A stretch of DNA of 56,640 bases from a bacterium (GCA_035308905.1 DATGFS010000008.1:1-56640); one strand, 5' to 3'. Shown: positions 1 through 56,640, counted from the first letter of the stretch. Notes: generated by a model not told the origin, from the sequence alone. Made by a program: numbers and translations.

Positions 1-72
1 CCGTTGTTGCCGCCGCCACCGTTGTTGCCGCCGCCACCGTTGTTGCCGCCGCCACCGTTATTGCCGCCGCCG
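1..72. repeat. 18-bp tandem repeat coding for GGGGNN
   Basis: Three identical 18-bp units (CCGTTGTTGCCGCCGCCA on the plus strand) are followed by a fourth copy with two changes. Every unit keeps the reading frame of the minus-strand gene and encodes a Gly4-Asn2 spacer. The array touches the window edge, so its true copy number is unknown. Confidence 0.9.
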
Positions 73-461
73 ATCGCCGGACCACCGCCCAGCTCGGTAG
101 TATCGGGGCCGACGCCGGAAACGGTTCCGGACACGGGGTACACAAGCAGCGTGACGATGCCGGCGATCTGCTCGGATTCGACGGGCGCAGACCGCACGAG
201 CGCTACGGCGCCGATGAACTCGGACAGGCGGTCGAAGCCGATCCGCTCGGTGCCGGCGTAGAAAGCGGTTACGGATGTGACGTGGAACGCCTGCGTGCCC
301 GCCGGCCCAATAACGGAGAAGGTCAGCGCGTCAACGCTGACCGAGGTCAAAGTGCCCTGTGTCTGGATGGCCGGCCCGGCGATTTGAGCTTGCGCGACGC
401 CTGCGAATCCTCCCCACATCAGGAGCGTCGCGATGACCACTGCGGTGATGAACTGCCTCAT
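1..461 (-). CDS. Secreted Gly/Asn-repeat protein, C-terminus outside the window
   Basis: The reading frame starts at an ATG at 461 and stays open through position 1, so at least 153 residues are present and the C-terminus is missing. It begins with a signal peptide (MRQFITAVVIATLL, then a hydrophobic stretch ending in AQAQ). About 90 residues follow that resemble a small beta-rich DUF5666-like domain (QTQGTLTSVSVDALTF, then VTSVTAFYAGTERIGF). The last visible part is a low-complexity tract of GGGGNN repeats encoded by the 18-bp tandem repeat at 1-72. A cyclic-di-GMP-I riboswitch sits immediately upstream, so the product is probably surface- or matrix-related. That role is inference, and the specific function is unknown. 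Confidence 0.8.
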   Translation of the reverse strand, partial: MRQFITAVVIATLLMWGGFAGVAQAQIAGPAIQTQGTLTSVSVDALTFSVIGPAGTQAFHVTSVTAFYAGTERIGFDRLSEFIGAVALVRSAPVESEQIAGIVTLLVYPVSGTVSGVGPDTTELGGGPAIGGGNNGGGGNNGGGGNNGGGGNN

Positions 462-483
462 AGGTCCCCCCCCAATATGGCCC

Positions 484-570
484 GCCTCGTTTCGGCAACC
501 CGGCTCACCGCATGGGGTTCCGTGGCTTTGCGTCCCTAGGTCGCCCTAGGTTTGCTCTCTCGGCGAGGGA
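484..570 (-). promoter_or_regulatory. Cyclic-di-GMP-I (GEMM-I) riboswitch
   Basis: Read on the minus strand, this stretch carries the GEMM-I core blocks in order: GAGCAAACC, a P2 hairpin CCTAGG-GCGA-CCTAGG with a GNRA loop, GGACGCAAAGCCACGG, a shortened P3, and AGCCGGGTTGCCGA. P1 can form between CCTCG (564-568) and CGAGG (485-489). The G directly before CAAACC corresponds to the G20 that selects c-di-GMP over the cGAMP-binding variants. The element lies about 23 nt upstream of the ATG at 461. The start region (a G8 run, then ACCTATG) is close enough for translational control, but I cannot resolve the expression platform. The remaining sequence up to 725 holds no gene and no convincing promoter. 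Confidence 0.9.
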
Positions 571-725
571 CCGCGTGACTTGTCCGGCTCGGCCTCCTTC
601 TCTACGACCTGCTGCCGAATTTAGCGTCTCACAGGCCCGCACGAGCATCTATCGGGTGGCGGCTGTATCGGGGATCGGTTCCAGAATCGATGCGTTCTTG
701 ATCCCGTCGCTGGACAATTGCGCCC

Positions 726-1919
726 TTACATGGCGGCTCGGAGCACGTCTTCCAGCCAGTCCCACATATAGGCGACGGCGATGCTCGTGTTGTCGACCTG
801 GCAGTGGTGGTACCCGCCTTCCTCGCGCGTGAACACTTTGAATGTCTTCCGGCTGGAACCGACGGCATCAAAGCAGCGCCGCGCTGTCGTGAGCGGGATC
901 TGCGAGTCCCCCTCGCCGTGGAGCAGCAGGAACGGGCAGGCGATCTTCTCGGCCACGCCGGCGAGCCGGAATCCCTCGAGCCGCGCAAGCGCCTCTTCCC
1001 GCGTGCGCACGCCGAAGATCCACAAGAGGTGCTCCCAGGGCACGGAGAGCGACGGCGACTCGCCGCGGGCGAGCCGGTCGAGCCGCTCCTTCCACACCGC
1101 GTGGTAGTCCCACTGCGCGCCCCATGCGATGCAGGCCGCATAGCGCGGCTCAAACGCGGCGGCGCGAGGCGCGTAGTACCCGCCGAGACTGATCGCCATC
1201 ACAGCGATGCGTGACGGATCGATCTCTTCGCGCCGGGCAAGGTATTCGTACGCCGGGGTCGCGTAGCGTTCCGTTTGATGGTGCAGCGTCAAGTTCCGGA
1301 ACCGGATCGCCTCCCCGTTGCCGGGCCCATCGACGATCAGGCAGGCGATGCCGCGCGCGGCGAGGCCGGCGACCCCCTTGAAGTACTGGATCTCCTTGGT
1401 GATGTCGAAGCCGTCGAAGAAAACGACCGCGGGCGCCCGTCCGCCGGTGGTCGCCGCGCGTCTGCCCCCGTGGGGACCGGCATGCACGAGCAGCGCGGGG
1501 AGCGCCGTTCCCTCGTAGGGCACTTCGACCGGTTCGATCCGCGGCCACGGCATGGCCCCCGCCGCGTCACGGAAACAGTCGACGCCCCGGCGGTACGCTG
1601 CCAGGCCGTCGGCGGTCTTCGGCTGCAGAAATCGCTCGCCGATATGATAGTAGTGGGCCGCGCGGAACAGCGAGGCCGCGGCGCTCGCGGCGTGGCCGCG
1701 CTCGGCGCGCTCGCGGCCTGCCCGCTCCACGGCCTCGGCCGTCCGGCACCATTCCTCGAACCACGCGCGGTCGTCCCCCACCCGGTCGCGCAGCCGCAGG
1801 CCGGTGCGGTGCACCTCGTCGATCTCGGCGCCGCCCCACGGCGCGGAACCCAGCACATGCAGCATCCCATGGGACCACCGGTAGTGGTCCGGGAAGTACA
1901 TGAACGCCGGCTCCGGCAT
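726..1919 (-). CDS. Alpha/beta hydrolase (FrsA / 2,6-dihydroxypseudooxynicotine-hydrolase-like)
   Basis: A 397-residue cytosolic hydrolase. The first ~130 residues form a helical cap rich in aromatic and Arg residues, as in the FrsA/DUF1100 and dihydroxypseudooxynicotine hydrolase families. The hydrolase core follows. The nucleophile elbow reads AISLGG, with Ser244 and Ala in place of the usual first Gly. The acid is Asp338 in LLLHGEGDSQIP, and the base is His371 or His372 in YHHCQVD. FFDGFDITKE probably forms the oxyanion region. These enzymes cleave C-C or ester bonds, and the substrate here is unknown. It stands 42 nt downstream of the solute-binding-protein gene on the same strand. The start is chosen as the first ATG; an internal ATG at 1901 is possible. 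Confidence 0.8.
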   Translation of the reverse strand: MPEPAFMYFPDHYRWSHGMLHVLGSAPWGGAEIDEVHRTGLRLRDRVGDDRAWFEEWCRTAEAVERAGRERAERGHAASAAASLFRAAHYYHIGERFLQPKTADGLAAYRRGVDCFRDAAGAMPWPRIEPVEVPYEGTALPALLVHAGPHGGRRAATTGGRAPAVVFFDGFDITKEIQYFKGVAGLAARGIACLIVDGPGNGEAIRFRNLTLHHQTERYATPAYEYLARREEIDPSRIAVMAISLGGYYAPRAAAFEPRYAACIAWGAQWDYHAVWKERLDRLARGESPSLSVPWEHLLWIFGVRTREEALARLEGFRLAGVAEKIACPFLLLHGEGDSQIPLTTARRCFDAVGSSRKTFKVFTREEGGYHHCQVDNTSIAVAYMWDWLEDVLRAAM

Positions 1920-1960
1920 GGGCCGGTCCCGCGGCGGACGCTCCAGCGTTCAGGCGGCCG

Positions 1961-3190
1961 CTACGGGTGCGCGGGCGGCAGGTCCCGCGTGTAGACGGGC
2001 TTCTTCAGGTAGTCCGCCGGATTGTACGTCCAGAACTGGGACACGTGGGGATACGTGAAGATCACCGTGTTCTGCGGCTCCCCGTTCACGATCTCGACTC
2101 GGCGGATGTAGACGTTCTGAATCGGCGCGCCGTACGCGTCGAAGCGCAACGGCCCGCGCGGCGCTTCCGGCAGCGTCACCTTGCGCATCGCCGCGACGAA
2201 CGCGGCGCGATCTTCGATCTTGCCGCCGGTCGCCTGGAGCGCTTTCAGGATAACCTGCATGCCGGTGTAGCAGGCTTCGGAGTAATACGACGGCACGCGA
2301 TTGTAGGCGCGGACGTAGGCCCGCACGAACGTGCGGTTCGCGTCGGAGTTCAGGGCCGCGCTGTAGTGCAGCGGCGTGATGATGTCCTTGGCCAGGTCGT
2401 TCTCCTGGAACAGGATGTGCTCGTCCGTCAGGGTGCCGTTGCCGATCAGCGGGATGCGGCCCATGAGCCCGAACGCGCGGTACTGCTGAAGGAACCGCAG
2501 GGCGTCATTGCCGCTGAACGTCGCGTACACCGCGTCGACGTTCTGAATCCGCCCCAGGTACGGGCTGTAGTCGGGCGCCCCGATCGGCGGCCACAGGTGT
2601 TCCACGACGCGCCCGCCGTTCTGCTCGAACGTATCCTGGAAGCCTTCGACCGTCTCCCAGCCGAACGCGAAGTCGTAGGCGATCGTCGCGATGCGCTTGT
2701 AATGCAGCGTCTTGGCCGCGTATTCACCGAACGGATGATTGGGCTGGCTGCTCGTCCACCCGGTGCGCACGACCCAGGCGGAGGTCTTGCGCTGGGTGAG
2801 GTCGTCGGAGGAAACGACCGGGAACAGCGCCGGGATCTTCTGCTCGTCGACGTAGTCCCGCAGCACGTAGCCGGAGCTCGCGGCGAGCGGGCCCGTCATC
2901 ATGTCCACCTTGTCCAGTTCGACCAGCTTGCGCGCCTTCGTCAGGGACGGCCCGGGAAGACCCTGGTCGTCCTCGACGATGAGCTCGATCTGGCGGCCGG
3001 CGGCCTTGCTGCCGGCCTCCTTCAGAGCGAGCTCAAATCCGTTGATCATGTCCCGGCCGTTGGGGGCGAAGATCCCCGTCGTGGCGGTGACCAACCCGAT
3101 CTTGATCGGACCCTGCGCGGCGAGTGTGCCGGTCCCCGCGAGCGCGGCCATCAATCCGGCGATGAGCAGCGCGAGCACACAGCGGTTCAT
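1961..3190 (-). CDS. Branched-chain-amino-acid-type ABC transporter substrate-binding protein
   Basis: A 409-residue periplasmic binding protein of the LivJ/AmiC type I fold. I start it at the ATG at 3190, which has a GGGGGGCGCTCCG ribosome-binding region and is directly followed by a signal peptide (MNRCVLALLIAG to TLAAQ). An upstream extension of the frame crosses the 21-bp repeats and looks non-coding. The mature part opens IKIGLVTATTGIFAPNG, typical of the family, with ELIVEDDQ and DVMMTGPL-like segments. No Liv permease or ATPase genes lie next to it, so it is an orphan receptor that must use a transporter encoded elsewhere. The ligand could be an amino acid, amide, urea or aromatic acid; the sequence does not decide. 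Confidence 0.88.
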   Translation of the reverse strand: MNRCVLALLIAGLMAALAGTGTLAAQGPIKIGLVTATTGIFAPNGRDMINGFELALKEAGSKAAGRQIELIVEDDQGLPGPSLTKARKLVELDKVDMMTGPLAASSGYVLRDYVDEQKIPALFPVVSSDDLTQRKTSAWVVRTGWTSSQPNHPFGEYAAKTLHYKRIATIAYDFAFGWETVEGFQDTFEQNGGRVVEHLWPPIGAPDYSPYLGRIQNVDAVYATFSGNDALRFLQQYRAFGLMGRIPLIGNGTLTDEHILFQENDLAKDIITPLHYSAALNSDANRTFVRAYVRAYNRVPSYYSEACYTGMQVILKALQATGGKIEDRAAFVAAMRKVTLPEAPRGPLRFDAYGAPIQNVYIRRVEIVNGEPQNTVIFTYPHVSQFWTYNPADYLKKPVYTRDLPPAHP

Positions 3191-3315
3191 CGGAGCGCCC
3201 CCCTTCGGACGTTCAACGTGAGCACGACCCGGGTGTATATCTGAAGGATAGGTTGCTACTGCCCCACACAATTCCTGCAGGAGGCCGCAGGCCGGGAGGC
3301 GGCCGGCAGGTGGCG

Positions 3316-3356
3316 GGGTACATCGCTTCCGAAGTAGGGTACATCGCTTCCGAAGT
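3316..3356. repeat. Tandem 21-bp repeat with palindromic core between divergent genes
   Basis: Two adjacent copies of GGGTACATCGCTTCCGAAGT (3316-3335 and 3337-3356) are identical apart from the junction base. Each contains the near-palindrome CTTCCGAAG. They lie in the 257-bp gap between the divergent solute-binding-protein gene (start 3190) and the SYLF gene (start 3448). This arrangement fits a double operator acting on one or both promoters. The rest of 3191-3447 holds no gene and no convincing -35/-10 pair. Confidence 0.6.
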
Positions 3357-3447
3357 GCTGTTTCAAACCGCCCCAATCGCAAGCAAAGGTCGGAAGGTAG
3401 CGCCCGGCGCCAGTGTGTCGCCGGCGCGAGAGGGAGGCTGAGAGAGA

Positions 3448-4002
3448 ATGCGTTCGCGCAGAATCCTGGTCTTCGCCGCATCGCTAATGCTGCTCGGCAC
3501 GCTCGTTGTTCCCCCGGCTTCGTTCGCGAGGACGGCCGCAGAGATCAACGCGAGCGTCGACGCGGCCCTGGCCAGGTTCAATCAACAGGTCAAAGGCGGG
3601 GCCAAGTTTATCGCCGCGTCGAGAGGCGTGCTGGTGTTTCCCAACGTCGTGAAGGTCGCGTTTGTCATCGGCGGCCAGTACGGCGAGGGCGCGCTGCGCG
3701 AGGGATCGCGGACCGTCGGCTACTACAGCATCACGGGCGGCTCGTGGGGCGCCTCGTTCGGCATTCAGAAGAAGGACCTTCTCCTCGTCTTCCGCGATGC
3801 GGCGGCGCTCCGGCACTTTGAAAGCTCCTCCGGCTGGCAGGTCGGCGTCGACGGCGCGGTGACACTCGTGAACGTCGGGGTGGGCGCTGATCTCAGCACG
3901 ATGCAGGTCAACCAGCCGATCGTCGCGTTCGTCGTGGGTCAAAAGGGCCTGATGTTCGACGTCTCGCTGCAGGGCGCGAAGATCACCCGGATCAATCGCT
4001 AG
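3448..4002 (+). CDS. SYLF (Ysc84) lipid-binding domain protein, secreted
   Basis: A 184-residue protein with a signal peptide (RRILVFAASLMLLGTLVV to ASFA). A single SYLF domain covers almost the whole mature chain. Recognisable parts are AKFIAASRGVLVFPNVVKV, the Gly-rich YGEGAL, SITGGSWGASFGIQ, VLVFRD-like LLLVFRD, and the final GLMFDVSLQGAKI. SYLF proteins bind phosphoinositides or other lipids in eukaryotes; the bacterial members are envelope proteins of unclear role. A GAGGGAGGCTGAGAGAGA region precedes the ATG. The stop codon is only 9 nt from the convergent M20 peptidase stop. Confidence 0.88.
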   Translation: MRSRRILVFAASLMLLGTLVVPPASFARTAAEINASVDAALARFNQQVKGGAKFIAASRGVLVFPNVVKVAFVIGGQYGEGALREGSRTVGYYSITGGSWGASFGIQKKDLLLVFRDAAALRHFESSSGWQVGVDGAVTLVNVGVGADLSTMQVNQPIVAFVVGQKGLMFDVSLQGAKITRINR

Positions 4003-4011
4003 CGCCGGGAA

Positions 4012-5214
4012 TCAATCCGCGCCGCAGAGGCGCAGCGCGAGCCGCGCGTAGATCCTGGCCGCCGTGTGGAGCGCGTCGATCGGGACGTGCTCCTCGTCGG
4101 TGTGGGCCAGCGCGAGGTCTCCGGGTCCGAAGACGACGGCCGGCGTCCCCGCCGCCTGCAGCACCGCGGCGTCGGTGAACGCCTGGAAGCGGCCAATGGC
4201 CGCGCGGCGCCCGGTTACGTCCTCGATCGCCTCCGCGAGCGCGCGTGTGAGCGGGTGCTCCGCGGGGAGGTCCAGCGGCGGGCGCGGCACCGCGTCGAAC
4301 GCCTCGTCGCGGACGACGTCCGCCTTCCCGGCGCCGATGCTTGCCGCGATCACCGCCTCGAGGTCCGCGCGGATGCGCTCCGGTGAATCGCCCGGAACCC
4401 AGCGCTTCCCGAAGGTAAACTCACAGCGGTCGGGCACCACGTTGGTCGCGATCCCGCCCCGGATCGTGCCGATGTTCACGCTGGGGCCGCCGAGCACCGG
4501 GTGCCACTGGTTCTTCCACATCTCCGGCAGCCGGCCGTCGAGCGCGACGATGAGCCGCGCGGCGAGCCCGATCGCATTCGCGCCGAGTTCGGGCGTGCTG
4601 CCGTGGGCGGCGCGGCCGTGCACGACGACGTCGCACCGGTACACGCCGCGGTGCGCGGGAATGATGGCGAGATCGCTCGGTTCGCCCACCACGGCCAGGT
4701 CCGCCGGCGGACCGTCCCGCCCGAGCGCCGCGGTGCCGAGGTTGCCGCTCTCCTCACCGATCACGGCGGCGAGCACGACGGGGCGCGGCGGGCGCACCCC
4801 GGCCCGGCGCAGCGCGACGAGGGCCGCGGCCATAGCCGCGACGGCGCCCTTCATGTCCACCGCGCCGCGTCCCCACAGCTTCCCGTCGTGGACCTCCGCG
4901 GCAAACGGGGGATACGGCATCGACGCGGACGGCGGAACGGTGTCCATGTGGCCGTTGAACATGAGCAGGGGCCGGGTCGGAGCCCGGCCGGGCAGCACGG
5001 CGATCAGATTCTCGCGGCCGTCCAGGACCGGCTGCCGCGTGACGGCGAACCCCTCGCGGCTCAAGAATTCCTCGAGCACCCGGGCGACGCCGGCTTCCCA
5101 ATGGTGCTCGGCCGCGTAGCTCGGCGTCGCGACCATTTGTCGTGCCAGATCGAGCACCTCACCGCCGCTGAGGGCGGCGTCGACCGCCTCCCACGACGTC
5201 CGGTCGCTGTCCAT
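4012..5214 (-). CDS. M20-family metallopeptidase (ArgE/DapE/ACY1-like)
   Basis: A 400-residue dinuclear zinc amidohydrolase. The ATG at 5214 has a GAGGAG site upstream and gives the normal family length. Metal and catalytic residues are visible: His89 and Asp91 in GHMDTVPP, Asp120 in WGRGAVDMKG, Glu154 (base) and Glu155 in GEESG, Glu178 in VGEPSD, and a C-terminal His in LALAHTDEEH. The inserted dimerisation domain (HRGVYRCDVVVHGRAAHG) is intact. It probably hydrolyses an N-acyl amino acid or a peptide. It is 20 nt upstream of the TIM-barrel gene's stop on the same strand and may be the last gene of the sugar-acid operon. The substrate cannot be read from the sequence. Confidence 0.88.
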   Translation of the reverse strand: MDSDRTSWEAVDAALSGGEVLDLARQMVATPSYAAEHHWEAGVARVLEEFLSREGFAVTRQPVLDGRENLIAVLPGRAPTRPLLMFNGHMDTVPPSASMPYPPFAAEVHDGKLWGRGAVDMKGAVAAMAAALVALRRAGVRPPRPVVLAAVIGEESGNLGTAALGRDGPPADLAVVGEPSDLAIIPAHRGVYRCDVVVHGRAAHGSTPELGANAIGLAARLIVALDGRLPEMWKNQWHPVLGGPSVNIGTIRGGIATNVVPDRCEFTFGKRWVPGDSPERIRADLEAVIAASIGAGKADVVRDEAFDAVPRPPLDLPAEHPLTRALAEAIEDVTGRRAAIGRFQAFTDAAVLQAAGTPAVVFGPGDLALAHTDEEHVPIDALHTAARIYARLALRLCGAD

Positions 5215-5234
5215 ACCCCGCTCCTCTCCCTCCA

Positions 5235-6101
5235 CTAGCGTGCCGCGGGCGCCGCGCCGCGCGCTTCCAGCCGCCGGCGCAGCCGCAGCGTCTCGGTCAC
5301 GACGTCGATGCGATTCATCCCCTGCCAGGGACTCCACAGGTATTCGAGGGTCAGGGCGCCCCGGTATCCGAGGCCGGCGAGGCGCTCGAGCACCGGATCG
5401 AAATCGATGACGCCCTCGTCGTCGGCCGCCTGCAGCTTCCCGGGGGCCGCCTGTCGGACATGGACGTGCCCGGCCAGCGGCAGCAACGGATGCACCGCCG
5501 CCTGATCGATGCCCCGGGCGACGAAGTGCGAATAGTCGATGGTCAACGTCAACCCCGGCACACGCTCGACCAGCCGCGCGGCGGATTCCGGCTCCGCGGC
5601 GATCGAATCGAGGTGCGGCTCCACGGACAGCCGCAGTCCGCGTCCCCGTGCCCATCCCGCGTACACGGCGAGTTCCTCGCAGGCGAGGTGAACTCCGCCG
5701 TCGCTCATCTCCGCCCACGGCTTGCCCGGCGACAGGGTGAGGCCCTCCGCCCCCACCGCCGCGGCGTAGGCCAGGTACGCGGAGAACCGCTCGCGGTTGT
5801 GCCGCCGCTGCGCCGGGTCGGGTGTGTTGACCGGCCGGTCGAAGGCGTTGCGGCCGAGGTGGCAAAACACGTCCACAACCGACAGGCCGGCGTCCTCGCA
5901 GGCTCTCCGATCGAGGCCGGCCACGGCCGCGGGGTCCGCCTCCACGGCCTGCGCCCGCACGTCGCGGTCGCCGTCCGCGATGCAAAGATCGACGTGCCGG
6001 AACTCGAGCGCGGACAGCACGCGGGCGACGGCCGGTAGGCGCAGCAGCGGGAACGAGAAGCTCGTGCAGCTGAAGCGGAACCGCGGCGGCGCGGGAGTCA
6101 T
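5235..6101 (-). CDS. Sugar phosphate isomerase/epimerase-like TIM barrel (AP endonuclease 2 fold)
   Basis: A 288-residue xylose-isomerase-like TIM barrel. The ATG at 6101 overlaps the stop of the enolase-superfamily gene as ATGA, which fixes the start. Typical metal-site segments are HVDLCIAD, GLTLSPGKPW, LSVEPHLDSIAAEP (Glu/His), LTIDYSHF (Asp/His), GHVHVRQA and LTLEYLW (Glu). Relatives interconvert or epimerise sugar acids, inosose or 3-keto sugars. Here it sits in an operon with a RhmD-like dehydratase and a sugar ABC transporter, so a sugar-acid intermediate is the likely substrate (inference). Confidence 0.8.
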   Translation of the reverse strand: MTPAPPRFRFSCTSFSFPLLRLPAVARVLSALEFRHVDLCIADGDRDVRAQAVEADPAAVAGLDRRACEDAGLSVVDVFCHLGRNAFDRPVNTPDPAQRRHNRERFSAYLAYAAAVGAEGLTLSPGKPWAEMSDGGVHLACEELAVYAGWARGRGLRLSVEPHLDSIAAEPESAARLVERVPGLTLTIDYSHFVARGIDQAAVHPLLPLAGHVHVRQAAPGKLQAADDEGVIDFDPVLERLAGLGYRGALTLEYLWSPWQGMNRIDVVTETLRLRRRLEARGAAPAAR

Positions 6102-7231
6102 GACTCCGGGAGCGCGGCGGGATCGACGTTCAGGACGACGCCCGCGCCGGGCGTCTCGTTCGGCCGCACGCGCCCGTGCTCGACGGTGATCTCCGAACGG
6201 ATGGATGCCGCGGGCCGCCGGTCGCCCGCGCCGAAGACGATCGTCTCCCCCATCGGACAGTTCGGCATCGCCGCCATGAGGTGGACGGTCCAGGGCTGGA
6301 GCACGCCCGCGTGCGGGATCACCGGGATCCCGCGGGCGGAGGCGAGGGCGGCGATGCGGCGCACTTCCGTGATCCCCCCGGCCCACGCGACGTCCGGCTG
6401 CAGGACGTCGGCCGCCTCGGCGGCGAGCAGCCGGGCGAAGCCCCAGCGCGTGTACTCGTGCTCGCCGGTCGCGACCTGGGTCCAATCGATCTCCCGCCGG
6501 AGCCGCGCGTATCCCTCGTAGTCGTCCGGCGGCAGCGACTCCTCGATCCAGCGCAGGCCGTATTCCCGGGTAGCGCGGGCGAAGCGCAGCGTGTACTCGA
6601 CGTCCCACGCCATGAAGCAGTCGACCATCACATCGACGTCCGGCCCGACCGCCCGGCGGGCGGCGGCCGCGGTCTCCACGTTGCGGTCGAACCCGGCGGG
6701 GCCGTCCTCCACCGCGCACGGCATCGGCACCTTGAGTCCGACGTATCCCTCGGCCGCCAGGCGCGCCGGCTCGGGATGGGTCGCGTAGACCGGCAGCGGC
6801 TCACGCGCGGCGCCGCCGAGCAGCCGGTACAGCGGCGTCCCCGTCCACTTGGCGAGCAGGTCCCACAGCGCGAGGTCGACCGCGGAGAGCGCCATCACCG
6901 CCACGCCCTTCCGGCCGTACGGCAGCAACGCCCGCCACATCTCTTCCCAGCGCAATTCGATGTCGAGCGGATCCTGGTCGCGGAGCAGCGCCGCCAGGTG
7001 GTGGTCGATGATGGCCTTCGTGACTACGCCGCCGCGGGACTCGCCGGTGCCGACGACCCCCTCGTCTGTCAGTACGAACACGCGGACGGCGTCGGACCCC
7101 GGACCGCGCCAGGCCGACCGCGGCCCCCGAAACCGCGGGAAGCGGAACATCGGGTTCGCCACCTGGATCTGATCGAGCCACGTCCCCGACGAATAGGGCT
7201 CGACGATCGTGCGGATGCCGGTGATCCGCAT
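6098..7231 (-). CDS. Enolase-superfamily sugar-acid dehydratase, L-rhamnonate-dehydratase-like
   Basis: A 377-residue mandelate-racemase-subgroup enzyme. The metal ligands are Asp204 (DCFMAWD), Glu230 (WIEESLPP) and Glu257 (ATGEHEY). The His307-Asp280 catalytic dyad (IPHAG and LQPD) is 27 residues apart, as in L-rhamnonate dehydratase RhmD. Further RhmD-like signatures are ANPM near the N-terminus, DYEGY after the second ligand, and QPDVAWAGG. The N-terminal substrate-contact His of E. coli RhmD is not obvious, so the exact acid-sugar substrate may differ. The expected product is a 2-keto-3-deoxy sugar acid. Only 1 nt separates its start from the upstream permease stop, so it is translationally coupled to the transporter genes. 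Confidence 0.8.
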   Translation of the reverse strand: MRITGIRTIVEPYSSGTWLDQIQVANPMFRFPRFRGPRSAWRGPGSDAVRVFVLTDEGVVGTGESRGGVVTKAIIDHHLAALLRDQDPLDIELRWEEMWRALLPYGRKGVAVMALSAVDLALWDLLAKWTGTPLYRLLGGAAREPLPVYATHPEPARLAAEGYVGLKVPMPCAVEDGPAGFDRNVETAAAARRAVGPDVDVMVDCFMAWDVEYTLRFARATREYGLRWIEESLPPDDYEGYARLRREIDWTQVATGEHEYTRWGFARLLAAEAADVLQPDVAWAGGITEVRRIAALASARGIPVIPHAGVLQPWTVHLMAAMPNCPMGETIVFGAGDRRPAASIRSEITVEHGRVRPNETPGAGVVLNVDPAALPES

Positions 7232-7232
7232 C

Positions 7233-8066
7233 TCAGCCCTTCACCGCGCCGGCGCTGAGGCTGCCGATGAAGGCCTTGCGCACGAACATGAAGAGCACCA
7301 GCGACGGCAGGGCGAAGAGAATCGCGGCCGCCATCACCTGCTGCTCCGGCACGAGGTACTCGCCCTCGAACGAGTAGAGGCCGACCGAAGCCGGCCAGAG
7401 GTTCACGCTGGTGATGAACGTACGCGCGAAGAGAAACTCGTCCCACGTCTCGATGAACGCGTACATCGCCACCGCGGCGAGCCCCGGCAGCGCCAGCGGC
7501 AGTACGACGCGCCACAGCGTGGCGAACGGCCCGCACCCGTCGACCTTGGCCGCCTCGTCGATCTCGGGCGGCGAGGCGTCGAACATCGACTTCATCATCC
7601 ACACCGTAAGCGGCAGCACCCACGCGACATCCACGATCACGAGCCCGCCGAGGTTGTCCAGCAGGGCCAGCTTCCGAAACACCAGGAACATCGGCACCAG
7701 CAGGAGGAGCGGCGGCATCATCTGCGTGATCACGGTCGCGGCGGCCGCGGTCCGCACCGCCCGGCTGCGAAACCGCGACATCGCGTAGCCCGCCGGGATG
7801 CCGAGGATCCCCGCGACGAGGGTCGTCGCGAGCGACACCGCAAACGAGTTCCGCAGCCAGGTCACGATGTTCGTGCCTTTGAAGGCCGCGAGCGCCCGGC
7901 CCGGGTCGAGCGCGCCGGGAAAGACTTTGGGCGGATAGCTGAAGAGGTCGGCGTCCGGCCGCAGCGCGGTGACGAGCATCCAATAGATCGGCAGGACGAC
8001 GAGCAGCGCGAACGCGGCGATGCCCGCGCCCGCCAGCACGACCCGGCCCGCCCGGCGGATCCGCAT
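7233..8066 (-). CDS. Carbohydrate ABC transporter permease (MalG type)
   Basis: A 277-residue inner-membrane permease with six predicted transmembrane segments. The first is AGAGIAAFALLVVLPIYWML. The EAA loop reads EIDEAAKVDGCGPFATLW and contacts the ATPase. The protein starts at the ATG at 8066, which shares one base with the upstream permease stop (TGATG). It forms the transport pore with the MalF-type partner. No ABC ATPase gene lies in this operon, so a shared MsmK/UgpC-type ATPase from elsewhere is probably used, as is common for CUT1 systems. Confidence 0.9.
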   Translation of the reverse strand: MRIRRAGRVVLAGAGIAAFALLVVLPIYWMLVTALRPDADLFSYPPKVFPGALDPGRALAAFKGTNIVTWLRNSFAVSLATTLVAGILGIPAGYAMSRFRSRAVRTAAAATVITQMMPPLLLLVPMFLVFRKLALLDNLGGLVIVDVAWVLPLTVWMMKSMFDASPPEIDEAAKVDGCGPFATLWRVVLPLALPGLAAVAMYAFIETWDEFLFARTFITSVNLWPASVGLYSFEGEYLVPEQQVMAAAILFALPSLVLFMFVRKAFIGSLSAGAVKG

Positions 8067-8950
8067 CACACCGCCGGCGCCTCGATGAAGCGCAGGTAGA
8101 CGAGGGCGAAGGCGGCGGAGATGCACATCACCACCGTGCCGAGCGCGGCCGCCCGGCTCAGATGGAACAGTTGAAAGCCCTGCTGGAAGGTCATCAGCAC
8201 GAGATTGAGCGTCACGTCGACGGGGCCGCCGCCGGTCATCACGTAGATCACGGTGAAGGATCGCCCGAACACCCAAATCGTGAGCAGCAGCACGAGGACC
8301 ACGGTAACGGGCCGCAGCCCGGGCAGGGTCACGTGCCGGAACACGCCCCATCCGCCCGCGCCGTCCACCCGCGCGGCGTCGACGTGCTCGGCCGGAATGG
8401 TCTTGAGGCCGGCCAGCAGCAGCACCGCGGCGAGGGGAAAGATCTTCCAGATCTGGACCGTGACCACCGCCCACAGCGCGAGGTGCGGATCGGTCAGAAA
8501 CCCGACCTTCCCGTGCACGACGCTCATGACGTTGAGGAGATAGTTGAAGAGCCCGTACTGATAATCGAAGAGCCACGACCAGATCATGGCCGCGGCGACG
8601 TACGGCATCGCCCACGGCAGAATCACGATGCCGCTCAGCACGGGCTGCCCGGGAAACGGCCGGTTGAGGATCAGCGCCGCGATGAGGCCGGCGGCGTAGG
8701 CGCCCGCGACCGACGCGGCCGTGAACACCACCGAGACGAGAACGGAGTGCGCGAAGGCCGGGTCCCCGAAGAGGACGGCGTAGTTGGCCAATCCCACCCA
8801 CCGCGCCCGGTCGAGGGTGGAGCCGTCCGCCTGGAAGCTCGTCCAGACCCCCAGCGCGATCGGCAGCAGAAAGACGAGCAGCACCGTGCAGACCGCCGGG
8901 CCGAGAAACACCGCCGGCGCCGCGCGGTCGCTACGCACGCCGCGGAGCAC
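8066..8950 (-). CDS. Carbohydrate ABC transporter permease (MalF type)
   Basis: A 294-residue permease with six transmembrane segments. The N-terminal one is FLGPAVCTVLLVFLLPIALGV. It has the longer periplasmic first loop typical of CUT1 MalF/UgpA partners (YAVLFGDPAFAHSVLVSV). The EAA motif is EHVDAARVDGAGGWGVF. The gene follows the binding-protein gene after a 12-nt gap and overlaps the second permease by one base, so the three are one transcription unit delivering a sugar or sugar acid to the enzymes encoded downstream. Confidence 0.9.
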   Translation of the reverse strand: MLRGVRSDRAAPAVFLGPAVCTVLLVFLLPIALGVWTSFQADGSTLDRARWVGLANYAVLFGDPAFAHSVLVSVVFTAASVAGAYAAGLIAALILNRPFPGQPVLSGIVILPWAMPYVAAAMIWSWLFDYQYGLFNYLLNVMSVVHGKVGFLTDPHLALWAVVTVQIWKIFPLAAVLLLAGLKTIPAEHVDAARVDGAGGWGVFRHVTLPGLRPVTVVLVLLLTIWVFGRSFTVIYVMTGGGPVDVTLNLVLMTFQQGFQLFHLSRAAALGTVVMCISAAFALVYLRFIEAPAV

Positions 8951-8962
8951 GTCCGCCCGACG

Positions 8963-10261
8963 TCACAGCCGCTCGAGCTTGGTCTGGACGTCCTGCATGG
9001 CCCGTTCCGGGGCCGCCCCCTGGTAGAGGATCGACAGCACGCCGTTCCCGATGGCCGCGAGCGCGTCGTTCCCCTTGTTGCCGATCTGCTGCGGAAAGTA
9101 CGACACGGCCTTCCCGCCGTAGCCGATGTCGACCACGGCCCTAAACCACGGGTTCTTTGCGATGAAGTCCGCCGGCACCATGCCGGGGCGCGCGGGCAGC
9201 GTGCCCGTCAATTCCACCTGGCGCTTCTGCTGCACGGGCGTCAGCAGCAGCAGCATGTACTTGGCGGCCAGGTCCTTGTGCTTGGCGGCCTTCGGCACGC
9301 CCCACCACGCGGTCGCGCGCATCGTCGCCGGCGACGGCAGCGGGTTCTTGCCGGCCCACAGCTGCGCGCCCACCGCGGGGTTGGCCTTCTGCGCCTGAAA
9401 GTACACGAACGATCCGGAGATGATGCTGGCGACCTTGCCCTGGGTGACGAGGTTGTTGATCGTCACCGCGTCGAGGCCGCGCGGGATCTCGTTGTTGTCC
9501 CACAGATCCTTGACGAACCGGAGGGCCGCGATCACTTTGGGATCGGTCGCCGTCGGCCGCGTGCCGTCGTAGAACGCCCCGCCGAAGCCGAGGACGACCG
9601 GCATCAGCTGGATCATCAGGCCGGTCGGATCGCCGGACTTCGTCGCGATGCCCATGCCGAACTGGCCCGAGCGGGGATCCGACGTCTTCCGCAGCGCCTC
9701 GCGGTACGCGGCGAGATCGGCCGGCACGCCGACGCCCGCCTTCTGATAGAGCGCGCGGTTATAGAAGAACACGCGCGGATTGGACTCCCGCGGGACCGCG
9801 AAGGCGCGGCCGCCTCGCATCGCATCCTTCTGCGCGTTGATGAAGGTGTTGGGATCGAGGCCGGCGCCCTTGAGCCACGGGTCCAGCGGCTCCAGCCAGT
9901 CCTGCTCAATGTAATACGACAGCTGCGGGTCGTCGATTCGGATGACGTCGGGGGGCGACCCGGCCTGCAGCAGGGTCAGGACCTGCTGGTGGTATTGCGG
10001 AAACGGCGGCGACACCTGCTCGATGCGGCTGCCGGGATACTTGAGGGCAAAGGCCTGGTCGAGGCCGTCGAGCTGCTCCTTGTAGCCGGGTTGAAGAACG
10101 CTCGGCTCGTCGACCGCGACGGTCGCGGCTTGGGCGGACGCGGCCGGAACGCCGCGCGACGCGGAGCCCGCGGCCGCCACGGCGATGCCGGCGCCGGCGG
10201 CCGAGGCCGTCAGCGCGAGGAACCTCCGGCGGGAGATGGTCGGTACTGCGCGCACGCTCAT
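8963..10261 (-). CDS. Extracellular solute-binding protein of sugar ABC transporter, Tat-exported
   Basis: A 432-residue family 1 solute-binding protein. I place the start at the ATG at 10261, which has GAGGAGG seven bases upstream; it directly precedes a twin-arginine signal (SRRRFLALTASAAG, then AASAQA). The mature chain has the expected GYKEQLDGLDQAFALKYPG opening, PDVIRIDDPQL, and the conserved LTPVQQKR region near the C-terminus. Tat export of a binding protein is common in high-GC lineages. It is the first gene of the minus-strand sugar-acid operon and faces the divergent oxidoreductase/SDR operon. Confidence 0.9.
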   Translation of the reverse strand: MSVRAVPTISRRRFLALTASAAGAGIAVAAAGSASRGVPAASAQAATVAVDEPSVLQPGYKEQLDGLDQAFALKYPGSRIEQVSPPFPQYHQQVLTLLQAGSPPDVIRIDDPQLSYYIEQDWLEPLDPWLKGAGLDPNTFINAQKDAMRGGRAFAVPRESNPRVFFYNRALYQKAGVGVPADLAAYREALRKTSDPRSGQFGMGIATKSGDPTGLMIQLMPVVLGFGGAFYDGTRPTATDPKVIAALRFVKDLWDNNEIPRGLDAVTINNLVTQGKVASIISGSFVYFQAQKANPAVGAQLWAGKNPLPSPATMRATAWWGVPKAAKHKDLAAKYMLLLLTPVQQKRQVELTGTLPARPGMVPADFIAKNPWFRAVVDIGYGGKAVSYFPQQIGNKGNDALAAIGNGVLSILYQGAAPERAMQDVQTKLERL

Positions 10262-10319
10262 GCCGTCCTCCTCATCGATGGCGCGACGTTGGGGTCGCGG
10301 CGGAGACAAGCGGGTGCAT

Positions 10320-10349
10320 TTGACAGCGCGAATCTCTCGGGTGTTTCAT
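10320..10349 (+). promoter_or_regulatory. Putative sigma70-type promoter for the oxidoreductase-SDR operon
   Basis: A perfect -35 TTGACA (10320-10325), an 18-bp spacer and a -10-like TTTCAT (10344-10349) lie about 80 bp before the GTG start at 10428. The 166-bp divergent gap (10262-10427) contains no gene and no obvious LacI- or GntR-type palindrome. Confidence 0.45.
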
Positions 10350-10427
10350 TGACTGTGTCGGACAACGGTTCCTTCAGTGCCGTGCCGGCGCCGCGCTCGC
10401 CGCGGTGAGAACAAGGAGGCACACCGG

Positions 10428-11501
10428 GTGAATCGGGTCCGCATCGCGGTGGTCGGCTGCGGCTGGTGGGCTACCCGTGTGCACCTGCCGGCGCTCCGCG
10501 CCGATGCCGCCTGCGACCTCGTCGCCGTGGCCGACGCCGATCCCACGCGCGCGCAGCGGGCGGCCGCGCGCTTCGGCGTACCGCGATGGTACGCGGACCA
10601 CCGCGCGCTGCTCGAGGCGGAGCGCGTGGATGGCGTGGTCGTCGCCACGCCGCCGGACAGCCACTACGCGATCGCGCGCGATTGCCTGCTCGCCGGCGCC
10701 GACGTGCTCGTCGAAAAGCCGATGACGGTCGCCGCCCGCGCCGCCCGCGACCTGCTCGATATGGCCCGCCGCACCGGCCGGCGGCTCCATGTCGGGTATC
10801 CCTACCCGCACTGCCGGCTGGCGCAGGCTCTGCGCGACCGGATCGCGGCGGGCGCGCTCGGCGGCCTGCGGCTCGCGGCCGGTGTGTTCGCGACGTCCGT
10901 GCGGCCGCTGTACCAGGGACGGCCCCACCGGTCCGCGGACGACGCGCTCTTTCCGCCGAATCCCGAAACCTACGACGATCGCTCGCGCGGCGGCGGCCAG
11001 CTCTACTCCCAGGTCACGCACGTCGCCTCCCTCCTCTTCTTCGTCACCGGGCTCGTACCGGTCTCGGTGCAGGCGTTTGCCGGAGGAGACACGCCGCGCG
11101 CGGACGGCTGGGACGCGGTGACCTTCCGCTGCGGAGAGACCGGCGACGCCGCCGTCGGCACAATCGCCGGCACCGGCACGGTCGCGCCGGGAAGCCCCAC
11201 CGTCGAGCGGATCGAGTTGTTCGGCGACCGCGGCCACGCCGCGTACGACATGGCGCGGGGCACGCTGAGCGTGCGCAGCTACGACGGCACGAGCCTCGAC
11301 GAACGGGTCGAGTCGGAGCCGGAGCGCTACCCTCGGGAAGCCCCGTGCGCGCGGCTCGTGGCGGCCCTCGGGGGGGACGCCGGCGTCCTCGTCGGCGGCG
11401 ACTTAGGCCTGCTGACCGTGGAGTTCATCGGCGCGGCGGCGCGCTCGATCGAGACCGGCGGACCCGTCACGCTCGGGACCGCGACAAGGGGGCGGACATG
11501 A
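10428..11501 (+). CDS. Gfo/Idh/MocA-family oxidoreductase
   Basis: A 357-residue NAD(P)-dependent dehydrogenase. The GTG at 10428 is chosen because AAGGAGG lies at 10413-10419; upstream in-frame codons lack any ribosome site. The Rossmann motif is IAVVGCGWWATR. The family's EKP motif is present in LVEKPMTVAARAARD, followed by the His-containing VGYPYPHCRLAQALRD. It should oxidise or reduce a hydroxyl of a sugar, inositol or sugar acid. It overlaps the following SDR by ATGA, so both are made together. With the divergent transporter and dehydratase it defines a catabolic locus. Confidence 0.88.
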   Translation: MNRVRIAVVGCGWWATRVHLPALRADAACDLVAVADADPTRAQRAAARFGVPRWYADHRALLEAERVDGVVVATPPDSHYAIARDCLLAGADVLVEKPMTVAARAARDLLDMARRTGRRLHVGYPYPHCRLAQALRDRIAAGALGGLRLAAGVFATSVRPLYQGRPHRSADDALFPPNPETYDDRSRGGGQLYSQVTHVASLLFFVTGLVPVSVQAFAGGDTPRADGWDAVTFRCGETGDAAVGTIAGTGTVAPGSPTVERIELFGDRGHAAYDMARGTLSVRSYDGTSLDERVESEPERYPREAPCARLVAALGGDAGVLVGGDLGLLTVEFIGAAARSIETGGPVTLGTATRGRT

Positions 11502-12244
11502 GCACATTGCGGGGCAGGCACGCCGTCGTCACCGGCGCAGCCCGCGGCATCGGATTCGGGATCGCGAAGCGGCTCGGCGCGGAGGGCGCGGCCGTGACCA
11601 TCTGGGACGTCGACGGAGCGCAGGGTGAGCGGGCGGCCGCCGAACTGCTCGGCGCAGGCGAGGCGGAAGCGCTCGCCGTCGACGTATCGGACGCGTCGTC
11701 GGTAGATGCCGCGGCCCGCGAGACGCTTCGCCGCCACGGCCGCGTGGACGTGCTCGTCAACAACGCCGGCATCGCCGGCCCGAACGCCACGAGCTGGGAG
11801 TACCCACGGGACGCGTGGCGGAGGGTGCTCGACATCGATCTCACGGGCGTGTTCCTGTGCTGTCAGGCCCTCGTCCCCGCGATGCTCGAACGAAAGTACG
11901 GCCGCGTCGTCAACATCGCGTCCATCGCCGGCAAGGAAGGCAACCCGAACGCCTCCGCGTACAGCGCGGCGAAGGCCGGTGTGATCGCGCTGACCAAATC
12001 TCTCGGCAAGGAGCTCGCCGGCGCCGGCGTACTCGTCAACTGCGTGACGCCGGCCGCGGTGGAGACCGACATCTTCGCGCAGATGACGCGCGAGCACATT
12101 CAGTTCATGCTGTCCAAGATTCCGATGGGCCGTTTCGGCGCGGTGGAGGAGGTGGCCGCGCTCGTCGCGTGGCTCGCCTCCGAGGGGTGCTCGTTCTCGA
12201 CGGGCGCGGTCTTCGATATCTCGGGGGGGCGGGCGACCTACTGA
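11498..12244 (+). CDS. SDR-family dehydrogenase, 2-keto-3-deoxy-sugar-acid-dehydrogenase-like
   Basis: A 248-residue classical short-chain dehydrogenase. The cofactor motif is TGAARGIG (residues 12-19), with Asp37 and Asp39 in IWDVDG favouring NAD. The catalytic set is Ser142, Tyr155 and Lys159. The stretch SIAGKEGNPNASAYSAAK closely matches SDRs acting on 2-keto-3-deoxy-L-rhamnonate or fuconate in non-phosphorylative sugar-acid pathways. Given the RhmD-like dehydratase in the divergent operon, that role is a reasonable inference. Its 3' end overlaps the convergent radical SAM gene by 7 bp. Confidence 0.82.
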   Translation: MSTLRGRHAVVTGAARGIGFGIAKRLGAEGAAVTIWDVDGAQGERAAAELLGAGEAEALAVDVSDASSVDAAARETLRRHGRVDVLVNNAGIAGPNATSWEYPRDAWRRVLDIDLTGVFLCCQALVPAMLERKYGRVVNIASIAGKEGNPNASAYSAAKAGVIALTKSLGKELAGAGVLVNCVTPAAVETDIFAQMTREHIQFMLSKIPMGRFGAVEEVAALVAWLASEGCSFSTGAVFDISGGRATY

Positions 12245-13416
12245 AGCGCCGCGGCCAGATCGGCGGCGAACGGGAAGCTGCCGGGCACGTACGCGCACAG
12301 CGGGTCGTCGCCGGTGGGATCGCCCGTCGACGCGTAGGCCCGGGAGCGCGAGCCGCCGCAGACGTCGCGAAACTCGCAGCGGGCGCAGCGGCCGTGCCAC
12401 GACGCGGGATCGCGCAGCACGCGCAGGAGCGGACTGTCGCGATAGATCTCGCCGAGCGGGCGGCGCCGGACGTTTCCGGCGGGCAGCGGCATGAACCCGC
12501 TGCCGTGAACGCTGCCGGTATGCGAGACGAACACGAACCCGCGGCCGGCGTTCACGTCCATCGGCGTGCGGCGCCGCCCGGTACCGGCCGGCCACGGTCC
12601 GAGCATCGTCCGCAGCGCGTGGTACAGCGGTCCAAACGTGAGCACGGATGCCGGGCCGATGCCGCGGCGCTCCAGAATGGCACGCTGCAGCACGATCCGC
12701 TTGAAGTGGTGCCCCTCGGTCGTCTTGACCGGCAGCCCGGCCCCGACGTCGTAGAGGAAATGCAGCACGTCCTCGCACTCCGCCGCGTTGATCTGCGGCA
12801 GGCCGTTCCCCCGCCCGACCGGGACGAGGAAGAAGACGCTCCAGGCCATCGCCCCGCGCTCGCGGACCATCCGGGCGATGCCGGGCAGCGCCATGACGTT
12901 GCCGCCGGTCACCGTGGTGTTGATCTGCACCTTGAGCCCGTAGCGGAGCGCCGCGTCCCACGCGTCGAGGGTGCGCTCGAACACGCCGGACACGCCTCGA
13001 AACGCGTCGTGGGTCGCCCGGGTGTCCCCGTCGAGACTGAGGGACATGGCGACGGCGCCGGCCGCCTTCACGTCCGCGATCGCCTGACTGGTCAGCAGCG
13101 GCGTCGCCGACGGCGAGAGGGCGACCGGCAGGCGGCGCGCGACCGCGTGTTCGATCAGACGCACCAGATCCGGCCGCTTGATCGGATCGCCGCCGGTCAT
13201 GATGAACAGTGGCGGGGGGGATCCGAAGCCCGCCACCTGGTCGATCAGGGTTTGCGCCTCCGCGGTCGTCAGCTCATCGCGATGGGGGAGCGGCGCCGCT
13301 TCCGCCCGGCAGTGCTGGCAGGCGAGGTCGCACGCGCGCGTCACTTCCCAGATCACCATGAAGGGCCGCTGCGAGACGTCGATCGCAGGGTGGCGGACGG
13401 TAGGATGCATGGTCAT
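12238..13416 (-). CDS. Radical SAM/SPASM protein (TIGR04053-like)
   Basis: A 392-residue radical SAM enzyme. The CxxxCxxC cluster motif is Cys29, Cys33, Cys36 (CDLACQHC), followed by TGGDPIKRPDL for SAM binding. The C-terminal SPASM-type region has clustered Cys residues (CARCEFRDVCGGSR and a final DDPLCAY) for auxiliary [4Fe-4S] clusters. The layout and sequence fit the TIGR04053 group, which is related to heme-d1/AdoMet-dependent heme biosynthesis proteins. No peptide substrate or heme gene is adjacent. The ribosome site is weak, and a start at 13410 is equally possible. Confidence 0.82.
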   Translation of the reverse strand: MTMHPTVRHPAIDVSQRPFMVIWEVTRACDLACQHCRAEAAPLPHRDELTTAEAQTLIDQVAGFGSPPPLFIMTGGDPIKRPDLVRLIEHAVARRLPVALSPSATPLLTSQAIADVKAAGAVAMSLSLDGDTRATHDAFRGVSGVFERTLDAWDAALRYGLKVQINTTVTGGNVMALPGIARMVRERGAMAWSVFFLVPVGRGNGLPQINAAECEDVLHFLYDVGAGLPVKTTEGHHFKRIVLQRAILERRGIGPASVLTFGPLYHALRTMLGPWPAGTGRRRTPMDVNAGRGFVFVSHTGSVHGSGFMPLPAGNVRRRPLGEIYRDSPLLRVLRDPASWHGRCARCEFRDVCGGSRSRAYASTGDPTGDDPLCAYVPGSFPFAADLAAALQ

Positions 13417-13558
13417 ACGCTAGCACCGGCCGGGCGGCGCCGCATCAGACCGATGTCCGATTGTCGGTCCCTTCTCCGCCCGATCAGAGCCGCGCGGTGA
13501 ACTGTGCGCACAGCACCGGCCGGCGCGTGTGGCGGTCCACCTGGCCGAGGACCCCAAG

Positions 13559-13588
13559 GTGACAGACTCAGCGAGTCATAAGTAGTCT
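13559..13588 (+). promoter_or_regulatory. Putative promoter with operator-like palindrome in the spacer
   Basis: A -35 GTGACA (13559-13564), an 18-bp spacer and a -10 TAGTCT (13583-13588) lie 34 bp before the cupredoxin ATG. The spacer starts with the perfect inverted repeat GACTC-AGC-GAGTC (13565-13577). Operators inside a slightly long spacer are typical of MerR-type metal regulators, which would suit a copper-protein operon, but no such regulator is in the window. A second perfect palindrome, CTGTGCGCACAG, is at 13502-13513. The remainder of 13417-13621 holds no gene. Confidence 0.4.
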
Positions 13589-13621
13589 GATGTTGGAGTA
13601 CTCGAAACAGGGGGGGATCGG

Positions 13622-14344
13622 ATGCAGCGTGCATACGGGGCCGGACTAGCCCTTCTCCTTGCGGGATTGATTGTCTACGGTTCCGGTACAACGAGCGCCG
13701 GAGCCGCCGGGATGGTGACAATCCCCGGAGACTCGTACAATCCGGCGGCCATCGTGATCGATGTGGGACAAACCGTCACGTGGGTCAACAAGGACACCGA
13801 CCCGCACGTGAGCACGACCGTGCCCGGCACGCCGGCGTCGTTCACACTCGTCCACCCGGCGGGGAAGTCGGCGTCGTTCACGTTCACGAAGGCCGGGATC
13901 TACCCCTACTACTGTCTCGACCACGCGACCTTCAACCCGAGTCTCCGGCGGGCCGTGGCGCGCAAAGAGGCGGATACGTTTCCGGTGGCGATGGAAGGGT
14001 TGATCGTGGTCAAGGGACCCGGGCTCACCGGCTCGCAGTCGGCGACGATGAAGATCGCCGGCGGCGCCTATGCGCCGGACATCGCCGTCGTGCGCGCCGG
14101 CGGCAAGGTCACGTGGATCAACGAAGATCACACCGCGCACACGGCGACGTTCGTTGGAGCCGGCACGCCAAACCTCAGCCTCGCCGCCGGCAAGAGCGGC
14201 TCGGCAACGTTCGCGAAGCCGGGCGTGTACTTCTTTTACGACCAGCGTGGCGCGACGTACAATTCGAAGCTCGGACTGGCGGCGGCCAAGAAGGGAGCGC
14301 CTAACTTCCCCATCGCCACGCAGGGCTACGTGGTGGTGCTCTAG
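13622..14344 (+). CDS. Secreted double-cupredoxin protein, second copper site degenerate
   Basis: A 240-residue exported protein: signal peptide 1-29, then two homologous cupredoxin domains (about 31-131 and 138-240). Domain 1 keeps His62 (DPHVS) and Cys98-x2-His101 (YYCLDH), a plastocyanin-like type 1 arrangement, with no obvious axial Met at the usual place. Domain 2 has His170 and His173, but Tyr206 replaces the ligand Cys and no following His exists (YFFYDQRG), so it should not bind type 1 copper. The two domains share the tails FPVAMEGLIVV and FPIATQGYVVV, showing internal duplication. It leads an operon with a cytochrome b and probably carries electrons outside the membrane. Confidence 0.85.
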   Translation: MQRAYGAGLALLLAGLIVYGSGTTSAGAAGMVTIPGDSYNPAAIVIDVGQTVTWVNKDTDPHVSTTVPGTPASFTLVHPAGKSASFTFTKAGIYPYYCLDHATFNPSLRRAVARKEADTFPVAMEGLIVVKGPGLTGSQSATMKIAGGAYAPDIAVVRAGGKVTWINEDHTAHTATFVGAGTPNLSLAAGKSGSATFAKPGVYFFYDQRGATYNSKLGLAAAKKGAPNFPIATQGYVVVL

Positions 14345-14357
14345 CAACCCGGCGCCG

Positions 14358-14822
14358 GTGATTCGGACCCGCATTAGGTCGGCGGCGGCCGGCGGAGCGG
14401 CCGCCGCGATCCTGTTGTTCGGCTTGTCGGCGCTCCCGGCGACGCCGGCGGCTCAACTGCCGGCGACCCCCCGGGATGCGCTGACGCTGGTACGCCAGGC
14501 CCTGGCCGCCCTCGAAGTGAGTCCGCCCGACGTCGCCGTCGCAACCGAGCGGGTAATCAAGGCGCTGTTCGCTCAGGACACGCGCGGCGTGGACATGCCG
14601 CGGGTACGGGACGCCGCCCAGGCGCTCGGTGCGGAAGATGCCACGGCGGCCGCCGCCTACCTCATGCAGGCGCTCCATCCCGCGGAGGCCGAACCCTCGG
14701 GCGTGGATCGGACCCTCCTCGTCCCTGTTCGGCCGCGCTTCACCGCCACGCCGGCTGTCTACGAACTGCTGGCCGCCGCGGCGCTGTTGATCGGTGCGGG
14801 GAGCTTGATCGCACGCAAATGA
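14358..14822 (+). CDS. Small secreted, C-terminally membrane-anchored protein of unknown function
   Basis: A 154-residue frame read from a GTG at 14358, 13 nt after the cupredoxin stop, with no good ribosome site; translational coupling is likely. It has a signal peptide (AAAGGAAAAILLFGLSAL to ATPAAQ), an Ala-rich helical middle with DALTLVRQALAALEVSPPDVA, and a C-terminal hydrophobic helix (AVYELLAAAALLIGAGSLI) ending in ARK. The stop overlaps the cytochrome b ATG (ATGA). I do not recognise the family. Position and topology suggest a small subunit attached to the cytochrome b. Confidence 0.65.
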   Translation: MIRTRIRSAAAGGAAAAILLFGLSALPATPAAQLPATPRDALTLVRQALAALEVSPPDVAVATERVIKALFAQDTRGVDMPRVRDAAQALGAEDATAAAAYLMQALHPAEAEPSGVDRTLLVPVRPRFTATPAVYELLAAAALLIGAGSLIARK

Positions 14823-15853
14823 CGCCGTCGTCCCGCTGGAAACGATTGTGGACGGCGGTGGACGCCAGGCTGGCGCTTCACAACTTCCTCTACGAGGTTC
14901 CGGCCTACGCGAACACGCTGCCGTACGTCCTGGGCGCGATCACGCTCGCCGGGCTCGTGATCCTGGTCGGTACCGGCATTCTCCTCGGGCAATTCTATGT
15001 CCCCGATCCCGGCGCGGCGAATCAGAGCATCCGGGCCATCATCACCCAAGTGCCCGCCGGCGAGGTCATTCGCGGCATCCACATCTGGGCCGCACACTTG
15101 ACGGTCATCGTCCTGTTGCTGCATGTGATCCGCGTCTACGCGACGGGCGCGTACCGCTTCCCGCGCGAGGCCAATTGGGCCGTAGGCGTCGCGTTGCTCG
15201 CGACGATGCTGGCGCTGTTCTATACGGGGACCGTGCTGCGGTGGGACCAGTTGGGGATAGAGGCCCTGGAGCACAACACTGCCTTCGCGGCGCTGCTCGG
15301 CGTATTCGGCGGCTGGTTCTCGCCGGCGTTTTCCAGTCACGTGCCGCTTCTCACCCGGCTGTACATGGCGCACGTCAGCCTGCTGCCGATGCTGTTTTTC
15401 ATCCTGCTCGTCACGCATATCTATCTCGTCAGACAACACGGGATCTCGGCGGCTCTCGTGCGTTCCGAACCCGCCGCCGTCAGGTACACGTTCGCCCAGC
15501 ACCTCAAGAAAGCGGCCGGGTACGGCTGCATCATGCTCGGCTTGGCGCTCGCGCTGAGCGTCATCTTCCCCGACGGAGAAGGCGCGGCACCCGTGTCCGG
15601 CATCGAAGTCACGAAACCGCCATGGCTCTTCCTGCCGTTGTACGGCCTCGAGAACCTCTTTGGGTTGCAGGGCCTGTGGGGCGCCGTGATCTTCTTCTTG
15701 TGGCTGTTGGCCGTCCCGATCCTAGACCGCGGTCGCGCGCCGGGATGGAGCGGCCGGCGGCGGGCATTGGCGGCGGGCGCGGCGGTCATGGCGGCCCTGA
15801 CCGGCCTCGGCATGTTTGCCTGGTTGACGCAGCCGGTCGCCCACTTCCACTAA
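14819..15853 (+). CDS. b6-type cytochrome b with altered Qo motif
   Basis: A 344-residue membrane protein with about eight transmembrane helices. Heme ligands are His88/His102 (14 apart) and His185/His200; the 15-residue second spacing is the b6f-type pattern. After the b6-like part come subunit-IV-like helices, but the Qo-site PEWY motif is PPWL (267-270). No Rieske gene is adjacent, unlike the complete complex at 43854-45709. This looks like a specialised quinol-oxidising or quinone-reducing cytochrome b working with the upstream cupredoxin. The start overlaps the preceding gene by ATGA. The 50-bp gap to the convergent hemerythrin gene shows no convincing terminator. Confidence 0.85.
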   Translation: MTPSSRWKRLWTAVDARLALHNFLYEVPAYANTLPYVLGAITLAGLVILVGTGILLGQFYVPDPGAANQSIRAIITQVPAGEVIRGIHIWAAHLTVIVLLLHVIRVYATGAYRFPREANWAVGVALLATMLALFYTGTVLRWDQLGIEALEHNTAFAALLGVFGGWFSPAFSSHVPLLTRLYMAHVSLLPMLFFILLVTHIYLVRQHGISAALVRSEPAAVRYTFAQHLKKAAGYGCIMLGLALALSVIFPDGEGAAPVSGIEVTKPPWLFLPLYGLENLFGLQGLWGAVIFFLWLLAVPILDRGRAPGWSGRRRALAAGAAVMAALTGLGMFAWLTQPVAHFH

Positions 15854-15903
15854 GTCCGCCGCAGCCGGGAAACCTCGCGGCAGCGTTCAGTACGTTGGCC
15901 CGG

Positions 15904-16446
15904 TCAGCGTGTTCGGGTCTCGGCCAGCCGCGTGAGGACGTCGCGCGCGCCGGCCCCGAATGCGCCGTCGGTCTCCTCGAAGCACCGCCGCACGCCGGCC
16001 TCGTCCTCATCCCCCACGACGGCGTCGCCGATGGGAAAGAGGACCTGGGTCTCTTTGGCGATGTGCGCGCGCAGGAGATGCACGTAGTCGCGGCAGGCGC
16101 CGAGCACGTCCTCCAGCGTCGCGCTGCCGGCTTCGTGCCGGGCCAGGGTGTCATCGATGACCCCGACCAGCCGGCGGCCCTCCTCGTGTTCGCGCAGCAT
16201 GACCCCGATCGGTCCGCCCTCCACCGGCACCCCGCACTTCGCGAGGCAGGGAAAGAAACACCGTTCCTCTTTCCCGTGATGGCACCGGTCCACGAACATC
16301 CGGCTGAACGCCACCACGCCCCGGAGAAACGCCGCGGGAACGACGCGAGTGCCGGCCGCGTCCGTCACGGCGCGATCGAGCGCCGCCAGCACGTCTTCGA
16401 TGACGCGGTGCTCGGCCGTCAATTCCTGCGTCGCGCGGACGGTCAT
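15904..16446 (-). CDS. Hemerythrin HHE-domain protein
   Basis: A 180-residue four-helix-bundle protein. Its diiron ligands are visible as His13 (TAEHRVIE), His56/His57 with Glu60 (CHHGKEERCFFP), His87 (LREHEEGR), and His128 with Glu132 (RAHIAKETQVLFP). It starts at the ATG at 16446, which overlaps the upstream SDR stop (ATGA), making it the last gene of the benzoyl-CoA reductase operon. Such domains bind O2 or handle iron and NO. At the end of an operon for an extremely oxygen-labile enzyme, O2 scavenging or sensing is a sensible inference. Two extra Cys near the iron site could matter for redox sensing. Confidence 0.87.
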   Translation of the reverse strand: MTVRATQELTAEHRVIEDVLAALDRAVTDAAGTRVVPAAFLRGVVAFSRMFVDRCHHGKEERCFFPCLAKCGVPVEGGPIGVMLREHEEGRRLVGVIDDTLARHEAGSATLEDVLGACRDYVHLLRAHIAKETQVLFPIGDAVVGDEDEAGVRRCFEETDGAFGAGARDVLTRLAETRTR

Positions 16447-17186
16447 ACCATCGTGAGGCCGCCGCCGACGGCGAGCGTCTGGCCGGTGATGAACGACGCG
16501 GCGTCCGACGCGAGGAAGACGGCGGCGTGGGCGACCTCTTCGGGCCGGGCCAGCCGGCCGAGGGGCGTCGCCTTGACGATCGCGGAGATGAGCTTCTCGT
16601 TGCCGGCGGCGATCATGCCCTGCAGCAGCGGCGTGTCGGTGAGCCCGGGCGCCACGACGTTGACGCGGATGCCGTCGCGCGCCACCTCGCGCGCGAGCGC
16701 CTTGCTGAAGGCGATCACCGCACCCTTGGCGCCGGAGTACACCGCTTCCCCCGACGAGCCGGCGCGCCCCGCCTCGGAGGCGATGTTCACGATGGCGCCG
16801 CTGCGCCGCCCGCTCATGTGGGGCACCACCGTATGGCAGGTCGCCAGCATCCCCCGGTAGTTCACGGCGATCACGCGGTCCCAAAACTCCTCGGTACTGT
16901 CCACGAACCGCCCGATCCGGTCCCAACCGGCCGCGTTGACCAGCACGTCGATCCGCCCCCACGCGGCCACCACCCGATCGACACCGGCGACGACGCTGCG
17001 GCGGTCGGTGACGTCCATCACCACCGGCATGCCCGCGCGGGCCGCCTCCGCCACTTCTCCGGCCCCCGCCGCGTTGATGTCGGCGACGGCCACACGGCCG
17101 CCCGCCGAGGCAAACGCCGCGCAGATCGCCTTGCCGATGCCGCTTGCGCCTCCGGTTACCAGAACCACCCGATCGCCGGCTGTCAT
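16443..17186 (-). CDS. SDR dehydrogenase, BadH-like (alicyclic hydroxyacyl-CoA dehydrogenase)
   Basis: A 247-residue classical SDR. It has TGGASGIGK for cofactor binding, NAAG in place of the common NNAG, catalytic Ser in NIASEAGRAGSSGEAVY with its Tyr, and the Lys four residues later. Several blocks (SSGEAVY, GKAL-type AFSKALAREVARDGI, PLGRLARPEE, FITGQTLAVGGGLTM) strongly resemble BadH, the 2-hydroxycyclohexanecarboxyl-CoA dehydrogenase of anaerobic benzoate degradation. In this operon it may oxidise the hydroxy-alicyclic acyl-CoA formed after ring reduction and hydration, replacing the usual zinc-type Had. It is 19 nt after the crotonase gene and overlaps the hemerythrin gene. Confidence 0.82.
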   Translation of the reverse strand: MTAGDRVVLVTGGASGIGKAICAAFASAGGRVAVADINAAGAGEVAEAARAGMPVVMDVTDRRSVVAGVDRVVAAWGRIDVLVNAAGWDRIGRFVDSTEEFWDRVIAVNYRGMLATCHTVVPHMSGRRSGAIVNIASEAGRAGSSGEAVYSGAKGAVIAFSKALAREVARDGIRVNVVAPGLTDTPLLQGMIAAGNEKLISAIVKATPLGRLARPEEVAHAAVFLASDAASFITGQTLAVGGGLTMV

Positions 17187-17205
17187 GCGCGCGCCCCGGC
17201 GGCCG

Positions 17206-18183
17206 CTACAACTTCTGTCCGCAGTGGCCGCAGAACGCCATCTCCTCGGGCAGGCCGCGCGCCCCGCACGCCGGACACGTGCCCGTCGGCGGGCCCCAGA
17301 CCGATTCCGTCGCCTCGCCGTCGCGCGCCCGCGCACGCAGCGCCCGGTAGTCGACCGGCCGCTTGTCGACGAACGCCGTCATGCCTTCCCAGGGCTCGCG
17401 GGAGGCGAAGTGCAGGCTCAGCCAGTCCCGGGCGTGGCCCGCGGTCAGGTGCCAGGGGAGGTCTTTCCAGAAGTTCAGCTGCTGCTTGGTGTACCTGAGA
17501 CACTCCGGGAACTTGTCGATGAGGTTTTGGCAGAGCGTGTCGACGGCCGCGTCGAGCTCGCTCCGCGGCACCACGCGATTGACGAGGCCCCACTCGAGCG
17601 CCTGCCGCGCGGTGACGGGCTCGCAGGTGAGGAGCATCTCGCGGGCCCGCCGGTCCCCGATCATGATCGGCAGCCACTGCGTGGCGCCGCCCGCCGCGAC
17701 GCTGCCGACTTTCGTGCCCACCTGCCGGATGGTGACGTCATCCGCGGCCACCGCGAGGTCGCAGTCCATGTTCCACTCATTGCCGCCGCCCGCCACGATC
17801 CCGTTCAGCCTGGCGATCGTGGGCTTGCCGATGTTGCGCAGCGCGTCGTGCGCCTCGATGAAGAGGGTCATGTACTTCCAGTAGTCGCGCGGCCGCCGGG
17901 TGTACTCGCCGGCGTACTCCGCGACGTCCCCGCCGGTGCAGAACGCCCGGTCCCCCGCGCCGGTAAGCACCAGCACGGCGACCCCGTCGTCGTAGGAGGC
18001 GTCGCGAAAGGCGTCGCGCATCTCGACGAGGGTGTGCGCCCGGTAGGCGTTGTAGACCTTCGGCCGGTTGATCGTGACCCGCGCCACCCAGTCGCGCTTC
18101 TCATAGAGGATGTCCTGAAAGTGAAACTCCGCCGGCTCCCGCGGCTCCAGGGCTGCGGGAGCCGGCTCGGGCATGGTCTTCAT
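17206..18183 (-). CDS. Crotonase-fold ring hydrolase (Oah/BadI-like) with C-terminal zinc ribbon
   Basis: A 325-residue protein; the ATG at 18183 has GGAGGAGG upstream. Residues ~20-285 form an enoyl-CoA-hydratase-fold domain. Segments such as GAGDRAFCTGGDVAEYA, GGGNEWNM, GGATQWLPIMIG and DKFPECLRYTKQQL resemble 6-oxocyclohex-1-ene-1-carbonyl-CoA hydrolase (Oah/BamA) and, less, BadI. It lacks the central insertion of typical Oah. The usual ECH catalytic Glu pair is not preserved. The C-terminal ~30 residues add a four-Cys zinc ribbon (CPAC, then CGHC), unusual for this family. Adjacent bcr genes support hydrolytic cleavage of the alicyclic ring, but whether it acts as Oah or BadI is open. Confidence 0.78.
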   Translation of the reverse strand: MKTMPEPAPAALEPREPAEFHFQDILYEKRDWVARVTINRPKVYNAYRAHTLVEMRDAFRDASYDDGVAVLVLTGAGDRAFCTGGDVAEYAGEYTRRPRDYWKYMTLFIEAHDALRNIGKPTIARLNGIVAGGGNEWNMDCDLAVAADDVTIRQVGTKVGSVAAGGATQWLPIMIGDRRAREMLLTCEPVTARQALEWGLVNRVVPRSELDAAVDTLCQNLIDKFPECLRYTKQQLNFWKDLPWHLTAGHARDWLSLHFASREPWEGMTAFVDKRPVDYRALRARARDGEATESVWGPPTGTCPACGARGLPEEMAFCGHCGQKL

Positions 18184-18213
18184 GGTCGATCCTCCTCCCT
18201 CTCGCCCGCCTCG

Positions 18214-19023
18214 CTAGGCGGTCCGTTGCTCGGTCAGTTTGCGGGCCCGCTCGCGGCCCAACAGGGCGGCACCCATCGCGCCCGCGTACACGCCCAACTC
18301 GTCAGCGGCGACGTGGAACGTCACACCGAGCGCTTCCTCGATCGCCCGGCGCAGAAGCGGCACCCGTGTGAGGCCGCCCGTGAGCGCGTACTCCGGCTCG
18401 GGCCGGACCCGCTTGAACACCTGGCCGGCGCGTTCCGCGAGCGCCATCACGGCGCCGGCGCACACGTCTTCCGCGCTCTGCCCGGCGGTCAGGTGGTTGA
18501 TAACCTCGGACTCGGCGAAGACGGCGCACACGCTGGAAATCGTCACGGGCGACTTCGCGGCCCCGGCGAGCGGGGCGATGTCCGCGGCGCCGTACCCGAG
18601 GTAGCGCATCGTCTTTTCCAGAAACGCGCCGCTGCCGGCCGCGCACTTGTCGTTCAGGCGAAACGCCTTGACCCGTCCGCGCTCGCCGAGGCGGATGGCC
18701 TTCACGGTCTGGCCGCCGATGTCCAGCACGCTGCGGACCGACGGGAACAGCCGGTACACGGCGTGCGCATGGCACGTGAGCTCGGTGATGGCGAGATCCC
18801 GGAACGGGACCATGTAGCGGCCGTAGCCCGTGGCGGCCACGTAGCCGATCTCGTCGCGCGGGATCCCCGCGGATTCGAGCGCGGCGGCGAGGCCGCGCTC
18901 CGCGGCCTTGGCGAAGTCGTAGCCGCTCGGGATCGCGGCCATTCCGGCGAGCGGGCCGTCGTCGCCCGCGAGCACCACCTTCGTGTACGCCGAGCCGACG
19001 TCGATGCCGGCGGTGAAACTCAT
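18214..19023 (-). CDS. bcrD: Class I benzoyl-CoA reductase, ATPase subunit BcrD-like
   Basis: A 269-residue ASKHA-fold ATPase subunit. The phosphate motif [10 protein letters not shown] is at the N-terminus, and [10 protein letters not shown] is the second nucleotide loop. Cys127 (NDKCAAGSG) and Cys166 ([10 protein letters not shown]) would hold the [4Fe-4S] cluster shared with the partner ATPase subunit. Opening residues TAGIDVG and the fourth position in the operon match BcrD of Thauera-type enzymes. The chain lacks a large insertion, so it could equally be named for the Bzd subclass. The ATG overlaps the stop of the other ATPase gene (ATGA). It couples ATP hydrolysis to electron transfer into BcrBC. 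Confidence 0.87.
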
Positions 19024-19832
19024 GACGGTCCGCCTCCCCCGGCGCCGGCTTCCGCGCCCACCAGCATCCGGTCGAGCGCGTACAGCGCCGCGCCGATCGC
19101 CCCGCAATAGTGTGACTCCTCGCTGACGTTGAGCGGCACGCCGGTCAGATCCGCGAGCAGCTTCACCATCGCGACGTTCCGGGCTACGCCGCCCGTGAAG
19201 GTGACCTCGGGCTCGATCCCCACGCGCCGCAGCAACGACAGGCTGCGGGAGGCGATCGCCGTGTGCACGCCCATCAGCACGTCCTCGGTCTTTCGGCCCC
19301 GGGCGAGCCAGCCCAGGATCTCCGATTCCGCGAAGACCGTGCACGTCGTGGTCATCGTCACCGCGTTCTTGGCGCGCAGCGCGAGCGGGCCGAGCTCGCC
19401 GAGGGGGATCTCCAACGCCTGCGACGCGGCGCCGAGAAACCGGCCGGTCCCCGCCGAGCACTTGTCGTTCATGCTGAAATCCAGCACCTGGCCGGTCTCG
19501 CTGACGCGGATCGCCTTGGTGTCCTGCCCGCCGATGTCGAGCACGCTGCGGGTCCCGGGGAACAGGTAGACGGCGCCGCGCGCGTGGCAGGAGATCTCCG
19601 TGACCTGGGCGTGTCCGAATTCCACCCGGAACCGCCCGTAGCCGGTCCCGATGACGCACGCCACGTCCGCCTCGGCGGCCCCGGCGGTCGCGAGCGCCTG
19701 GCGGAACGCCGTCCCGGCCGCGTCGGTCAACCGGACGCCGGTGTCGACGATCGCGCGGCCGACAAGCCGCGTGTCGTCCATCACGACCGCTTTGGTTTGG
19801 GTGGATCCCACGTCCACCCCGCCGACCAGCAT
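19020..19832 (-). CDS. bcrA: Class I benzoyl-CoA reductase, ATPase subunit BcrA-like
   Basis: A 270-residue ASKHA ATPase paralogous to the next gene. The motifs are [24 protein letters not shown], Cys125 ([11 protein letters not shown]), Cys164 ([10 protein letters not shown]) and TFTGGVARN. The two Cys are 39 residues apart, exactly as in the BcrD-like protein. I use the ATG at 19832, which sits just after a GAGGTGAGGGAG ribosome region. A GTG at 19841 overlapping the bcrB stop (GTGA) would add three residues. The presence of two such ATPase genes, rather than one, separates benzoyl-CoA reductase from 2-hydroxyacyl-CoA dehydratase systems. Confidence 0.87.
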
Positions 19833-19837
19833 CTCCC

Positions 19838-21196
19838 TCACCTCGCCGCGTTCGCGTCGGATGGCCGCCTAATGCCGGCCTCGTGAGATCCCGTCGCCCG
19901 GCGCCCGGCCAGCGACTCGATAAACGCGTCGATCCGGTTCTTGAGCTGCGCATCCGACCACATCCGCGGGTCCACAAGGTCCGATTGGATGAACAGCCCC
20001 GGAATGTCGAAATGGGTGCGCAGCCACTCGCGGACGTCCGGGAGGCCGGTGGACGTGGTGCGGCACGACTTCACGCCGTGGAAGCAGATGCCGTCCACGG
20101 ACCACTCCCGGACCGTCTCGGCGAGCCAGTCCTGCGCGTAGAACATCGGTGTGCTGAACCCCCGCCAGGCGGAGAGCAGCAGCGTCTCGGCCAGACTCTC
20201 GATCGGGCGGGTCACGTCGTAGGCGAAGTCCGAGCCGAAGCCGCCGCCGGCGAACACCATGTACGTGCTGTGGACGAAGACCCCGCCCCACTCCTCGAAC
20301 AGCTCGGCGAAGCGCTTGAGCGCGGCGTAGCATGTGGTGCCGGTCAGGAGCAGCCGGTATTTCTCGTTAAGCGTGCCCATCCCGAGGTGGATGCGCTCGC
20401 GCAGTTCCTCCGCGGCGCCCTCGAAGAACCGGGACCCCTCGGGCGTGCCCCGGTAGAGGTTGGAGATGCCTTGGAACACGATGCCCTCGCGGATCGCGCT
20501 GAACGGCGCGGGCCGGTGGCGGTTCAGCGACAGCACGGCCTGGTAGCCAGCGGCCATGCGGTTGACCTCGGCCATCACCTCGCGCAGCCGGTCGATGTCG
20601 AAGCGCCGGCCGGTCAGACGCTCGCAGAGGCCGATCAGGTCCCGCAGCTGCCCCTCCACGTAGCGCCGGTCGTTCCGGAAGGCCTCGCCGTCGACCCGCG
20701 GGGTCACGTCGCCCCCGCGCCAGGCCGGCAGGTCGAGGACGAACACCGGGCAGTGGTACATCTGCTCCCAGATCTCGGCCCACTTGATGTAGGTGTTGCA
20801 CATGTTCGTCGCGATCGCGAGCGCGGGCTTGGGGACGGTCCCGTTGGGATGCTGGCGGTCCTTGAGCTGCAGCCCCACGTCCGCCTTCACGTAGCCGCAG
20901 ATATCGGGGGAGTAGCCGTAGCCCTCGGCGGTTTGCAAGTATTCAAGCGACCGGCCGCGCACGGCGGTTTGCAGCGACGTGATCTCGGGACAATTGATGG
21001 GCAGATCGAACACCCGCAAGATTTCGTCGAGGGAGCCCATCACAAAGACGTACGCCGTCGGGCGCCCCGCCCCGTCGGCGGCCGTCATCTCCTGCCACCA
21101 CCGGTCCATCAGACGGCGGCCCTCGTTGCGGATGAAGCCGATCGGCGTCTTTGTCTCGGCCATCGTAGGGCCCCCCGGCCCGGCGTATTTGCTCAT
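19838..21196 (-). CDS. bcrB: Class I benzoyl-CoA reductase, subunit BcrB-like
   Basis: A 452-residue protein of the 2-hydroxyacyl-CoA dehydratase/benzoyl-CoA reductase D-component family. Family features include [32 protein letters not shown] with a cluster Cys, [11 protein letters not shown], and the Cys-containing [15 protein letters not shown] near the C-terminus. Together with BcrC it holds [4Fe-4S] clusters and the aromatic substrate site. The start at 21196 overlaps the bcrC stop (ATGA); a later ATG at 21163 is possible. The closest alternative, a 2-hydroxyacyl-CoA dehydratase alpha subunit, is less likely because of the downstream pair of ATPase genes. Confidence 0.85.
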
Positions 21197-22362
21197 GCGA
21201 AGTCGAGCAATAGCGACTCGGCGAACGTCTCGACTTCCATCCGCATCTGCTCGAAAACGGTCATCTTCTCTTCGAACTCCATCACGAGGTGCGGGATCCC
21301 CGCCTTCTCGAGCGCGCGGATGTGGTTGACCTGCTCCTCCAGCCCCGGCTCGCACATCTTGGGCGCGGCGACGATCGCGGCCTCGGCAGTGGCCTCCCGG
21401 ATGCGCCGGAGCAGCATCTCCGGTTTGGGTTTGCGCGGATCGTGCTGCACGGGGCTGTAGCTCGATCCGTCGAGGTACGCGCGGGCGAGGTTCGCGAGCG
21501 GGTCGCCGTCGGTCGGGACGTCCTCGGTCAGCCAGCGCAGCCCGATCAGCAGATCGTCGTCCACGATGTAACAGGCGTCCTGGATCACCGCGAGCAGGTC
21601 GGCGGGAGGCTGCTCGCAGTAGCCGCCCTCGAAGACGACGCGAATCTTGTCCTGCCGCTTGCCCGGCCGCTGGGGCACCAACTCGAGCACTTGGCGGAGC
21701 AGGACGTTGTGCTCTTCGCGCGGCATGACCCCGCCCGCGCGCACGAGCGTGTACGCCTCCACCGCGGACAGCAGCCACGGCGTCTCCCGCTTGACGCGGT
21801 ACAGCTCGCGGAGGAGCCGCCGGTTCTCGTTGAACAGCGCGATACTCCGGCACAAGGCGGCCTCCATGATCGGCCGCCCCGTGGTCTCCTCGATCACGTG
21901 GGCGATCCGGCGGTACTCGTCCCGCAGGTAGGCTGCAGCGTGCGGCGAGGTGACGTTCTGCGGCAGGTAGAGCATCTGGCAGTTGACCTTCGGCAGGTTG
22001 CGCACCCACACGCCGCAGGCGTTGCGTGCCGCGTCGCAGATCGGCGGCGTGACGAACACCGAGAGAAAGTCCAGCCGGCCGGTGAGAGCCAGTTCGAGGG
22101 AGCTGCGGATGATGGAGCACACGAACGCGGCGATCCGCGCGTCGGCTTTGCGGATCTGCACCGCGCTGCCCGCCCCAAGAATCTTGACCGGCAGCATGCC
22201 GGCGGCGTGCGGGATCTCCTCGGGGAAGTACACCTGGAAGTGGCCGAGGACTTTGCCCCCTGGATTGGCCTCGAGCCACCGGTGGACCGCGGGGAACTCC
22301 GGATCCTCCACCAGGGCCCGGCAGTCCTCGAGGATGGCGTCCACACTGTGCCCCGAGGCCAT
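21193..22362 (-). CDS. bcrC: Class I benzoyl-CoA reductase, subunit BcrC-like
   Basis: A 389-residue partner of BcrB. The ATG at 22362 is preceded by GGGAGG at good spacing; an upstream in-frame extension is rejected. Recognisable segments are VLGHFQVYFPEEIPHAAGMLPV, the Cys-bearing IAAFVCSIIRSSLE, PPICDAARNACGVW, VVFEGGYCEQPP and IVAAPKMCEPGLEEQ. This order and the gene order C-B-A-D match the Thauera-type class I benzoyl-CoA reductase, which dearomatises benzoyl-CoA with reduced ferredoxin and ATP. It begins a sub-block of the operon after a 135-bp gap that carries an inverted repeat. Confidence 0.85.
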   Translation of the reverse strand: MASGHSVDAILEDCRALVEDPEFPAVHRWLEANPGGKVLGHFQVYFPEEIPHAAGMLPVKILGAGSAVQIRKADARIAAFVCSIIRSSLELALTGRLDFLSVFVTPPICDAARNACGVWVRNLPKVNCQMLYLPQNVTSPHAAAYLRDEYRRIAHVIEETTGRPIMEAALCRSIALFNENRRLLRELYRVKRETPWLLSAVEAYTLVRAGGVMPREEHNVLLRQVLELVPQRPGKRQDKIRVVFEGGYCEQPPADLLAVIQDACYIVDDDLLIGLRWLTEDVPTDGDPLANLARAYLDGSSYSPVQHDPRKPKPEMLLRRIREATAEAAIVAAPKMCEPGLEEQVNHIRALEKAGIPHLVMEFEEKMTVFEQMRMEVETFAESLLLDFA

Positions 22363-22470
22363 CAGCCGCCTCCCGACCGAGCGCTCGTTCGAATGCCTTG
22401 GTCCCACGGTATCGCGGTGGGGGCGCGGGAACAATGACGCGGCCGGCCTATTTCCCTGAGGCAGATGCTC

Positions 22471-22489
22471 TAGGGGAGCGATTCCCCTA
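22471..22489. promoter_or_regulatory. Inverted repeat upstream of bcrC, candidate operator
   Basis: The perfect inverted repeat TAGGGGA-GCGAT-TCCCCTA lies in the 135-bp gap (22363-22497) between the PAS-LuxR regulator stop and bcrC, 108 bp before the bcrC start. A related half-site, TTTCCCTGAG, is nearby. There is no T-run after it in either direction, so an intrinsic terminator is unlikely. It could be the binding site of the adjacent LuxR-type regulator and mark an internal bcr promoter. Confidence 0.45.
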
Positions 22490-22497
22490 CCGCGGGG

Positions 22498-23214
22498 TCA
22501 AATAATTCCGCTGCGGAAGGCGAGGGCGACGGCTTCGAGGCGGCTGTGCACCGCCAGCTTCGTCAGGATGCTCTGCGTGTGGTTGCGGACGGTGGCGGTG
22601 CTGATGAAGAGCCGCCGCGCCATGGCCTGGGTGCCTTCCCCGCGGGCCATGAGACACAGGATCTCCCGTTCGCGCGCGGTCAGCTGACCCGGGGCATCCG
22701 CCGGCGAACTCGCGGACGGCGCGCCGTTTCCGTCGCCGCCGGGGACGGCCTCCGGGTGGCGTTCTCTGCGGGCGGCCGTCACGTCCCGGAAGAGGTGGAC
22801 GACGATGTTGCCGCCGGCGCCCGGCACCAGCACCGTGCTGACGTTGAGCCGCCGCTCCGCGCCGTCCTTGCCCTGGGTCGTGAGGTCGTAGGCGTGCGCC
22901 ATCTCGTCACGGCGCGCCATAGTCAGCACGCTGCAGTGCGGATGGCAGAAGAGATTCCCGACCGCGTCGCGCCCGCGCACCACGTCGTGGCACGCCCGGC
23001 CGAGCACCTCCGCGGCCGAATACCCCAACACCGACTCCGCGGCGCGATTCCAGAGAATCACGCGGCAGGCCGGGTCCACGGCCATCACCCCGTCGGTGGT
23101 GCGCGTGAACAAATCGAGAACGTCGGTGGACCCCACGGCCGCCGCGGGCGCGCGGCGGCGCCGACTCCGCCGGGCTACCGGGGCCGGCTTGCGGCGTCGC
23201 TCCACTCGGGCCAT
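22498..23214 (-). CDS. PAS-domain LuxR/NarL-type transcriptional regulator
   Basis: A 238-residue regulator: Arg-rich N-terminus (1-28), a PAS domain (~30-150, with DGVMAVDPACRVILWNRAAESVLGYS), and a C-terminal LuxR-type helix-turn-helix (LTAREREILCLMARGEGTQAMARRL). It has no receiver domain, so the PAS domain is the likely input. Inside the PAS domain a Cys/His cluster (CHDVVRGRD, then FCHPHC) could bind metal, heme or an iron-sulfur cluster and sense oxygen or redox. It overlaps the XdhC gene by 40 nt and precedes bcrC, making it the best candidate for controlling the reductase genes. Confidence 0.85.
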   Translation of the reverse strand: MARVERRRKPAPVARRSRRRRAPAAAVGSTDVLDLFTRTTDGVMAVDPACRVILWNRAAESVLGYSAAEVLGRACHDVVRGRDAVGNLFCHPHCSVLTMARRDEMAHAYDLTTQGKDGAERRLNVSTVLVPGAGGNIVVHLFRDVTAARRERHPEAVPGGDGNGAPSASSPADAPGQLTAREREILCLMARGEGTQAMARRLFISTATVRNHTQSILTKLAVHSRLEAVALAFRSGII

Positions 23215-24305
23215 GTTGCGGCGGGCGTTCGGTGCTCCGCACGGGGAATCCTCTCCGAGAGCGGCCGCTCATCCCTGAGCGCGATGATCTCCGCGGCGAT
23301 CGCGACCGCCACCTCCTCGGGGGTGCGCGCCCCGAGATCGAGGCCGATCGGAGCGCGGACCCGGGTGAGCGCGTCCGCGGGCACGCCCGCGGCGCGGAGC
23401 GCCGTGCACCGGGCCGCATGGGTCCGGCGGCTGCCGAGGATGCCGATGTAGCCCGCGGAGGTCGTAAGCGCGATTTGGAGCAGCGGCAGGTCGAACTTCG
23501 GATCGTGCGTGAGGATGCAGATCGCGGTCCGCCGGTCGACCGGAGCGCGGGTCAGAAACTCGTCCGGCCACTGGACCGCGATGGCGTCGGCGTCCGGGAT
23601 TCGCGCCCGGGTGGCGAGCGCCGCCCGGGCGTCGCACACGGTGACGCGGTAGCCCAAAAACTTCCCGATGCGCGCGACCGCCGCGGCGTGGACCGTCGCG
23701 CCGAAGAGATACATCGCCGGCGCCGGCGCGAACGAGTTGATGAACACCTCCACGTCCGCGCGCTCGCGCGCGCCGGCGCCGTACCGGCGCGCGCCGGTCT
23801 GCGCCCGCTCGAGCATCGCCCGGGCGTCGGCGGTCACCTCGCCGTCCAGCGCCGGATCTCCGAACCCGCCGAGCGTCCGATCCGGCGCGACGAGCATCTT
23901 CGCGCCCGCGTGCGGCCCGGTCACCTCGGTCGCGAGGGCGACCGGACGATCCTCTCGGACCGCCCGCGCGAACGCGGCGAACAGCTCCCCCGTCCCCGTC
24001 ACGCGTTCGACGAAGATGTGAACGATGCCGCCGCAGGACAGCCCGATGGCGACCGCGTCCTCGTCGGAAATGCCGTAGGTCACGCGCGCGGGGCGGCCGG
24101 TCCGGATCACCTGCGCCGCCTCCTCGATCACCGCCGCTTCCACACAGCCCCCGGACACGGAGCCGGCGACTTCAAGATCCTCGGTGACCGCCATCACGGC
24201 GCCGGGATCGCGGGGCGCGGAGCGCTCCGTGGCGATCACGGTCGCGAGGCCGACGCGCCTGCCCCCGGCCAGCCAGCGCTCGACGCGGTCCAGGACGTCC
24301 TTCAT
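23175..24305 (-). CDS. XdhC/CoxI-family protein
   Basis: A 376-residue protein with an N-terminal CoxI/XdhC domain (GLATVIATERSAPRDPGAVM, SVSGGCVEAAVIEEA, GLSCGGIVHIFVE) and a C-terminal XdhC Rossmann domain (VHAAAVARIGKFLGYRVTVCDAR, LTHDPKFDLPLL, GYIGILGSRRTHA). The family sulfurates or inserts molybdenum cofactor for xanthine-oxidase-type enzymes. No such molybdo-enzyme is encoded in the window. In an aromatic operon a client such as 4-hydroxybenzoyl-CoA reductase encoded elsewhere is plausible, but this is inference. The start overlaps the PrpF-like stop (ATGA). Confidence 0.86.
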   Translation of the reverse strand: MKDVLDRVERWLAGGRRVGLATVIATERSAPRDPGAVMAVTEDLEVAGSVSGGCVEAAVIEEAAQVIRTGRPARVTYGISDEDAVAIGLSCGGIVHIFVERVTGTGELFAAFARAVREDRPVALATEVTGPHAGAKMLVAPDRTLGGFGDPALDGEVTADARAMLERAQTGARRYGAGARERADVEVFINSFAPAPAMYLFGATVHAAAVARIGKFLGYRVTVCDARAALATRARIPDADAIAVQWPDEFLTRAPVDRRTAICILTHDPKFDLPLLQIALTTSAGYIGILGSRRTHAARCTALRAAGVPADALTRVRAPIGLDLGARTPEEVAVAIAAEIIALRDERPLSERIPRAEHRTPAATWPEWSDAASRPR

Positions 24306-25462
24306 CGCCGCGCGCCCGCATACGCGCCGAGGACGGCGCGGCGGACCAGCGCGTGCCCCTCCATCAGACGCCGGGCGGTGCGGAAGTAACCCGCCTCGCG
24401 GACGGTCCACGGCGGACCGCCGGACACCAAGGCCCGCGCCGGCATCACCCCGCCGGGATGGCCGATGCGGATCTCCCGATCGTGCCGGGCGCGGGCGGAC
24501 GCCGTTGCGGGAACGGTCCCTGCGATCCGCGCCGCGACCGCGGTGCACGTGGCCGCGGTTCCCGGAAACGTCTTGTGCAGCATCGGCGGCCGGCCGCCGG
24601 CCAGACGCGCGAGCAGATCCACCTCGTCCGGACGCACGTCCCGGCCGGCAAATGTTTGATAGGCGAGCGGCGGCGCCACGGCGACGGGGAGCGGGACGAG
24701 CCCGTCGGCGGACAGGCCCAGGCGGGCGGCCGCGGCATCCTTGACCGCGACGAGGGCCCGCAGGTGCGCGGCCGTGAAGTTCGCGGGGCCTTCGGCGCCG
24801 GTCATGCCTACGTCGGCCGCTGCGACGAACACACACAGGTTGGCAACGTCGACGATGCTCGCCTCCACCGAACCGCCGAGCGCCGGCACGTGCAGGCGGT
24901 CGAGGGGCCGCCCCGTGGGCAGCAGGCGTCCCGTCACGGCGCCGACGGTACCGGTGAAGTCGAGGACGATCTCCGCGCCGCTGCCGGGCACGCCGTCGAT
25001 CACCGTCTCCCCCTCCACCGCCGGGGAGCCGTCGCGGACCGGCACGTGCGCGACGAAGACCTTGGCGGTGTTCGTGTTGTGGACCCGCACCGAGGTCACG
25101 GGCTCCGAGGCGCGGACAAAGCCTTCTTCGATGGCGTACACTCCCACGGCCGCCGACAGGTTGCCGCAGTTGATGTCGTAGTCCACGACCGGCTCGCGGA
25201 TGCTGACCTGGCCGAACGTGTAATCTACGTCGGCGTCGGAGCGCGTAGGTGGGCCGATGATCGCGACCTTGCTGGTGAGGATGTCCGCGCCGCCGAGCCC
25301 GTCGATCTGGCGGGGATCGGGACTGCCGAAGAGCGCGAGGATGGTTTGGTCGCGGGCGGCCCGATCGGCGGGCAGGTCGGCCGCCGACAGAAACACGCCC
25401 TTACTCGTGCCGCCCCGCATCAGCACGCATCTGATGGCGGCCTGTTCCCGCACGGTCCGCAC
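24302..25462 (-). CDS. PrpF-family isomerase (2-methylaconitate / 4-oxalomesaconate type)
   Basis: A 386-residue two-domain diaminopimelate-epimerase-fold protein read from a GTG. Hallmarks are VLMRGGTSKGVFL near the N-terminus, DGLGGADILTSKVAI, and NCGNLSAAVGVYAI with the conserved Cys. The C-terminal half has TNTAKV and EIRIGHPGGVMP. Family members include PrpF (2-methylaconitate cis-trans isomerase) and GalD (4-oxalomesaconate tautomerase of gallate degradation). Both fit a carbon-catabolic operon, and the aconitase-like LeuCD genes upstream make an unsaturated tricarboxylate substrate attractive. The substrate is not decided by sequence. Confidence 0.83.
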   Translation of the reverse strand: MRTVREQAAIRCVLMRGGTSKGVFLSAADLPADRAARDQTILALFGSPDPRQIDGLGGADILTSKVAIIGPPTRSDADVDYTFGQVSIREPVVDYDINCGNLSAAVGVYAIEEGFVRASEPVTSVRVHNTNTAKVFVAHVPVRDGSPAVEGETVIDGVPGSGAEIVLDFTGTVGAVTGRLLPTGRPLDRLHVPALGGSVEASIVDVANLCVFVAAADVGMTGAEGPANFTAAHLRALVAVKDAAAARLGLSADGLVPLPVAVAPPLAYQTFAGRDVRPDEVDLLARLAGGRPPMLHKTFPGTAATCTAVAARIAGTVPATASARARHDREIRIGHPGGVMPARALVSGGPPWTVREAGYFRTARRLMEGHALVRRAVLGAYAGARR

Positions 25463-25466
25463 CCCC

Positions 25467-26609
25467 CTACGTCGTCACGATCTGCACGGTGCACGCCGCG
25501 CCTTCGATGCCCGCCGCCTTGCCGCCGCGGCAGTGCGCCAGGCCCACGCGGGCGCCCTCGACCTGCCGGCTGCCCGCCGCGCCGCGCAGCTGGCGGACGA
25601 TCTCGACGACCTGCGCGACGCCGGTCGCGCCGAGCGGATGGCCCTTGCCGAGCAGGCCGCCGCTCGGATTGATCGGCAGGCGGCCGCCGATGTCGGCGTC
25701 GCCGCGCTCGAGCGCCGCGGGATAGGTCCCCGCGGCGTGGAGGCCCAGGCCCTCGACGCGTAATATTTCGGCGATGGAGAAGCAATCGTGGACCTCCGCG
25801 AGATCGATCTCCTCGGGTCCCAGACCGGCACGCTCGTAGGCGTCCCAGGCCGTCTGCCGGGTCAGCGGCTCGAACGCCATCGATCCCGGCTCGGCCTCGA
25901 CGATGCCGGTTCGCAGCGCCGACGCGGCGAGACGCATCGCCCGCCCCGGCCCGGACCGGCACGCCACGCGGTCGCTGCACAATACCGCGGCGGCCGCGCC
26001 GTCGCTCACCGGCGAACAATCGTGCAGGCACAGCGGGTCCGCGATCGGGCGCGAGGCCAGCACCTCGTCGAGCGTGACCGGCGTCCGGATCTGGGCGAGC
26101 GGGTTGCGGGCGGCGTTCCGCTTGTTCTTCACCGAGACCATCGCGATCTGCCGGCGGGTCGTGCCGAACTCGGCCATGTGCCGCCGCGCGCGCATCGCGT
26201 AGATCGCCGGCATGGTGAGACCCACCGCGCCCTCGATGTCGTCCTCGTCGGGGGTGAGCGCGCCGCGAAACCTGGCCGTGAGGTGCTCGACACCGACGGC
26301 GAGCACGATGTCGTGCGCGCCGGCGAGGATGGCCAGCATCGCCTCCCGGATCGCGACGGCGCCGCTGCTGCACGCGTCCTCCACGTTCACCAGCGGGATG
26401 CCCGCAAGCCCCGCGCCGGCCAGGACGCGCTGCCCGGTCACCATGCCTTGGAAGACATGCCCGCAGTACGCCGCCTCGACGCGGCGGGGATCCAGGCCGG
26501 CGTCCGCGATCGCGTCGAGCACGGCGTCCACGCCCAGGTCCGCCGCGGTGCGATCCGGATGCTTGCCGAACTTCGTCATCCCGACGCCGGCGATCCACAC
26601 GTCAGCCAT
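25467..26609 (-). CDS. Thiolase-family protein (SCP2/lipid-transfer type)
   Basis: A 380-residue thiolase-like enzyme. The nucleophile Cys80 lies in NVEDACSSGA. Active-site His motifs are AEVHDCFSIAE and GKGHPLGATG. The C-terminal CxG motif of classical thiolases is replaced by AHCRGG. This SCP2-type group works with DUF35 proteins, and the DUF35 gene directly upstream overlaps it by 8 nt. Documented thiolase/DUF35 pairs include archaeal HMG-CoA synthase complexes, steroid retro-aldolases and benzoylsuccinyl-CoA thiolase BbsAB. A thiolytic or aldol C-C step in side-chain degradation is inferred. Confidence 0.86.
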   Translation of the reverse strand: MADVWIAGVGMTKFGKHPDRTAADLGVDAVLDAIADAGLDPRRVEAAYCGHVFQGMVTGQRVLAGAGLAGIPLVNVEDACSSGAVAIREAMLAILAGAHDIVLAVGVEHLTARFRGALTPDEDDIEGAVGLTMPAIYAMRARRHMAEFGTTRRQIAMVSVKNKRNAARNPLAQIRTPVTLDEVLASRPIADPLCLHDCSPVSDGAAAAVLCSDRVACRSGPGRAMRLAASALRTGIVEAEPGSMAFEPLTRQTAWDAYERAGLGPEEIDLAEVHDCFSIAEILRVEGLGLHAAGTYPAALERGDADIGGRLPINPSGGLLGKGHPLGATGVAQVVEIVRQLRGAAGSRQVEGARVGLAHCRGGKAAGIEGAACTVQIVTT

Positions 26610-27024
26610 CGCGCGCCTCCGCCGCCGGGTGGAACCGGTAGCCCAGCACCGGTCGGCCTTCCGCGTTCACGCCCACCGGTTCGACCCGCAGCTCCACCGG
26701 CATGCCGATGCGCACGTCACCGGGCGCAGCCGCCAGCTGCGCCAGGAGGCGCACGCCCTCCGGAAGATCGGCGTACGCGAGCACGTACGGCGTGGCGAAC
26801 GCCGGCGTCGACTGGTGCACCGTCGTGTACGTGTAGAGCGTGCCGCGCGTGCTGAGCGGCACGGCCGTCATCGCCGAGGAGCGGCACCGGGCGCAGATCC
26901 GGCGCCGGGGAAAGAAATGCGCGCCGCATGCCTCGCAGCGGCTCCCGAGGAGCCGGGGCGTCCCGCCGGCGTCGACGTCGAAGAGTCCGGGACGAAGCGG
27001 GACCGCCGCCGTCGTGACCGCCAC
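26602..27024 (-). CDS. DUF35 zinc-ribbon/OB-fold protein
   Basis: A 140-residue protein read from a GTG. It has an N-terminal rubredoxin-like zinc ribbon (RCEACGAHFFPRRRICARC, about residues 29-47) followed by an OB-fold region (GTLYTYTTVHQST, YVLAYADLPEGVRLLAQL). DUF35 proteins deliver acyl-CoA to, or complete the active site of, SCP2-type thiolases. It overlaps the thiolase start and follows the SDR stop by 1 nt. BbsA of anaerobic toluene degradation is a relevant relative, though sequence alone cannot assign that role. Confidence 0.87.
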   Translation of the reverse strand: MAVTTAAVPLRPGLFDVDAGGTPRLLGSRCEACGAHFFPRRRICARCRSSAMTAVPLSTRGTLYTYTTVHQSTPAFATPYVLAYADLPEGVRLLAQLAAAPGDVRIGMPVELRVEPVGVNAEGRPVLGYRFHPAAEARDG

Positions 27025-27025
27025 G

Positions 27026-27772
27026 TCAGTAGGCTCCCACGCTGCGGCCGCCGCAGACGTACAGCAGCTGTCCGGTCACGTACGACGCCTCGTCGCTCGC
27101 GAAGAACCCCACCGCGTTGGCGATGTCGGCGGGGGTCCCGATGCGGCCGGCGGGCACGGTCTTGAGCAGACGCTCCTGGACGTCGTCTTTGAGCGCGCGG
27201 AACAACGGGGTGTCGACCAGCGCCGGCGCGACCGCGTTGACCGTGATGCCGAACTTGCCGAGCTCCAACGCCAGCGTGCGGGTCACGCTGACCACGGCGC
27301 CCTTGCTCGCCGCGTAGTTGACCTGGCCCGGGTTGCCGAGCCAGGCCCGCGACGCGATGCTCACGATGCGGCCGCGGCGCTGCTCCATCATGAGCGGCAC
27401 CGCCTCGCGGCACAGCAGGTAGCACGACTTGAGGTTCACGCGGAGCACTTCGTCCCAGTCCTCCTCGGACATCTTGGTGAGGTAGCGGTCGCGGGCGATC
27501 CCGGCGTTGTTGACGAGGATGTCGACGGTCCCGAAGGCCTCGCGCGCCGTCCGCACGACCTCCGCGGCGCCGGCCGCGCGGCTGATGTCCGCGGCCACCC
27601 CGACGGCCTGCGCGTCCGCGTCCTCGAGGCCGGCGACGACGCGCCGGACGCGGTCGGCGATCACGTCGTTGACCACCACCTTGGCGCCCCCGGCGGCCAG
27701 GTGGCGCGCGATCCCCTCGCCGATTCCCTGCCCGGCTCCGGTGACAACGGCCACTCGTCCCTGAACGCCCAT
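27026..27772 (-). CDS. SDR-family 3-hydroxyacyl-CoA-type dehydrogenase
   Basis: A 248-residue classical SDR. The cofactor motif is TGAGQGIGEGIA. Catalytic residues are Ser in VSIASRAWLG, Tyr in NYAASKG and Lys four residues later. GGGGGAGCGACG precedes the ATG. FabG-like proteins of this type reduce or oxidise 3-oxo/3-hydroxyacyl thioesters. Between an enoyl-CoA hydratase and a thiolase pair, oxidation of a 3-hydroxyacyl-CoA is the natural job. It is not closely similar to the BadH-like SDR of the same operon. Confidence 0.84.
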   Translation of the reverse strand: MGVQGRVAVVTGAGQGIGEGIARHLAAGGAKVVVNDVIADRVRRVVAGLEDADAQAVGVAADISRAAGAAEVVRTAREAFGTVDILVNNAGIARDRYLTKMSEEDWDEVLRVNLKSCYLLCREAVPLMMEQRRGRIVSIASRAWLGNPGQVNYAASKGAVVSVTRTLALELGKFGITVNAVAPALVDTPLFRALKDDVQERLLKTVPAGRIGTPADIANAVGFFASDEASYVTGQLLYVCGGRSVGAY

Positions 27773-27786
27773 CGTCGCTCCCCCTT

Positions 27787-28575
27787 CTATCGCCCGGCGA
27801 AATGCGGCTCGCGTTTTTCCACGAACGCCTGAATGCCCTCACGGCGGTCCCGGCTGCCGCGCAGCACCGCGTGCGCCGTGCGTTCGAACGCGAGTCCGGC
27901 CTCGAGGCTGACGTCGTGGCACACGTGCACCGCCGTCTTGATGGCGGCGATCGACAGCGGCGCCCGCGACGCAATGGTGCGCGCCAGCGCCCGGGCGCCT
28001 TCCAGCAGCCCGTCGCGCGGGACGAGCCGGTTGACGAGGCCGATGCGGTAGGCCTCGGCGGCGTCGATGTGCTCGCCCGTGAACATCAGTTCTTTGGCCC
28101 GGGCCGCGCCGATCGCGCGCGTCAGCCGCTGGGTGCCGCCGGCGCCGGGCATGCTGCCGACTTTGGCCTCCGGGAACCCGAACCGGGCCCCCTCCGCCGC
28201 CACCCGCAGGTCGCACGCCAACGCGAGCTCCAATCCGCCCCCCAGTACGTAGCCATGGAGGGCGGCGATCACCGGCAGCGGGAGCGCCTCGATCTGGCCG
28301 AACACCCGTCGCACACCTTCGGCGAGCAGATCGCGGCCGGCGCCGTCGTGCTGGTATTCCTGCGACCGCGCCTTCAGGTCGGCGCCGACGCAGAACGCCT
28401 TCTCACCCGCGGCGGCGAGGATCAGCGCCCGCACCTCGCCGCCGGTCGCAACGTCTGCCAGCACCTCACCGATCCGATCCAGCATCGCGGCCGTCAACGC
28501 GTTCAGCGCTTCGGGCCGGTTGAGCGTCAACACGCCGATCGTCTCCTGCCGGTCAAACAGCACGGCTTCGCCCAC
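27787..28575 (-). CDS. Enoyl-CoA hydratase/isomerase
   Basis: A 262-residue crotonase-fold enzyme read from a GTG with GGAGGAGGGAG upstream. Both catalytic glutamates of true hydratases are present: Glu116 ([11 protein letters not shown]) and Glu136 ([12 protein letters not shown]). The oxyanion-hole segments are KAFCVGADL and GYVLGGG. It ends in the usual [15 protein letters not shown]. It probably hydrates a 2-enoyl-CoA produced in side-chain or ring-fragment oxidation. It overlaps the CoA-transferase gene by 23 nt. It is distinct from the ring-hydrolase-like and dienoyl-hydratase-like crotonases in this region. Confidence 0.88.
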
Positions 28576-29818
28576 GTGTCTCCCTCCTCCGGCGCGGAGG
28601 TTCCGCGCCCTGACCGCGCACCGGGGCGGCGCGCCCGGGCACGACGCCCGCGGCCGCGGCCGCGGCGATCTCTCGAACCGAAAACCCTGCCTCCAGGAGC
28701 ACCTCCACGGAGTGCTCGCCCGGGAGCGGCGCCGGCCGCGTGACGGCCGTCGGTGTCTCGCTGAGACGCAGCGGGCTGCCGATCACGGCCGTCCGTCCGA
28801 GCCGCGGGTGTTCGAACGACACCACCATATTGTTGTGGCGCACCTGCGGGTGGGCGACCACTTCCGGATAGGTGGCGATAGAGCCGCAGATGATGTCGGC
28901 GGCGTCCAGCGTGGATACCCACTCCGCCGAGCTCCGGGTCCGGAAGATCGGGATCAGCGCCTCACGCAGCGCGGCACGGTGGCGCACGCGCGCTTCGTTG
29001 GAGGCGAATCGGGCGTCCGCGGCGAGGTCCCGGCGGCCGAGCACCTCGCACAACGCGGCCCATCGTTCCGGGGTGTACGCGGCCACCATGATGAAGCCGT
29101 CGCGCGTCGGAAAGGCTTCGTTCGGCGCGGCGTACGCCGCGCCGCTGCCGGTGCGATCGGGCGGCTTCCCCGAGGCGAGGTACATCGCCAGCGGCACGGT
29201 CTGAAACGCGAGCAGCGCGTCGAGCAGCGCCACGTCCACCCGCTGCCCGCGCCCGGTGCGCTCGCGGGCGAACAGGGCGGCGAGCACGCCCTGCGCGGCG
29301 AGAAATCCCGCGGAGGTGTCCGCCGCCGGCACGCCGACCTTGACCGGGCCGCCGTCCGGTTCACCGGTCACGCTCATGAGGCCGCTCGCGCCCTGGACGA
29401 TGCCGTCGACGCCGGGCCGGTGGCGCCAGGGCCCGTCCTGACCGAACGCGGAGATCGCGCAGTACACGAGCCGGGGATGATCCGCGGCCAGCGTCTCATA
29501 GCCGAGGCCGAGCCTCACCATCACACCGGGCCGGAAGCTCTCGACGAGCACGTCGGTATGCGCCGCGAGACGCGCGACGATATCGCGGCCGCCCGGCCGT
29601 TTGAGGTCGACGACGACGCTGCGCTTGTTGCGGTTCATCCCGATGAACGCCGCCGCGACATCCCCGACGAACGGCGGACCCAGCGCCCGGCCCCACTCGC
29701 CGCCGGGCGGTTCGACCTTCACGACCCGCGCGCCGAGGTCGCCGAGGTGCATCGTACAGATCGGCCCTGCCGCGCCCTGCGAGAGATCGAGGACGCGGAT
29801 GCCGTCAAGCGCGCCCAT
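28553..29818 (-). CDS. CaiB/BaiF-family CoA-transferase (family III)
   Basis: A 421-residue family III CoA-transferase. The N-terminus reads [30 protein letters not shown], with the catalytic Asp138 in [13 protein letters not shown]. The fold-typical [12 protein letters not shown] and LLDALLAFQ are present. The C-terminus has an extra basic, low-complexity tail (about 25 residues rich in Arg). It moves CoA from a donor such as succinyl-CoA to an organic acid without ATP. BbsEF of the benzylsuccinate pathway belongs to this family, but here a single subunit is encoded. It overlaps the TetR gene by 14 nt and the hydratase gene by 23 nt. Confidence 0.88.
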
Positions 29819-30482
29819 CCCGCCCCCCTCTCCCGCCCGCGAGCAGGCCGACCGCGTAGTCGCCGAACCGCTCGGCGATCTCTTCTGCGCGAAGCCGCCC
29901 CTCAGGCCGGTACCAGCGGACGACCCAGTTGACGATCCCCAGGACCGCGAATCCCGCCAGCCGCACGTCGGTCGGCGCGAACTCGCCCGCCGCGATGCCG
30001 TCCGCGATGATGCGGCGGTAGCATCCCTCGTAGCGATCGCGCGTGACCTGATGCGCGGCGCGGAATTCGGGCGCGAGCCAGCGTCCTTCCTCGAGAAAGC
30101 ACGCCACGTTGTCGTGGTCGCGCGCCAGCGTGAGAATGTGCAGCCGCACCGCCCGGCGGAGCCGTGCGGCGGCGGGTGACGGACTGGACGCGATGCGCTC
30201 GAGCGCCGGCAGGGAGTGCTCGAGCGCGTGCTGGAGGATCTCGAAGAGCAGCCGCTGCTTGCCGGTGATGTAGTGGTAGAGCGATCCCTTCTTGAGACCC
30301 ACCGCGTCCGCGATGCTTTGAACCGTCGTGCGCTCGAAGCCCTGACGGCGGAACAGAGCCGCGGCCGCCTTGAGGATCGACGCGCGCATGCCCTCGGGAC
30401 GGCGCCCGTCGTGCGCGCCCGCGGCGTGCGCCGCGTCCAGCTCCGCCAGCGTGGCCGCCCCGCGGCGCACGGCCGCACTCAT
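29805..30482 (-). CDS. TetR-family transcriptional regulator
   Basis: A 225-residue TetR protein. The helix-turn-helix (RASILKAAAALFRRQGFERTT, then AVGLKKGSLYHYITGK) starts around residue 33, preceded by an Ala/Arg-rich extension. The ligand domain is helical, with C-terminal similarity to acyl-CoA-responsive repressors. The start at 30482 overlaps the upstream oxidoreductase stop (ATGA), so it is expressed within the operon it probably controls. A TetR-type palindrome at 40106-40119 next to the supraoperon promoter is a candidate target. Confidence 0.86.
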   Translation of the reverse strand: MSAAVRRGAATLAELDAAHAAGAHDGRRPEGMRASILKAAAALFRRQGFERTTVQSIADAVGLKKGSLYHYITGKQRLLFEILQHALEHSLPALERIASSPSPAAARLRRAVRLHILTLARDHDNVACFLEEGRWLAPEFRAAHQVTRDRYEGCYRRIIADGIAAGEFAPTDVRLAGFAVLGIVNWVVRWYRPEGRLRAEEIAERFGDYAVGLLAGGRGGRDGRA

Positions 30483-31045
30483 GACGCGGCCGCGCCATCC
30501 CGGCGCCGCGCCGCGGCGAGTTTGCGCCCCGCGTCGAGCGCCGCGAGGTTGGCGGTCCGGGAGGCCTCCGGCACCCGGCGCGCCGCCGCGTCCGCGAGGA
30601 GCCCGGCCGGCACGACCCCGGTCAACTCGCACAGGAGGCCCAGCATCACCATGTTGGCGCCGCGCGTGGATCCTCCGATCGCCCGCGCCGTCTCGAGGAT
30701 CGGCAGCGCGTAGGGAGCGGCCGCCTCGCGCGCCTCGCCCTCCGCGCCCGCGACACATCCCGCGTCCACGATCGCCACGCCTTCCGGCGCAAGCGCGTGC
30801 CGCGACCGTTCCCACGCTTCCCGTGTGAGCACCGCCAGCACGTCGAGCCGCCGGGGAACCGGGAAGGCCACGCGCTCATCGCTGATGATCAGGTCGGACC
30901 GGCTCGCGCCACCCCGCGACTCCGGTCCGTGCGCCTGCGTGCAGACGACGCGGCGGCCCGCGGCGACCGCGGCCTCGGCCAGGATCAACCCGGCGAGGGC
31001 AATCCCATGGCCACCCGCGCCGCCGAGGCGGATCGCGAGCCTCAT
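30479..31045 (-). CDS. 2-oxoacid:ferredoxin oxidoreductase, gamma subunit (KorC/PorG-like)
   Basis: A 188-residue gamma-domain protein: LGGAGGHGIALAGLILAEAA binds CoA-side elements of the complex, followed by THGPESRGGASRSDLIIS-type sequence (here AHGPESRGGASRSDLII). The small size and order alpha-beta-gamma fit a KorABC-type enzyme. It overlaps the beta subunit stop (ATGA). With the ferredoxin domain encoded on the IorB-like protein it would form a complete four-domain complex oxidising a 2-oxoacid to acyl-CoA and reducing ferredoxin, the electron source benzoyl-CoA reductase requires. Confidence 0.87.
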   Translation of the reverse strand: MRLAIRLGGAGGHGIALAGLILAEAAVAAGRRVVCTQAHGPESRGGASRSDLIISDERVAFPVPRRLDVLAVLTREAWERSRHALAPEGVAIVDAGCVAGAEGEAREAAAPYALPILETARAIGGSTRGANMVMLGLLCELTGVVPAGLLADAAARRVPEASRTANLAALDAGRKLAAARRRDGAAAS

Positions 31046-31881
31046 CGGCTCTTCCCTCCGGCGGCGAGCGCGCGGACGCGCGCGCAGAATTCGGGCCGCT
31101 CGATCTCGACCAGCACGCCGGTATCGAGGGGGACCGCGGCCGGGGCCGCGTCGCTCTCGTGCAGGAGCGTGGACGCGCCGGACGCGAGCGGAGCATCGAT
31201 CGCCGCGGCCGCGCGCTTCTGGCCGTAGAGCATCGCGGTGGGGCTGCCGAGCCCGTTGTACCGGCCGTAGAACTCCGGGCAGTCGCTGATCACCTCGATG
31301 AACGCGAAACCCGGGTGGCGCAGCCCGCGGAGGAACAGGTCTTCCAGCACCGCCGGCTCGTACGCGAGCCCCCGGCCCACGAACGTCGCGCCGGCGGCGG
31401 CGATCAGGCGGCACGCGTCGAACGGCGCCTCGACGTTGCCGTACGGCGACGTGGTCGTGGTCGCGCCGCCCGGCGTCGTCGGCGCCAGCTGCCCGCCGGT
31501 CATCCCGTACACCTCGTTGTTGAAGAGGACGCAGGTCAGATCGATGTTCCGGCGCGCGGCGTGGATGAGGTGGTTGCCGCCGATCGCGAGCCCGTCGCCG
31601 TCGCCGGTGAGGACGATCACGTGAAGATCGGGGCGCGCCAGTTTCAGGCCCGTGGCAAAGGCCGGCGCGCGGCCGTGGGTCGTGTGCAGGGTGCAGAAAT
31701 CCAGGCTGCCCACGAGGCGGCTGCTGCATCCGATGCCGGCCACGACCGCGACCGAATCCTGCGCCACGTCGAGGCGGTCGATCGCGCGGAGCAGCGCCCC
31801 GGCCACGATCCCGTGGCTGCAGCCGGGACAGAGAATGTGCGGCATCAGCGCCGGACGCAGGAAGCGGCGGATGTCGCCCAT
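31042..31881 (-). CDS. 2-oxoacid:ferredoxin oxidoreductase, beta subunit (KorB-like)
   Basis: A 279-residue thiamine-diphosphate-binding subunit. CPGCSHGIVAGALLRAID carries one Cys pair, with a further Cys in GIGCSSRL for the [4Fe-4S] cluster near the cofactor. GDGDGLAIGGNHLIHAARRNID with NNEVYGMTGGQ is the Mg-ThDP motif. The N-terminus (RRFLRPALMPHILCPGC) is of the KorB type that acts on 2-oxoglutarate or related 2-oxoacids. The ATG shares a base with the alpha stop (TGATG). Confidence 0.9.
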   Translation of the reverse strand: MGDIRRFLRPALMPHILCPGCSHGIVAGALLRAIDRLDVAQDSVAVVAGIGCSSRLVGSLDFCTLHTTHGRAPAFATGLKLARPDLHVIVLTGDGDGLAIGGNHLIHAARRNIDLTCVLFNNEVYGMTGGQLAPTTPGGATTTTSPYGNVEAPFDACRLIAAAGATFVGRGLAYEPAVLEDLFLRGLRHPGFAFIEVISDCPEFYGRYNGLGSPTAMLYGQKRAAAAIDAPLASGASTLLHESDAAPAAVPLDTGVLVEIERPEFCARVRALAAGGKSR

Positions 31882-33032
31882 CACACGCGCGCCCCGGCCG
31901 GACACAACGCTTCGACGCAGGCCAGGATCTGCTCCGGCTCGATCAGCTCGCCGTCGGCGCGGTGGCACGGCACCACCGGGACCCGGCCGCCGGCGGCCCG
32001 CTCCACCTCCCGCGTGATCTGGCCGAGATTCATCTCGGCCACCACGAGCGCCTTGACGGACGCCGCGGTGCGCCGCACGCTCTCGTCGGGAAACGGCCAC
32101 AGCACGATCGGGCGCAGCAACCCCGCGCGGATGCCGCGCCGCCGCGCCTCGCCGACGGCCTCCTCCGCCGCGCGGGCGGCGCTGCCGCAGGCGACGATCG
32201 CCACCTCGGCGTCGTCGAGCTGCAGGGTGCGGACCGGCGCGACCACGCTCTGGTATGATGCGATCTTGTCGAGCCGGCGGCGCTGGTGCGCCGCGGCGGT
32301 GCGGGGATCCTGCGTGGGATAGCCGCGATCGTCGTGCGCAAGACCGGTGACGTGGAACCGGTAGCCGCTCCCGAAGTCCGCGATCGGCGCGATGCCGTCC
32401 GCGTCCGCCTCGTACGGCCGGTATCGCGCCGGCGGCACCGCCGGACGGCGGCGGCCCGGCACGCCGCCGTCCGGCACCGCGGGCAGCACCGCCTCCTCGC
32501 GCATGTGCGCGAGCATCTCGTCGTAGAGCACGATCACCGGCGTGCGGAACCGCTCCGCGAGCGCAAAGGCCGCGACGGTCAGCTCGTACACCTCGGCCAC
32601 CGAGCCCGGCGTCAGGACGAGGCTCGGCACGTCGCCGTGGGTGCCCCAGCGGACCTGCATCATGTCGCCCTGCGACGGCGACGTCGGGAGGCCGGTGCTC
32701 GGCCCGCCGCGCATGACGTTCACGATCACGCACGGCACCTCGGCCATCGCGGCGAAGCCGATGTGCTCCTGCATGAGCGAGAATCCCGGCCCGCTTGTCG
32801 CGGTCATGGCCCGCAGTCCGCCGAGGGACGCGCCGATCACGGCGGCGAGCGACGCGATCTCGTCTTCCATCTGCACGAACACACCGCCGGCGGCGGGAAG
32901 CCGCCGGGCCATCCCTTCGGCGATCTCCGACGACGGCGTGATCGGATACCCGGCGTAGAAGCGGCAGCCGGCCGCGATCGCCCCGGCCGCGCACGCCGCG
33001 TTGCCCTGCAGGAGCTGCGGAGTCTGGTTCAC
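31881..33032 (-). CDS. 2-oxoacid:ferredoxin oxidoreductase, alpha subunit (KorA-like)
   Basis: A 383-residue alpha subunit read from the GTG at 33032, which overlaps the upstream stop (GTGA). Typical motifs are GNAACAAGAIAAGCRFYAGYPITPSSE for the pyrimidine domain, EDEIASLAAVIGASLGG with the catalytic Glu, TATSGPGFSLMQEHIG, and MRGGPSTGLPTSPSQGD. The C-terminal transketolase-like domain is complete. The substrate could be 2-oxoglutarate or an aryl-2-oxoacid. In Thauera, KorAB regenerates ferredoxin for benzoyl-CoA reductase, which is the parallel I draw here. Confidence 0.9.
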   Translation of the reverse strand: MNQTPQLLQGNAACAAGAIAAGCRFYAGYPITPSSEIAEGMARRLPAAGGVFVQMEDEIASLAAVIGASLGGLRAMTATSGPGFSLMQEHIGFAAMAEVPCVIVNVMRGGPSTGLPTSPSQGDMMQVRWGTHGDVPSLVLTPGSVAEVYELTVAAFALAERFRTPVIVLYDEMLAHMREEAVLPAVPDGGVPGRRRPAVPPARYRPYEADADGIAPIADFGSGYRFHVTGLAHDDRGYPTQDPRTAAAHQRRRLDKIASYQSVVAPVRTLQLDDAEVAIVACGSAARAAEEAVGEARRRGIRAGLLRPIVLWPFPDESVRRTAASVKALVVAEMNLGQITREVERAAGGRVPVVPCHRADGELIEPEQILACVEALCPAGARV

Positions 33033-33901
33033 GGCGTCCCTCCCGCGGAGGCCGCGGCCGGGCGGCGGCGCACAGTGACCGCGAAGTCGGGACAGAGATA
33101 CTCGCACAGCCGGCACCCGGTGCAGGCGGCGGGGTCGGCAACCTCGGCGATCGCGCGGGCGTTCAGCCGGAGGCAGTGCTCGGGACACACCCGCACGCAG
33201 ATGTCGCACCCCTTGCACCACGCGGCGGCGATCTCGACCTCCGCGGCGGGCGACCACGACGTTGACGCGGCCGGCAACGATGACATCGAAGCCGGTGCGG
33301 CCGGCCGCGCCGGCGCGAGCGCGAGACCCTCGCGGAACGCACGCACGTTCATCTCCGCCGTCCGCGCCGGCACGTGGCGAACGATCGTCTCCTCCCACGC
33401 ATCGCGCGGGAGCTCGAGATGGACGGCGAGCACGCCGAGCAGCACCGTGTTCGTCAGGCTGGCGGAGCCCGCGCCGCGGGCCACGGCTAGGGCATCGACC
33501 GTGTGCACGGGTCCGCGGTGATCCGCGAGGACCGCGCGGTCGAACGCGGGGTAGGCGCGCGCCCAGCGGCGGTGGTCGAGGTGGGCCGCGGGGGGGACGA
33601 TCTGCGCCGTACCGGAGATGAACACGCCGTCGGGGCGCAGATAGGACCGCCACCGGAGCCCTTCCGCCCACTCGAGCGCCACCAGCGCGTCGGCTTCGCC
33701 GACGCCGATGAGCGGGCTGTGCACCGCCGCGCCGTAGCGGACGTGACTGAACACGATCCCGCCCCGCTTGGACATGCCGTGGACCTCGCTCTTCTTCACG
33801 TCGAAGCCCGCGGCGAGGGCCACATCGGCCAGGATGTTGCCGGCGAGCACGACCCCCTGACCGCCGACGCCGACGATGAGGACGCTGCGTGTGCTAGGCA
33901 T
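33029..33901 (-). CDS. Indolepyruvate oxidoreductase beta domain fused to 2x[4Fe-4S] ferredoxin
   Basis: A 290-residue fusion. Residues 1-~195 are an IorB-like gamma domain (VLIVGVGGQGVVLAGNILADVA, SEVHGMSKRGGIVFSHVRYG). A ~30-residue Ala/Pro linker follows. Residues ~228-290 form a bacterial ferredoxin domain with CKGCDICVRVCPEHC and CTGCRLCEYLCP. IorB proteins are normally separate, and such ferredoxin domains are normally the KorD/PorD subunit of the downstream type of complex. The gene lies exactly between iorA and korABC, so the fusion may serve both oxidoreductases. It overlaps iorA by 8 nt and the alpha subunit by GTGA. Confidence 0.88.
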   Translation of the reverse strand: MPSTRSVLIVGVGGQGVVLAGNILADVALAAGFDVKKSEVHGMSKRGGIVFSHVRYGAAVHSPLIGVGEADALVALEWAEGLRWRSYLRPDGVFISGTAQIVPPAAHLDHRRWARAYPAFDRAVLADHRGPVHTVDALAVARGAGSASLTNTVLLGVLAVHLELPRDAWEETIVRHVPARTAEMNVRAFREGLALAPARPAAPASMSSLPAASTSWSPAAEVEIAAAWCKGCDICVRVCPEHCLRLNARAIAEVADPAACTGCRLCEYLCPDFAVTVRRRPAAASAGGTP

Positions 33902-35738
33902 CGGGGGACGCTCCGTCGCGGCCGCGTGGGGCCGGTTCGCGCGGACTCATCACGATGGCGCCGGTGGGACACAGCTGCGGGCAGATCGCGCATCCGGAAC
34001 ACAACGCCGGATCGATCGAGACCTTGAATCGCCCCTCGTAGGACTCATCGGTCCAGAGGAGCGCCGGGCACCCCATCGCCATGCACGCCTGGCAGGCGTT
34101 GCAGGCCTCCCCGGCCACCGTGAACGGCGGCCGGCGGATCTTCACGGGCGCTTCGACACACGGACGGTTGGTGATGACAACCGACACCCCGGGATGCGCG
34201 ACGGCCGCCTCGAGCGCGCGATGGGTGGCGCCGATATCGTACGGGTCCACCACCCGGATCCACTGCACGCCCAAGGACCGGCACAGGGCCACCAGATCGG
34301 TGCGCGCCGCCGCGTCGCCCCGGATCGTCCGGCCGGTCGCCGGGTGCGGCTGCCCGCCCGTCATCGCGGTCGTGCCGTTGTCGAGGATCAGGACGGTGAT
34401 CGGCGTGCGGTTGTAGACCGCGTCCAGCAGGGCGGACATGCCGGAATGCAGGAACGTCGAGTCGCCGAGCGCGGCCACCACCGGGCCGCCCCGCGCGCCG
34501 GACCGCGCAAGGCCGATCGCCATCCCGATGCTCGAGCCCATCGCGAGCGTCGTGTCGATCGCCGCGAGCGGCGGCAGCGCCGCCAGTGTGTAGCAGCCGA
34601 TGTCCCCTGCGACGACGGCCCCGAGTTGCCGCAGCGCCATGAACGGGACCGTGTGCGGACACCCGGGGCAGAGGACCGGAGGCCGGGGAGTGGCGCGGAC
34701 CACCGGCACGGGAGACGGTGCGGCCGCGTCCAGCACCCCCGCGCGCGCGAAGCCTTCGCGAACCAGGTCGGGCGTCAGCTCGCCGGTCCGCGGGAAATAT
34801 GCCTTGCCCTCCACCCGCAGCCCGGCCGCCCGCAGGGCGTCTTCGACGATCGGCTCGAGTTCCTCGACGACGAAGAGCCGGTCGACCGCGGCGGCAAAAT
34901 CCCGAATGCGCCGGAGCGGAAGCGGAAACGAAAAGCCGAGCCGCAGCACGCTCGCCTCTGGCAGCGCGTCGCGCACGTACTGCGCGGCGATGCCGCCCGT
35001 GACGACGCCGACGCGGGGATCGCGCAGCTCGACGGCGTTGAGGGGCGAGATATTCGCCTCCTCCTCAAGCCGGGCCAGCCGCTCGAGCAGGATGGGATGG
35101 CGCGCCCGCGCGTGCGCCGGGAGCAGGACGTACTTGGCCGGGTCCCGGCGGAAGCCGGGCCTGGCCGGCGTCCGCCGCCCGCCGATCTCGACGACGCCGC
35201 TCCCGTGGCTGATGCGGGTGGTCGTCCGCAGCATGACCGGAGTGTCGTAGGCTTCGCTGAGCTCGAACGCCGCGGCGGTGAAGGCCTTGGCGTCCGCGGA
35301 ATCCGCCGGCTCCAGGAGCGGAATGCCCGCGAACCGGGCGTAGAGACGGTTGTCCTGCTCGTTCTGAGAACTGTGCATGCCGGGATCGTCGGCGGAGACG
35401 ACGACCAGACCGGCCCCCACGCCGGTGTAGGCCGCGGCGAGCAGCGTGTCCGCGGCCACGTTGAGGCCGACGTGCTTCATCGCGGCCAGCGCGCGGGCTC
35501 CGCCGAGGGACGCGCCGAGCGCCACGTCGAGGGCGACCTTCTCGTTGGACGACCACTCGACGTAGACCCCGTCGCACCGCGCCAGCGCTTCCAGGATCTC
35601 GGTGCTGGGCGTACCGGGATACCCGGCCGCCACCGTCACGCCGGCCTCGTAGGCGCCCTGCGCCACGGCTTGGTTGCCGAGGAGCACACGCCGGGCCGGC
35701 GCGGTCCCGGGATGCGCGTCGCGCACCGCCGCGTCCAT
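33894..35738 (-). CDS. iorA: Indolepyruvate:ferredoxin oxidoreductase, alpha subunit
   Basis: A 614-residue fused alpha/beta subunit. The N-terminal pyrimidine domain has GNQAVAQGAYEAGVTVAAGYPGTPSTE; the ThDP domain has LCPGCPHTVPF, GDIGCYTL, MGSSIGMAIGLA, GDSTFLHSG and DNGTTAMTGGQPHP. The C-terminus carries two ferredoxin motifs (CNACQACMAMGCP and CSGCAICPQLCP). IorAB oxidises arylpyruvates from aromatic amino acids to arylacetyl-CoA while reducing ferredoxin. The start at 35738 shares one base with the preceding stop. Together with the adjacent PaaK-like ligase it suggests arylacetyl-CoA as an operon intermediate. Confidence 0.9.
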   Translation of the reverse strand: MDAAVRDAHPGTAPARRVLLGNQAVAQGAYEAGVTVAAGYPGTPSTEILEALARCDGVYVEWSSNEKVALDVALGASLGGARALAAMKHVGLNVAADTLLAAAYTGVGAGLVVVSADDPGMHSSQNEQDNRLYARFAGIPLLEPADSADAKAFTAAAFELSEAYDTPVMLRTTTRISHGSGVVEIGGRRTPARPGFRRDPAKYVLLPAHARARHPILLERLARLEEEANISPLNAVELRDPRVGVVTGGIAAQYVRDALPEASVLRLGFSFPLPLRRIRDFAAAVDRLFVVEELEPIVEDALRAAGLRVEGKAYFPRTGELTPDLVREGFARAGVLDAAAPSPVPVVRATPRPPVLCPGCPHTVPFMALRQLGAVVAGDIGCYTLAALPPLAAIDTTLAMGSSIGMAIGLARSGARGGPVVAALGDSTFLHSGMSALLDAVYNRTPITVLILDNGTTAMTGGQPHPATGRTIRGDAAARTDLVALCRSLGVQWIRVVDPYDIGATHRALEAAVAHPGVSVVITNRPCVEAPVKIRRPPFTVAGEACNACQACMAMGCPALLWTDESYEGRFKVSIDPALCSGCAICPQLCPTGAIVMSPREPAPRGRDGASPDA

Positions 35739-36970
35739 CACGACGCGCGCGACGCCACGAGCGCGAAGATCTCTTCGTCGCGCAGGACGTGCGTGCTCGC
35801 CTTGGCGCAGTCGAGCACGCGGCGCACCAGCTCCGGGTGCGGCGCGATGCGGTGCTGCTCGAACCAGTGCATCACGTTGGCCTGGCCGCTCATGGGCCCG
35901 ACGGTGAGCCGCTGCTCGCGGCCGATGTCCTCGGCCGGCACGCTGCTGTACACCCGGTCGGCGAGCCAGCGGTCGTCCCGGTGCAGGGCCTTGAGGATCG
36001 CCGCCGCGTGCACCCCGCTGCTCGTCTCGAACGCGTCCTTGCCGACGATGGGACAGTTGGGAAGCACGGGCAGCGCCACGGCGTCGGCGACGGCCCGGCA
36101 GTACTCGGGGAGCGCATGGAGATCGACCTCGGCCCAGCCCATCCAGTCGAGCAGCCGGAGATTCACGAGCAGCTGCTCCATGCTGGTGTTGCCGACGCGC
36201 TCGCCGATCCCCAACGCGCAGGCGTGCAGCCGGTCCGCCCCGGCCTCGGCCGCGACGAGGGCGTTGATCACGTCGAGCCCGCGGTCGCGGTGGCCGTGCC
36301 AATCGATGGCGACCTCGTCGCCGACCACGCGGCGCACGAACCGGACGAGCCGCCAGGCCCCCCACGGCATGGCGTGTCCGACCGTGTCGGCCACGCAGAT
36401 CCGCGCGGCCCCGGCCGCCACCGCGGCCGTATAGAGACGCCGCAGGTCGTCGGGGCGGGCGCGGGTGGTGTCCTCGGTGACGAACATCACGTCGAGCCCC
36501 AGCCGCCGCGCGTGGGAGACCGCGGTCTCGGCCGTGCGGACGAGAAACTCGATGTCCCAGCCCTCGACGTACTGGCGAATCGGACTGCTCCCGAGGAAGA
36601 TCGCGGCTTCGATCGCGACCCCGCTCCGCTGCTGGGCCTCCGCGATCGGGACGATGTCGGCCTCGGTGGTCCGGCCGGCGCAGTTCGCGCGGAGCCGCAG
36701 CCGGTGCGCGCGGATTTCGCGCGCCAGGGCGACGACGTCTTCCAGCGCCTGCCGGCCGGCGCCCGGGTACCCGAGATTCACGCTGGAGATCCCGAGATCG
36801 TCCATGAGATGCAGGATCCGGCGCTTCTGCTCCGGCGACGGCTGCCGGACCGAGGGGCTCTGCAGCCCGTCGCGCAGCGTCTCGTCGTTGATCTCGAGGA
36901 GGCCCCGCGGCCGGCGCGGACGCTGGCCCACGGTGTTCCAGTCGTAGATCAGGTCCACCGATTTGATCAT
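35738..36970 (-). CDS. LeuA-like (isopropylmalate/citramalate-synthase-type) DRE-TIM metallolyase
   Basis: A 410-residue DRE-TIM enzyme. The signature NDETLRDGLQSPSV gives the Arg/Asp catalytic pair, DWHGHRDRG provides the two metal His, and GIGERVGNTSMEQL the metal Asn. It lacks the C-terminal LeuA regulatory domain, so it should not be feedback-inhibited by leucine. Such enzymes condense acetyl-CoA with a 2-oxoacid. Coupled to LeuC/LeuD-like genes upstream it could run a leucine-like chain elongation of an unusual 2-oxoacid; a lyase in the reverse direction is also possible. It overlaps the PaaK-like gene by ATGA. Confidence 0.83.
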   Translation of the reverse strand: MIKSVDLIYDWNTVGQRPRRPRGLLEINDETLRDGLQSPSVRQPSPEQKRRILHLMDDLGISSVNLGYPGAGRQALEDVVALAREIRAHRLRLRANCAGRTTEADIVPIAEAQQRSGVAIEAAIFLGSSPIRQYVEGWDIEFLVRTAETAVSHARRLGLDVMFVTEDTTRARPDDLRRLYTAAVAAGAARICVADTVGHAMPWGAWRLVRFVRRVVGDEVAIDWHGHRDRGLDVINALVAAEAGADRLHACALGIGERVGNTSMEQLLVNLRLLDWMGWAEVDLHALPEYCRAVADAVALPVLPNCPIVGKDAFETSSGVHAAAILKALHRDDRWLADRVYSSVPAEDIGREQRLTVGPMSGQANVMHWFEQHRIAPHPELVRRVLDCAKASTHVLRDEEIFALVASRAS

Positions 36971-38259
36971 GGCCCTCCCCTCCCGGAACGCCGGTCGATG
37001 ACCCGGAGCGCCTTGCCCTCGCTTCGCGGAATCTCACCCGGCGGCAGCACGGCGACGACGGCGGAGAGTCCGAGGCTCGCCCGCAGGGCGCTTTCCGCGC
37101 GCCGCGCGAGGGCCTGACTCTCTCCGGGCGCCGCGCAGCGGCTTTCCACCTGGACCCGCAGCACGTCGAGCGCCCGCGGCCGGTCGATGACGATCTGATA
37201 GTGCGGCGTGAGATCCGGAATGCGCAGCAGCACCGATTCGATGTCCGACGGGAACAGGTTGACTCCGCGGACGATCAACATGTCGTCGATCCGGCCGCCG
37301 ACGCGGGCCATGCGGACGAGCGTGCGGCCGCACGCGCAGGGCCGCGGATCGAGCGAGGTGACGTCGCCGGTCCGGTACCGAAGCAGCGGCGCCGCCTCCT
37401 TGGTCAGCGTGGTGAGCACCAGCTCTCCGGACATGCCCGGCGGCAGCGGCGCGCCGGTGGCCGGATCGATCACCTCGGGGAAGAAGTGGTCCTCCTGCAC
37501 GTGCAGCCCGTTCCTCGCCTCGCACTCCGCCGCGACTCCCGGCCCGATCACCTCGCTGAGTCCGTAGATGTCGGACGCGCGGATCCCGAGGCGGCGCTCG
37601 ATCTCCGCGCGCGCCGCTTCGGACCAGGGCTCCGCGCCGAACGCGCCGCACCGCAGCGCGGGGGGCGGCCCGCCCGACGCGTCGATCGCCTCGGCGATGT
37701 GCAGGGCGTACGACGGCGTGCAGCACAGCACCGTGACCCTGAACTCGCGCAGGAGGCGCACCTGACGCGCGGTGTTGCCGGACGAAGCCGGCAGCACCGC
37801 CGCCCCGAGGTGCTGCGCGCCGTAGTGAAAGCCGAGCCCGCCGGTAAACAATCCGTAGCCGAACGCGTTCTGGATGACGTCGCCGCGCCCCACGCCGCCG
37901 CCGGCGAGGCAGCGCGCCATCGTCTCGCCCCACGTCTCCCAATCGCGGCGCGTGTACGCGGCCGCCGTCGGCGTCCCCGTCGTGCCCGACGAGCAATGGA
38001 ACTCCGCGACCTGCTCGCGCGGGCACGCGAGCAGGCCGAACGGATACGAGCGCCGGAGATCGTCCTTCGTGGTGAACGGGATGCGGGTGAGGTCGTCGAC
38101 GCCGCGGATCTCCGCCGCCCGGACGCCCGCCGCCTCGAGGCGCGCGCGGTAGAACGGCACCGCCTCGGCGACGCGCGCGACGGTCGCGCGCAGCCGCTCG
38201 CCCTGCCCCACGCGGAGCGCCGCGCGATCGACGGTCTCCGCGCCGGGGTTCCAGATCAT
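36967..38259 (-). CDS. PaaK-like phenylacetate/aryl-CoA ligase
   Basis: A 430-residue adenylate-forming ligase of the PaaK family. The ATP loop is HCSSGTTGTPTAAAY, the A5-type motif is DIYGLSEVIGPGVAAEC, and LRYRTGDVTSLD and GRIDDMLIVRGVNLFPSDIE are the A7/A8 regions. The C-terminal domain has the terminal Lys (PRSEGKALRV). The enzyme activates phenylacetate, benzoate-like or other aryl acids to CoA thioesters with ATP giving AMP and PPi. It overlaps both neighbours by ATGA. The four-Cys zinc motif seen in many PaaK proteins is partly visible (PCACGRT). Confidence 0.88.
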   Translation of the reverse strand: MIWNPGAETVDRAALRVGQGERLRATVARVAEAVPFYRARLEAAGVRAAEIRGVDDLTRIPFTTKDDLRRSYPFGLLACPREQVAEFHCSSGTTGTPTAAAYTRRDWETWGETMARCLAGGGVGRGDVIQNAFGYGLFTGGLGFHYGAQHLGAAVLPASSGNTARQVRLLREFRVTVLCCTPSYALHIAEAIDASGGPPPALRCGAFGAEPWSEAARAEIERRLGIRASDIYGLSEVIGPGVAAECEARNGLHVQEDHFFPEVIDPATGAPLPPGMSGELVLTTLTKEAAPLLRYRTGDVTSLDPRPCACGRTLVRMARVGGRIDDMLIVRGVNLFPSDIESVLLRIPDLTPHYQIVIDRPRALDVLRVQVESRCAAPGESQALARRAESALRASLGLSAVVAVLPPGEIPRSEGKALRVIDRRSGRGGP

Positions 38260-38783
38260 GCCCGGTCCCGGGCGCCGCCCGCGCGCCGGCGGAGCAGCGG
38301 GCCGATCCCTCCGGCCCGCAGGACGTCCAGCATCGGCGGTGCGAGCGGCCGGCCGCGCACGACGGCACCGGTGGCGAGGTTGCGGACGATTCCCGCCTCG
38401 AGATCGATCTCGAGGCCGTCGCCGTCGGCGACGGCTGCCGCGGCATCCGCGCACGGCAGCGCCGGCAGCCCGATGGCGACGGCGTTCCGTAGAAAGAGGC
38501 GGGCGAACGACGCTGCGACGACGCACCCGACCCCGAGCGCCTTGAGCCCTTCCGGCGCCGTCTCACGGCTGCTGCCGCAGCCGAAGTTCCGTCCGGCCAC
38601 GACCACGTCCCCGGGGCGCACCTCCGCGGCGAAGCGCGGATTGACCGCTTCCAGGGTGTGCGCCGCGCGGACGGCGGGCGGGGCGACCGCGTAGGCGCCG
38701 GGAGAGAGCGCGTCGGTGCTGATATCGTCGCCGAAGCGCCACGCCCGGCCGGCAATGCGCAGGCCCGGCGCGCCGGTGTTCAT
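38256..38783 (-). CDS. LeuD-like small subunit of isopropylmalate/homoaconitate-type dehydratase
   Basis: A 175-residue swivel-domain subunit. It begins RFGDDISTDALSPG, with VVVAGRNFGCGSSRETAPEGLKALG as the phosphate-loop signature and ASFARLFLRNAVAIGLP as the substrate-recognition loop; here IGLP follows the inserted Asn-Ala. It overlaps the large subunit stop (ATGA) and the ligase start. With the large subunit it performs hydration/dehydration isomerisation of a malate-type acid. It clusters with catabolic genes, so biosynthetic leucine production is not the obvious role. Confidence 0.88.
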   Translation of the reverse strand: MNTGAPGLRIAGRAWRFGDDISTDALSPGAYAVAPPAVRAAHTLEAVNPRFAAEVRPGDVVVAGRNFGCGSSRETAPEGLKALGVGCVVAASFARLFLRNAVAIGLPALPCADAAAAVADGDGLEIDLEAGIVRNLATGAVVRGRPLAPPMLDVLRAGGIGPLLRRRAGGARDRA

Positions 38784-40057
38784 CGCCGCTCCGGCAAGGG
38801 GGAGAGCATGCGGCGGGGATCCGTGATCCGGCCGCGGACGGCGCTCGCGGCCACCGTCGCGGGCGACGCCAGGAAGATCTCCGCCTGCGGACTGCCCATC
38901 CGCCCGGAGAAGTTGCGGTTGTGCGTCCCGATGCAGCGCTCGCCGGCCGCCAGCACCCCGCCGTGCCCGCCGAAGCACGGCCCGCAGCCGGCCGGCATCA
39001 GCAGCGCGCCGGCGTCGACGAGGGTCTCGAGCAGCCCCTCCGACATCGCGTCTCGCTCGATCTGCGAGGACGCGGGGGCCACCAAGAGGCGCGTGCGCGG
39101 ATGGACGCGGTGGCCCGCGAGGATCCGGGCCGCGACACGCAGATCCTCGAGGCGGCCGTTCGTGCACGAACCGATGAACGCTTGATGGATCGTCACGCCT
39201 TCGACCGCCTGGACGGGCTTCACGTGGTCGACGGCGTGCGGCAGTGCGACCCGCGGGCCCAGAGGCTCCAGGTCGAGGCGCACCGCGCGCGCGTACCGCG
39301 CGTCCGCATCGGGGCCGAACGCGTCCACGCCGATGTCGCGCCGGCGAAAGTGCCGGACGGTCGCCCCATCCGCCGGAAACAGGCCGAACTTCGCGCCGAG
39401 CTCGACGGCCATGTTGGCGATCGTCAGACGGCCGGCGATGTCGACGTCGCCGGCCGCCGGCCCGCCGAATTCCAGCGCCTGGTACTGGGCGCCGTCGGTG
39501 CCGATCTGCCCGGCGAGCTCCAACACCACGTCCTTCCACATCACGCCCGCGGCCAGCCGGCCGGCCAGGTCGACGCGAATCGTCGACGGAACCTGAAACC
39601 ACAACTCCCCGGTGGCCAGGACGTACGCCATCTCGGAGGTCCCGATGCCGGTGCCACCGATCCCGAGGGCGCCGGCGGTCGTCGTATGCGAGTCGGTGCC
39701 GAGAAGCAGCTGCCCGGGCTGCGCCAGGCCCCCCTCGGCGACGAGCTGATGGCAGATGCCGTTCCCGGCGTCGAAGAAATGCAGAATCTCAAACTCGCGG
39801 ACGAACTCGCGGATGCGGCGGTGCACCTCGGCCGCAGCCACCGACGGCGCGGGCACCAGGTGATCCAGCACGACAATCACGCGGGCGCTGTCCCACACCG
39901 ACGAAAAACCCGACTGCCGGAGCATCTCGAAGACCGGAACCGCAAAGATGTCGTGGAGGAGGGCCATATCGACACGGCCCGTGACGAACTGGCCGGGGAC
40001 CACCGCGGTCTGGCCGGAGGCGCGGGCGAGGATTTTCTCCGCCATGGTCATTCCCAT
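38780..40057 (-). CDS. LeuC-like large subunit of isopropylmalate/homoaconitate-type dehydratase
   Basis: A 425-residue aconitase-family large subunit. I use the ATG at 40057, behind a G7 run; in-frame ATGs at 40051 and 40045 are alternatives, and a longer upstream start is rejected. The [4Fe-4S] ligands are the Cys of FIGSCTNGR and the two of AGCGPCFGG. GTDSHTTTAGALGIGGTGIG is the substrate-domain signature. It is the first gene of the 24-kb minus-strand supraoperon. A candidate promoter and palindromic operator lie 50-100 bp upstream. No isopropylmalate dehydrogenase gene is in the window. Confidence 0.88.
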   Translation of the reverse strand: MGMTMAEKILARASGQTAVVPGQFVTGRVDMALLHDIFAVPVFEMLRQSGFSSVWDSARVIVVLDHLVPAPSVAAAEVHRRIREFVREFEILHFFDAGNGICHQLVAEGGLAQPGQLLLGTDSHTTTAGALGIGGTGIGTSEMAYVLATGELWFQVPSTIRVDLAGRLAAGVMWKDVVLELAGQIGTDGAQYQALEFGGPAAGDVDIAGRLTIANMAVELGAKFGLFPADGATVRHFRRRDIGVDAFGPDADARYARAVRLDLEPLGPRVALPHAVDHVKPVQAVEGVTIHQAFIGSCTNGRLEDLRVAARILAGHRVHPRTRLLVAPASSQIERDAMSEGLLETLVDAGALLMPAGCGPCFGGHGGVLAAGERCIGTHNRNFSGRMGSPQAEIFLASPATVAASAVRGRITDPRRMLSPLPERR

Positions 40058-40105
40058 CGGGGCCCCCCCGATCGCGTTGGGTGCACGAATCACGCGGGAC
40101 CCGAC

Positions 40106-40119
40106 CAACCGGTCGGTTG
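40106..40119. promoter_or_regulatory. TetR-type palindromic operator at the supraoperon promoter
   Basis: CAACCG-GT-CGGTTG is a perfect 6+2+6 inverted repeat 49 bp upstream of the LeuC-like start. It begins at about the predicted transcription start of the promoter at 40126-40154, a classic repressor position. Palindromes of ACCGACCGGTCGGT style are common targets of acyl-CoA-responsive TetR repressors. The TetR protein encoded at 29805-30482 inside the supraoperon is the natural candidate. Confidence 0.55.
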
Positions 40120-40125
40120 ATCCTC

Positions 40126-40154
40126 ACTATGGAAGCCGCGGCCGGGAAAGACAA
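40126..40154 (-). promoter_or_regulatory. Putative supraoperon promoter
   Basis: On the minus strand a -35 TTGTCT (40149-40154), a 17-bp spacer and a -10 CATAGT (40126-40131) face the LeuC-like gene. Directly upstream (40155-40192) is the element shared with the promoter at 43083-43111: TCCGGCTCA, then TTG, ATGA and GCAAA in register. The 40058-40232 gap holds no gene. Confidence 0.55.
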
Positions 40155-40232
40155 TGAAGCGTCCGGCTCAATTGAGATGATGCAAACGCAGGGGTTCGGT
40201 GGCGGGGCGGCCGCGAGGAGGGGCGGCGGTAT

Positions 40233-41414
40233 TCAGCCGGTGATGTGCATCCGGTATCCGCCGCGGAATTCGCGGTGCTCCGCGAAGCGCGTGATGCTGA
40301 ACGCCTCGAGGTCGACGTGCGAGCAGCGGCCGGTCGTGACGTATTCCGCGATGGCTTCGCCCGTGGCCGGGCAGAGCTTGAACGAGTTGCCGCTGCCGCC
40401 CACGACCTGCAGGTAGCCGCGGACCCCGGGCACCGGCCCGAAGATGAGGTGGAAGTCCGGGCTGATGCCGTCCGGTCCGGACCACGAGCGGACGCGGGAC
40501 ATCCGCTCCGCCCACGGGCAGCGGCGGACGAGATTATCGTGGATCTCCGCCTCGAACATCATGGACGGCCGAGGCGGGTCGGCGTCCAGATCGGGCGCCT
40601 CTGTCTCCAACTCGGTGTTCTCGGCCGAACCCCCGCCGGCGAGCATGAGGCCCATCGCGTCCGGCCGGCAATATGTCATGGTGGTGACGTCGATCCACGT
40701 GGGACTGGTCCGCGTCCACCCGCCGTACTGCGGGTTGAACGCGACCATCTGGAGCAGGCCCGGCCTGACGGGCAGTGTCACTCCGACCATCCGGGCGATC
40801 CGCGGCGCCCACGCGCCCGCGCAATTGACTACGAGCGGCGTGCGAATCGAGCCGTGGTCGGTTGCGACTGCGGAGACCGCGCCGTTGCTGATGATGTCGA
40901 GCACCGCGACCCCCGAATAGATCGCCGCGCCGAGTTCCCGCGCCTTGTTCGCAAACGCCGTGGCGGTCGCGTAGGGATCGGCGTACCCGGCCTCCCCCTC
41001 GTAGGCGGCGAGCGCCAGGCCGTCGCGGGCGAACCCGGGGATCCAGCGGTGGACCTCGTCGGGACCGATCAGCTCGGCGTCCACGCCGGCGTGCCGCTGC
41101 ATCTCCACGACCCGCCGCATGTTCGCCGCGTCGGCGGCGCCGACGACCGCGACGAACCCGTTGCACACGTAGTCGACCGGCGATCCCAGTTCATCCGCGA
41201 GCCGCGGCCACAGCTGGGCCGCCCGGTGCGCCAGCCGGACCATCGACGGGTTGGAGTAGTGGCAGCGAATGATGCCCCCCGACGCCCCGGATGACCCCGC
41301 CCCGATGGTGCGCCGTTCCAACAGCGCGACCTGCCTGCCGGCCTTGGCAAGGTGATACGCGACGCTCGCGCCGTGGACGCCTCCCCCGATAACGACGGCC
41401 TCGGCCTCCTGCAT
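40233..41414 (-). CDS. FAD-dependent oxidoreductase (DAO/sarcosine-oxidase-like)
   Basis: A 393-residue flavoprotein. The dinucleotide motif is VVIGGGVHGASVAYHLAKAG. The flavin-contact IGAGSSGASGGIIRCHYSNPSMV and the C-terminal VVGGSGNSFKLCPATGE fit the D-amino-acid/sarcosine-oxidase (DAO) family. It likely oxidises a C-N bond of an amine or amino acid, yielding an imine or 2-oxoacid; oxidation of an aromatic amino acid to feed IorA is an untested possibility. The ATG at 41414 follows the cold-shock gene stop by 5 nt; a GTG three bases earlier is an alternative. Confidence 0.84.
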   Translation of the reverse strand: MQEAEAVVIGGGVHGASVAYHLAKAGRQVALLERRTIGAGSSGASGGIIRCHYSNPSMVRLAHRAAQLWPRLADELGSPVDYVCNGFVAVVGAADAANMRRVVEMQRHAGVDAELIGPDEVHRWIPGFARDGLALAAYEGEAGYADPYATATAFANKARELGAAIYSGVAVLDIISNGAVSAVATDHGSIRTPLVVNCAGAWAPRIARMVGVTLPVRPGLLQMVAFNPQYGGWTRTSPTWIDVTTMTYCRPDAMGLMLAGGGSAENTELETEAPDLDADPPRPSMMFEAEIHDNLVRRCPWAERMSRVRSWSGPDGISPDFHLIFGPVPGVRGYLQVVGGSGNSFKLCPATGEAIAEYVTTGRCSHVDLEAFSITRFAEHREFRGGYRMHITG

Positions 41415-41419
41415 CACGC

Positions 41420-41641
41420 TTAGGCCACCCGCCGCACGTCGGACGCCTGCAAACCTTCCAGGCCCTCGAAGATGGTGAACTCCACCGTTTCGCCTTCACG
41501 GAGGAACGACGGACCGGGGGCTGCGACCGCCGTGTAGTGCACGAAAATCTTGCTGCCGTCCGGACCGCCGATAAACCCGAACCCGCCGTTGACGTTGAAC
41601 CATTTGACCCGGCCCTGCACCCGCTCGCCCGACACCGCCAT
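41420..41641 (-). CDS. Cold-shock-domain protein (CspA-like)
   Basis: A 73-residue single cold-shock domain with GGGGAGGAGC before the ATG. RNP1 is WFNVNGGFGFIGG; RNP2 is KIFVHYTAV, where Tyr replaces the common Phe. It begins GRVKWF as in CspA. It binds single-stranded RNA or DNA and may act as an RNA chaperone. Its place between the dienoyl-hydratase-like gene and the flavoprotein gene in an aromatic operon is unusual and may reflect mRNA handling for this operon. Confidence 0.92.
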   Translation of the reverse strand: MAVSGERVQGRVKWFNVNGGFGFIGGPDGSKIFVHYTAVAAPGPSFLREGETVEFTIFEGLEGLQASDVRRVA

Positions 41642-41691
41642 GCTCCTCCCCCCATCCGGCCCGCGCATCTGTCGCATCGGCGCGGCCGCCG

Positions 41692-42468
41692 CTACGCGTG
41701 CTTCCAAACCGGCGTGCGCTTCCCGAGAAACGCCGCGATGCCTTCGGCCGCGTCCGCGGTCGCGACCAGCTCCGACGTGTACAGCTTCGTCGCGTCCCGC
41801 AGCGCGCGCCGCAGGGCGTCGCGGCCGTCCGCGACCACCGCGCGCTTGGCGAGGCGCACCGCGGCCCCGCTGTGGGCCAGGAGCCTCGCTTCCAGCTCGC
41901 GGGTCGCTCGGTCCAGCTCCCCCGCCGGCACCACGCGCGCCACCAGTCCCATCGCGTGCGCCTCCGCCGCGGAGATCGGCGCGCCGGTCAGCACGAGCGC
42001 CAGCGCCCGCGCGTCGCCGACGAGGCGCGGCAGCAGCGCCGCGGCCACGGGCGGGAACGCGGCCAGCGTGATCTCCGGCAGACCGAACCGGACGCCGTCC
42101 GCCGCCACCACGAGATCGCACAACAGCGCAAGCTCCCACCCTCCCCCGAGCGCGGGACCCTGCACCGAGGCGATGACGGCCTGGGGCAGCGCCAGCATCT
42201 CCACGGCCAGCGCCTCGAACGCCTCGAGCATCGGGCGCGCGCGCTCGGGCGCGTGTGCCGCGACGTCCACGCCGGCGCAGAAGGCCCGCGTGCCGGTCGA
42301 CGTGATCGTGACGGCGGCGACCTCGGGGGTCCGGGCGAGCCGCGCGCAGGCGGACGTCAGGCCGAGCAGCATCGGCAGCGTGAGAATCCCGAGCGGAGGC
42401 CGGTCGATCACGATCCGGGCCGCCCGGCCGTCGATGTTCAGCGCGATGCGGCCGTCGGTCTCGTCCAT
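41692..42468 (-). CDS. dch: Crotonase similar to cyclohexa-1,5-dienecarbonyl-CoA hydratase
   Basis: A 258-residue crotonase-fold enzyme. From memory of the Thauera dienoyl-CoA hydratase, these blocks align: FCAGVDVAAHAPERA, MLALPQAVIASVQGPALGGGWELA, RFGLPEITLAAFPPVAAALLPRLVG, ISAAEAHAMGLV, and the C-terminal ELVATADAAEGIAAFLGKR with a Trp-containing end. Glu is present at both catalytic positions (GGGWELAL and GLPEITL). The reaction would be hydration of the diene made by benzoyl-CoA reductase to 6-hydroxycyclohex-1-ene-1-carbonyl-CoA. It overlaps the TetR gene by 31 nt. An ordinary enoyl-CoA hydratase remains the alternative. Confidence 0.68.
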   Translation of the reverse strand: MDETDGRIALNIDGRAARIVIDRPPLGILTLPMLLGLTSACARLARTPEVAAVTITSTGTRAFCAGVDVAAHAPERARPMLEAFEALAVEMLALPQAVIASVQGPALGGGWELALLCDLVVAADGVRFGLPEITLAAFPPVAAALLPRLVGDARALALVLTGAPISAAEAHAMGLVARVVPAGELDRATRELEARLLAHSGAAVRLAKRAVVADGRDALRRALRDATKLYTSELVATADAAEGIAAFLGKRTPVWKHA

Positions 42469-43046
42469 GGGGCGCGTGTCTCCGCGGAGGAGGCGTAGCC
42501 ATCGAGGAAGATCCGGGTCATGCCGTCGGCGAGCGTATCGGCGTTGCCGTCCGCTTCCGGCCGGTACCACATATGGATCCAGTTGAGCATCCCGAACAGC
42601 GCCATGGTCGCAAGGCGCGGCGGCACCGAAGCCACGGCCACCTCGGACACCACGTTGCGGCAGATCGTATAGTAGCGATGGCGCAGCGCGTAGATCTGCG
42701 CGGCCTGGGCGCCCTCGAGCGCATCGAGCTCGCGGGTCAACACCTTCATCTCGTTCATGTGCCGCAGGAAGTGCTCGAAGTGATTGCGGATCACCACGCG
42801 GACGCGGCCCCGGGGCTCCGAGGTCGCGGCCAGCTTCTCGGTCAGGGAGTCCAGGACCATCGTGAAGCTGCGCTCGCAGATGCGGTACAGCAGCTCGTCT
42901 TTGCCGCGCACGTAATAATACAGGCCGGCGACGCTGATGCCGGCGGCGCGGGCGACATCGCGGATCGTCGTCCGTTCGTACCCCTGCGACGCGAACAGCG
43001 ACGCGGCGGTCTCGAGGATCGTCTCTCGTCGGGCATCGTATGCCAT
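42438..43046 (-). CDS. TetR-family transcriptional regulator of the dch-like operon
   Basis: A 202-residue TetR protein. The helix-turn-helix reads ETILETAASLFASQGYERTTIRD, then AAGISVAGLYYYVRGKDELL. The ligand domain includes HFEHFLRHMNEMKVLTRELD and ends MALFGMLNWIHMWYRPE, as in fatty-acid/aryl-CoA-responsive regulators. The ATG at 43046 has CGAGG at proper spacing and lies ~30 nt after the predicted start site; a GTG at 43073 would leave almost no leader. It is first in an operon with the dch-like hydratase, the cold-shock protein and the flavoprotein and is probably autoregulatory. Confidence 0.87.
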   Translation of the reverse strand: MAYDARRETILETAASLFASQGYERTTIRDVARAAGISVAGLYYYVRGKDELLYRICERSFTMVLDSLTEKLAATSEPRGRVRVVIRNHFEHFLRHMNEMKVLTRELDALEGAQAAQIYALRHRYYTICRNVVSEVAVASVPPRLATMALFGMLNWIHMWYRPEADGNADTLADGMTRIFLDGYASSAETRAPWTRPTAASR

Positions 43047-43082
43047 CGCAGCCTCGTTCGAGCGCTCGATCACCTAGACACC

Positions 43083-43150
43083 AGCGTATCGGCCGCGGAG
43101 GCGGCCGCCAATGGAGAATCCGGCTCATTTGCATGAAGCAAATGCCGCAC
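43083..43150 (-). promoter_or_regulatory. Promoter and upstream inverted repeat of the TetR-dch operon
   Basis: Minus-strand -35 TTGGCG (43106-43111), 17-bp spacer and -10 TACGCT (43083-43088). Immediately upstream lies the perfect inverted repeat CATTTGC-ATGAA-GCAAATG (43126-43144), inside a ~38-bp block also found at the same distance from the supraoperon promoter at 40126-40154. The block shares CAATG, TCCGGCTCA, TTG, ATGA, GCAAA and GC in the same order, with one 1-nt indel. Confidence 0.6.
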
Positions 43151-43176
43151 TTGCCGGCCGGCGCGGCGAGACACGA

Positions 43177-43205
43177 GCGCGCCCGCGGCGGGGCCGCGGG
43201 CGCGC
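43177..43205 (-). terminator. 13-bp perfect GC hairpin after the cupredoxin gene
   Basis: GCGCGCCCGCGGC and GCCGCGGGCGCGC are exact reverse complements around a three-base GGG loop. The hairpin lies 31 bp past the cupredoxin stop at 43236 and should stop or protect its transcript. No T-run follows, so Rho-independent release is not certain; it could also be an mRNA-stabilising stem. It also separates this operon from the promoter region at 43083-43150. Confidence 0.5.
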
Positions 43206-43235
43206 GTAGTGCCGTGGTAGGGACGGGAAGCGTTC

Positions 43236-43727
43236 TTACATCGCGACGATGAAGCCCGCCATGTAGCCCTCTTTGCCGGGTCCGGCGTAGCCCTGCTCCA
43301 TCGCCCAGCCGTGGCCGCCGGCGTCGCAGGTCAGCGCGCAGTACCACCGGTAGGTGCCCTTCTGCGCGATCGTGAAGGTCGCGGTCGTCGTGACCGGCTC
43401 CACGTCGCTGCCGACCTCTTTGCCGCCCTTGATCTGGATGTTGAGCTTCGCCTTGGGGGCCGTGAGCGTGTGCGCGCCCTCGTCGTAGTTGATGAAATCG
43501 ACCGTCACCGGAACGCCCGCCTTCACGACGAAGTTCGGCGGGACAAACGCGTCATGCCCTTTGCCGTCCGGGCCGAGAATGCCGGTCTTGCCGCGGAAGA
43601 CGTAGACCGTAACCTTTTGCGTTTGCGCGGCGGCCATCCGCGCAAACGGTCCTGCCATCAACGCCGCGCCGGCCAGGCCGCTCGCAGCGACCGCCAGAGC
43701 CTCACGCCGGCTCACATTCTTCGCCAT
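43236..43727 (-). CDS. Tat-exported azurin-type cupredoxin
   Basis: A 163-residue exported copper protein with a twin-arginine signal (NVSRREALAVAASGLAGAALM to MAAAQ). Copper ligands are His86 (DEGAHTLTA), Cys134, His139 and Met143; the Cys-x4-His-x3-Met spacing equals azurin. An extra Cys130 four residues before the ligand Cys gives a motif that superficially resembles CuA but with different His/Met spacing. Located 126 nt after the cytochrome b-c gene on the same strand, it is the likely electron acceptor of that bc complex, feeding an oxidase or reductase encoded elsewhere. Confidence 0.86.
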   Translation of the reverse strand: MAKNVSRREALAVAASGLAGAALMAGPFARMAAAQTQKVTVYVFRGKTGILGPDGKGHDAFVPPNFVVKAGVPVTVDFINYDEGAHTLTAPKAKLNIQIKGGKEVGSDVEPVTTTATFTIAQKGTYRWYCALTCDAGGHGWAMEQGYAGPGKEGYMAGFIVAM

Positions 43728-43853
43728 CGATATCCCCTCCCTACCGGGTTTGGTGCGTATCTTGGTACTGGGCTGAGTCTACCGGCAGAGGCCCGCCACG
43801 CCCATCGGACGCCGGTCGGATTCGGTATAGGGCGGAGGTACGAGCGGCGTTTT

Positions 43854-45209
43854 TTACTTGAGCGTCTGCAGATACGCGACCAGCGCCTTGAGGTCGTCGT
43901 TCGATATCTTGTCGAACGCCGGCATGTTCGTCTTCGGGTTGACCTTCTCGGGGCTGCGGATCTGCGCGGCGAGCCGGTCGGCCGAGAGGCGGCTCCCGGC
44001 GTGCGTCAGTTCGGGACCGACGGTGTTGCCCTGCCCGGCGACGACGTGGCAGCTGTCGCAGTGGTTCTCGACGAACACCTCGTGCCCGCGACCGACGAGC
44101 GCCTGCGGCGACCCGGCCGGCGCCAGCCGGGTCCCGGGCGGCACCTGCACCGCGCCGAAGAGCGTCAACCCTCCGACCAGCACCACGGTGCCGGCGGCCA
44201 CCGCCATCGCGAACGGCCGCCTGGCCGGGCGGCGCTCGGGACGCCGGTCGAGCAGGGGGACGAGAAAGAGCAGCAGGGTCGCCGCGAGCGGCAGCACCAC
44301 CACCCCGACCGGCTCCCACAACGGCCCCTCGAAGTACTTGAGCAGCTGGAAGAAGAACAGGAAGTACCACTCCGGCCGCGGCACGTACGTGGTCGACGCC
44401 GGATCGGCCCGGACCTCCGTCGGCACCCCCTTCCACGCCGTCAGCGCGAACAAGACCAACAAAATGAGCAGCGAGACGCCCAGGTCTTCCGCCAGCTGCT
44501 CGGGGTAGAACCGCTTGTTCTTCGCGACCGTCGCCTCGTTGCCCGGGGCGGGCGCGATGCCGTGCCGGTAGACGAGGTACAGGTGAAAGATCACCACCGG
44601 CACGAGCAGCGCCGGCAGCAACAGCACGTGGATCGCGTAGAAGCGGGCCAGGGTCACGGGCCCCACGCCGGCCTCGCCGCGGACCAGTTGGAGCAGCCAG
44701 CCGCCGATGACCGGCACCGTGCCGACGATCTTCGTGCCGACGACGGTGGCCCAGTACGACCGCTGCGTCCACGGCAGCAGGTAGCCGGTGAACGCAAAGC
44801 CCATCACAATCAAGAGCAGCACGACGCCGGCCATCCATGTGACTTCACGCGGCGCCTTGTACGATCCCCACACGAACGTCCGGAGCATGTGCAGCCCGAC
44901 GAGGATCACGAGCGCGCTCGAGCCCCAATGGTGCAGGCCGCGCAAGGCCGGACCGAAGACCACCTGCGACATGATGAACGTGATGCTGTCGTAGGCGTGC
45001 TCGGGGGCGGGCGAGTAGTTCATCGCCAGGATGATCCCGGTCACGACCTGCACGACGAGCAGAAAGAGCGTGGCGCTGCCGAGCGTGTGGGGCAGCCCGG
45101 TCTCGTCGGGGACGCTGCGGTTCAAGAACCCGCCGAACAGCCCTCCGGGAATCCGGGCATCGAGCCAGGCGGCCGGTCCGCCCCGCGGGGCGCCTGCGGG
45201 TGCGCTCAC
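43854..45209 (-). CDS. Cytochrome b6/subunit IV fused to a C-terminal cytochrome c
   Basis: A 451-residue membrane protein read from the GTG at 45209, which overlaps the Rieske stop (GTGA). Heme b ligands are His93/His107 and His194/His209 (14 and 15 apart, b6-type). The Qo motif PEWY is intact (279-282) in PRPEWYFLFFFQLLKYFEG. A last transmembrane helix leads to a cytochrome c domain with CDSCH (384-388) and axial Met429 (TNMPAF). One polypeptide therefore replaces cytochrome b6, subunit IV and the c-type cytochrome. With the Rieske protein it makes a compact quinol:cupredoxin oxidoreductase. Confidence 0.9.
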   Translation of the reverse strand: MSAPAGAPRGGPAAWLDARIPGGLFGGFLNRSVPDETGLPHTLGSATLFLLVVQVVTGIILAMNYSPAPEHAYDSITFIMSQVVFGPALRGLHHWGSSALVILVGLHMLRTFVWGSYKAPREVTWMAGVVLLLIVMGFAFTGYLLPWTQRSYWATVVGTKIVGTVPVIGGWLLQLVRGEAGVGPVTLARFYAIHVLLLPALLVPVVIFHLYLVYRHGIAPAPGNEATVAKNKRFYPEQLAEDLGVSLLILLVLFALTAWKGVPTEVRADPASTTYVPRPEWYFLFFFQLLKYFEGPLWEPVGVVVLPLAATLLLFLVPLLDRRPERRPARRPFAMAVAAGTVVLVGGLTLFGAVQVPPGTRLAPAGSPQALVGRGHEVFVENHCDSCHVVAGQGNTVGPELTHAGSRLSADRLAAQIRSPEKVNPKTNMPAFDKISNDDLKALVAYLQTLK

Positions 45210-45709
45210 GCGCCACCCCGCACGAGCGCGCCCATGTAGAGCGTCCCGTTTTCGACCTTGGTCTCGTAGTGATCGAGCGGCCGCGGCGGCGGTCCGCCCA
45301 GCACTTTGCCGGTCGCGTCGAACTGGCCGCCGTGGCACGGGCAGATGAACTTGTGTTCGGACGCCTCCCAGTGATACGGGCAGCCGAGGTGGGTGCAGTG
45401 GTTGTCAAACACCAGGTACTTGCCTTGGGCGTCGCGCTCGATCCAAACCTGCATCTCGGCCGTCGCGTTCACCCATCCCTCGTTGGCCGGGTGCATGTGA
45501 TGCGCGAGCGTCGGCTCCGGCCCGAACGTGGTGACCGGTCCGATCGCCACCCACTCCGCCTTCTCGACCGGCTTGAAGGCCGGCGACAGGAACGCCCCGA
45601 TGACAGGTATCCCGACCAGCGCGCCGAGCACGGCGCTCAACGTCCAGAACATGCGGCTGAAAAACGTGCGGCGGTCTACCGCCGGCGCCTGCGCGCGCTG
45701 TCCGCCCAT
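45206..45709 (-). CDS. Rieske [2Fe-2S] iron-sulfur protein of the bc complex
   Basis: A 167-residue protein with a Tat-like membrane anchor (DRRTFFSRMFWTLSAVLGALVG). Cluster ligands are Cys105 and His107 (CTHLGC) and Cys123 and His126 (CPCHGG), with Cys110 and Cys125 placed for the stabilising disulfide. GGAGGGG precedes the ATG at 45709. It accepts an electron from quinol at the PEWY-containing Qo site of the adjacent cytochrome b and passes it to the fused cytochrome c. It is the first gene of the operon; the 229-bp region upstream holds two inverted repeats. Confidence 0.93.
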   Translation of the reverse strand: MGGQRAQAPAVDRRTFFSRMFWTLSAVLGALVGIPVIGAFLSPAFKPVEKAEWVAIGPVTTFGPEPTLAHHMHPANEGWVNATAEMQVWIERDAQGKYLVFDNHCTHLGCPYHWEASEHKFICPCHGGQFDATGKVLGGPPPRPLDHYETKVENGTLYMGALVRGGA

Positions 45710-45792
45710 CTCCCCTCCCGCTCCTGGGCCCGTGTACCCGCGACGTGCCGGTCCCTCTATTTCCCGGACTTCCACTACGGTGTTCGGACGGC

Positions 45793-45889
45793 GGTCCCTT
45801 TTTGGACCAACGTGTCGAGAATACGGAGCGGGCAACAAAATATCGTCAGACCCTGGGCTGATCCTCGGGTCGGGTCACAATCTGACCCG
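45793..45889. promoter_or_regulatory. Two inverted repeats upstream of the Rieske operon
   Basis: CGGGTCA-CAATC-TGACCCG (45871-45889) is a perfect 7+5+7 inverted repeat. GGTCC-CTTTTT-GGACC (45793-45808) is a second, shorter one. Both lie in the gene-free stretch 45710-45938, between the Rieske start and the stop of the small coiled-coil gene on the same strand. The first may be an operator and the second could terminate upstream transcription, but no clear -35/-10 pair is seen. Confidence 0.4.
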
Positions 45890-45938
45890 GCGTCCCGGAC
45901 GGATCTCGGCCGGGCCGGAGTACCGCGCCGAGCCTGTG

Positions 45939-46163
45939 CTACGCCGCCCGGAGCGTAGCCCTGTCGGCCTCCAGCAGCCGGCGGCGGGTCGCGGCCGCCA
46001 ACGAGACGGCGTCCGCGAGATCTTCCGCGATCTTCGAAATGTCGGTCCGAACGGTGTTCGGCGTCGCCGACAGGCGCTCGGCCTCGCGCACCTGGCTCAG
46101 CGCGTTGCGCAGCTGGCGCTCCACCTCGATCAGGGCCCAGTAGCTTTCATGCTCCTGCGCCAT
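45939..46163 (-). CDS. Small helical (coiled-coil) protein of unknown function
   Basis: A 74-residue protein with a strong ribosome site (GGAGGTGG) before the ATG at 46163. It is predicted almost all-helical with heptad-like hydrophobic spacing (YWALIEVERQLRNALSQVREAERL, interrupted, then ISKIAEDLADAVSLAAATRRRLLEADRA). No signal peptide or membrane segment is seen. I do not recognise a family. It is divergent to the beta-CASP nuclease gene, with a 123-bp shared upstream region that shows no clear palindrome. Confidence 0.7.
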   Translation of the reverse strand: MAQEHESYWALIEVERQLRNALSQVREAERLSATPNTVRTDISKIAEDLADAVSLAAATRRRLLEADRATLRAA

Positions 46164-46286
46164 GAACCACCTCCGGGTATCGCCCTTGCCCGCACCACTA
46201 TCATGACCGGCGGCGCCGAGGCCGGGGATCGGACCTGCGCCTGATTCGGGGTCCGGCGGCCATCGGCGTCGAAGCGGAAGTCCGGC

Positions 46287-47699
46287 ATGCGGATCACGTT
46301 CCTCGGCGCGGTACGCACCGTCACCGGCTCGATGCATCTCGTCGAGACGGGCTTGAATGACATTGTTGCCGGCCGCGGGTCGGCCGGCGGAAGCCGCCTC
46401 CTGCTCGACTGCGGGCTGTTCCAGGGCCACCGCGAGGAGGCGGCCCGCATCAACGGCACCCTGCCCTTCGACGCGTCGAGCCTCGAGGCGGCCGTGCTCT
46501 CGCACGCCCACCTGGACCACTGCGGCAACCTGCCCACGCTGGTCCGGAGCGGCTTCCGGGGCCCGATCTACTGCACCCCCGCGACGCGCGACCTGGCGGC
46601 CCTCGTGCTGCACGACAGCGCCAAGGTGCAGCACCAGGACGCCCGCCACGTCAACAAGATCCGCGCGCGCACGGGACTGCCGCCCGTGACGCCGCTTTAT
46701 ACCGCGAGCGAGGTAGACCGCACGATCGGCCGGTTCCGGACCGTCCCGTACCATGAGCCGTTCCGGCTCGGTCCGGCGCGGGTCACCTTCTACGACGCGG
46801 GACACATCCTCGGCTCCGCCGTCACGACGGTCGAGGCCGATGGACGGACGCTCGGGTTTACCGGCGATCTGGGACGGCCCGGCGAGGCCATCCTGCGCGA
46901 TCCGGAGACCCCGCCCGGCCTCGACGTGCTCGTGATGGAGTCGACGTACGGCGACCGGGCGCACAAACCGCTCGACGGGGCGGATGAGCGCCTCGGGGTG
47001 ATTGTCCGCGAGACCGCCGCGCGCGGCGGCGCCGTGCTGATCCCATCGTTCGCGATCGGCCGGGCGCAGGACATCACCTACGCGCTCCACCGCCTGCGGA
47101 ACGCCGGCTCCATCCCATCGATCCCGACGATCGTCGACAGCCCGATGGCGGTGGACGCGACGGAAATCTTCCGGCGGCATCCCGAGTGCTTCGACGACGA
47201 GACCCGGACCATGCTGGCGCACGAAGATCCATTTGGCTTCAAGGGGCTGCGGTACGTCCGCGAGGTGGAAGACTCCAAGACCCTCAACGGCCTGACCGAT
47301 CCCTTCATCGTGATCGCGACGTCCGGGATGTGCGAGTCGGGACGGATCTTATACCATCTGGCTCACCGGATCGACGACGTCCGCTGTTCGCTCGTGATCG
47401 TGTCGTTCCAGGCGGAGCACACGCTCGGCCGCAGCCTCGCCGGCGGCGCCGCCACGGTGCGGATCTTCGGGGAGCCGCACGACGTGCGCCTTCAAGTGCA
47501 TCAACTGGCAGAGTTCAGCGCGCACGCGGACGGGGACGAGCTAACGGCGTGGGTGGCGCGGGTGCCGCGCGTGGGACGGATCTACTGCGTGCACGGTGAA
47601 GAAGCCGGGTCGCTCGCGCTCGCCGCCTCGCTCCGGGCCCGGGGCTACGCCGCGGACGTGCCGGTCCGCGGCCAGCAGGTGGAGGTCGCCACGTCGTAA
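46287..47699 (+). CDS. Metallo-beta-lactamase/beta-CASP nuclease (RNA-processing type)
   Basis: A 470-residue two-metal nuclease. HAHLDH (73-78) is motif 2. Further metal motifs are DAGHILGSA and GFTGDLGR; the beta-CASP domain has VMESTYGDR, FAIGRAQDITYAL and ATSGMCESGRILYHL. It ends with VHQLAEFSAHADGDEL and a final VHGEE. This architecture matches the Ysh1/CPSF-73-like bacterial nucleases (TTHA0252 type) that cleave RNA. A GGAAG site precedes the ATG. A Gly/Ser insert near residues 24-37 (LNDIVAGRGSAGGS) extends the usual N-terminal hairpin. Confidence 0.9.
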   Translation: MRITFLGAVRTVTGSMHLVETGLNDIVAGRGSAGGSRLLLDCGLFQGHREEAARINGTLPFDASSLEAAVLSHAHLDHCGNLPTLVRSGFRGPIYCTPATRDLAALVLHDSAKVQHQDARHVNKIRARTGLPPVTPLYTASEVDRTIGRFRTVPYHEPFRLGPARVTFYDAGHILGSAVTTVEADGRTLGFTGDLGRPGEAILRDPETPPGLDVLVMESTYGDRAHKPLDGADERLGVIVRETAARGGAVLIPSFAIGRAQDITYALHRLRNAGSIPSIPTIVDSPMAVDATEIFRRHPECFDDETRTMLAHEDPFGFKGLRYVREVEDSKTLNGLTDPFIVIATSGMCESGRILYHLAHRIDDVRCSLVIVSFQAEHTLGRSLAGGAATVRIFGEPHDVRLQVHQLAEFSAHADGDELTAWVARVPRVGRIYCVHGEEAGSLALAASLRARGYAADVPVRGQQVEVATS

Positions 47700-47753
47700 C
47701 CGGGGCTGCGGCGGCGCCGTTCGCGGCCCGTTACAAACCGCCCGCCGCGCTGT

Positions 47754-47990
47754 TCACCTGATTTCGCGCACTCCGGCGGCGGGTCCGCCGAGAGTCCGCT
47801 CGAACTCCGGACGGGTGAGGTCGCCTTCCTCATACCGATGCCACAACTCGTTGAACTCGTCGGACGTCTGCCGGGCCGGCTTCACGGTGATGAGGAACAA
47901 GAATCCCAGCACGCCCACGATGAAGCACACCAACGCTGCCGCGACCAGCGCGCTCCAGACCCAACCCGATCCAAACAGCATCGGCCACAT
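47754..47990 (-). CDS. Small membrane protein with SHOCT-like C-terminus
   Basis: A 78-residue protein whose ATG at 47990 follows GAGGA. One long or two short hydrophobic segments (GWVWSALVAAALVCFIVGVLGFLFLI) are followed by a charged tail, DEFNELWHRYEEGDLTRPEFERTL, which resembles the short SHOCT domain found at C-termini of small membrane proteins. No enzyme motif is present. It follows the zinc-ribbon gene by 32 nt on the same strand and may be co-transcribed. The function is unknown. Confidence 0.7.
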   Translation of the reverse strand: MWPMLFGSGWVWSALVAAALVCFIVGVLGFLFLITVKPARQTSDEFNELWHRYEEGDLTRPEFERTLGGPAAGVREIR

Positions 47991-48022
47991 GACACGGTCC
48001 TCTAGGGATGGGATCGCACGAT

Positions 48023-48217
48023 CTACTTCGGATCGGAGCCGGAGGCCGCCGGCTCGGTGGTCCGCTTCTGCGGCGGCGCCGCGGCCGCAGATTCGGGCTC
48101 GGAGATCTCGCCCCAGTAGCACTCGTCGCAGAACTTGATCACGACGCCATGCCGCTCCAGTTCGTGGCGGACCTCACGCAGGCCGCACTTTTCACACGCC
48201 GTGTAGAGTGGTTTCAT
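48023..48217 (-). CDS. Small zinc-ribbon protein
   Basis: A 64-residue protein with AGGAGGG at good spacing before the ATG at 48217. Two Cys pairs, CEKC (near residue 9) and CDEC (near residue 30), form a treble-clef or ribbon zinc site. The C-terminal half is a Pro/Ala/Glu-rich disordered tail. Similar tiny zinc ribbons are common next to ribosome- or stress-related genes, but I cannot assign a role. The candidate structured RNA at 48389-48483 lies upstream on the same strand. Confidence 0.72.
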   Translation of the reverse strand: MKPLYTACEKCGLREVRHELERHGVVIKFCDECYWGEISEPESAAAAPPQKRTTEPAASGSDPK

Positions 48218-48388
48218 CGCTGCCCTCCTGCGGACCGGTCCGTCGGCGCCCCGGGCCTTTGTCCTACGGTACCATCGCCCCGGCGGCCGGCCCATCCGGC
48301 GATTATCTGATTCCGGCTCCTTCCACAACCCGATCCTGCGTCTGGCGGGGGAGAGGCGGAACCGGAGGAACTCCCGGTAGCGAAACGC

Positions 48389-48483
48389 AAAAAGGAGCGC
48401 ACTTGTTGAGCGGCACCGCACCGTCTTCAGCCGTGCCTCCCGGGTCTACTGTCGTCCGGTGCTCTCCGAAGAGGCGCGCTCCT
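48389..48483 (-). ncRNA. Candidate structured RNA ending in an intrinsic terminator
   Basis: In the gene-free stretch 48218-48684, AGGAGCGC (48393-48400) and GCGCTCCT (48476-48483) are exact complements 75 bp apart. On the minus strand the right-hand stem is followed by a T5 run, like a terminator. Inside are a UUCG-loop hairpin (CUC-UUCG-GAG) and a GGCAC/GUGCC stem. The ~95-nt transcript would be a closed multibranch RNA. It matches no riboswitch class I can recall. It may be an sRNA or a leader of the zinc-ribbon gene; no promoter was identified. Confidence 0.4.
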
Positions 48484-48684
48484 CGAAGTGAACGTGGCCG
48501 ACCGTCGATTCCCGGGCGCCGGCGTTTGATTCGGCGACTCGCCGCGTGCGCTCCGTTTGCAAGGTAGCACCGGCGCGCGGCCTCGCCTATCGGATCGAAG
48601 TCGTATTCGACCGCCGCGGAGAACCGATTCGCCGGCGGCCGGAGGGACGGCCCCCCTTCTGGACGAACACCCGGCGAAAGAATC

Positions 48685-50463
48685 ATGCAGGCGCTGACCA
48701 CGATTCATGCGATCGCGATCGGCCTCTACCTCGCGGTCGCGCTTCTGCTTATCGCGCAGTACGTCGAGCTGCGCGCGGCGTATGCGCTCTGGTGGGCGGC
48801 GGGGGCCTTGGCCCTCGCGGCGCGCGCCCTCGCCGATCTCGCCGCGCTCACCGCGGCGGTGCCACTCCCGCTGATGCTCGTCGAGACCACCCTGCAACTT
48901 GCCGGCGCCGGCTTTTTCCTCACCGCCTCCGTCTCCCGCGATCCGCGCTCGCGCGGCATCGCCGTCGTGGGCACCCTCGGCTTCGGCGCGCTGATGGCGG
49001 CGGTGATCGCGGTGCTGCTCCTGACCACCGGTCAGGTGATGCTGGCGGACGGCATCGCGGACACCGCGACCGGGGTCGCCTTCCTGCTGGCGGCCGAAGG
49101 CTACCGGCGCGCCGAGCAGCTGCTCGACGACCTCGGGACGCGGTTGATCTTCGGCGGGCTGGCGATCGCGGGTGTAAACTACCTCGCCTGGGCGTGGGTG
49201 CCGAAGACCGTCGGCCTGGAGACCACGTTCGAGCTGCTGGGCGGGCTGTTCGTGCTGGTGTTCGGCGCGGGGGTGCTCGCGCGGTCCGTGCAGCGGGCGC
49301 GGCGGCTCGTCGTGCTCAGCCAGATCAGCGCCGCGCTGCACCGGTCGACCACAGTCCACGAACTGCTGCGGGACGTGCTCGAACGCGCGGGTGAGCTCCT
49401 TCAACTCCACAGCGGCTGGGTATTCTTAAGACGGCCGGACACTGACGTGTATGAGCTCGCGGCCACGTATCATCTCCCCCGCGTGCTCGAGGCGGACGAG
49501 CGGGAGGGGATGCGCGGGTCGTGCCGGTGTCTCGATCTGCTCGCGGCACATCAGCTCACCGACCCTGTCAATATCGTGAACTGCATGCGACTCGAGCGGG
49601 CCGGGACGAGCGCCCAGCACGCCAGCGTCCCGCTGCGGACGTCCAGCGGGATCGCCGGGCTGATGAACCTGGTCCTGCCGGCCGGCCGGCTCTTCGGCCA
49701 CCGCGAGCTCGCGCTGCTGGCCACGGTGGGCGGCGAAGTCGGCCTGGCAATTGAGAAGACGCATCTGCTCGAGGAATTGGCCGTCAAGGAGCGCATCCGC
49801 GCCGAGCTCATCAAACGGGTGCTCACCGTGCAGGAAGACGAGCGCCGCCGGATCGCGCGGGAGCTGCACGACGAGACCGGCCAGTCACTGTCGGCGCTCA
49901 TCCTGAACCTCGACATCACCCGGGCCACCGTCGAGGACCAGCCGCAGACGGCGGAGGCGCTCGACCGGCTCAAGGGCCTGGCGGAAGGGGCGCTGGAAGA
50001 GGTGCGCAAGCTGATCTACGACCTGCGGCCCACGGTGCTGGACGATCTCGGGCTCGCCTCGGCCCTGCGGTGGTACGCGCACGCGCAGCTCGAGCCCCGC
50101 GGGGTGGAGGTCACGTTCAAGATTGAGCTCGGCGAAGCCCGGCTCGACACGGTCGTCGAGACGACCCTGTTCCGCATCGCGCAGGAGGCGATGTGGAACA
50201 TCGTCAAGCACTCCGGCGCAACGCGCACCGAGCTCGAACTGAGTCTCGCGGCAGACCGGGTGCGCCTCAGGGTGTGGGACAACGGCCGCGGCTTTCGGCT
50301 CGATGGCCAACGGACGTTCGAGCCGCTCCGCGGCGGCCTCGGCCTCGGGGGCATGCGCGAGCGGGCCGCGCTGATCGGCGGGACGGTCTCGATCCGGTCG
50401 AACGAGGGACACGGCACCGAGGTCGTGGCGGAGCTCCCGTTGACGGCACCCGGGGGCGCCTGA
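48685..50463 (+). CDS. Membrane sensor histidine kinase (NarX/DegS-type HisKA_3)
   Basis: A 592-residue kinase. The N-terminal ~200 residues hold about seven transmembrane helices; a GAF domain follows (~205-360), then a HisKA_3 dimerisation domain with the phosphorylated His395 in ERRRIARELHDETGQ, and a HATPase domain (EAMWNIVKHSGA, WDNGRGF, GLGLGGMRERA). The GAF domain carries Cys279, Cys281 and Cys300 (GSCRCLDLL and NIVNCMR), which might bind a cofactor. No response regulator is adjacent, so it is an orphan; a NarL-type partner must be elsewhere. The ribosome site is weak. Confidence 0.9.
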   Translation: MQALTTIHAIAIGLYLAVALLLIAQYVELRAAYALWWAAGALALAARALADLAALTAAVPLPLMLVETTLQLAGAGFFLTASVSRDPRSRGIAVVGTLGFGALMAAVIAVLLLTTGQVMLADGIADTATGVAFLLAAEGYRRAEQLLDDLGTRLIFGGLAIAGVNYLAWAWVPKTVGLETTFELLGGLFVLVFGAGVLARSVQRARRLVVLSQISAALHRSTTVHELLRDVLERAGELLQLHSGWVFLRRPDTDVYELAATYHLPRVLEADEREGMRGSCRCLDLLAAHQLTDPVNIVNCMRLERAGTSAQHASVPLRTSSGIAGLMNLVLPAGRLFGHRELALLATVGGEVGLAIEKTHLLEELAVKERIRAELIKRVLTVQEDERRRIARELHDETGQSLSALILNLDITRATVEDQPQTAEALDRLKGLAEGALEEVRKLIYDLRPTVLDDLGLASALRWYAHAQLEPRGVEVTFKIELGEARLDTVVETTLFRIAQEAMWNIVKHSGATRTELELSLAADRVRLRVWDNGRGFRLDGQRTFEPLRGGLGLGGMRERAALIGGTVSIRSNEGHGTEVVAELPLTAPGGA

Positions 50464-50488
50464 CCGCACCATACCGGAGCGCGTCGCC

Positions 50489-50507
50489 CGCCGTCGCCTA
50501 GACGGCG
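50489..50507. terminator. Hairpin between convergent genes
   Basis: CGCCGTC-GCCTA-GACGGCG is a perfect 7+5+7 inverted repeat in the 47-bp gap between the histidine kinase stop (50463) and the convergent SIS gene stop (50511). Its position fits a bidirectional terminator, although no T-run follows on either side. Confidence 0.5.
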
Positions 50508-50510
50508 CCC

Positions 50511-51260
50511 TCAGCGGGACGCGTAGGCCGGCTGCCGCTTGATTCGCTCCTCCAACGCCGCGCAGCGGGCCTCGTTGCCGCCGGCGCCCTCGGGGACGTT
50601 GGCGCTGACGCGCACCGGCGGATGCACGCCCGCGGCGACCAGCCGTTCGATCACGGTCGCAACCAGCATGTTCACGATGATCGCGGTCGTGACCGTCGAC
50701 GTGCCGCCCACGCGCTCGGGCACCCCGTCGATCGCCAGCAGCGCGTCCCCGCGCGGCCCGCAGGTGTCGATGACGTGGTCGGCGACCTCGAAGAGCCGCT
50801 TCCCGCTGGAGTGGCGCGACGGCACGTCGCGGGAGTGCTCGAGCGACGTCAGCGCGGTCACGACGAGCCTGCGCGTCTTCCCGTAGATCGCGGCCTCGAC
50901 CGGGGCGGCGTTGATGCCCGAATTCGAGACCACGATGAGGTGCTCGCCGGCCCGAAGGTCGTACTGCGCGAGCACGGTCGGCACGTAGCCTTCGAGCCGC
51001 TCCAGATACATGCTGAAGGGCCCGTGGCCGGAGAGCGCGGGGTCGATGATCGCGTTGATGCAGCAGAGGCCGCCGGCCCGGTGAAAGATCTCCTCCGCGG
51101 CCATGTGCGAGTGCCCGGAGCCGAAGATGTGCAGGAGGGCGCCCCGGGCTACCGTGCCCGCGATCGCGGCCCCCACCCGCTCGATCGCGGGACGCTGTTC
51201 CGCGCCGACGCGGGCGACGATCGCGGAGATGCCGGCATGGTACTCGCTGGCGGCGCTCAC
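50511..51260 (-). CDS. SIS-domain sugar isomerase protein
   Basis: A 249-residue single-SIS-domain protein read from a GTG that overlaps the upstream stop (GTGA). The phosphosugar-binding segments are LLHIFGSGHSHMAAEEIFHRAGG and IVVSNSGINAAPVE; TSTVTTAIIVNMLVATVIERL forms the C-terminal helix. It belongs to the UPF0309-like SIS group found next to PTS and aldolase genes. It probably isomerises or senses a phosphorylated amino sugar imported by the operon's PTS. It is the last gene of the operon. Confidence 0.85.
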   Translation of the reverse strand: MSAASEYHAGISAIVARVGAEQRPAIERVGAAIAGTVARGALLHIFGSGHSHMAAEEIFHRAGGLCCINAIIDPALSGHGPFSMYLERLEGYVPTVLAQYDLRAGEHLIVVSNSGINAAPVEAAIYGKTRRLVVTALTSLEHSRDVPSRHSSGKRLFEVADHVIDTCGPRGDALLAIDGVPERVGGTSTVTTAIIVNMLVATVIERLVAAGVHPPVRVSANVPEGAGGNEARCAALEERIKRQPAYASR

Positions 51261-52588
51261 GCGTTCGGCCACTCCCTTTCCATGCCGCAGGCCTGTGTGT
51301 ACGGGGCCAACACGGCGGTGATGCGGTCGGCGACCCACTCCCGCGGGTCGCGGCCCAACCGGCCGTCGCGGACGCCGGCATACTGCTCCGGCAAGAACTG
51401 GCTGAGCAGCGAAAGCGGCGGCGGGCGGCGAATGAGGTTTTCGAAGAGACGATCGAGGGCCGCCTGCACGTCGGGTCGCGGCCAATAGTAGCGCATGCGG
51501 TCGGCATACGCATAACGGCGGGCGCAGGCGATCTCGTCGGGCGTTCCGTGATAGTAGCCGGCCCAGTGCCGCGGATCGGCGACCATCGCACGGTCCACGA
51601 CCGCCGGCAGATCGGACAGCACGGCACCGGGACGGCCCCCCAGCCATTCCCGCTCCATCCACGCCAGGGCGAACACCGCCTCCCGGAACGCAAACGTCAG
51701 CGCCGGACCGACCTTCAGGATGGCGAAATGGTCCTCGACCAGCCGCCGCAGCGACCCCGGCCGCTGGTAATCGGTGGAATGCGCCTCGAACACGAGCCGC
51801 GCGTGGACGGCGATGCAGCGCGAGAGTCGCGCGGCCGCGCCGGGCTCGTACTCGTGCACGGCGCCGGCGCCGAAGTCCACGCCGGGCAGCACCACCACCG
51901 CGATCACGCGCTCCCATGCCGCGTCCAGGCCGCGCCGGACGAAGGCGCGGCGGGTGATCTCGAGCATCTCCTCCACGTCCTCGGGCGCCGTGACCGCGGG
52001 CGGCGCCGTGCCGTCCGTCTCGCCGCCGGGCGCCGGAACGTCGGATCCGATCACGTAGTGGAGGGCGCCGGCCGGCTCCGGCAGGCGGCGGTGCGCGTCC
52101 TCGGCCGCGGCGCAGAGATCGGCCGTGCGCTCCGCGACGAGGGTGTTGGACGGCCGATCGTCACGGTCCCCGGCGCACGCCATGCTGGCGTCGAGGTGGA
52201 GCTTCGTGTAGCCGGTCTCGACGCAGCCAGCCGCGAGGATGCGCGCGCGGCGCATCGCCTCCTCCGCCGCCAGGGATCGCCACGGGTACGGCCCGAGGTG
52301 GTCGGCGCCGAGCAGGATCCGGTCACCGCTGAGGCCGGCGGATCGTCCGATGCCCGTCAGAAACGCCGCGAACGCGGCCGGCGTCATGCCGGTATAGCCG
52401 CCGTCCTGATTGACCTGGTTGGACGTGGATTCGACGAGCAGCGGCGCGCCGATCGCGGCGGCATGGCGCGCGGCCGCGTCCAACACGGCGGGATGGCTCG
52501 AGCAGATCGAGACGATCCCGCGCGCGGCGCCGGCTTTGTGCTCCGCGACGATCCGCGACAGCCGGTCGCCCGTCCGGACGGCGCTCAT
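51257..52588 (-). CDS. KbaZ/GatZ-like tagatose-bisphosphate aldolase accessory subunit
   Basis: A 443-residue TIM-barrel protein of the KbaZ/GatZ family. Recognisable blocks are GIVSICSSHPAVLDAA, VESTSNQVNQDGGYTGMTP, ILLGADHLGPYPW, GYTKLHLDASM, YVIGSDVPAPGG and FEAHSTDYQ. The family stabilises the catalytic class II aldolase KbaY/GatY, and some members may be kinases or aldolases on their own. No KbaY gene is in the window. Its operon with a mannose-family PTS and SIS proteins matches N-acetylgalactosamine/galactosamine (aga) clusters. The start overlaps the EIIA stop (ATGA). Confidence 0.88.
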   Translation of the reverse strand: MSAVRTGDRLSRIVAEHKAGAARGIVSICSSHPAVLDAAARHAAAIGAPLLVESTSNQVNQDGGYTGMTPAAFAAFLTGIGRSAGLSGDRILLGADHLGPYPWRSLAAEEAMRRARILAAGCVETGYTKLHLDASMACAGDRDDRPSNTLVAERTADLCAAAEDAHRRLPEPAGALHYVIGSDVPAPGGETDGTAPPAVTAPEDVEEMLEITRRAFVRRGLDAAWERVIAVVVLPGVDFGAGAVHEYEPGAAARLSRCIAVHARLVFEAHSTDYQRPGSLRRLVEDHFAILKVGPALTFAFREAVFALAWMEREWLGGRPGAVLSDLPAVVDRAMVADPRHWAGYYHGTPDEIACARRYAYADRMRYYWPRPDVQAALDRLFENLIRRPPPLSLLSQFLPEQYAGVRDGRLGRDPREWVADRITAVLAPYTQACGMEREWPNA

Positions 52589-53055
52589 GCGCGCGACGAT
52601 CGAGCCGAGGCGCGGGCGGCGGCCGCGCGCAGCGCGGCCCCGAGGTCGACGACCCCGTCGCGACCCGCGCGTGCCGCGAGCTCCGCGAGCGCGGCGAGAT
52701 CCGCGTCGTCGCGGCGCAACATCACCTCGGCCAGCATGGGCAGGTTCACACCGCTGACCGTCTCCACTGCGCGTGCCGTGCCGACGGTCAGCGCCCCCGC
52801 CACGCGCGCGGGGACACCGCCCGGGATATCCACGAGACACAAGGCACCGTCGCCGGGGTCGAGACGCCCGAGCGCGGCGCGCACGTTGGCCTCGAGATCC
52901 TCCACGCCCTCGCCCGGCATCAATCCGACGGCCCACGCCTTGGCGGGCGGGCCGACGAGCATCGCGACCGTCTCGAGCAGTGCCTGGCCGAGCCCGCCGT
53001 GGCAGATCACGAGCACCCCGATGCGCGGCGCCTCCGCGGGCGGCGGCATACTCAT
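52585..53055 (-). CDS. PTS EIIA component, mannose family
   Basis: A 156-residue EIIA-Man-type domain. The phosphorylated His is His19 in VLVICHGGLGQALLETV. LCLVDIPGGVPARVAGAL and VSGVNLPMLAEVML are the usual core strands of the fold. It takes phosphate from HPr and passes it to EIIB. EI and HPr are not in the window. It starts at the ATG overlapping the EIIB stop; an ATG six bases later is possible. Confidence 0.87.
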   Translation of the reverse strand: MSMPPPAEAPRIGVLVICHGGLGQALLETVAMLVGPPAKAWAVGLMPGEGVEDLEANVRAALGRLDPGDGALCLVDIPGGVPARVAGALTVGTARAVETVSGVNLPMLAEVMLRRDDADLAALAELAARAGRDGVVDLGAALRAAAARASARSSRA

Positions 53056-53543
53056 ACCTTGGCGCGGGCCCGGACGACGCGATTAAAGTCCGTTACGGCG
53101 CCGCCGGGGATCCATACGGCCTCGAGCGCCGCGCCCGCCGCGTCCAGCGCCTGCCATGCGGCGAGATCGTCGGGGTCCGCGGCGACCTCCTTCGTCAGCC
53201 GCTCCCGGCCCGGGGCCGCCCGCACGTTCCCCACGTTGACCTTGGTCAGCGGCACGCCCGCCGCCATGAGCCGCAGCAATTCCCGGGGGCCGCGCGCGAG
53301 CACCATCACGGTGTCGTCCGGAAACCCGTCGTGCGCCAGCGCCGCCCCCGCCTCGTCCACCGGCAGAATGGACGTCTGCACGCCCGGGGGCGCCGCGAAC
53401 TGCATCAGGGTCTTCTGCATCTCGTCTTTCGCCACGTCATCGTCCGCCACGACGATGCGCGTCGCACCGACCATGCGGACCCATCCCAGCACGACCTGCC
53501 CGTGAATCAGCCGGTCGTCCACCCGCACGAGCGCGATCTTCAC
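53052..53543 (-). CDS. PTS EIIB component, mannose family
   Basis: A 163-residue EIIB-Man/Sor/Aga-type protein read from a GTG. The active-site His14 is in VRVDDRLIHGQVVLGW, the family's signature. VVADDDVAKDEMQKTLMQFAAP and LTKVNVGNV follow as expected. It phosphorylates the incoming sugar bound to the EIIC-EIID fusion. It lies 27 nt after the SIS isomerase gene, within the operon. Confidence 0.9.
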   Translation of the reverse strand: MKIALVRVDDRLIHGQVVLGWVRMVGATRIVVADDDVAKDEMQKTLMQFAAPPGVQTSILPVDEAGAALAHDGFPDDTVMVLARGPRELLRLMAAGVPLTKVNVGNVRAAPGRERLTKEVAADPDDLAAWQALDAAGAALEAVWIPGGAVTDFNRVVRARAKV

Positions 53544-53570
53544 GGTCGCACCCCGCGGCGCGGCGGTGCG

Positions 53571-54719
53571 CTACCTGGGCAGCGCGAGGCGCGCCGCAAG
53601 ATAGCGCTTGTCGTCGAGCCGCATCGCGTCGGGCCGGACGCCGCGGGTGAGCGCCGCGTGGTATGCGAACTGGTAGAGCGGCAGCACGGCGTACAGCGGC
53701 GTCAGGCACTCCGGCACCGCGAGCGCGAGCCGCGTGACGTGCGCCACGCGGGGAAGGCCGTCGGCCGCGTCCGTGATCACCCAGACCTGCGCGCCGATTT
53801 CCCCGAGCGCCGCGGCGAACCCGGTGGCCTTCGAGTAGGCCGGCCCCTGCAGCGCGAGCAGGATGACCAGGTCGCCGGAATCGATCGAGACCCAGGGCCC
53901 GTGCATCGCCTCTTCGAGCTCCCACGCGTGCGCCGGGACGTGCGCCGTCTCCTGCAGCTTCAACGCGCCCTCGTACGCGGTCGCGAGGTTCGGTCCGGCC
54001 CCGATGACGAACACCCGAGGCCACTCCCGCGCGCCCGCGCCGAGCCGCTGGGCCTGCGCCGCGGACTCGTCGAGGATCTGCCGGGCCGTCTCGGGCGACA
54101 CGTCGAGGGCCCGCCGGTACGCGTCGGCGTTGCGTTCCCGGCGGGCCGCCATCTCCACGGCCAGCAGGTAGTGCTTCAACAAGGAGGCGACGTAACTGCG
54201 GGTCTTCGGGAGGGCGGGCTCGCGCCCGCCCTCCCCCAGAATCGTGCACGTCGCGGCCTCCGCGATCGGCGACCACGGCACGTCGGTCAGGCCGATCGTG
54301 ACCGCGCCGCGCTGTCGCGCCGTCGACAGCGCGGCCATGACGGACTCGGTCCCCCCGGTGTGCGAGATGGCGATGAGGCCGGCCCGGTCGAGGGCCGCCG
54401 GAGGATATGCCGCAAACTCGAACGCGTCGTGCGCCACTGCCGGGACGCCGGCGATCTTCGGGAAGACGTAGGTCGCAGCGATCGCGGAGAAATAGGAGGT
54501 CCCGCAGCCGACGAGATGCACCGCTTGGACGCCGTCGAGCGCTTCCGCGGCGCGTCCGACCTCCCCCCGCCGTTCCGGCCTCAGCGTGCCGCGCAGCGTC
54601 GCCGGAACGCTGGCCACGCCCTCCCACATCAGAAACGGATGGGTGGTCCGCTCGAGCGCGGAGGTGAGCATGTCCCCCGCCGGCTGCGCGTGCCCCCCGC
54701 CCAGTGCAGTGGGTATCAC
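53571..54719 (-). CDS. Double-SIS isomerase/deaminase (AgaS/GlmS-isomerase-like)
   Basis: A 382-residue protein with two SIS domains. The first has VHLVGCGTSYFSAIAATYVF and LIAISHTGGTESVMAAL; the second has RVFVIGAGPNLATAYEGALKLQE and AHAWELEEAMHGPWVSID, where the Glu residues resemble the isomerase site of GlmS. It lacks the GlmS glutaminase domain. AgaS-type enzymes deaminate or isomerise phosphorylated amino sugars. I use the GTG at 54719, which has AGGAG upstream; an ATG at 54671 is an alternative. It follows the PTS permease stop by 11 nt. Confidence 0.87.
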   Translation of the reverse strand: MIPTALGGGHAQPAGDMLTSALERTTHPFLMWEGVASVPATLRGTLRPERRGEVGRAAEALDGVQAVHLVGCGTSYFSAIAATYVFPKIAGVPAVAHDAFEFAAYPPAALDRAGLIAISHTGGTESVMAALSTARQRGAVTIGLTDVPWSPIAEAATCTILGEGGREPALPKTRSYVASLLKHYLLAVEMAARRERNADAYRRALDVSPETARQILDESAAQAQRLGAGAREWPRVFVIGAGPNLATAYEGALKLQETAHVPAHAWELEEAMHGPWVSIDSGDLVILLALQGPAYSKATGFAAALGEIGAQVWVITDAADGLPRVAHVTRLALAVPECLTPLYAVLPLYQFAYHAALTRGVRPDAMRLDDKRYLAARLALPR

Positions 54720-54730
54720 GTGTGTCGCTC

Positions 54731-56347
54731 CTACTTCAGAATTTGGAAGCCGCCGAGGATCAGGGACGCGGCGATCAGGCTGAGCATGAGCGTCGTGGTC
54801 TTGGTGCGCCGCCGCACCAGCCAGAACACTACCAGCACGAGCGCCAGCGGCAGCATCTTCGGCATGATGCCGTCCAGCATCGCCTGCAGAGACACGGAGG
54901 TCTTGCCGACGGTGTAGGTGAGCGGCGTTCCCACGGAGATCCAGACCGCGGTCAGCGCGCCGACCGTCATCAGTCCGACCATCGCGGCGCTCTCCATCAC
55001 GCGGCGCAGCCCCGCCGAGCTGAACATGTTCAGCGCACGCTGGCCGAGACGATAGGCGGAGTCGAGCGTGGTCCAGTAGACGTAGAGGTGCAGCACGCCG
55101 AGAACCGCGATGAACAGGAACGGCGCGACGGGGTTGCCGGTGAGGGCCAGGGATGCGCAAATCCCACCCATCAGCGGCCGCGCGGTACCGTGGAACATCG
55201 AGTCCCCGATGCCGGCCAGCGGGCCCATGAGCCCGGACTTCATGCCCTGGATCGCCTGGGGCTCGATGTCCTCCCCGGCCGCGCGCCGGGCCTCCATGTC
55301 GGCCGTCAGCGCGAGGATCGAGCCGTGGATCCACGGGTGCGTGTTGAAGAAGACGAGATGCCGCTTGAGCGCTTCCACGTACCGCTGCGGCTGTCCCTTA
55401 TAGATCCTCTTCAGAAATGGAATCAGCGCCCACGTGAACCCCAGCGCCTGCATCCGGTCGAAGCTGAACGCCGACTGCAGGGCGAAGCCGCGCCAGAAGA
55501 TCTGGCGGATGTCGGCGGGCGTCACCGCCGGCCGCACGGCGATGTCCACGCTGCCGCCGGCGATCGCCGGCACCGGACGCGCGGGCTGCGCAGCCGGCAC
55601 GGGAACCCGCGCCGGACCTTCCGCGGCGCGGCGCGTCTGCATTATGGCCGCCATGACGACGGCGAGGGCCGCCACGCCGAGGATGTTAAACTGCGTGTAC
55701 GCCGCCAGCAGGAAGCCCAGGAAGAAGAACGGGAAGAGCGCCGGGGTGACGAGCGAGTTCAGCAGCAGCGCGAACCCGAGAGCCGGCAGCATGTTCCCCG
55801 CGAGGTTGATGCCGGCGGTCAGCCAGTGCGGAATCGACGCTGCGAGGGCCCGCACCGCCTCCACGCCGATCGCGAGCGCGACGAACGTCGGCACCGCGTC
55901 GGCGAGGAAGTGCACCGCGTTGCCGAGGTGTACCATCAGCGCGATGCCCCGGTCCTGGGCCTTGTCCGCGTAGCGCTCCGCGGCGTTCACGAAGAACACA
56001 CTCACGGTCTTTGCCAGCAGCTCGAAGAACGAACCGAGCAGCGCCGCCGGGACCGCGATCAGAATCGCCGCCCCGATCCCCTGGTGGGCGGCGATGCCGA
56101 AGGCGGTGCCGAGGATGCTGCCGATGTTATAGTTGGGCGGCACCGAGCCGCCGATATCGGAAGCCCCCATGAACACGAGCTCAAGCGTGCCGCCGACGAT
56201 CAGCCCGGTGTGAAAGTCGCCCATGATGAGGCCGGTGATGGGCGCGACGACGATCGGACGTTCCAGGAACCAGTCCCCGAAAAATCGACGCGAGAAGTAC
56301 GCAAATCCGGCCAAGCACGCAAGAATAACAGCCGTTCCGATCGACAT
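54731..56347 (-). CDS. PTS EIIC-EIID fusion permease, mannose family
   Basis: A 538-residue membrane protein. Residues 1-~240 are a mannose-family EIIC (RPIVVAPITGLIMGDFHTGLIVGGTLELVFMG, SVPPNYNIGSILGTAFG). A ~40-residue Ala/Pro/Arg linker follows. Residues ~280-538 are an EIID (IFWRGFALQSAFSFDRMQALGFTWALIPFL, MGPLAGIGDSMFHGTARPLMG, LGQRALNMFSS). These subunits are normally two genes; here one frame covers both without a stop. The ATG at 56347 follows an AGGGGGA site; an earlier in-frame start is less likely. It imports the operon's sugar, probably an amino sugar (inference). Confidence 0.88.
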   Translation of the reverse strand: MSIGTAVILACLAGFAYFSRRFFGDWFLERPIVVAPITGLIMGDFHTGLIVGGTLELVFMGASDIGGSVPPNYNIGSILGTAFGIAAHQGIGAAILIAVPAALLGSFFELLAKTVSVFFVNAAERYADKAQDRGIALMVHLGNAVHFLADAVPTFVALAIGVEAVRALAASIPHWLTAGINLAGNMLPALGFALLLNSLVTPALFPFFFLGFLLAAYTQFNILGVAALAVVMAAIMQTRRAAEGPARVPVPAAQPARPVPAIAGGSVDIAVRPAVTPADIRQIFWRGFALQSAFSFDRMQALGFTWALIPFLKRIYKGQPQRYVEALKRHLVFFNTHPWIHGSILALTADMEARRAAGEDIEPQAIQGMKSGLMGPLAGIGDSMFHGTARPLMGGICASLALTGNPVAPFLFIAVLGVLHLYVYWTTLDSAYRLGQRALNMFSSAGLRRVMESAAMVGLMTVGALTAVWISVGTPLTYTVGKTSVSLQAMLDGIMPKMLPLALVLVVFWLVRRRTKTTTLMLSLIAASLILGGFQILK

Positions 56348-56477
56348 GATCGGTTCCCCCTTGGAGACGGCGCAGGCGCTTGCCCAGCGCGGCGGGTACA
56401 ATACGCCTTCTTACCAGTGACTGTATCCGTACCGGCGCAGGGTGAATATCCGACCGCTGTCTGATTTGCCGTCCGGC

Positions 56478-56495
56478 GGGTGCCGGATGGCACCC
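56478..56495. promoter_or_regulatory. Inverted repeat in the divergent PTS promoter region
   Basis: GGGTGCC-GGAT-GGCACCC is a perfect 7+4+7 inverted repeat in the 220-bp gap (56348-56567) between the PTS operon and the divergent gene at 56568. Its place between two divergent starts fits an operator for a sugar-responsive repressor. No T-run follows, and I see no clear -35/-10 pair. Confidence 0.45.
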
Positions 56496-56567
56496 TGGCA
56501 GGCCGGTGCGTACAGTACAGGCGGAGAAGGTTTATCGGCGGTCGCGGAACATTCCGGAGGCGAGGAC

Positions 56568-56640
56568 ATGCTCGATGCCGAGCCCCTCAACGAGATGATG
56601 AAGATGAACCACGATGACGTATTCTCGCTCTCGCTGAACA
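56568..56640 (+). CDS. Start of a divergent gene, cut by the window edge
   Basis: An ATG at 56568 has GGAGGCGAGG upstream and opens a frame of 24 codons (MLDAEPLNEMMKMNHDDV...) that is still open at the end of the window. It is too short to identify. Divergent placement next to a PTS operon suggests a regulator or a separate enzyme, but the residues show neither. Confidence 0.55.
   Translation, partial: MLDAEPLNEMMKMNHDDVFSLSLN

Follow-up and report, generated by a model that had tools for sequence, protein, structure and literature searches.

A conserved promoter element linked to a PAS-LuxR gene at benzoyl-CoA reductase-like and associated operons of an uncultured bacterial lineage

Introduction

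Two intergenic regions of a bacterial genome, one upstream of a homoaconitase-like gene (hacA) and the other upstream of a TetR-type regulator gene (tetR), share an element of ~38 bp, which raises the question of which protein might bind there and which operons it might join. Regulators of ATP-dependent benzoyl-CoA reduction have been described in only a few bacteria (BadM, BamVW, BgeR, BzdR and MbdR; PMC6678401, PMC4424350). The first-pass annotation of this DNA had proposed that the two copies are bound by one activator or repressor that links consecutive steps of an aromatic pathway, and had named TetR, FNR and XRE proteins as candidates. The stretch that we analyzed (hereafter, the window; 56,640 nucleotides) is contig C8 of the 4.0-Mb, 81-contig genome of an uncultured bacterium (G000; the other genomes are numbered likewise), and all of the genomes analyzed are MAGs.

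Results

The genes and sites considered are listed in Table 1. Because the bcrC product scored below the curated BcrC cut-off (TIGR02263, 307 bits versus 421), we refer to these genes as bcr-like. The label dch is likewise a family-level guess, since the TIGR03189 score lies below its cut-off; in G006 and G010, this candidate is located between tetR and bcrC. Both TetR proteins combine the helix-turn-helix domain with the same C-terminal domain, and the PAS-LuxR protein has the composition of a one-component regulator (PF00196, 60 bits; PF13426/PF00989).

Table 1. Positions of genes, element copies, core promoters and candidate operators in the window
Feature	Position	Strand	Basis
bcrC, benzoyl-CoA reductase subunit C-like, first in bcrCBAD-oah-SDR	21193–22365	–	TIGR02263, HGD-D
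TetR1 operator candidate GAACGAGCGCTCGGTC, bcr promoter	22375–22390	–	sequence
bcr core promoter: –35 TTGTTC, 17-nt spacer, –10 TACCGT	22406–22434	–	sequence
Element copy C, bcr promoter	22431–22467; dyad arms 22457–22463 / 22444–22450	–	model R1, E 7.5e-4
PAS-LuxR one-component regulator (PAS + GerE HTH), proposed activator	22498–23214	–	domains, linkage
TetR2 (TetR_C_24), proposed repressor at hac operator	29805–30479	–	PF00440 + PF17932
hacA, homoaconitase-like large subunit, heads long operon	38780–40054	–	TIGR01343, 518 bits, above cut-off
PfmR-type TetR operator candidate CAACCGACCGGTTGGTCGG, hac promoter	40101–40119	–	type kept in four families (f1, f2, f3, f6)
hac core promoter: –35 TTGTCT, 17-nt spacer, –10-like CATAGT (40126–40131)	40126–40154	–	spacing kept in G002
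Element copy A, hac promoter	40149–40188; dyad arms 40178–40184 / 40164–40170	–	alignment, model match
Enoyl-CoA hydratase family, possible dienoyl-CoA hydratase (dch)	41692–42465	–	family match
TetR1 (TetR_N + TetR_C_24)	42438–43046	–	domain match, PF00440 + PF17932
TetR1 operator candidate GATCGAGCGCTCGAAC, tetR promoter	43056–43071	–	conserved in four TetR1 genomes
tetR core promoter: –35 TTGGCG, 17-nt spacer, –10 TACGCT (43083–43088)	43083–43111	–	conserved in G002, G006, G010
Element copy B, tetR promoter	43107–43144; dyad arms 43134–43140 / 43121–43127	–	alignment, model match

We aligned the two intergenic regions and obtained a local score of 56, which was reached by none of 2000 dinucleotide-preserving shuffles of both regions (mean, 23.7; maximum, 42). 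As the first-pass annotation had stated, copies A and B differ by a single 1-nt indel and precede matching –35 hexamers at equal distance (TTGTCT, 40149–40154; TTGGCG, 43106–43111); the element ends in CATTG, and the TTG within it starts the hexamer. The pattern TGAGCCGGANNCTNCATTG, which was derived from these two copies, occurs without mismatch only there in the whole 4.0-Mb genome. The palindrome that had been taken as the core is indeed perfect in copy B (ATTTGCATGAAGCAAAT, 43127–43143, its sole exact match within the window), but its arms (ATTTGC-N5-GCAAAT) are lost in the hac and bcr copies, and we rejected it as the core. The spacing between the –35 and –10 hexamers, for which 16–18 nt was taken as the sigma-70 range, is 17 nt in all three promoters of the window and in nine of the ten promoters counted, including TTGTCC-17-TATGAT in G003. 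The hexamers are good matches in G003 and G041 and poor ones in G000, where a simple sigma-70 scan missed the hac and tetR promoters.

Only two copies had been reported, and a third, upstream of bcrC, had been missed. It was found with model A1/R1, which was trained on six tetR and hac sites and run on twelve genomes of the family; although blind to bcr sites, the model recovered the bcr promoters of G000 and of G002 (E 9.8e-5 in the latter). Both repeat the full layout of element, TTGTTC or TTGTCC, 17 nt, TACCGT and CGAGCGCTCG palindrome, and the bcr genes accordingly have a promoter of their own and do not merely continue the hac operon. Copy A, which had been said to control a supraoperon with benzoyl-CoA reductase, does lie upstream of the long hac operon; the bcr genes, ~18 kb downstream with their own element copy and promoter, are not driven by it directly. 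The same model also matched a site in G006 (E 0.005) before a truncated bcr fragment. This fragment (L085:9530-10064, contig C89) is a second bcr copy that has kept the promoter element and adjoins the PAS-LuxR gene; the intact operon of G006 is on C127, and the truncated copy reflects either decay or an assembly artefact.

In G006 and G010, tetR-dch-bcrCBAD-oah-SDR forms one run behind a single element copy; G000 and G002 have the run divided into tetR-dch and bcr parts, each with its own copy. Such a history would suit an origin of the promoter likeness in a recent duplication at the operon split, the element itself being without function. We consider this extremely unlikely, since the element and the –35/–10 hexamers are kept over five families whereas the flanking intergenic DNA has diverged, and since the hac copy has an operator type of its own.

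The element and the same promoter geometry recur in five families of the order. At tetR, the element is present in G002, G006 and G010, and that of G002 is identical at 21 of 21 bases (TTTGCTTCATGCAAATGAGCC); the hac promoter of G002 keeps the element, –35 hexamer, spacer and –10 hexamer. Over 20 sites, the near-invariant positions are CAT(T/C)TGCnTCA-N3/4-AAATGAGCC-N8-TCATTG, and the dyad common to the copies is TGCnTCA-N6/7-TGAnGC(A), with an often A-rich center. The 7-base arms TGCnTCA/TGAnGCA matched as inverted repeats at a mean of 4.45 of 7 positions, compared with 0.6 to 1.9 at shifted registers; because pairing arms across different sites also yielded 4.13, the dyad symmetry belongs chiefly to the consensus. 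The arms are perfect in G035, G036 and G016, and symmetry is weak in several copies. The hac element of G002 (L043, G002:C66:30082-30120) is a perfect inverted repeat, AATGAAGCG-GA-CGCTTCATT, which is imperfect in G000.

A further model (R3), trained on 15 sites and run on 18 genomes, gave no match of E < 0.01 outside bcr, hac and tetR promoters; its scores are circular for the sites on which it was trained, and the evidence free of this circularity is the R1 family run, a separate genome search and the own-family matrix scans. In G000, three sites were found, all within the window, and the random scatter that the first-pass annotation had named as a refutation was not seen in the genome-wide search. 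Weak matches at G010:C44 (the boundary of two unrelated genes), G010:C7 and G016:C50 were taken as chance. Two element-like repeats on G033 C86 (L103:6381-6415 and a near repeat ~110 nt on; E 0.0014 in the separate genome search), near which neither PAS-LuxR nor bcr genes were found, are possibly a repeat element.

In the window, the PAS-LuxR gene lies directly upstream of the bcr copy, and one copy of the element is found just 3' of the PAS-LuxR gene in nearly every element-bearing genome. bcrC was present in 13 of the 43 genomes of the order, each of which also has a PAS-LuxR homologue; among the remaining genomes, only G003 has a PAS-LuxR match of comparable strength. We scanned loci of other families with a matrix built from own-family sites only; the target intervals were chosen by context, and the choice of sites outside the own family was therefore partly context-guided. 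The first rank in the locus fell in the intergenic region from PAS-LuxR to bcrC or hacA in G036, G039, G040, G035 and G023, and just 3' of PAS-LuxR in G001, G041 and G003; the site downstream of PAS-LuxR came second in G016 and sixth in G012. Two exceptions were G006, in which the PAS-LuxR gene is ~0.8 kb from the nearest copy, on its 3' side, and G023, in which the distance is ~1.1 kb. In G041 and G012, bcrC has no recognizable element.

The operon behind the PAS-LuxR site is not always the same. In G041, an ABC transporter component of the branched-chain-amino-acid type lies downstream of it, and more element sites are found before hacA and at one other locus. In G003 (L086:8018-9365), the PAS-LuxR gene, element and promoter are followed by an operon that is terminal-oxidase-like, as judged from sequence reading and not from a family search; this genome is without bcr, TetR1 and TetR2, yet has the element. 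We read these cases as a linkage of regulator and site that outlasts changes of both the target operon and the repressor. Part of the linkage could nevertheless stem from a single gene order inherited from a shared ancestor.

Inherited gene order would be the whole explanation of the PAS-LuxR adjacency if the element were bound by an unlinked activator, whether of the LysR type, the FNR/CRP type (e.g. AcpR) or a BzdR-like XRE type. LysR sites carry a T-N11-A dyad, and the tetR copy has one; this symmetry is not kept in the hac and bcr copies, which disfavors the LysR reading. Benzoyl-CoA genes elsewhere are under the FNR-type AcpR and BzdR (PMC6678401), and BzdR sites contain TGCA repeats with an A-rich N6, but the TGCA half-sites of the element, where present, are 12–13 nt apart and do not form TGCA(N6)TGCA. 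Moreover, the site stays 3' of PAS-LuxR despite the changed downstream operons in G003 (terminal oxidase) and G041 (transporter). On balance, we regard an unlinked activator as unlikely.

Downstream of the element, the promoters carry palindromes of two types. The tetR and bcr promoters are the only places in the window with the core CGAGCGCTCG (at 22378 in the bcr promoter), and this type is found at tetR and at the own-family bcr promoters. Palindromes of the CGACCGGTCG type hold the same position at all hac promoters and at the bcr promoters of G035, G036, G039 and G040. The first type co-occurs with TetR1 and the second with TetR2, the exception being G036, which has only a 38% relative. 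At the hac promoter, AACCGACCGGTTGGTC (40103–40118) is one mismatch from the predicted PfmR operator TACCGACCGNTNGGTN; matches to this pattern with at most two mismatches numbered two in the window, which is not above chance, and the argument is thus carried by conservation. The best solved match of TetR2 is 3vpr (E 1e-33), a PfmR structure, and TetR2 may be an orthologue of PfmR. TetR1 probably acts at CGAGCGCTCG in the tetR and bcr promoters, and TetR2 at the PfmR-like ACCGACCGGTTGGT in the hac promoter, in both cases at about +1 to +20.

The element might itself be the operator of TetR1 (or TetR2), with the palindromes near +1 serving something else. Palindromes of its size are bound by TetR proteins, and within the own family, the strong bcr, tetR and hac copies coincide exactly with the presence of TetR1 in four genomes; apart from G000, these are G002, G006 and G010, all of this family, and TetR1 orthologues were found nowhere else. 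However, a good or recognizable element is present in nine genomes without TetR1 (G003, G012, G016, G023, G035, G036, G039, G040 and G041) and in at least G003, G006 and G010 without TetR2, and these element-positive genomes disfavor either TetR as the binder. In addition, a place upstream of the –35 hexamer fits an activator, and better TetR-type palindromes lie at +1 and covary with the type of TetR. We therefore consider this explanation improbable. Since the linkage of PAS-LuxR and element holds without both TetRs, even in the bcr-less G003, PAS-LuxR rather than TetR is the likeliest binder.

Discussion

The element is conserved phylogenetically, fixed in its promoter geometry, restricted to one regulon and linked to a PAS-LuxR gene. 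The notion of a common regulator for pathway steps is thus upheld by these computations, whereas the TetR, FNR and XRE candidates first named for it look wrong. The identity of the binder, its role as an activator and not a repressor, and the signals are what we infer from the sequences. It is probable, in our judgment, that the element is the site of a PAS-LuxR activator and that the TetR proteins act at the separate palindromes downstream.

Under this proposal, the imperfect inverted repeat, whose dyad center is ~19 nt before the –35 hexamer, near –55, would be the activator site. At a fixed distance after it comes the right half of the element, which extends as far as the –35 box (nCATTG) in the sigma-70 promoter. 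The PAS-LuxR protein would bind the element, contact RNA polymerase and turn on three transcripts, namely bcrCBAD-oah-SDR, tetR-dch-csp-DAO and the hac operon, and the TetR repressors would probably be released on build-up of aryl-CoA or acyl-CoA. In 14 PAS-LuxR homologues (window gene; L042, L046, L084-L087, L100-L107), the PAS domain has invariant cysteines, C-x12-C-x3-C, which are a possible redox or metal site, and the domain may report redox or oxygen state. A broader and tentative extension is that this protein is a lineage-wide redox or oxygen switch between aerobic respiration and anaerobic ring reduction through one promoter module, to which two paralogous TetRs might contribute control by substrate, both acting at one position of the module through exchanged operator centers (CGAGCGCTCG versus CGACCGGTCG).

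Control of benzoyl-CoA genes by an activator together with a repressor is already known, and the components appear to be new here. At the Azoarcus bzd promoter PN, the FNR-type activator AcpR and the repressor BzdR are involved (PMC6678401). In both PN and the window, a benzoyl-CoA reductase operon is read from a sigma-70 promoter, with an activator site on the –35 side and a repressor site covering –10/+1, the promoter and both sites being predicted in the window; the two differ in that PN has an FNR/CRP activator at –41.5 and BzdR with TGCA repeats, whereas the window has PAS-LuxR and TetR candidates with other motifs. MbdR, a TetR protein, represses the Azoarcus mbd genes and is induced by 3-methylbenzoyl-CoA (PMC4424350). 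As predicted for the TetRs of the window, it represses an anaerobic aryl-CoA pathway from an operator over the transcription start, but this operator is ATACN10GTAT, in contrast to CGAGCGCTCG or ACCGACCGGTTGGT, and sequence similarity to 4uds is weak. PfmR (TTHB023) of Thermus thermophilus, whose published predicted operator the hac candidate resembles, has been associated with genes of phenylacetate and fatty-acid metabolism (PMC7022988).

Streptomyces PAS-LuxR proteins of the PimM type recognize CTVGGGAWWTCCCBAG (PMC9774167). They resemble the window protein in being one-component regulators with PAS and LuxR-HTH domains and a palindromic site at the –35 side (predicted in the window), but they belong to another pathway and lineage, and the conserved cysteines of the PAS domain distinguish the window protein. 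Because the consensus here is TGCnTCA-N6/7-TGAnGC and the Streptomyces motif is absent, we did not file the protein in the PimM group. Among the 20 best matches of a literature search that covered few subscription papers, none was on PAS-LuxR control of benzoyl-CoA reductase.

A small regulon is thereby defined for this uncultured lineage, together with exact predicted sites for three regulators; it would tie the benzoyl-CoA genes and the hac/PaaK/thiolase operon into one program; the motif can be used to predict new members. The hac operon itself (window 25467–40054, minus strand) contains a pair of homocitrate-synthase-like and homoaconitase-like genes, PaaK, IorAB and KorABC, together with CaiB-hydratase-SDR-thiolase genes resembling those of benzylsuccinate beta-oxidation. 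Its products perhaps convert phenylpyruvate or phenylacetate to benzoyl-CoA. Within the own family, hacA was detected in G000 and G002 only, at the threshold used, and similar hac-HCS-Ior blocks are found in G002, G012, G016, G023 and G041.
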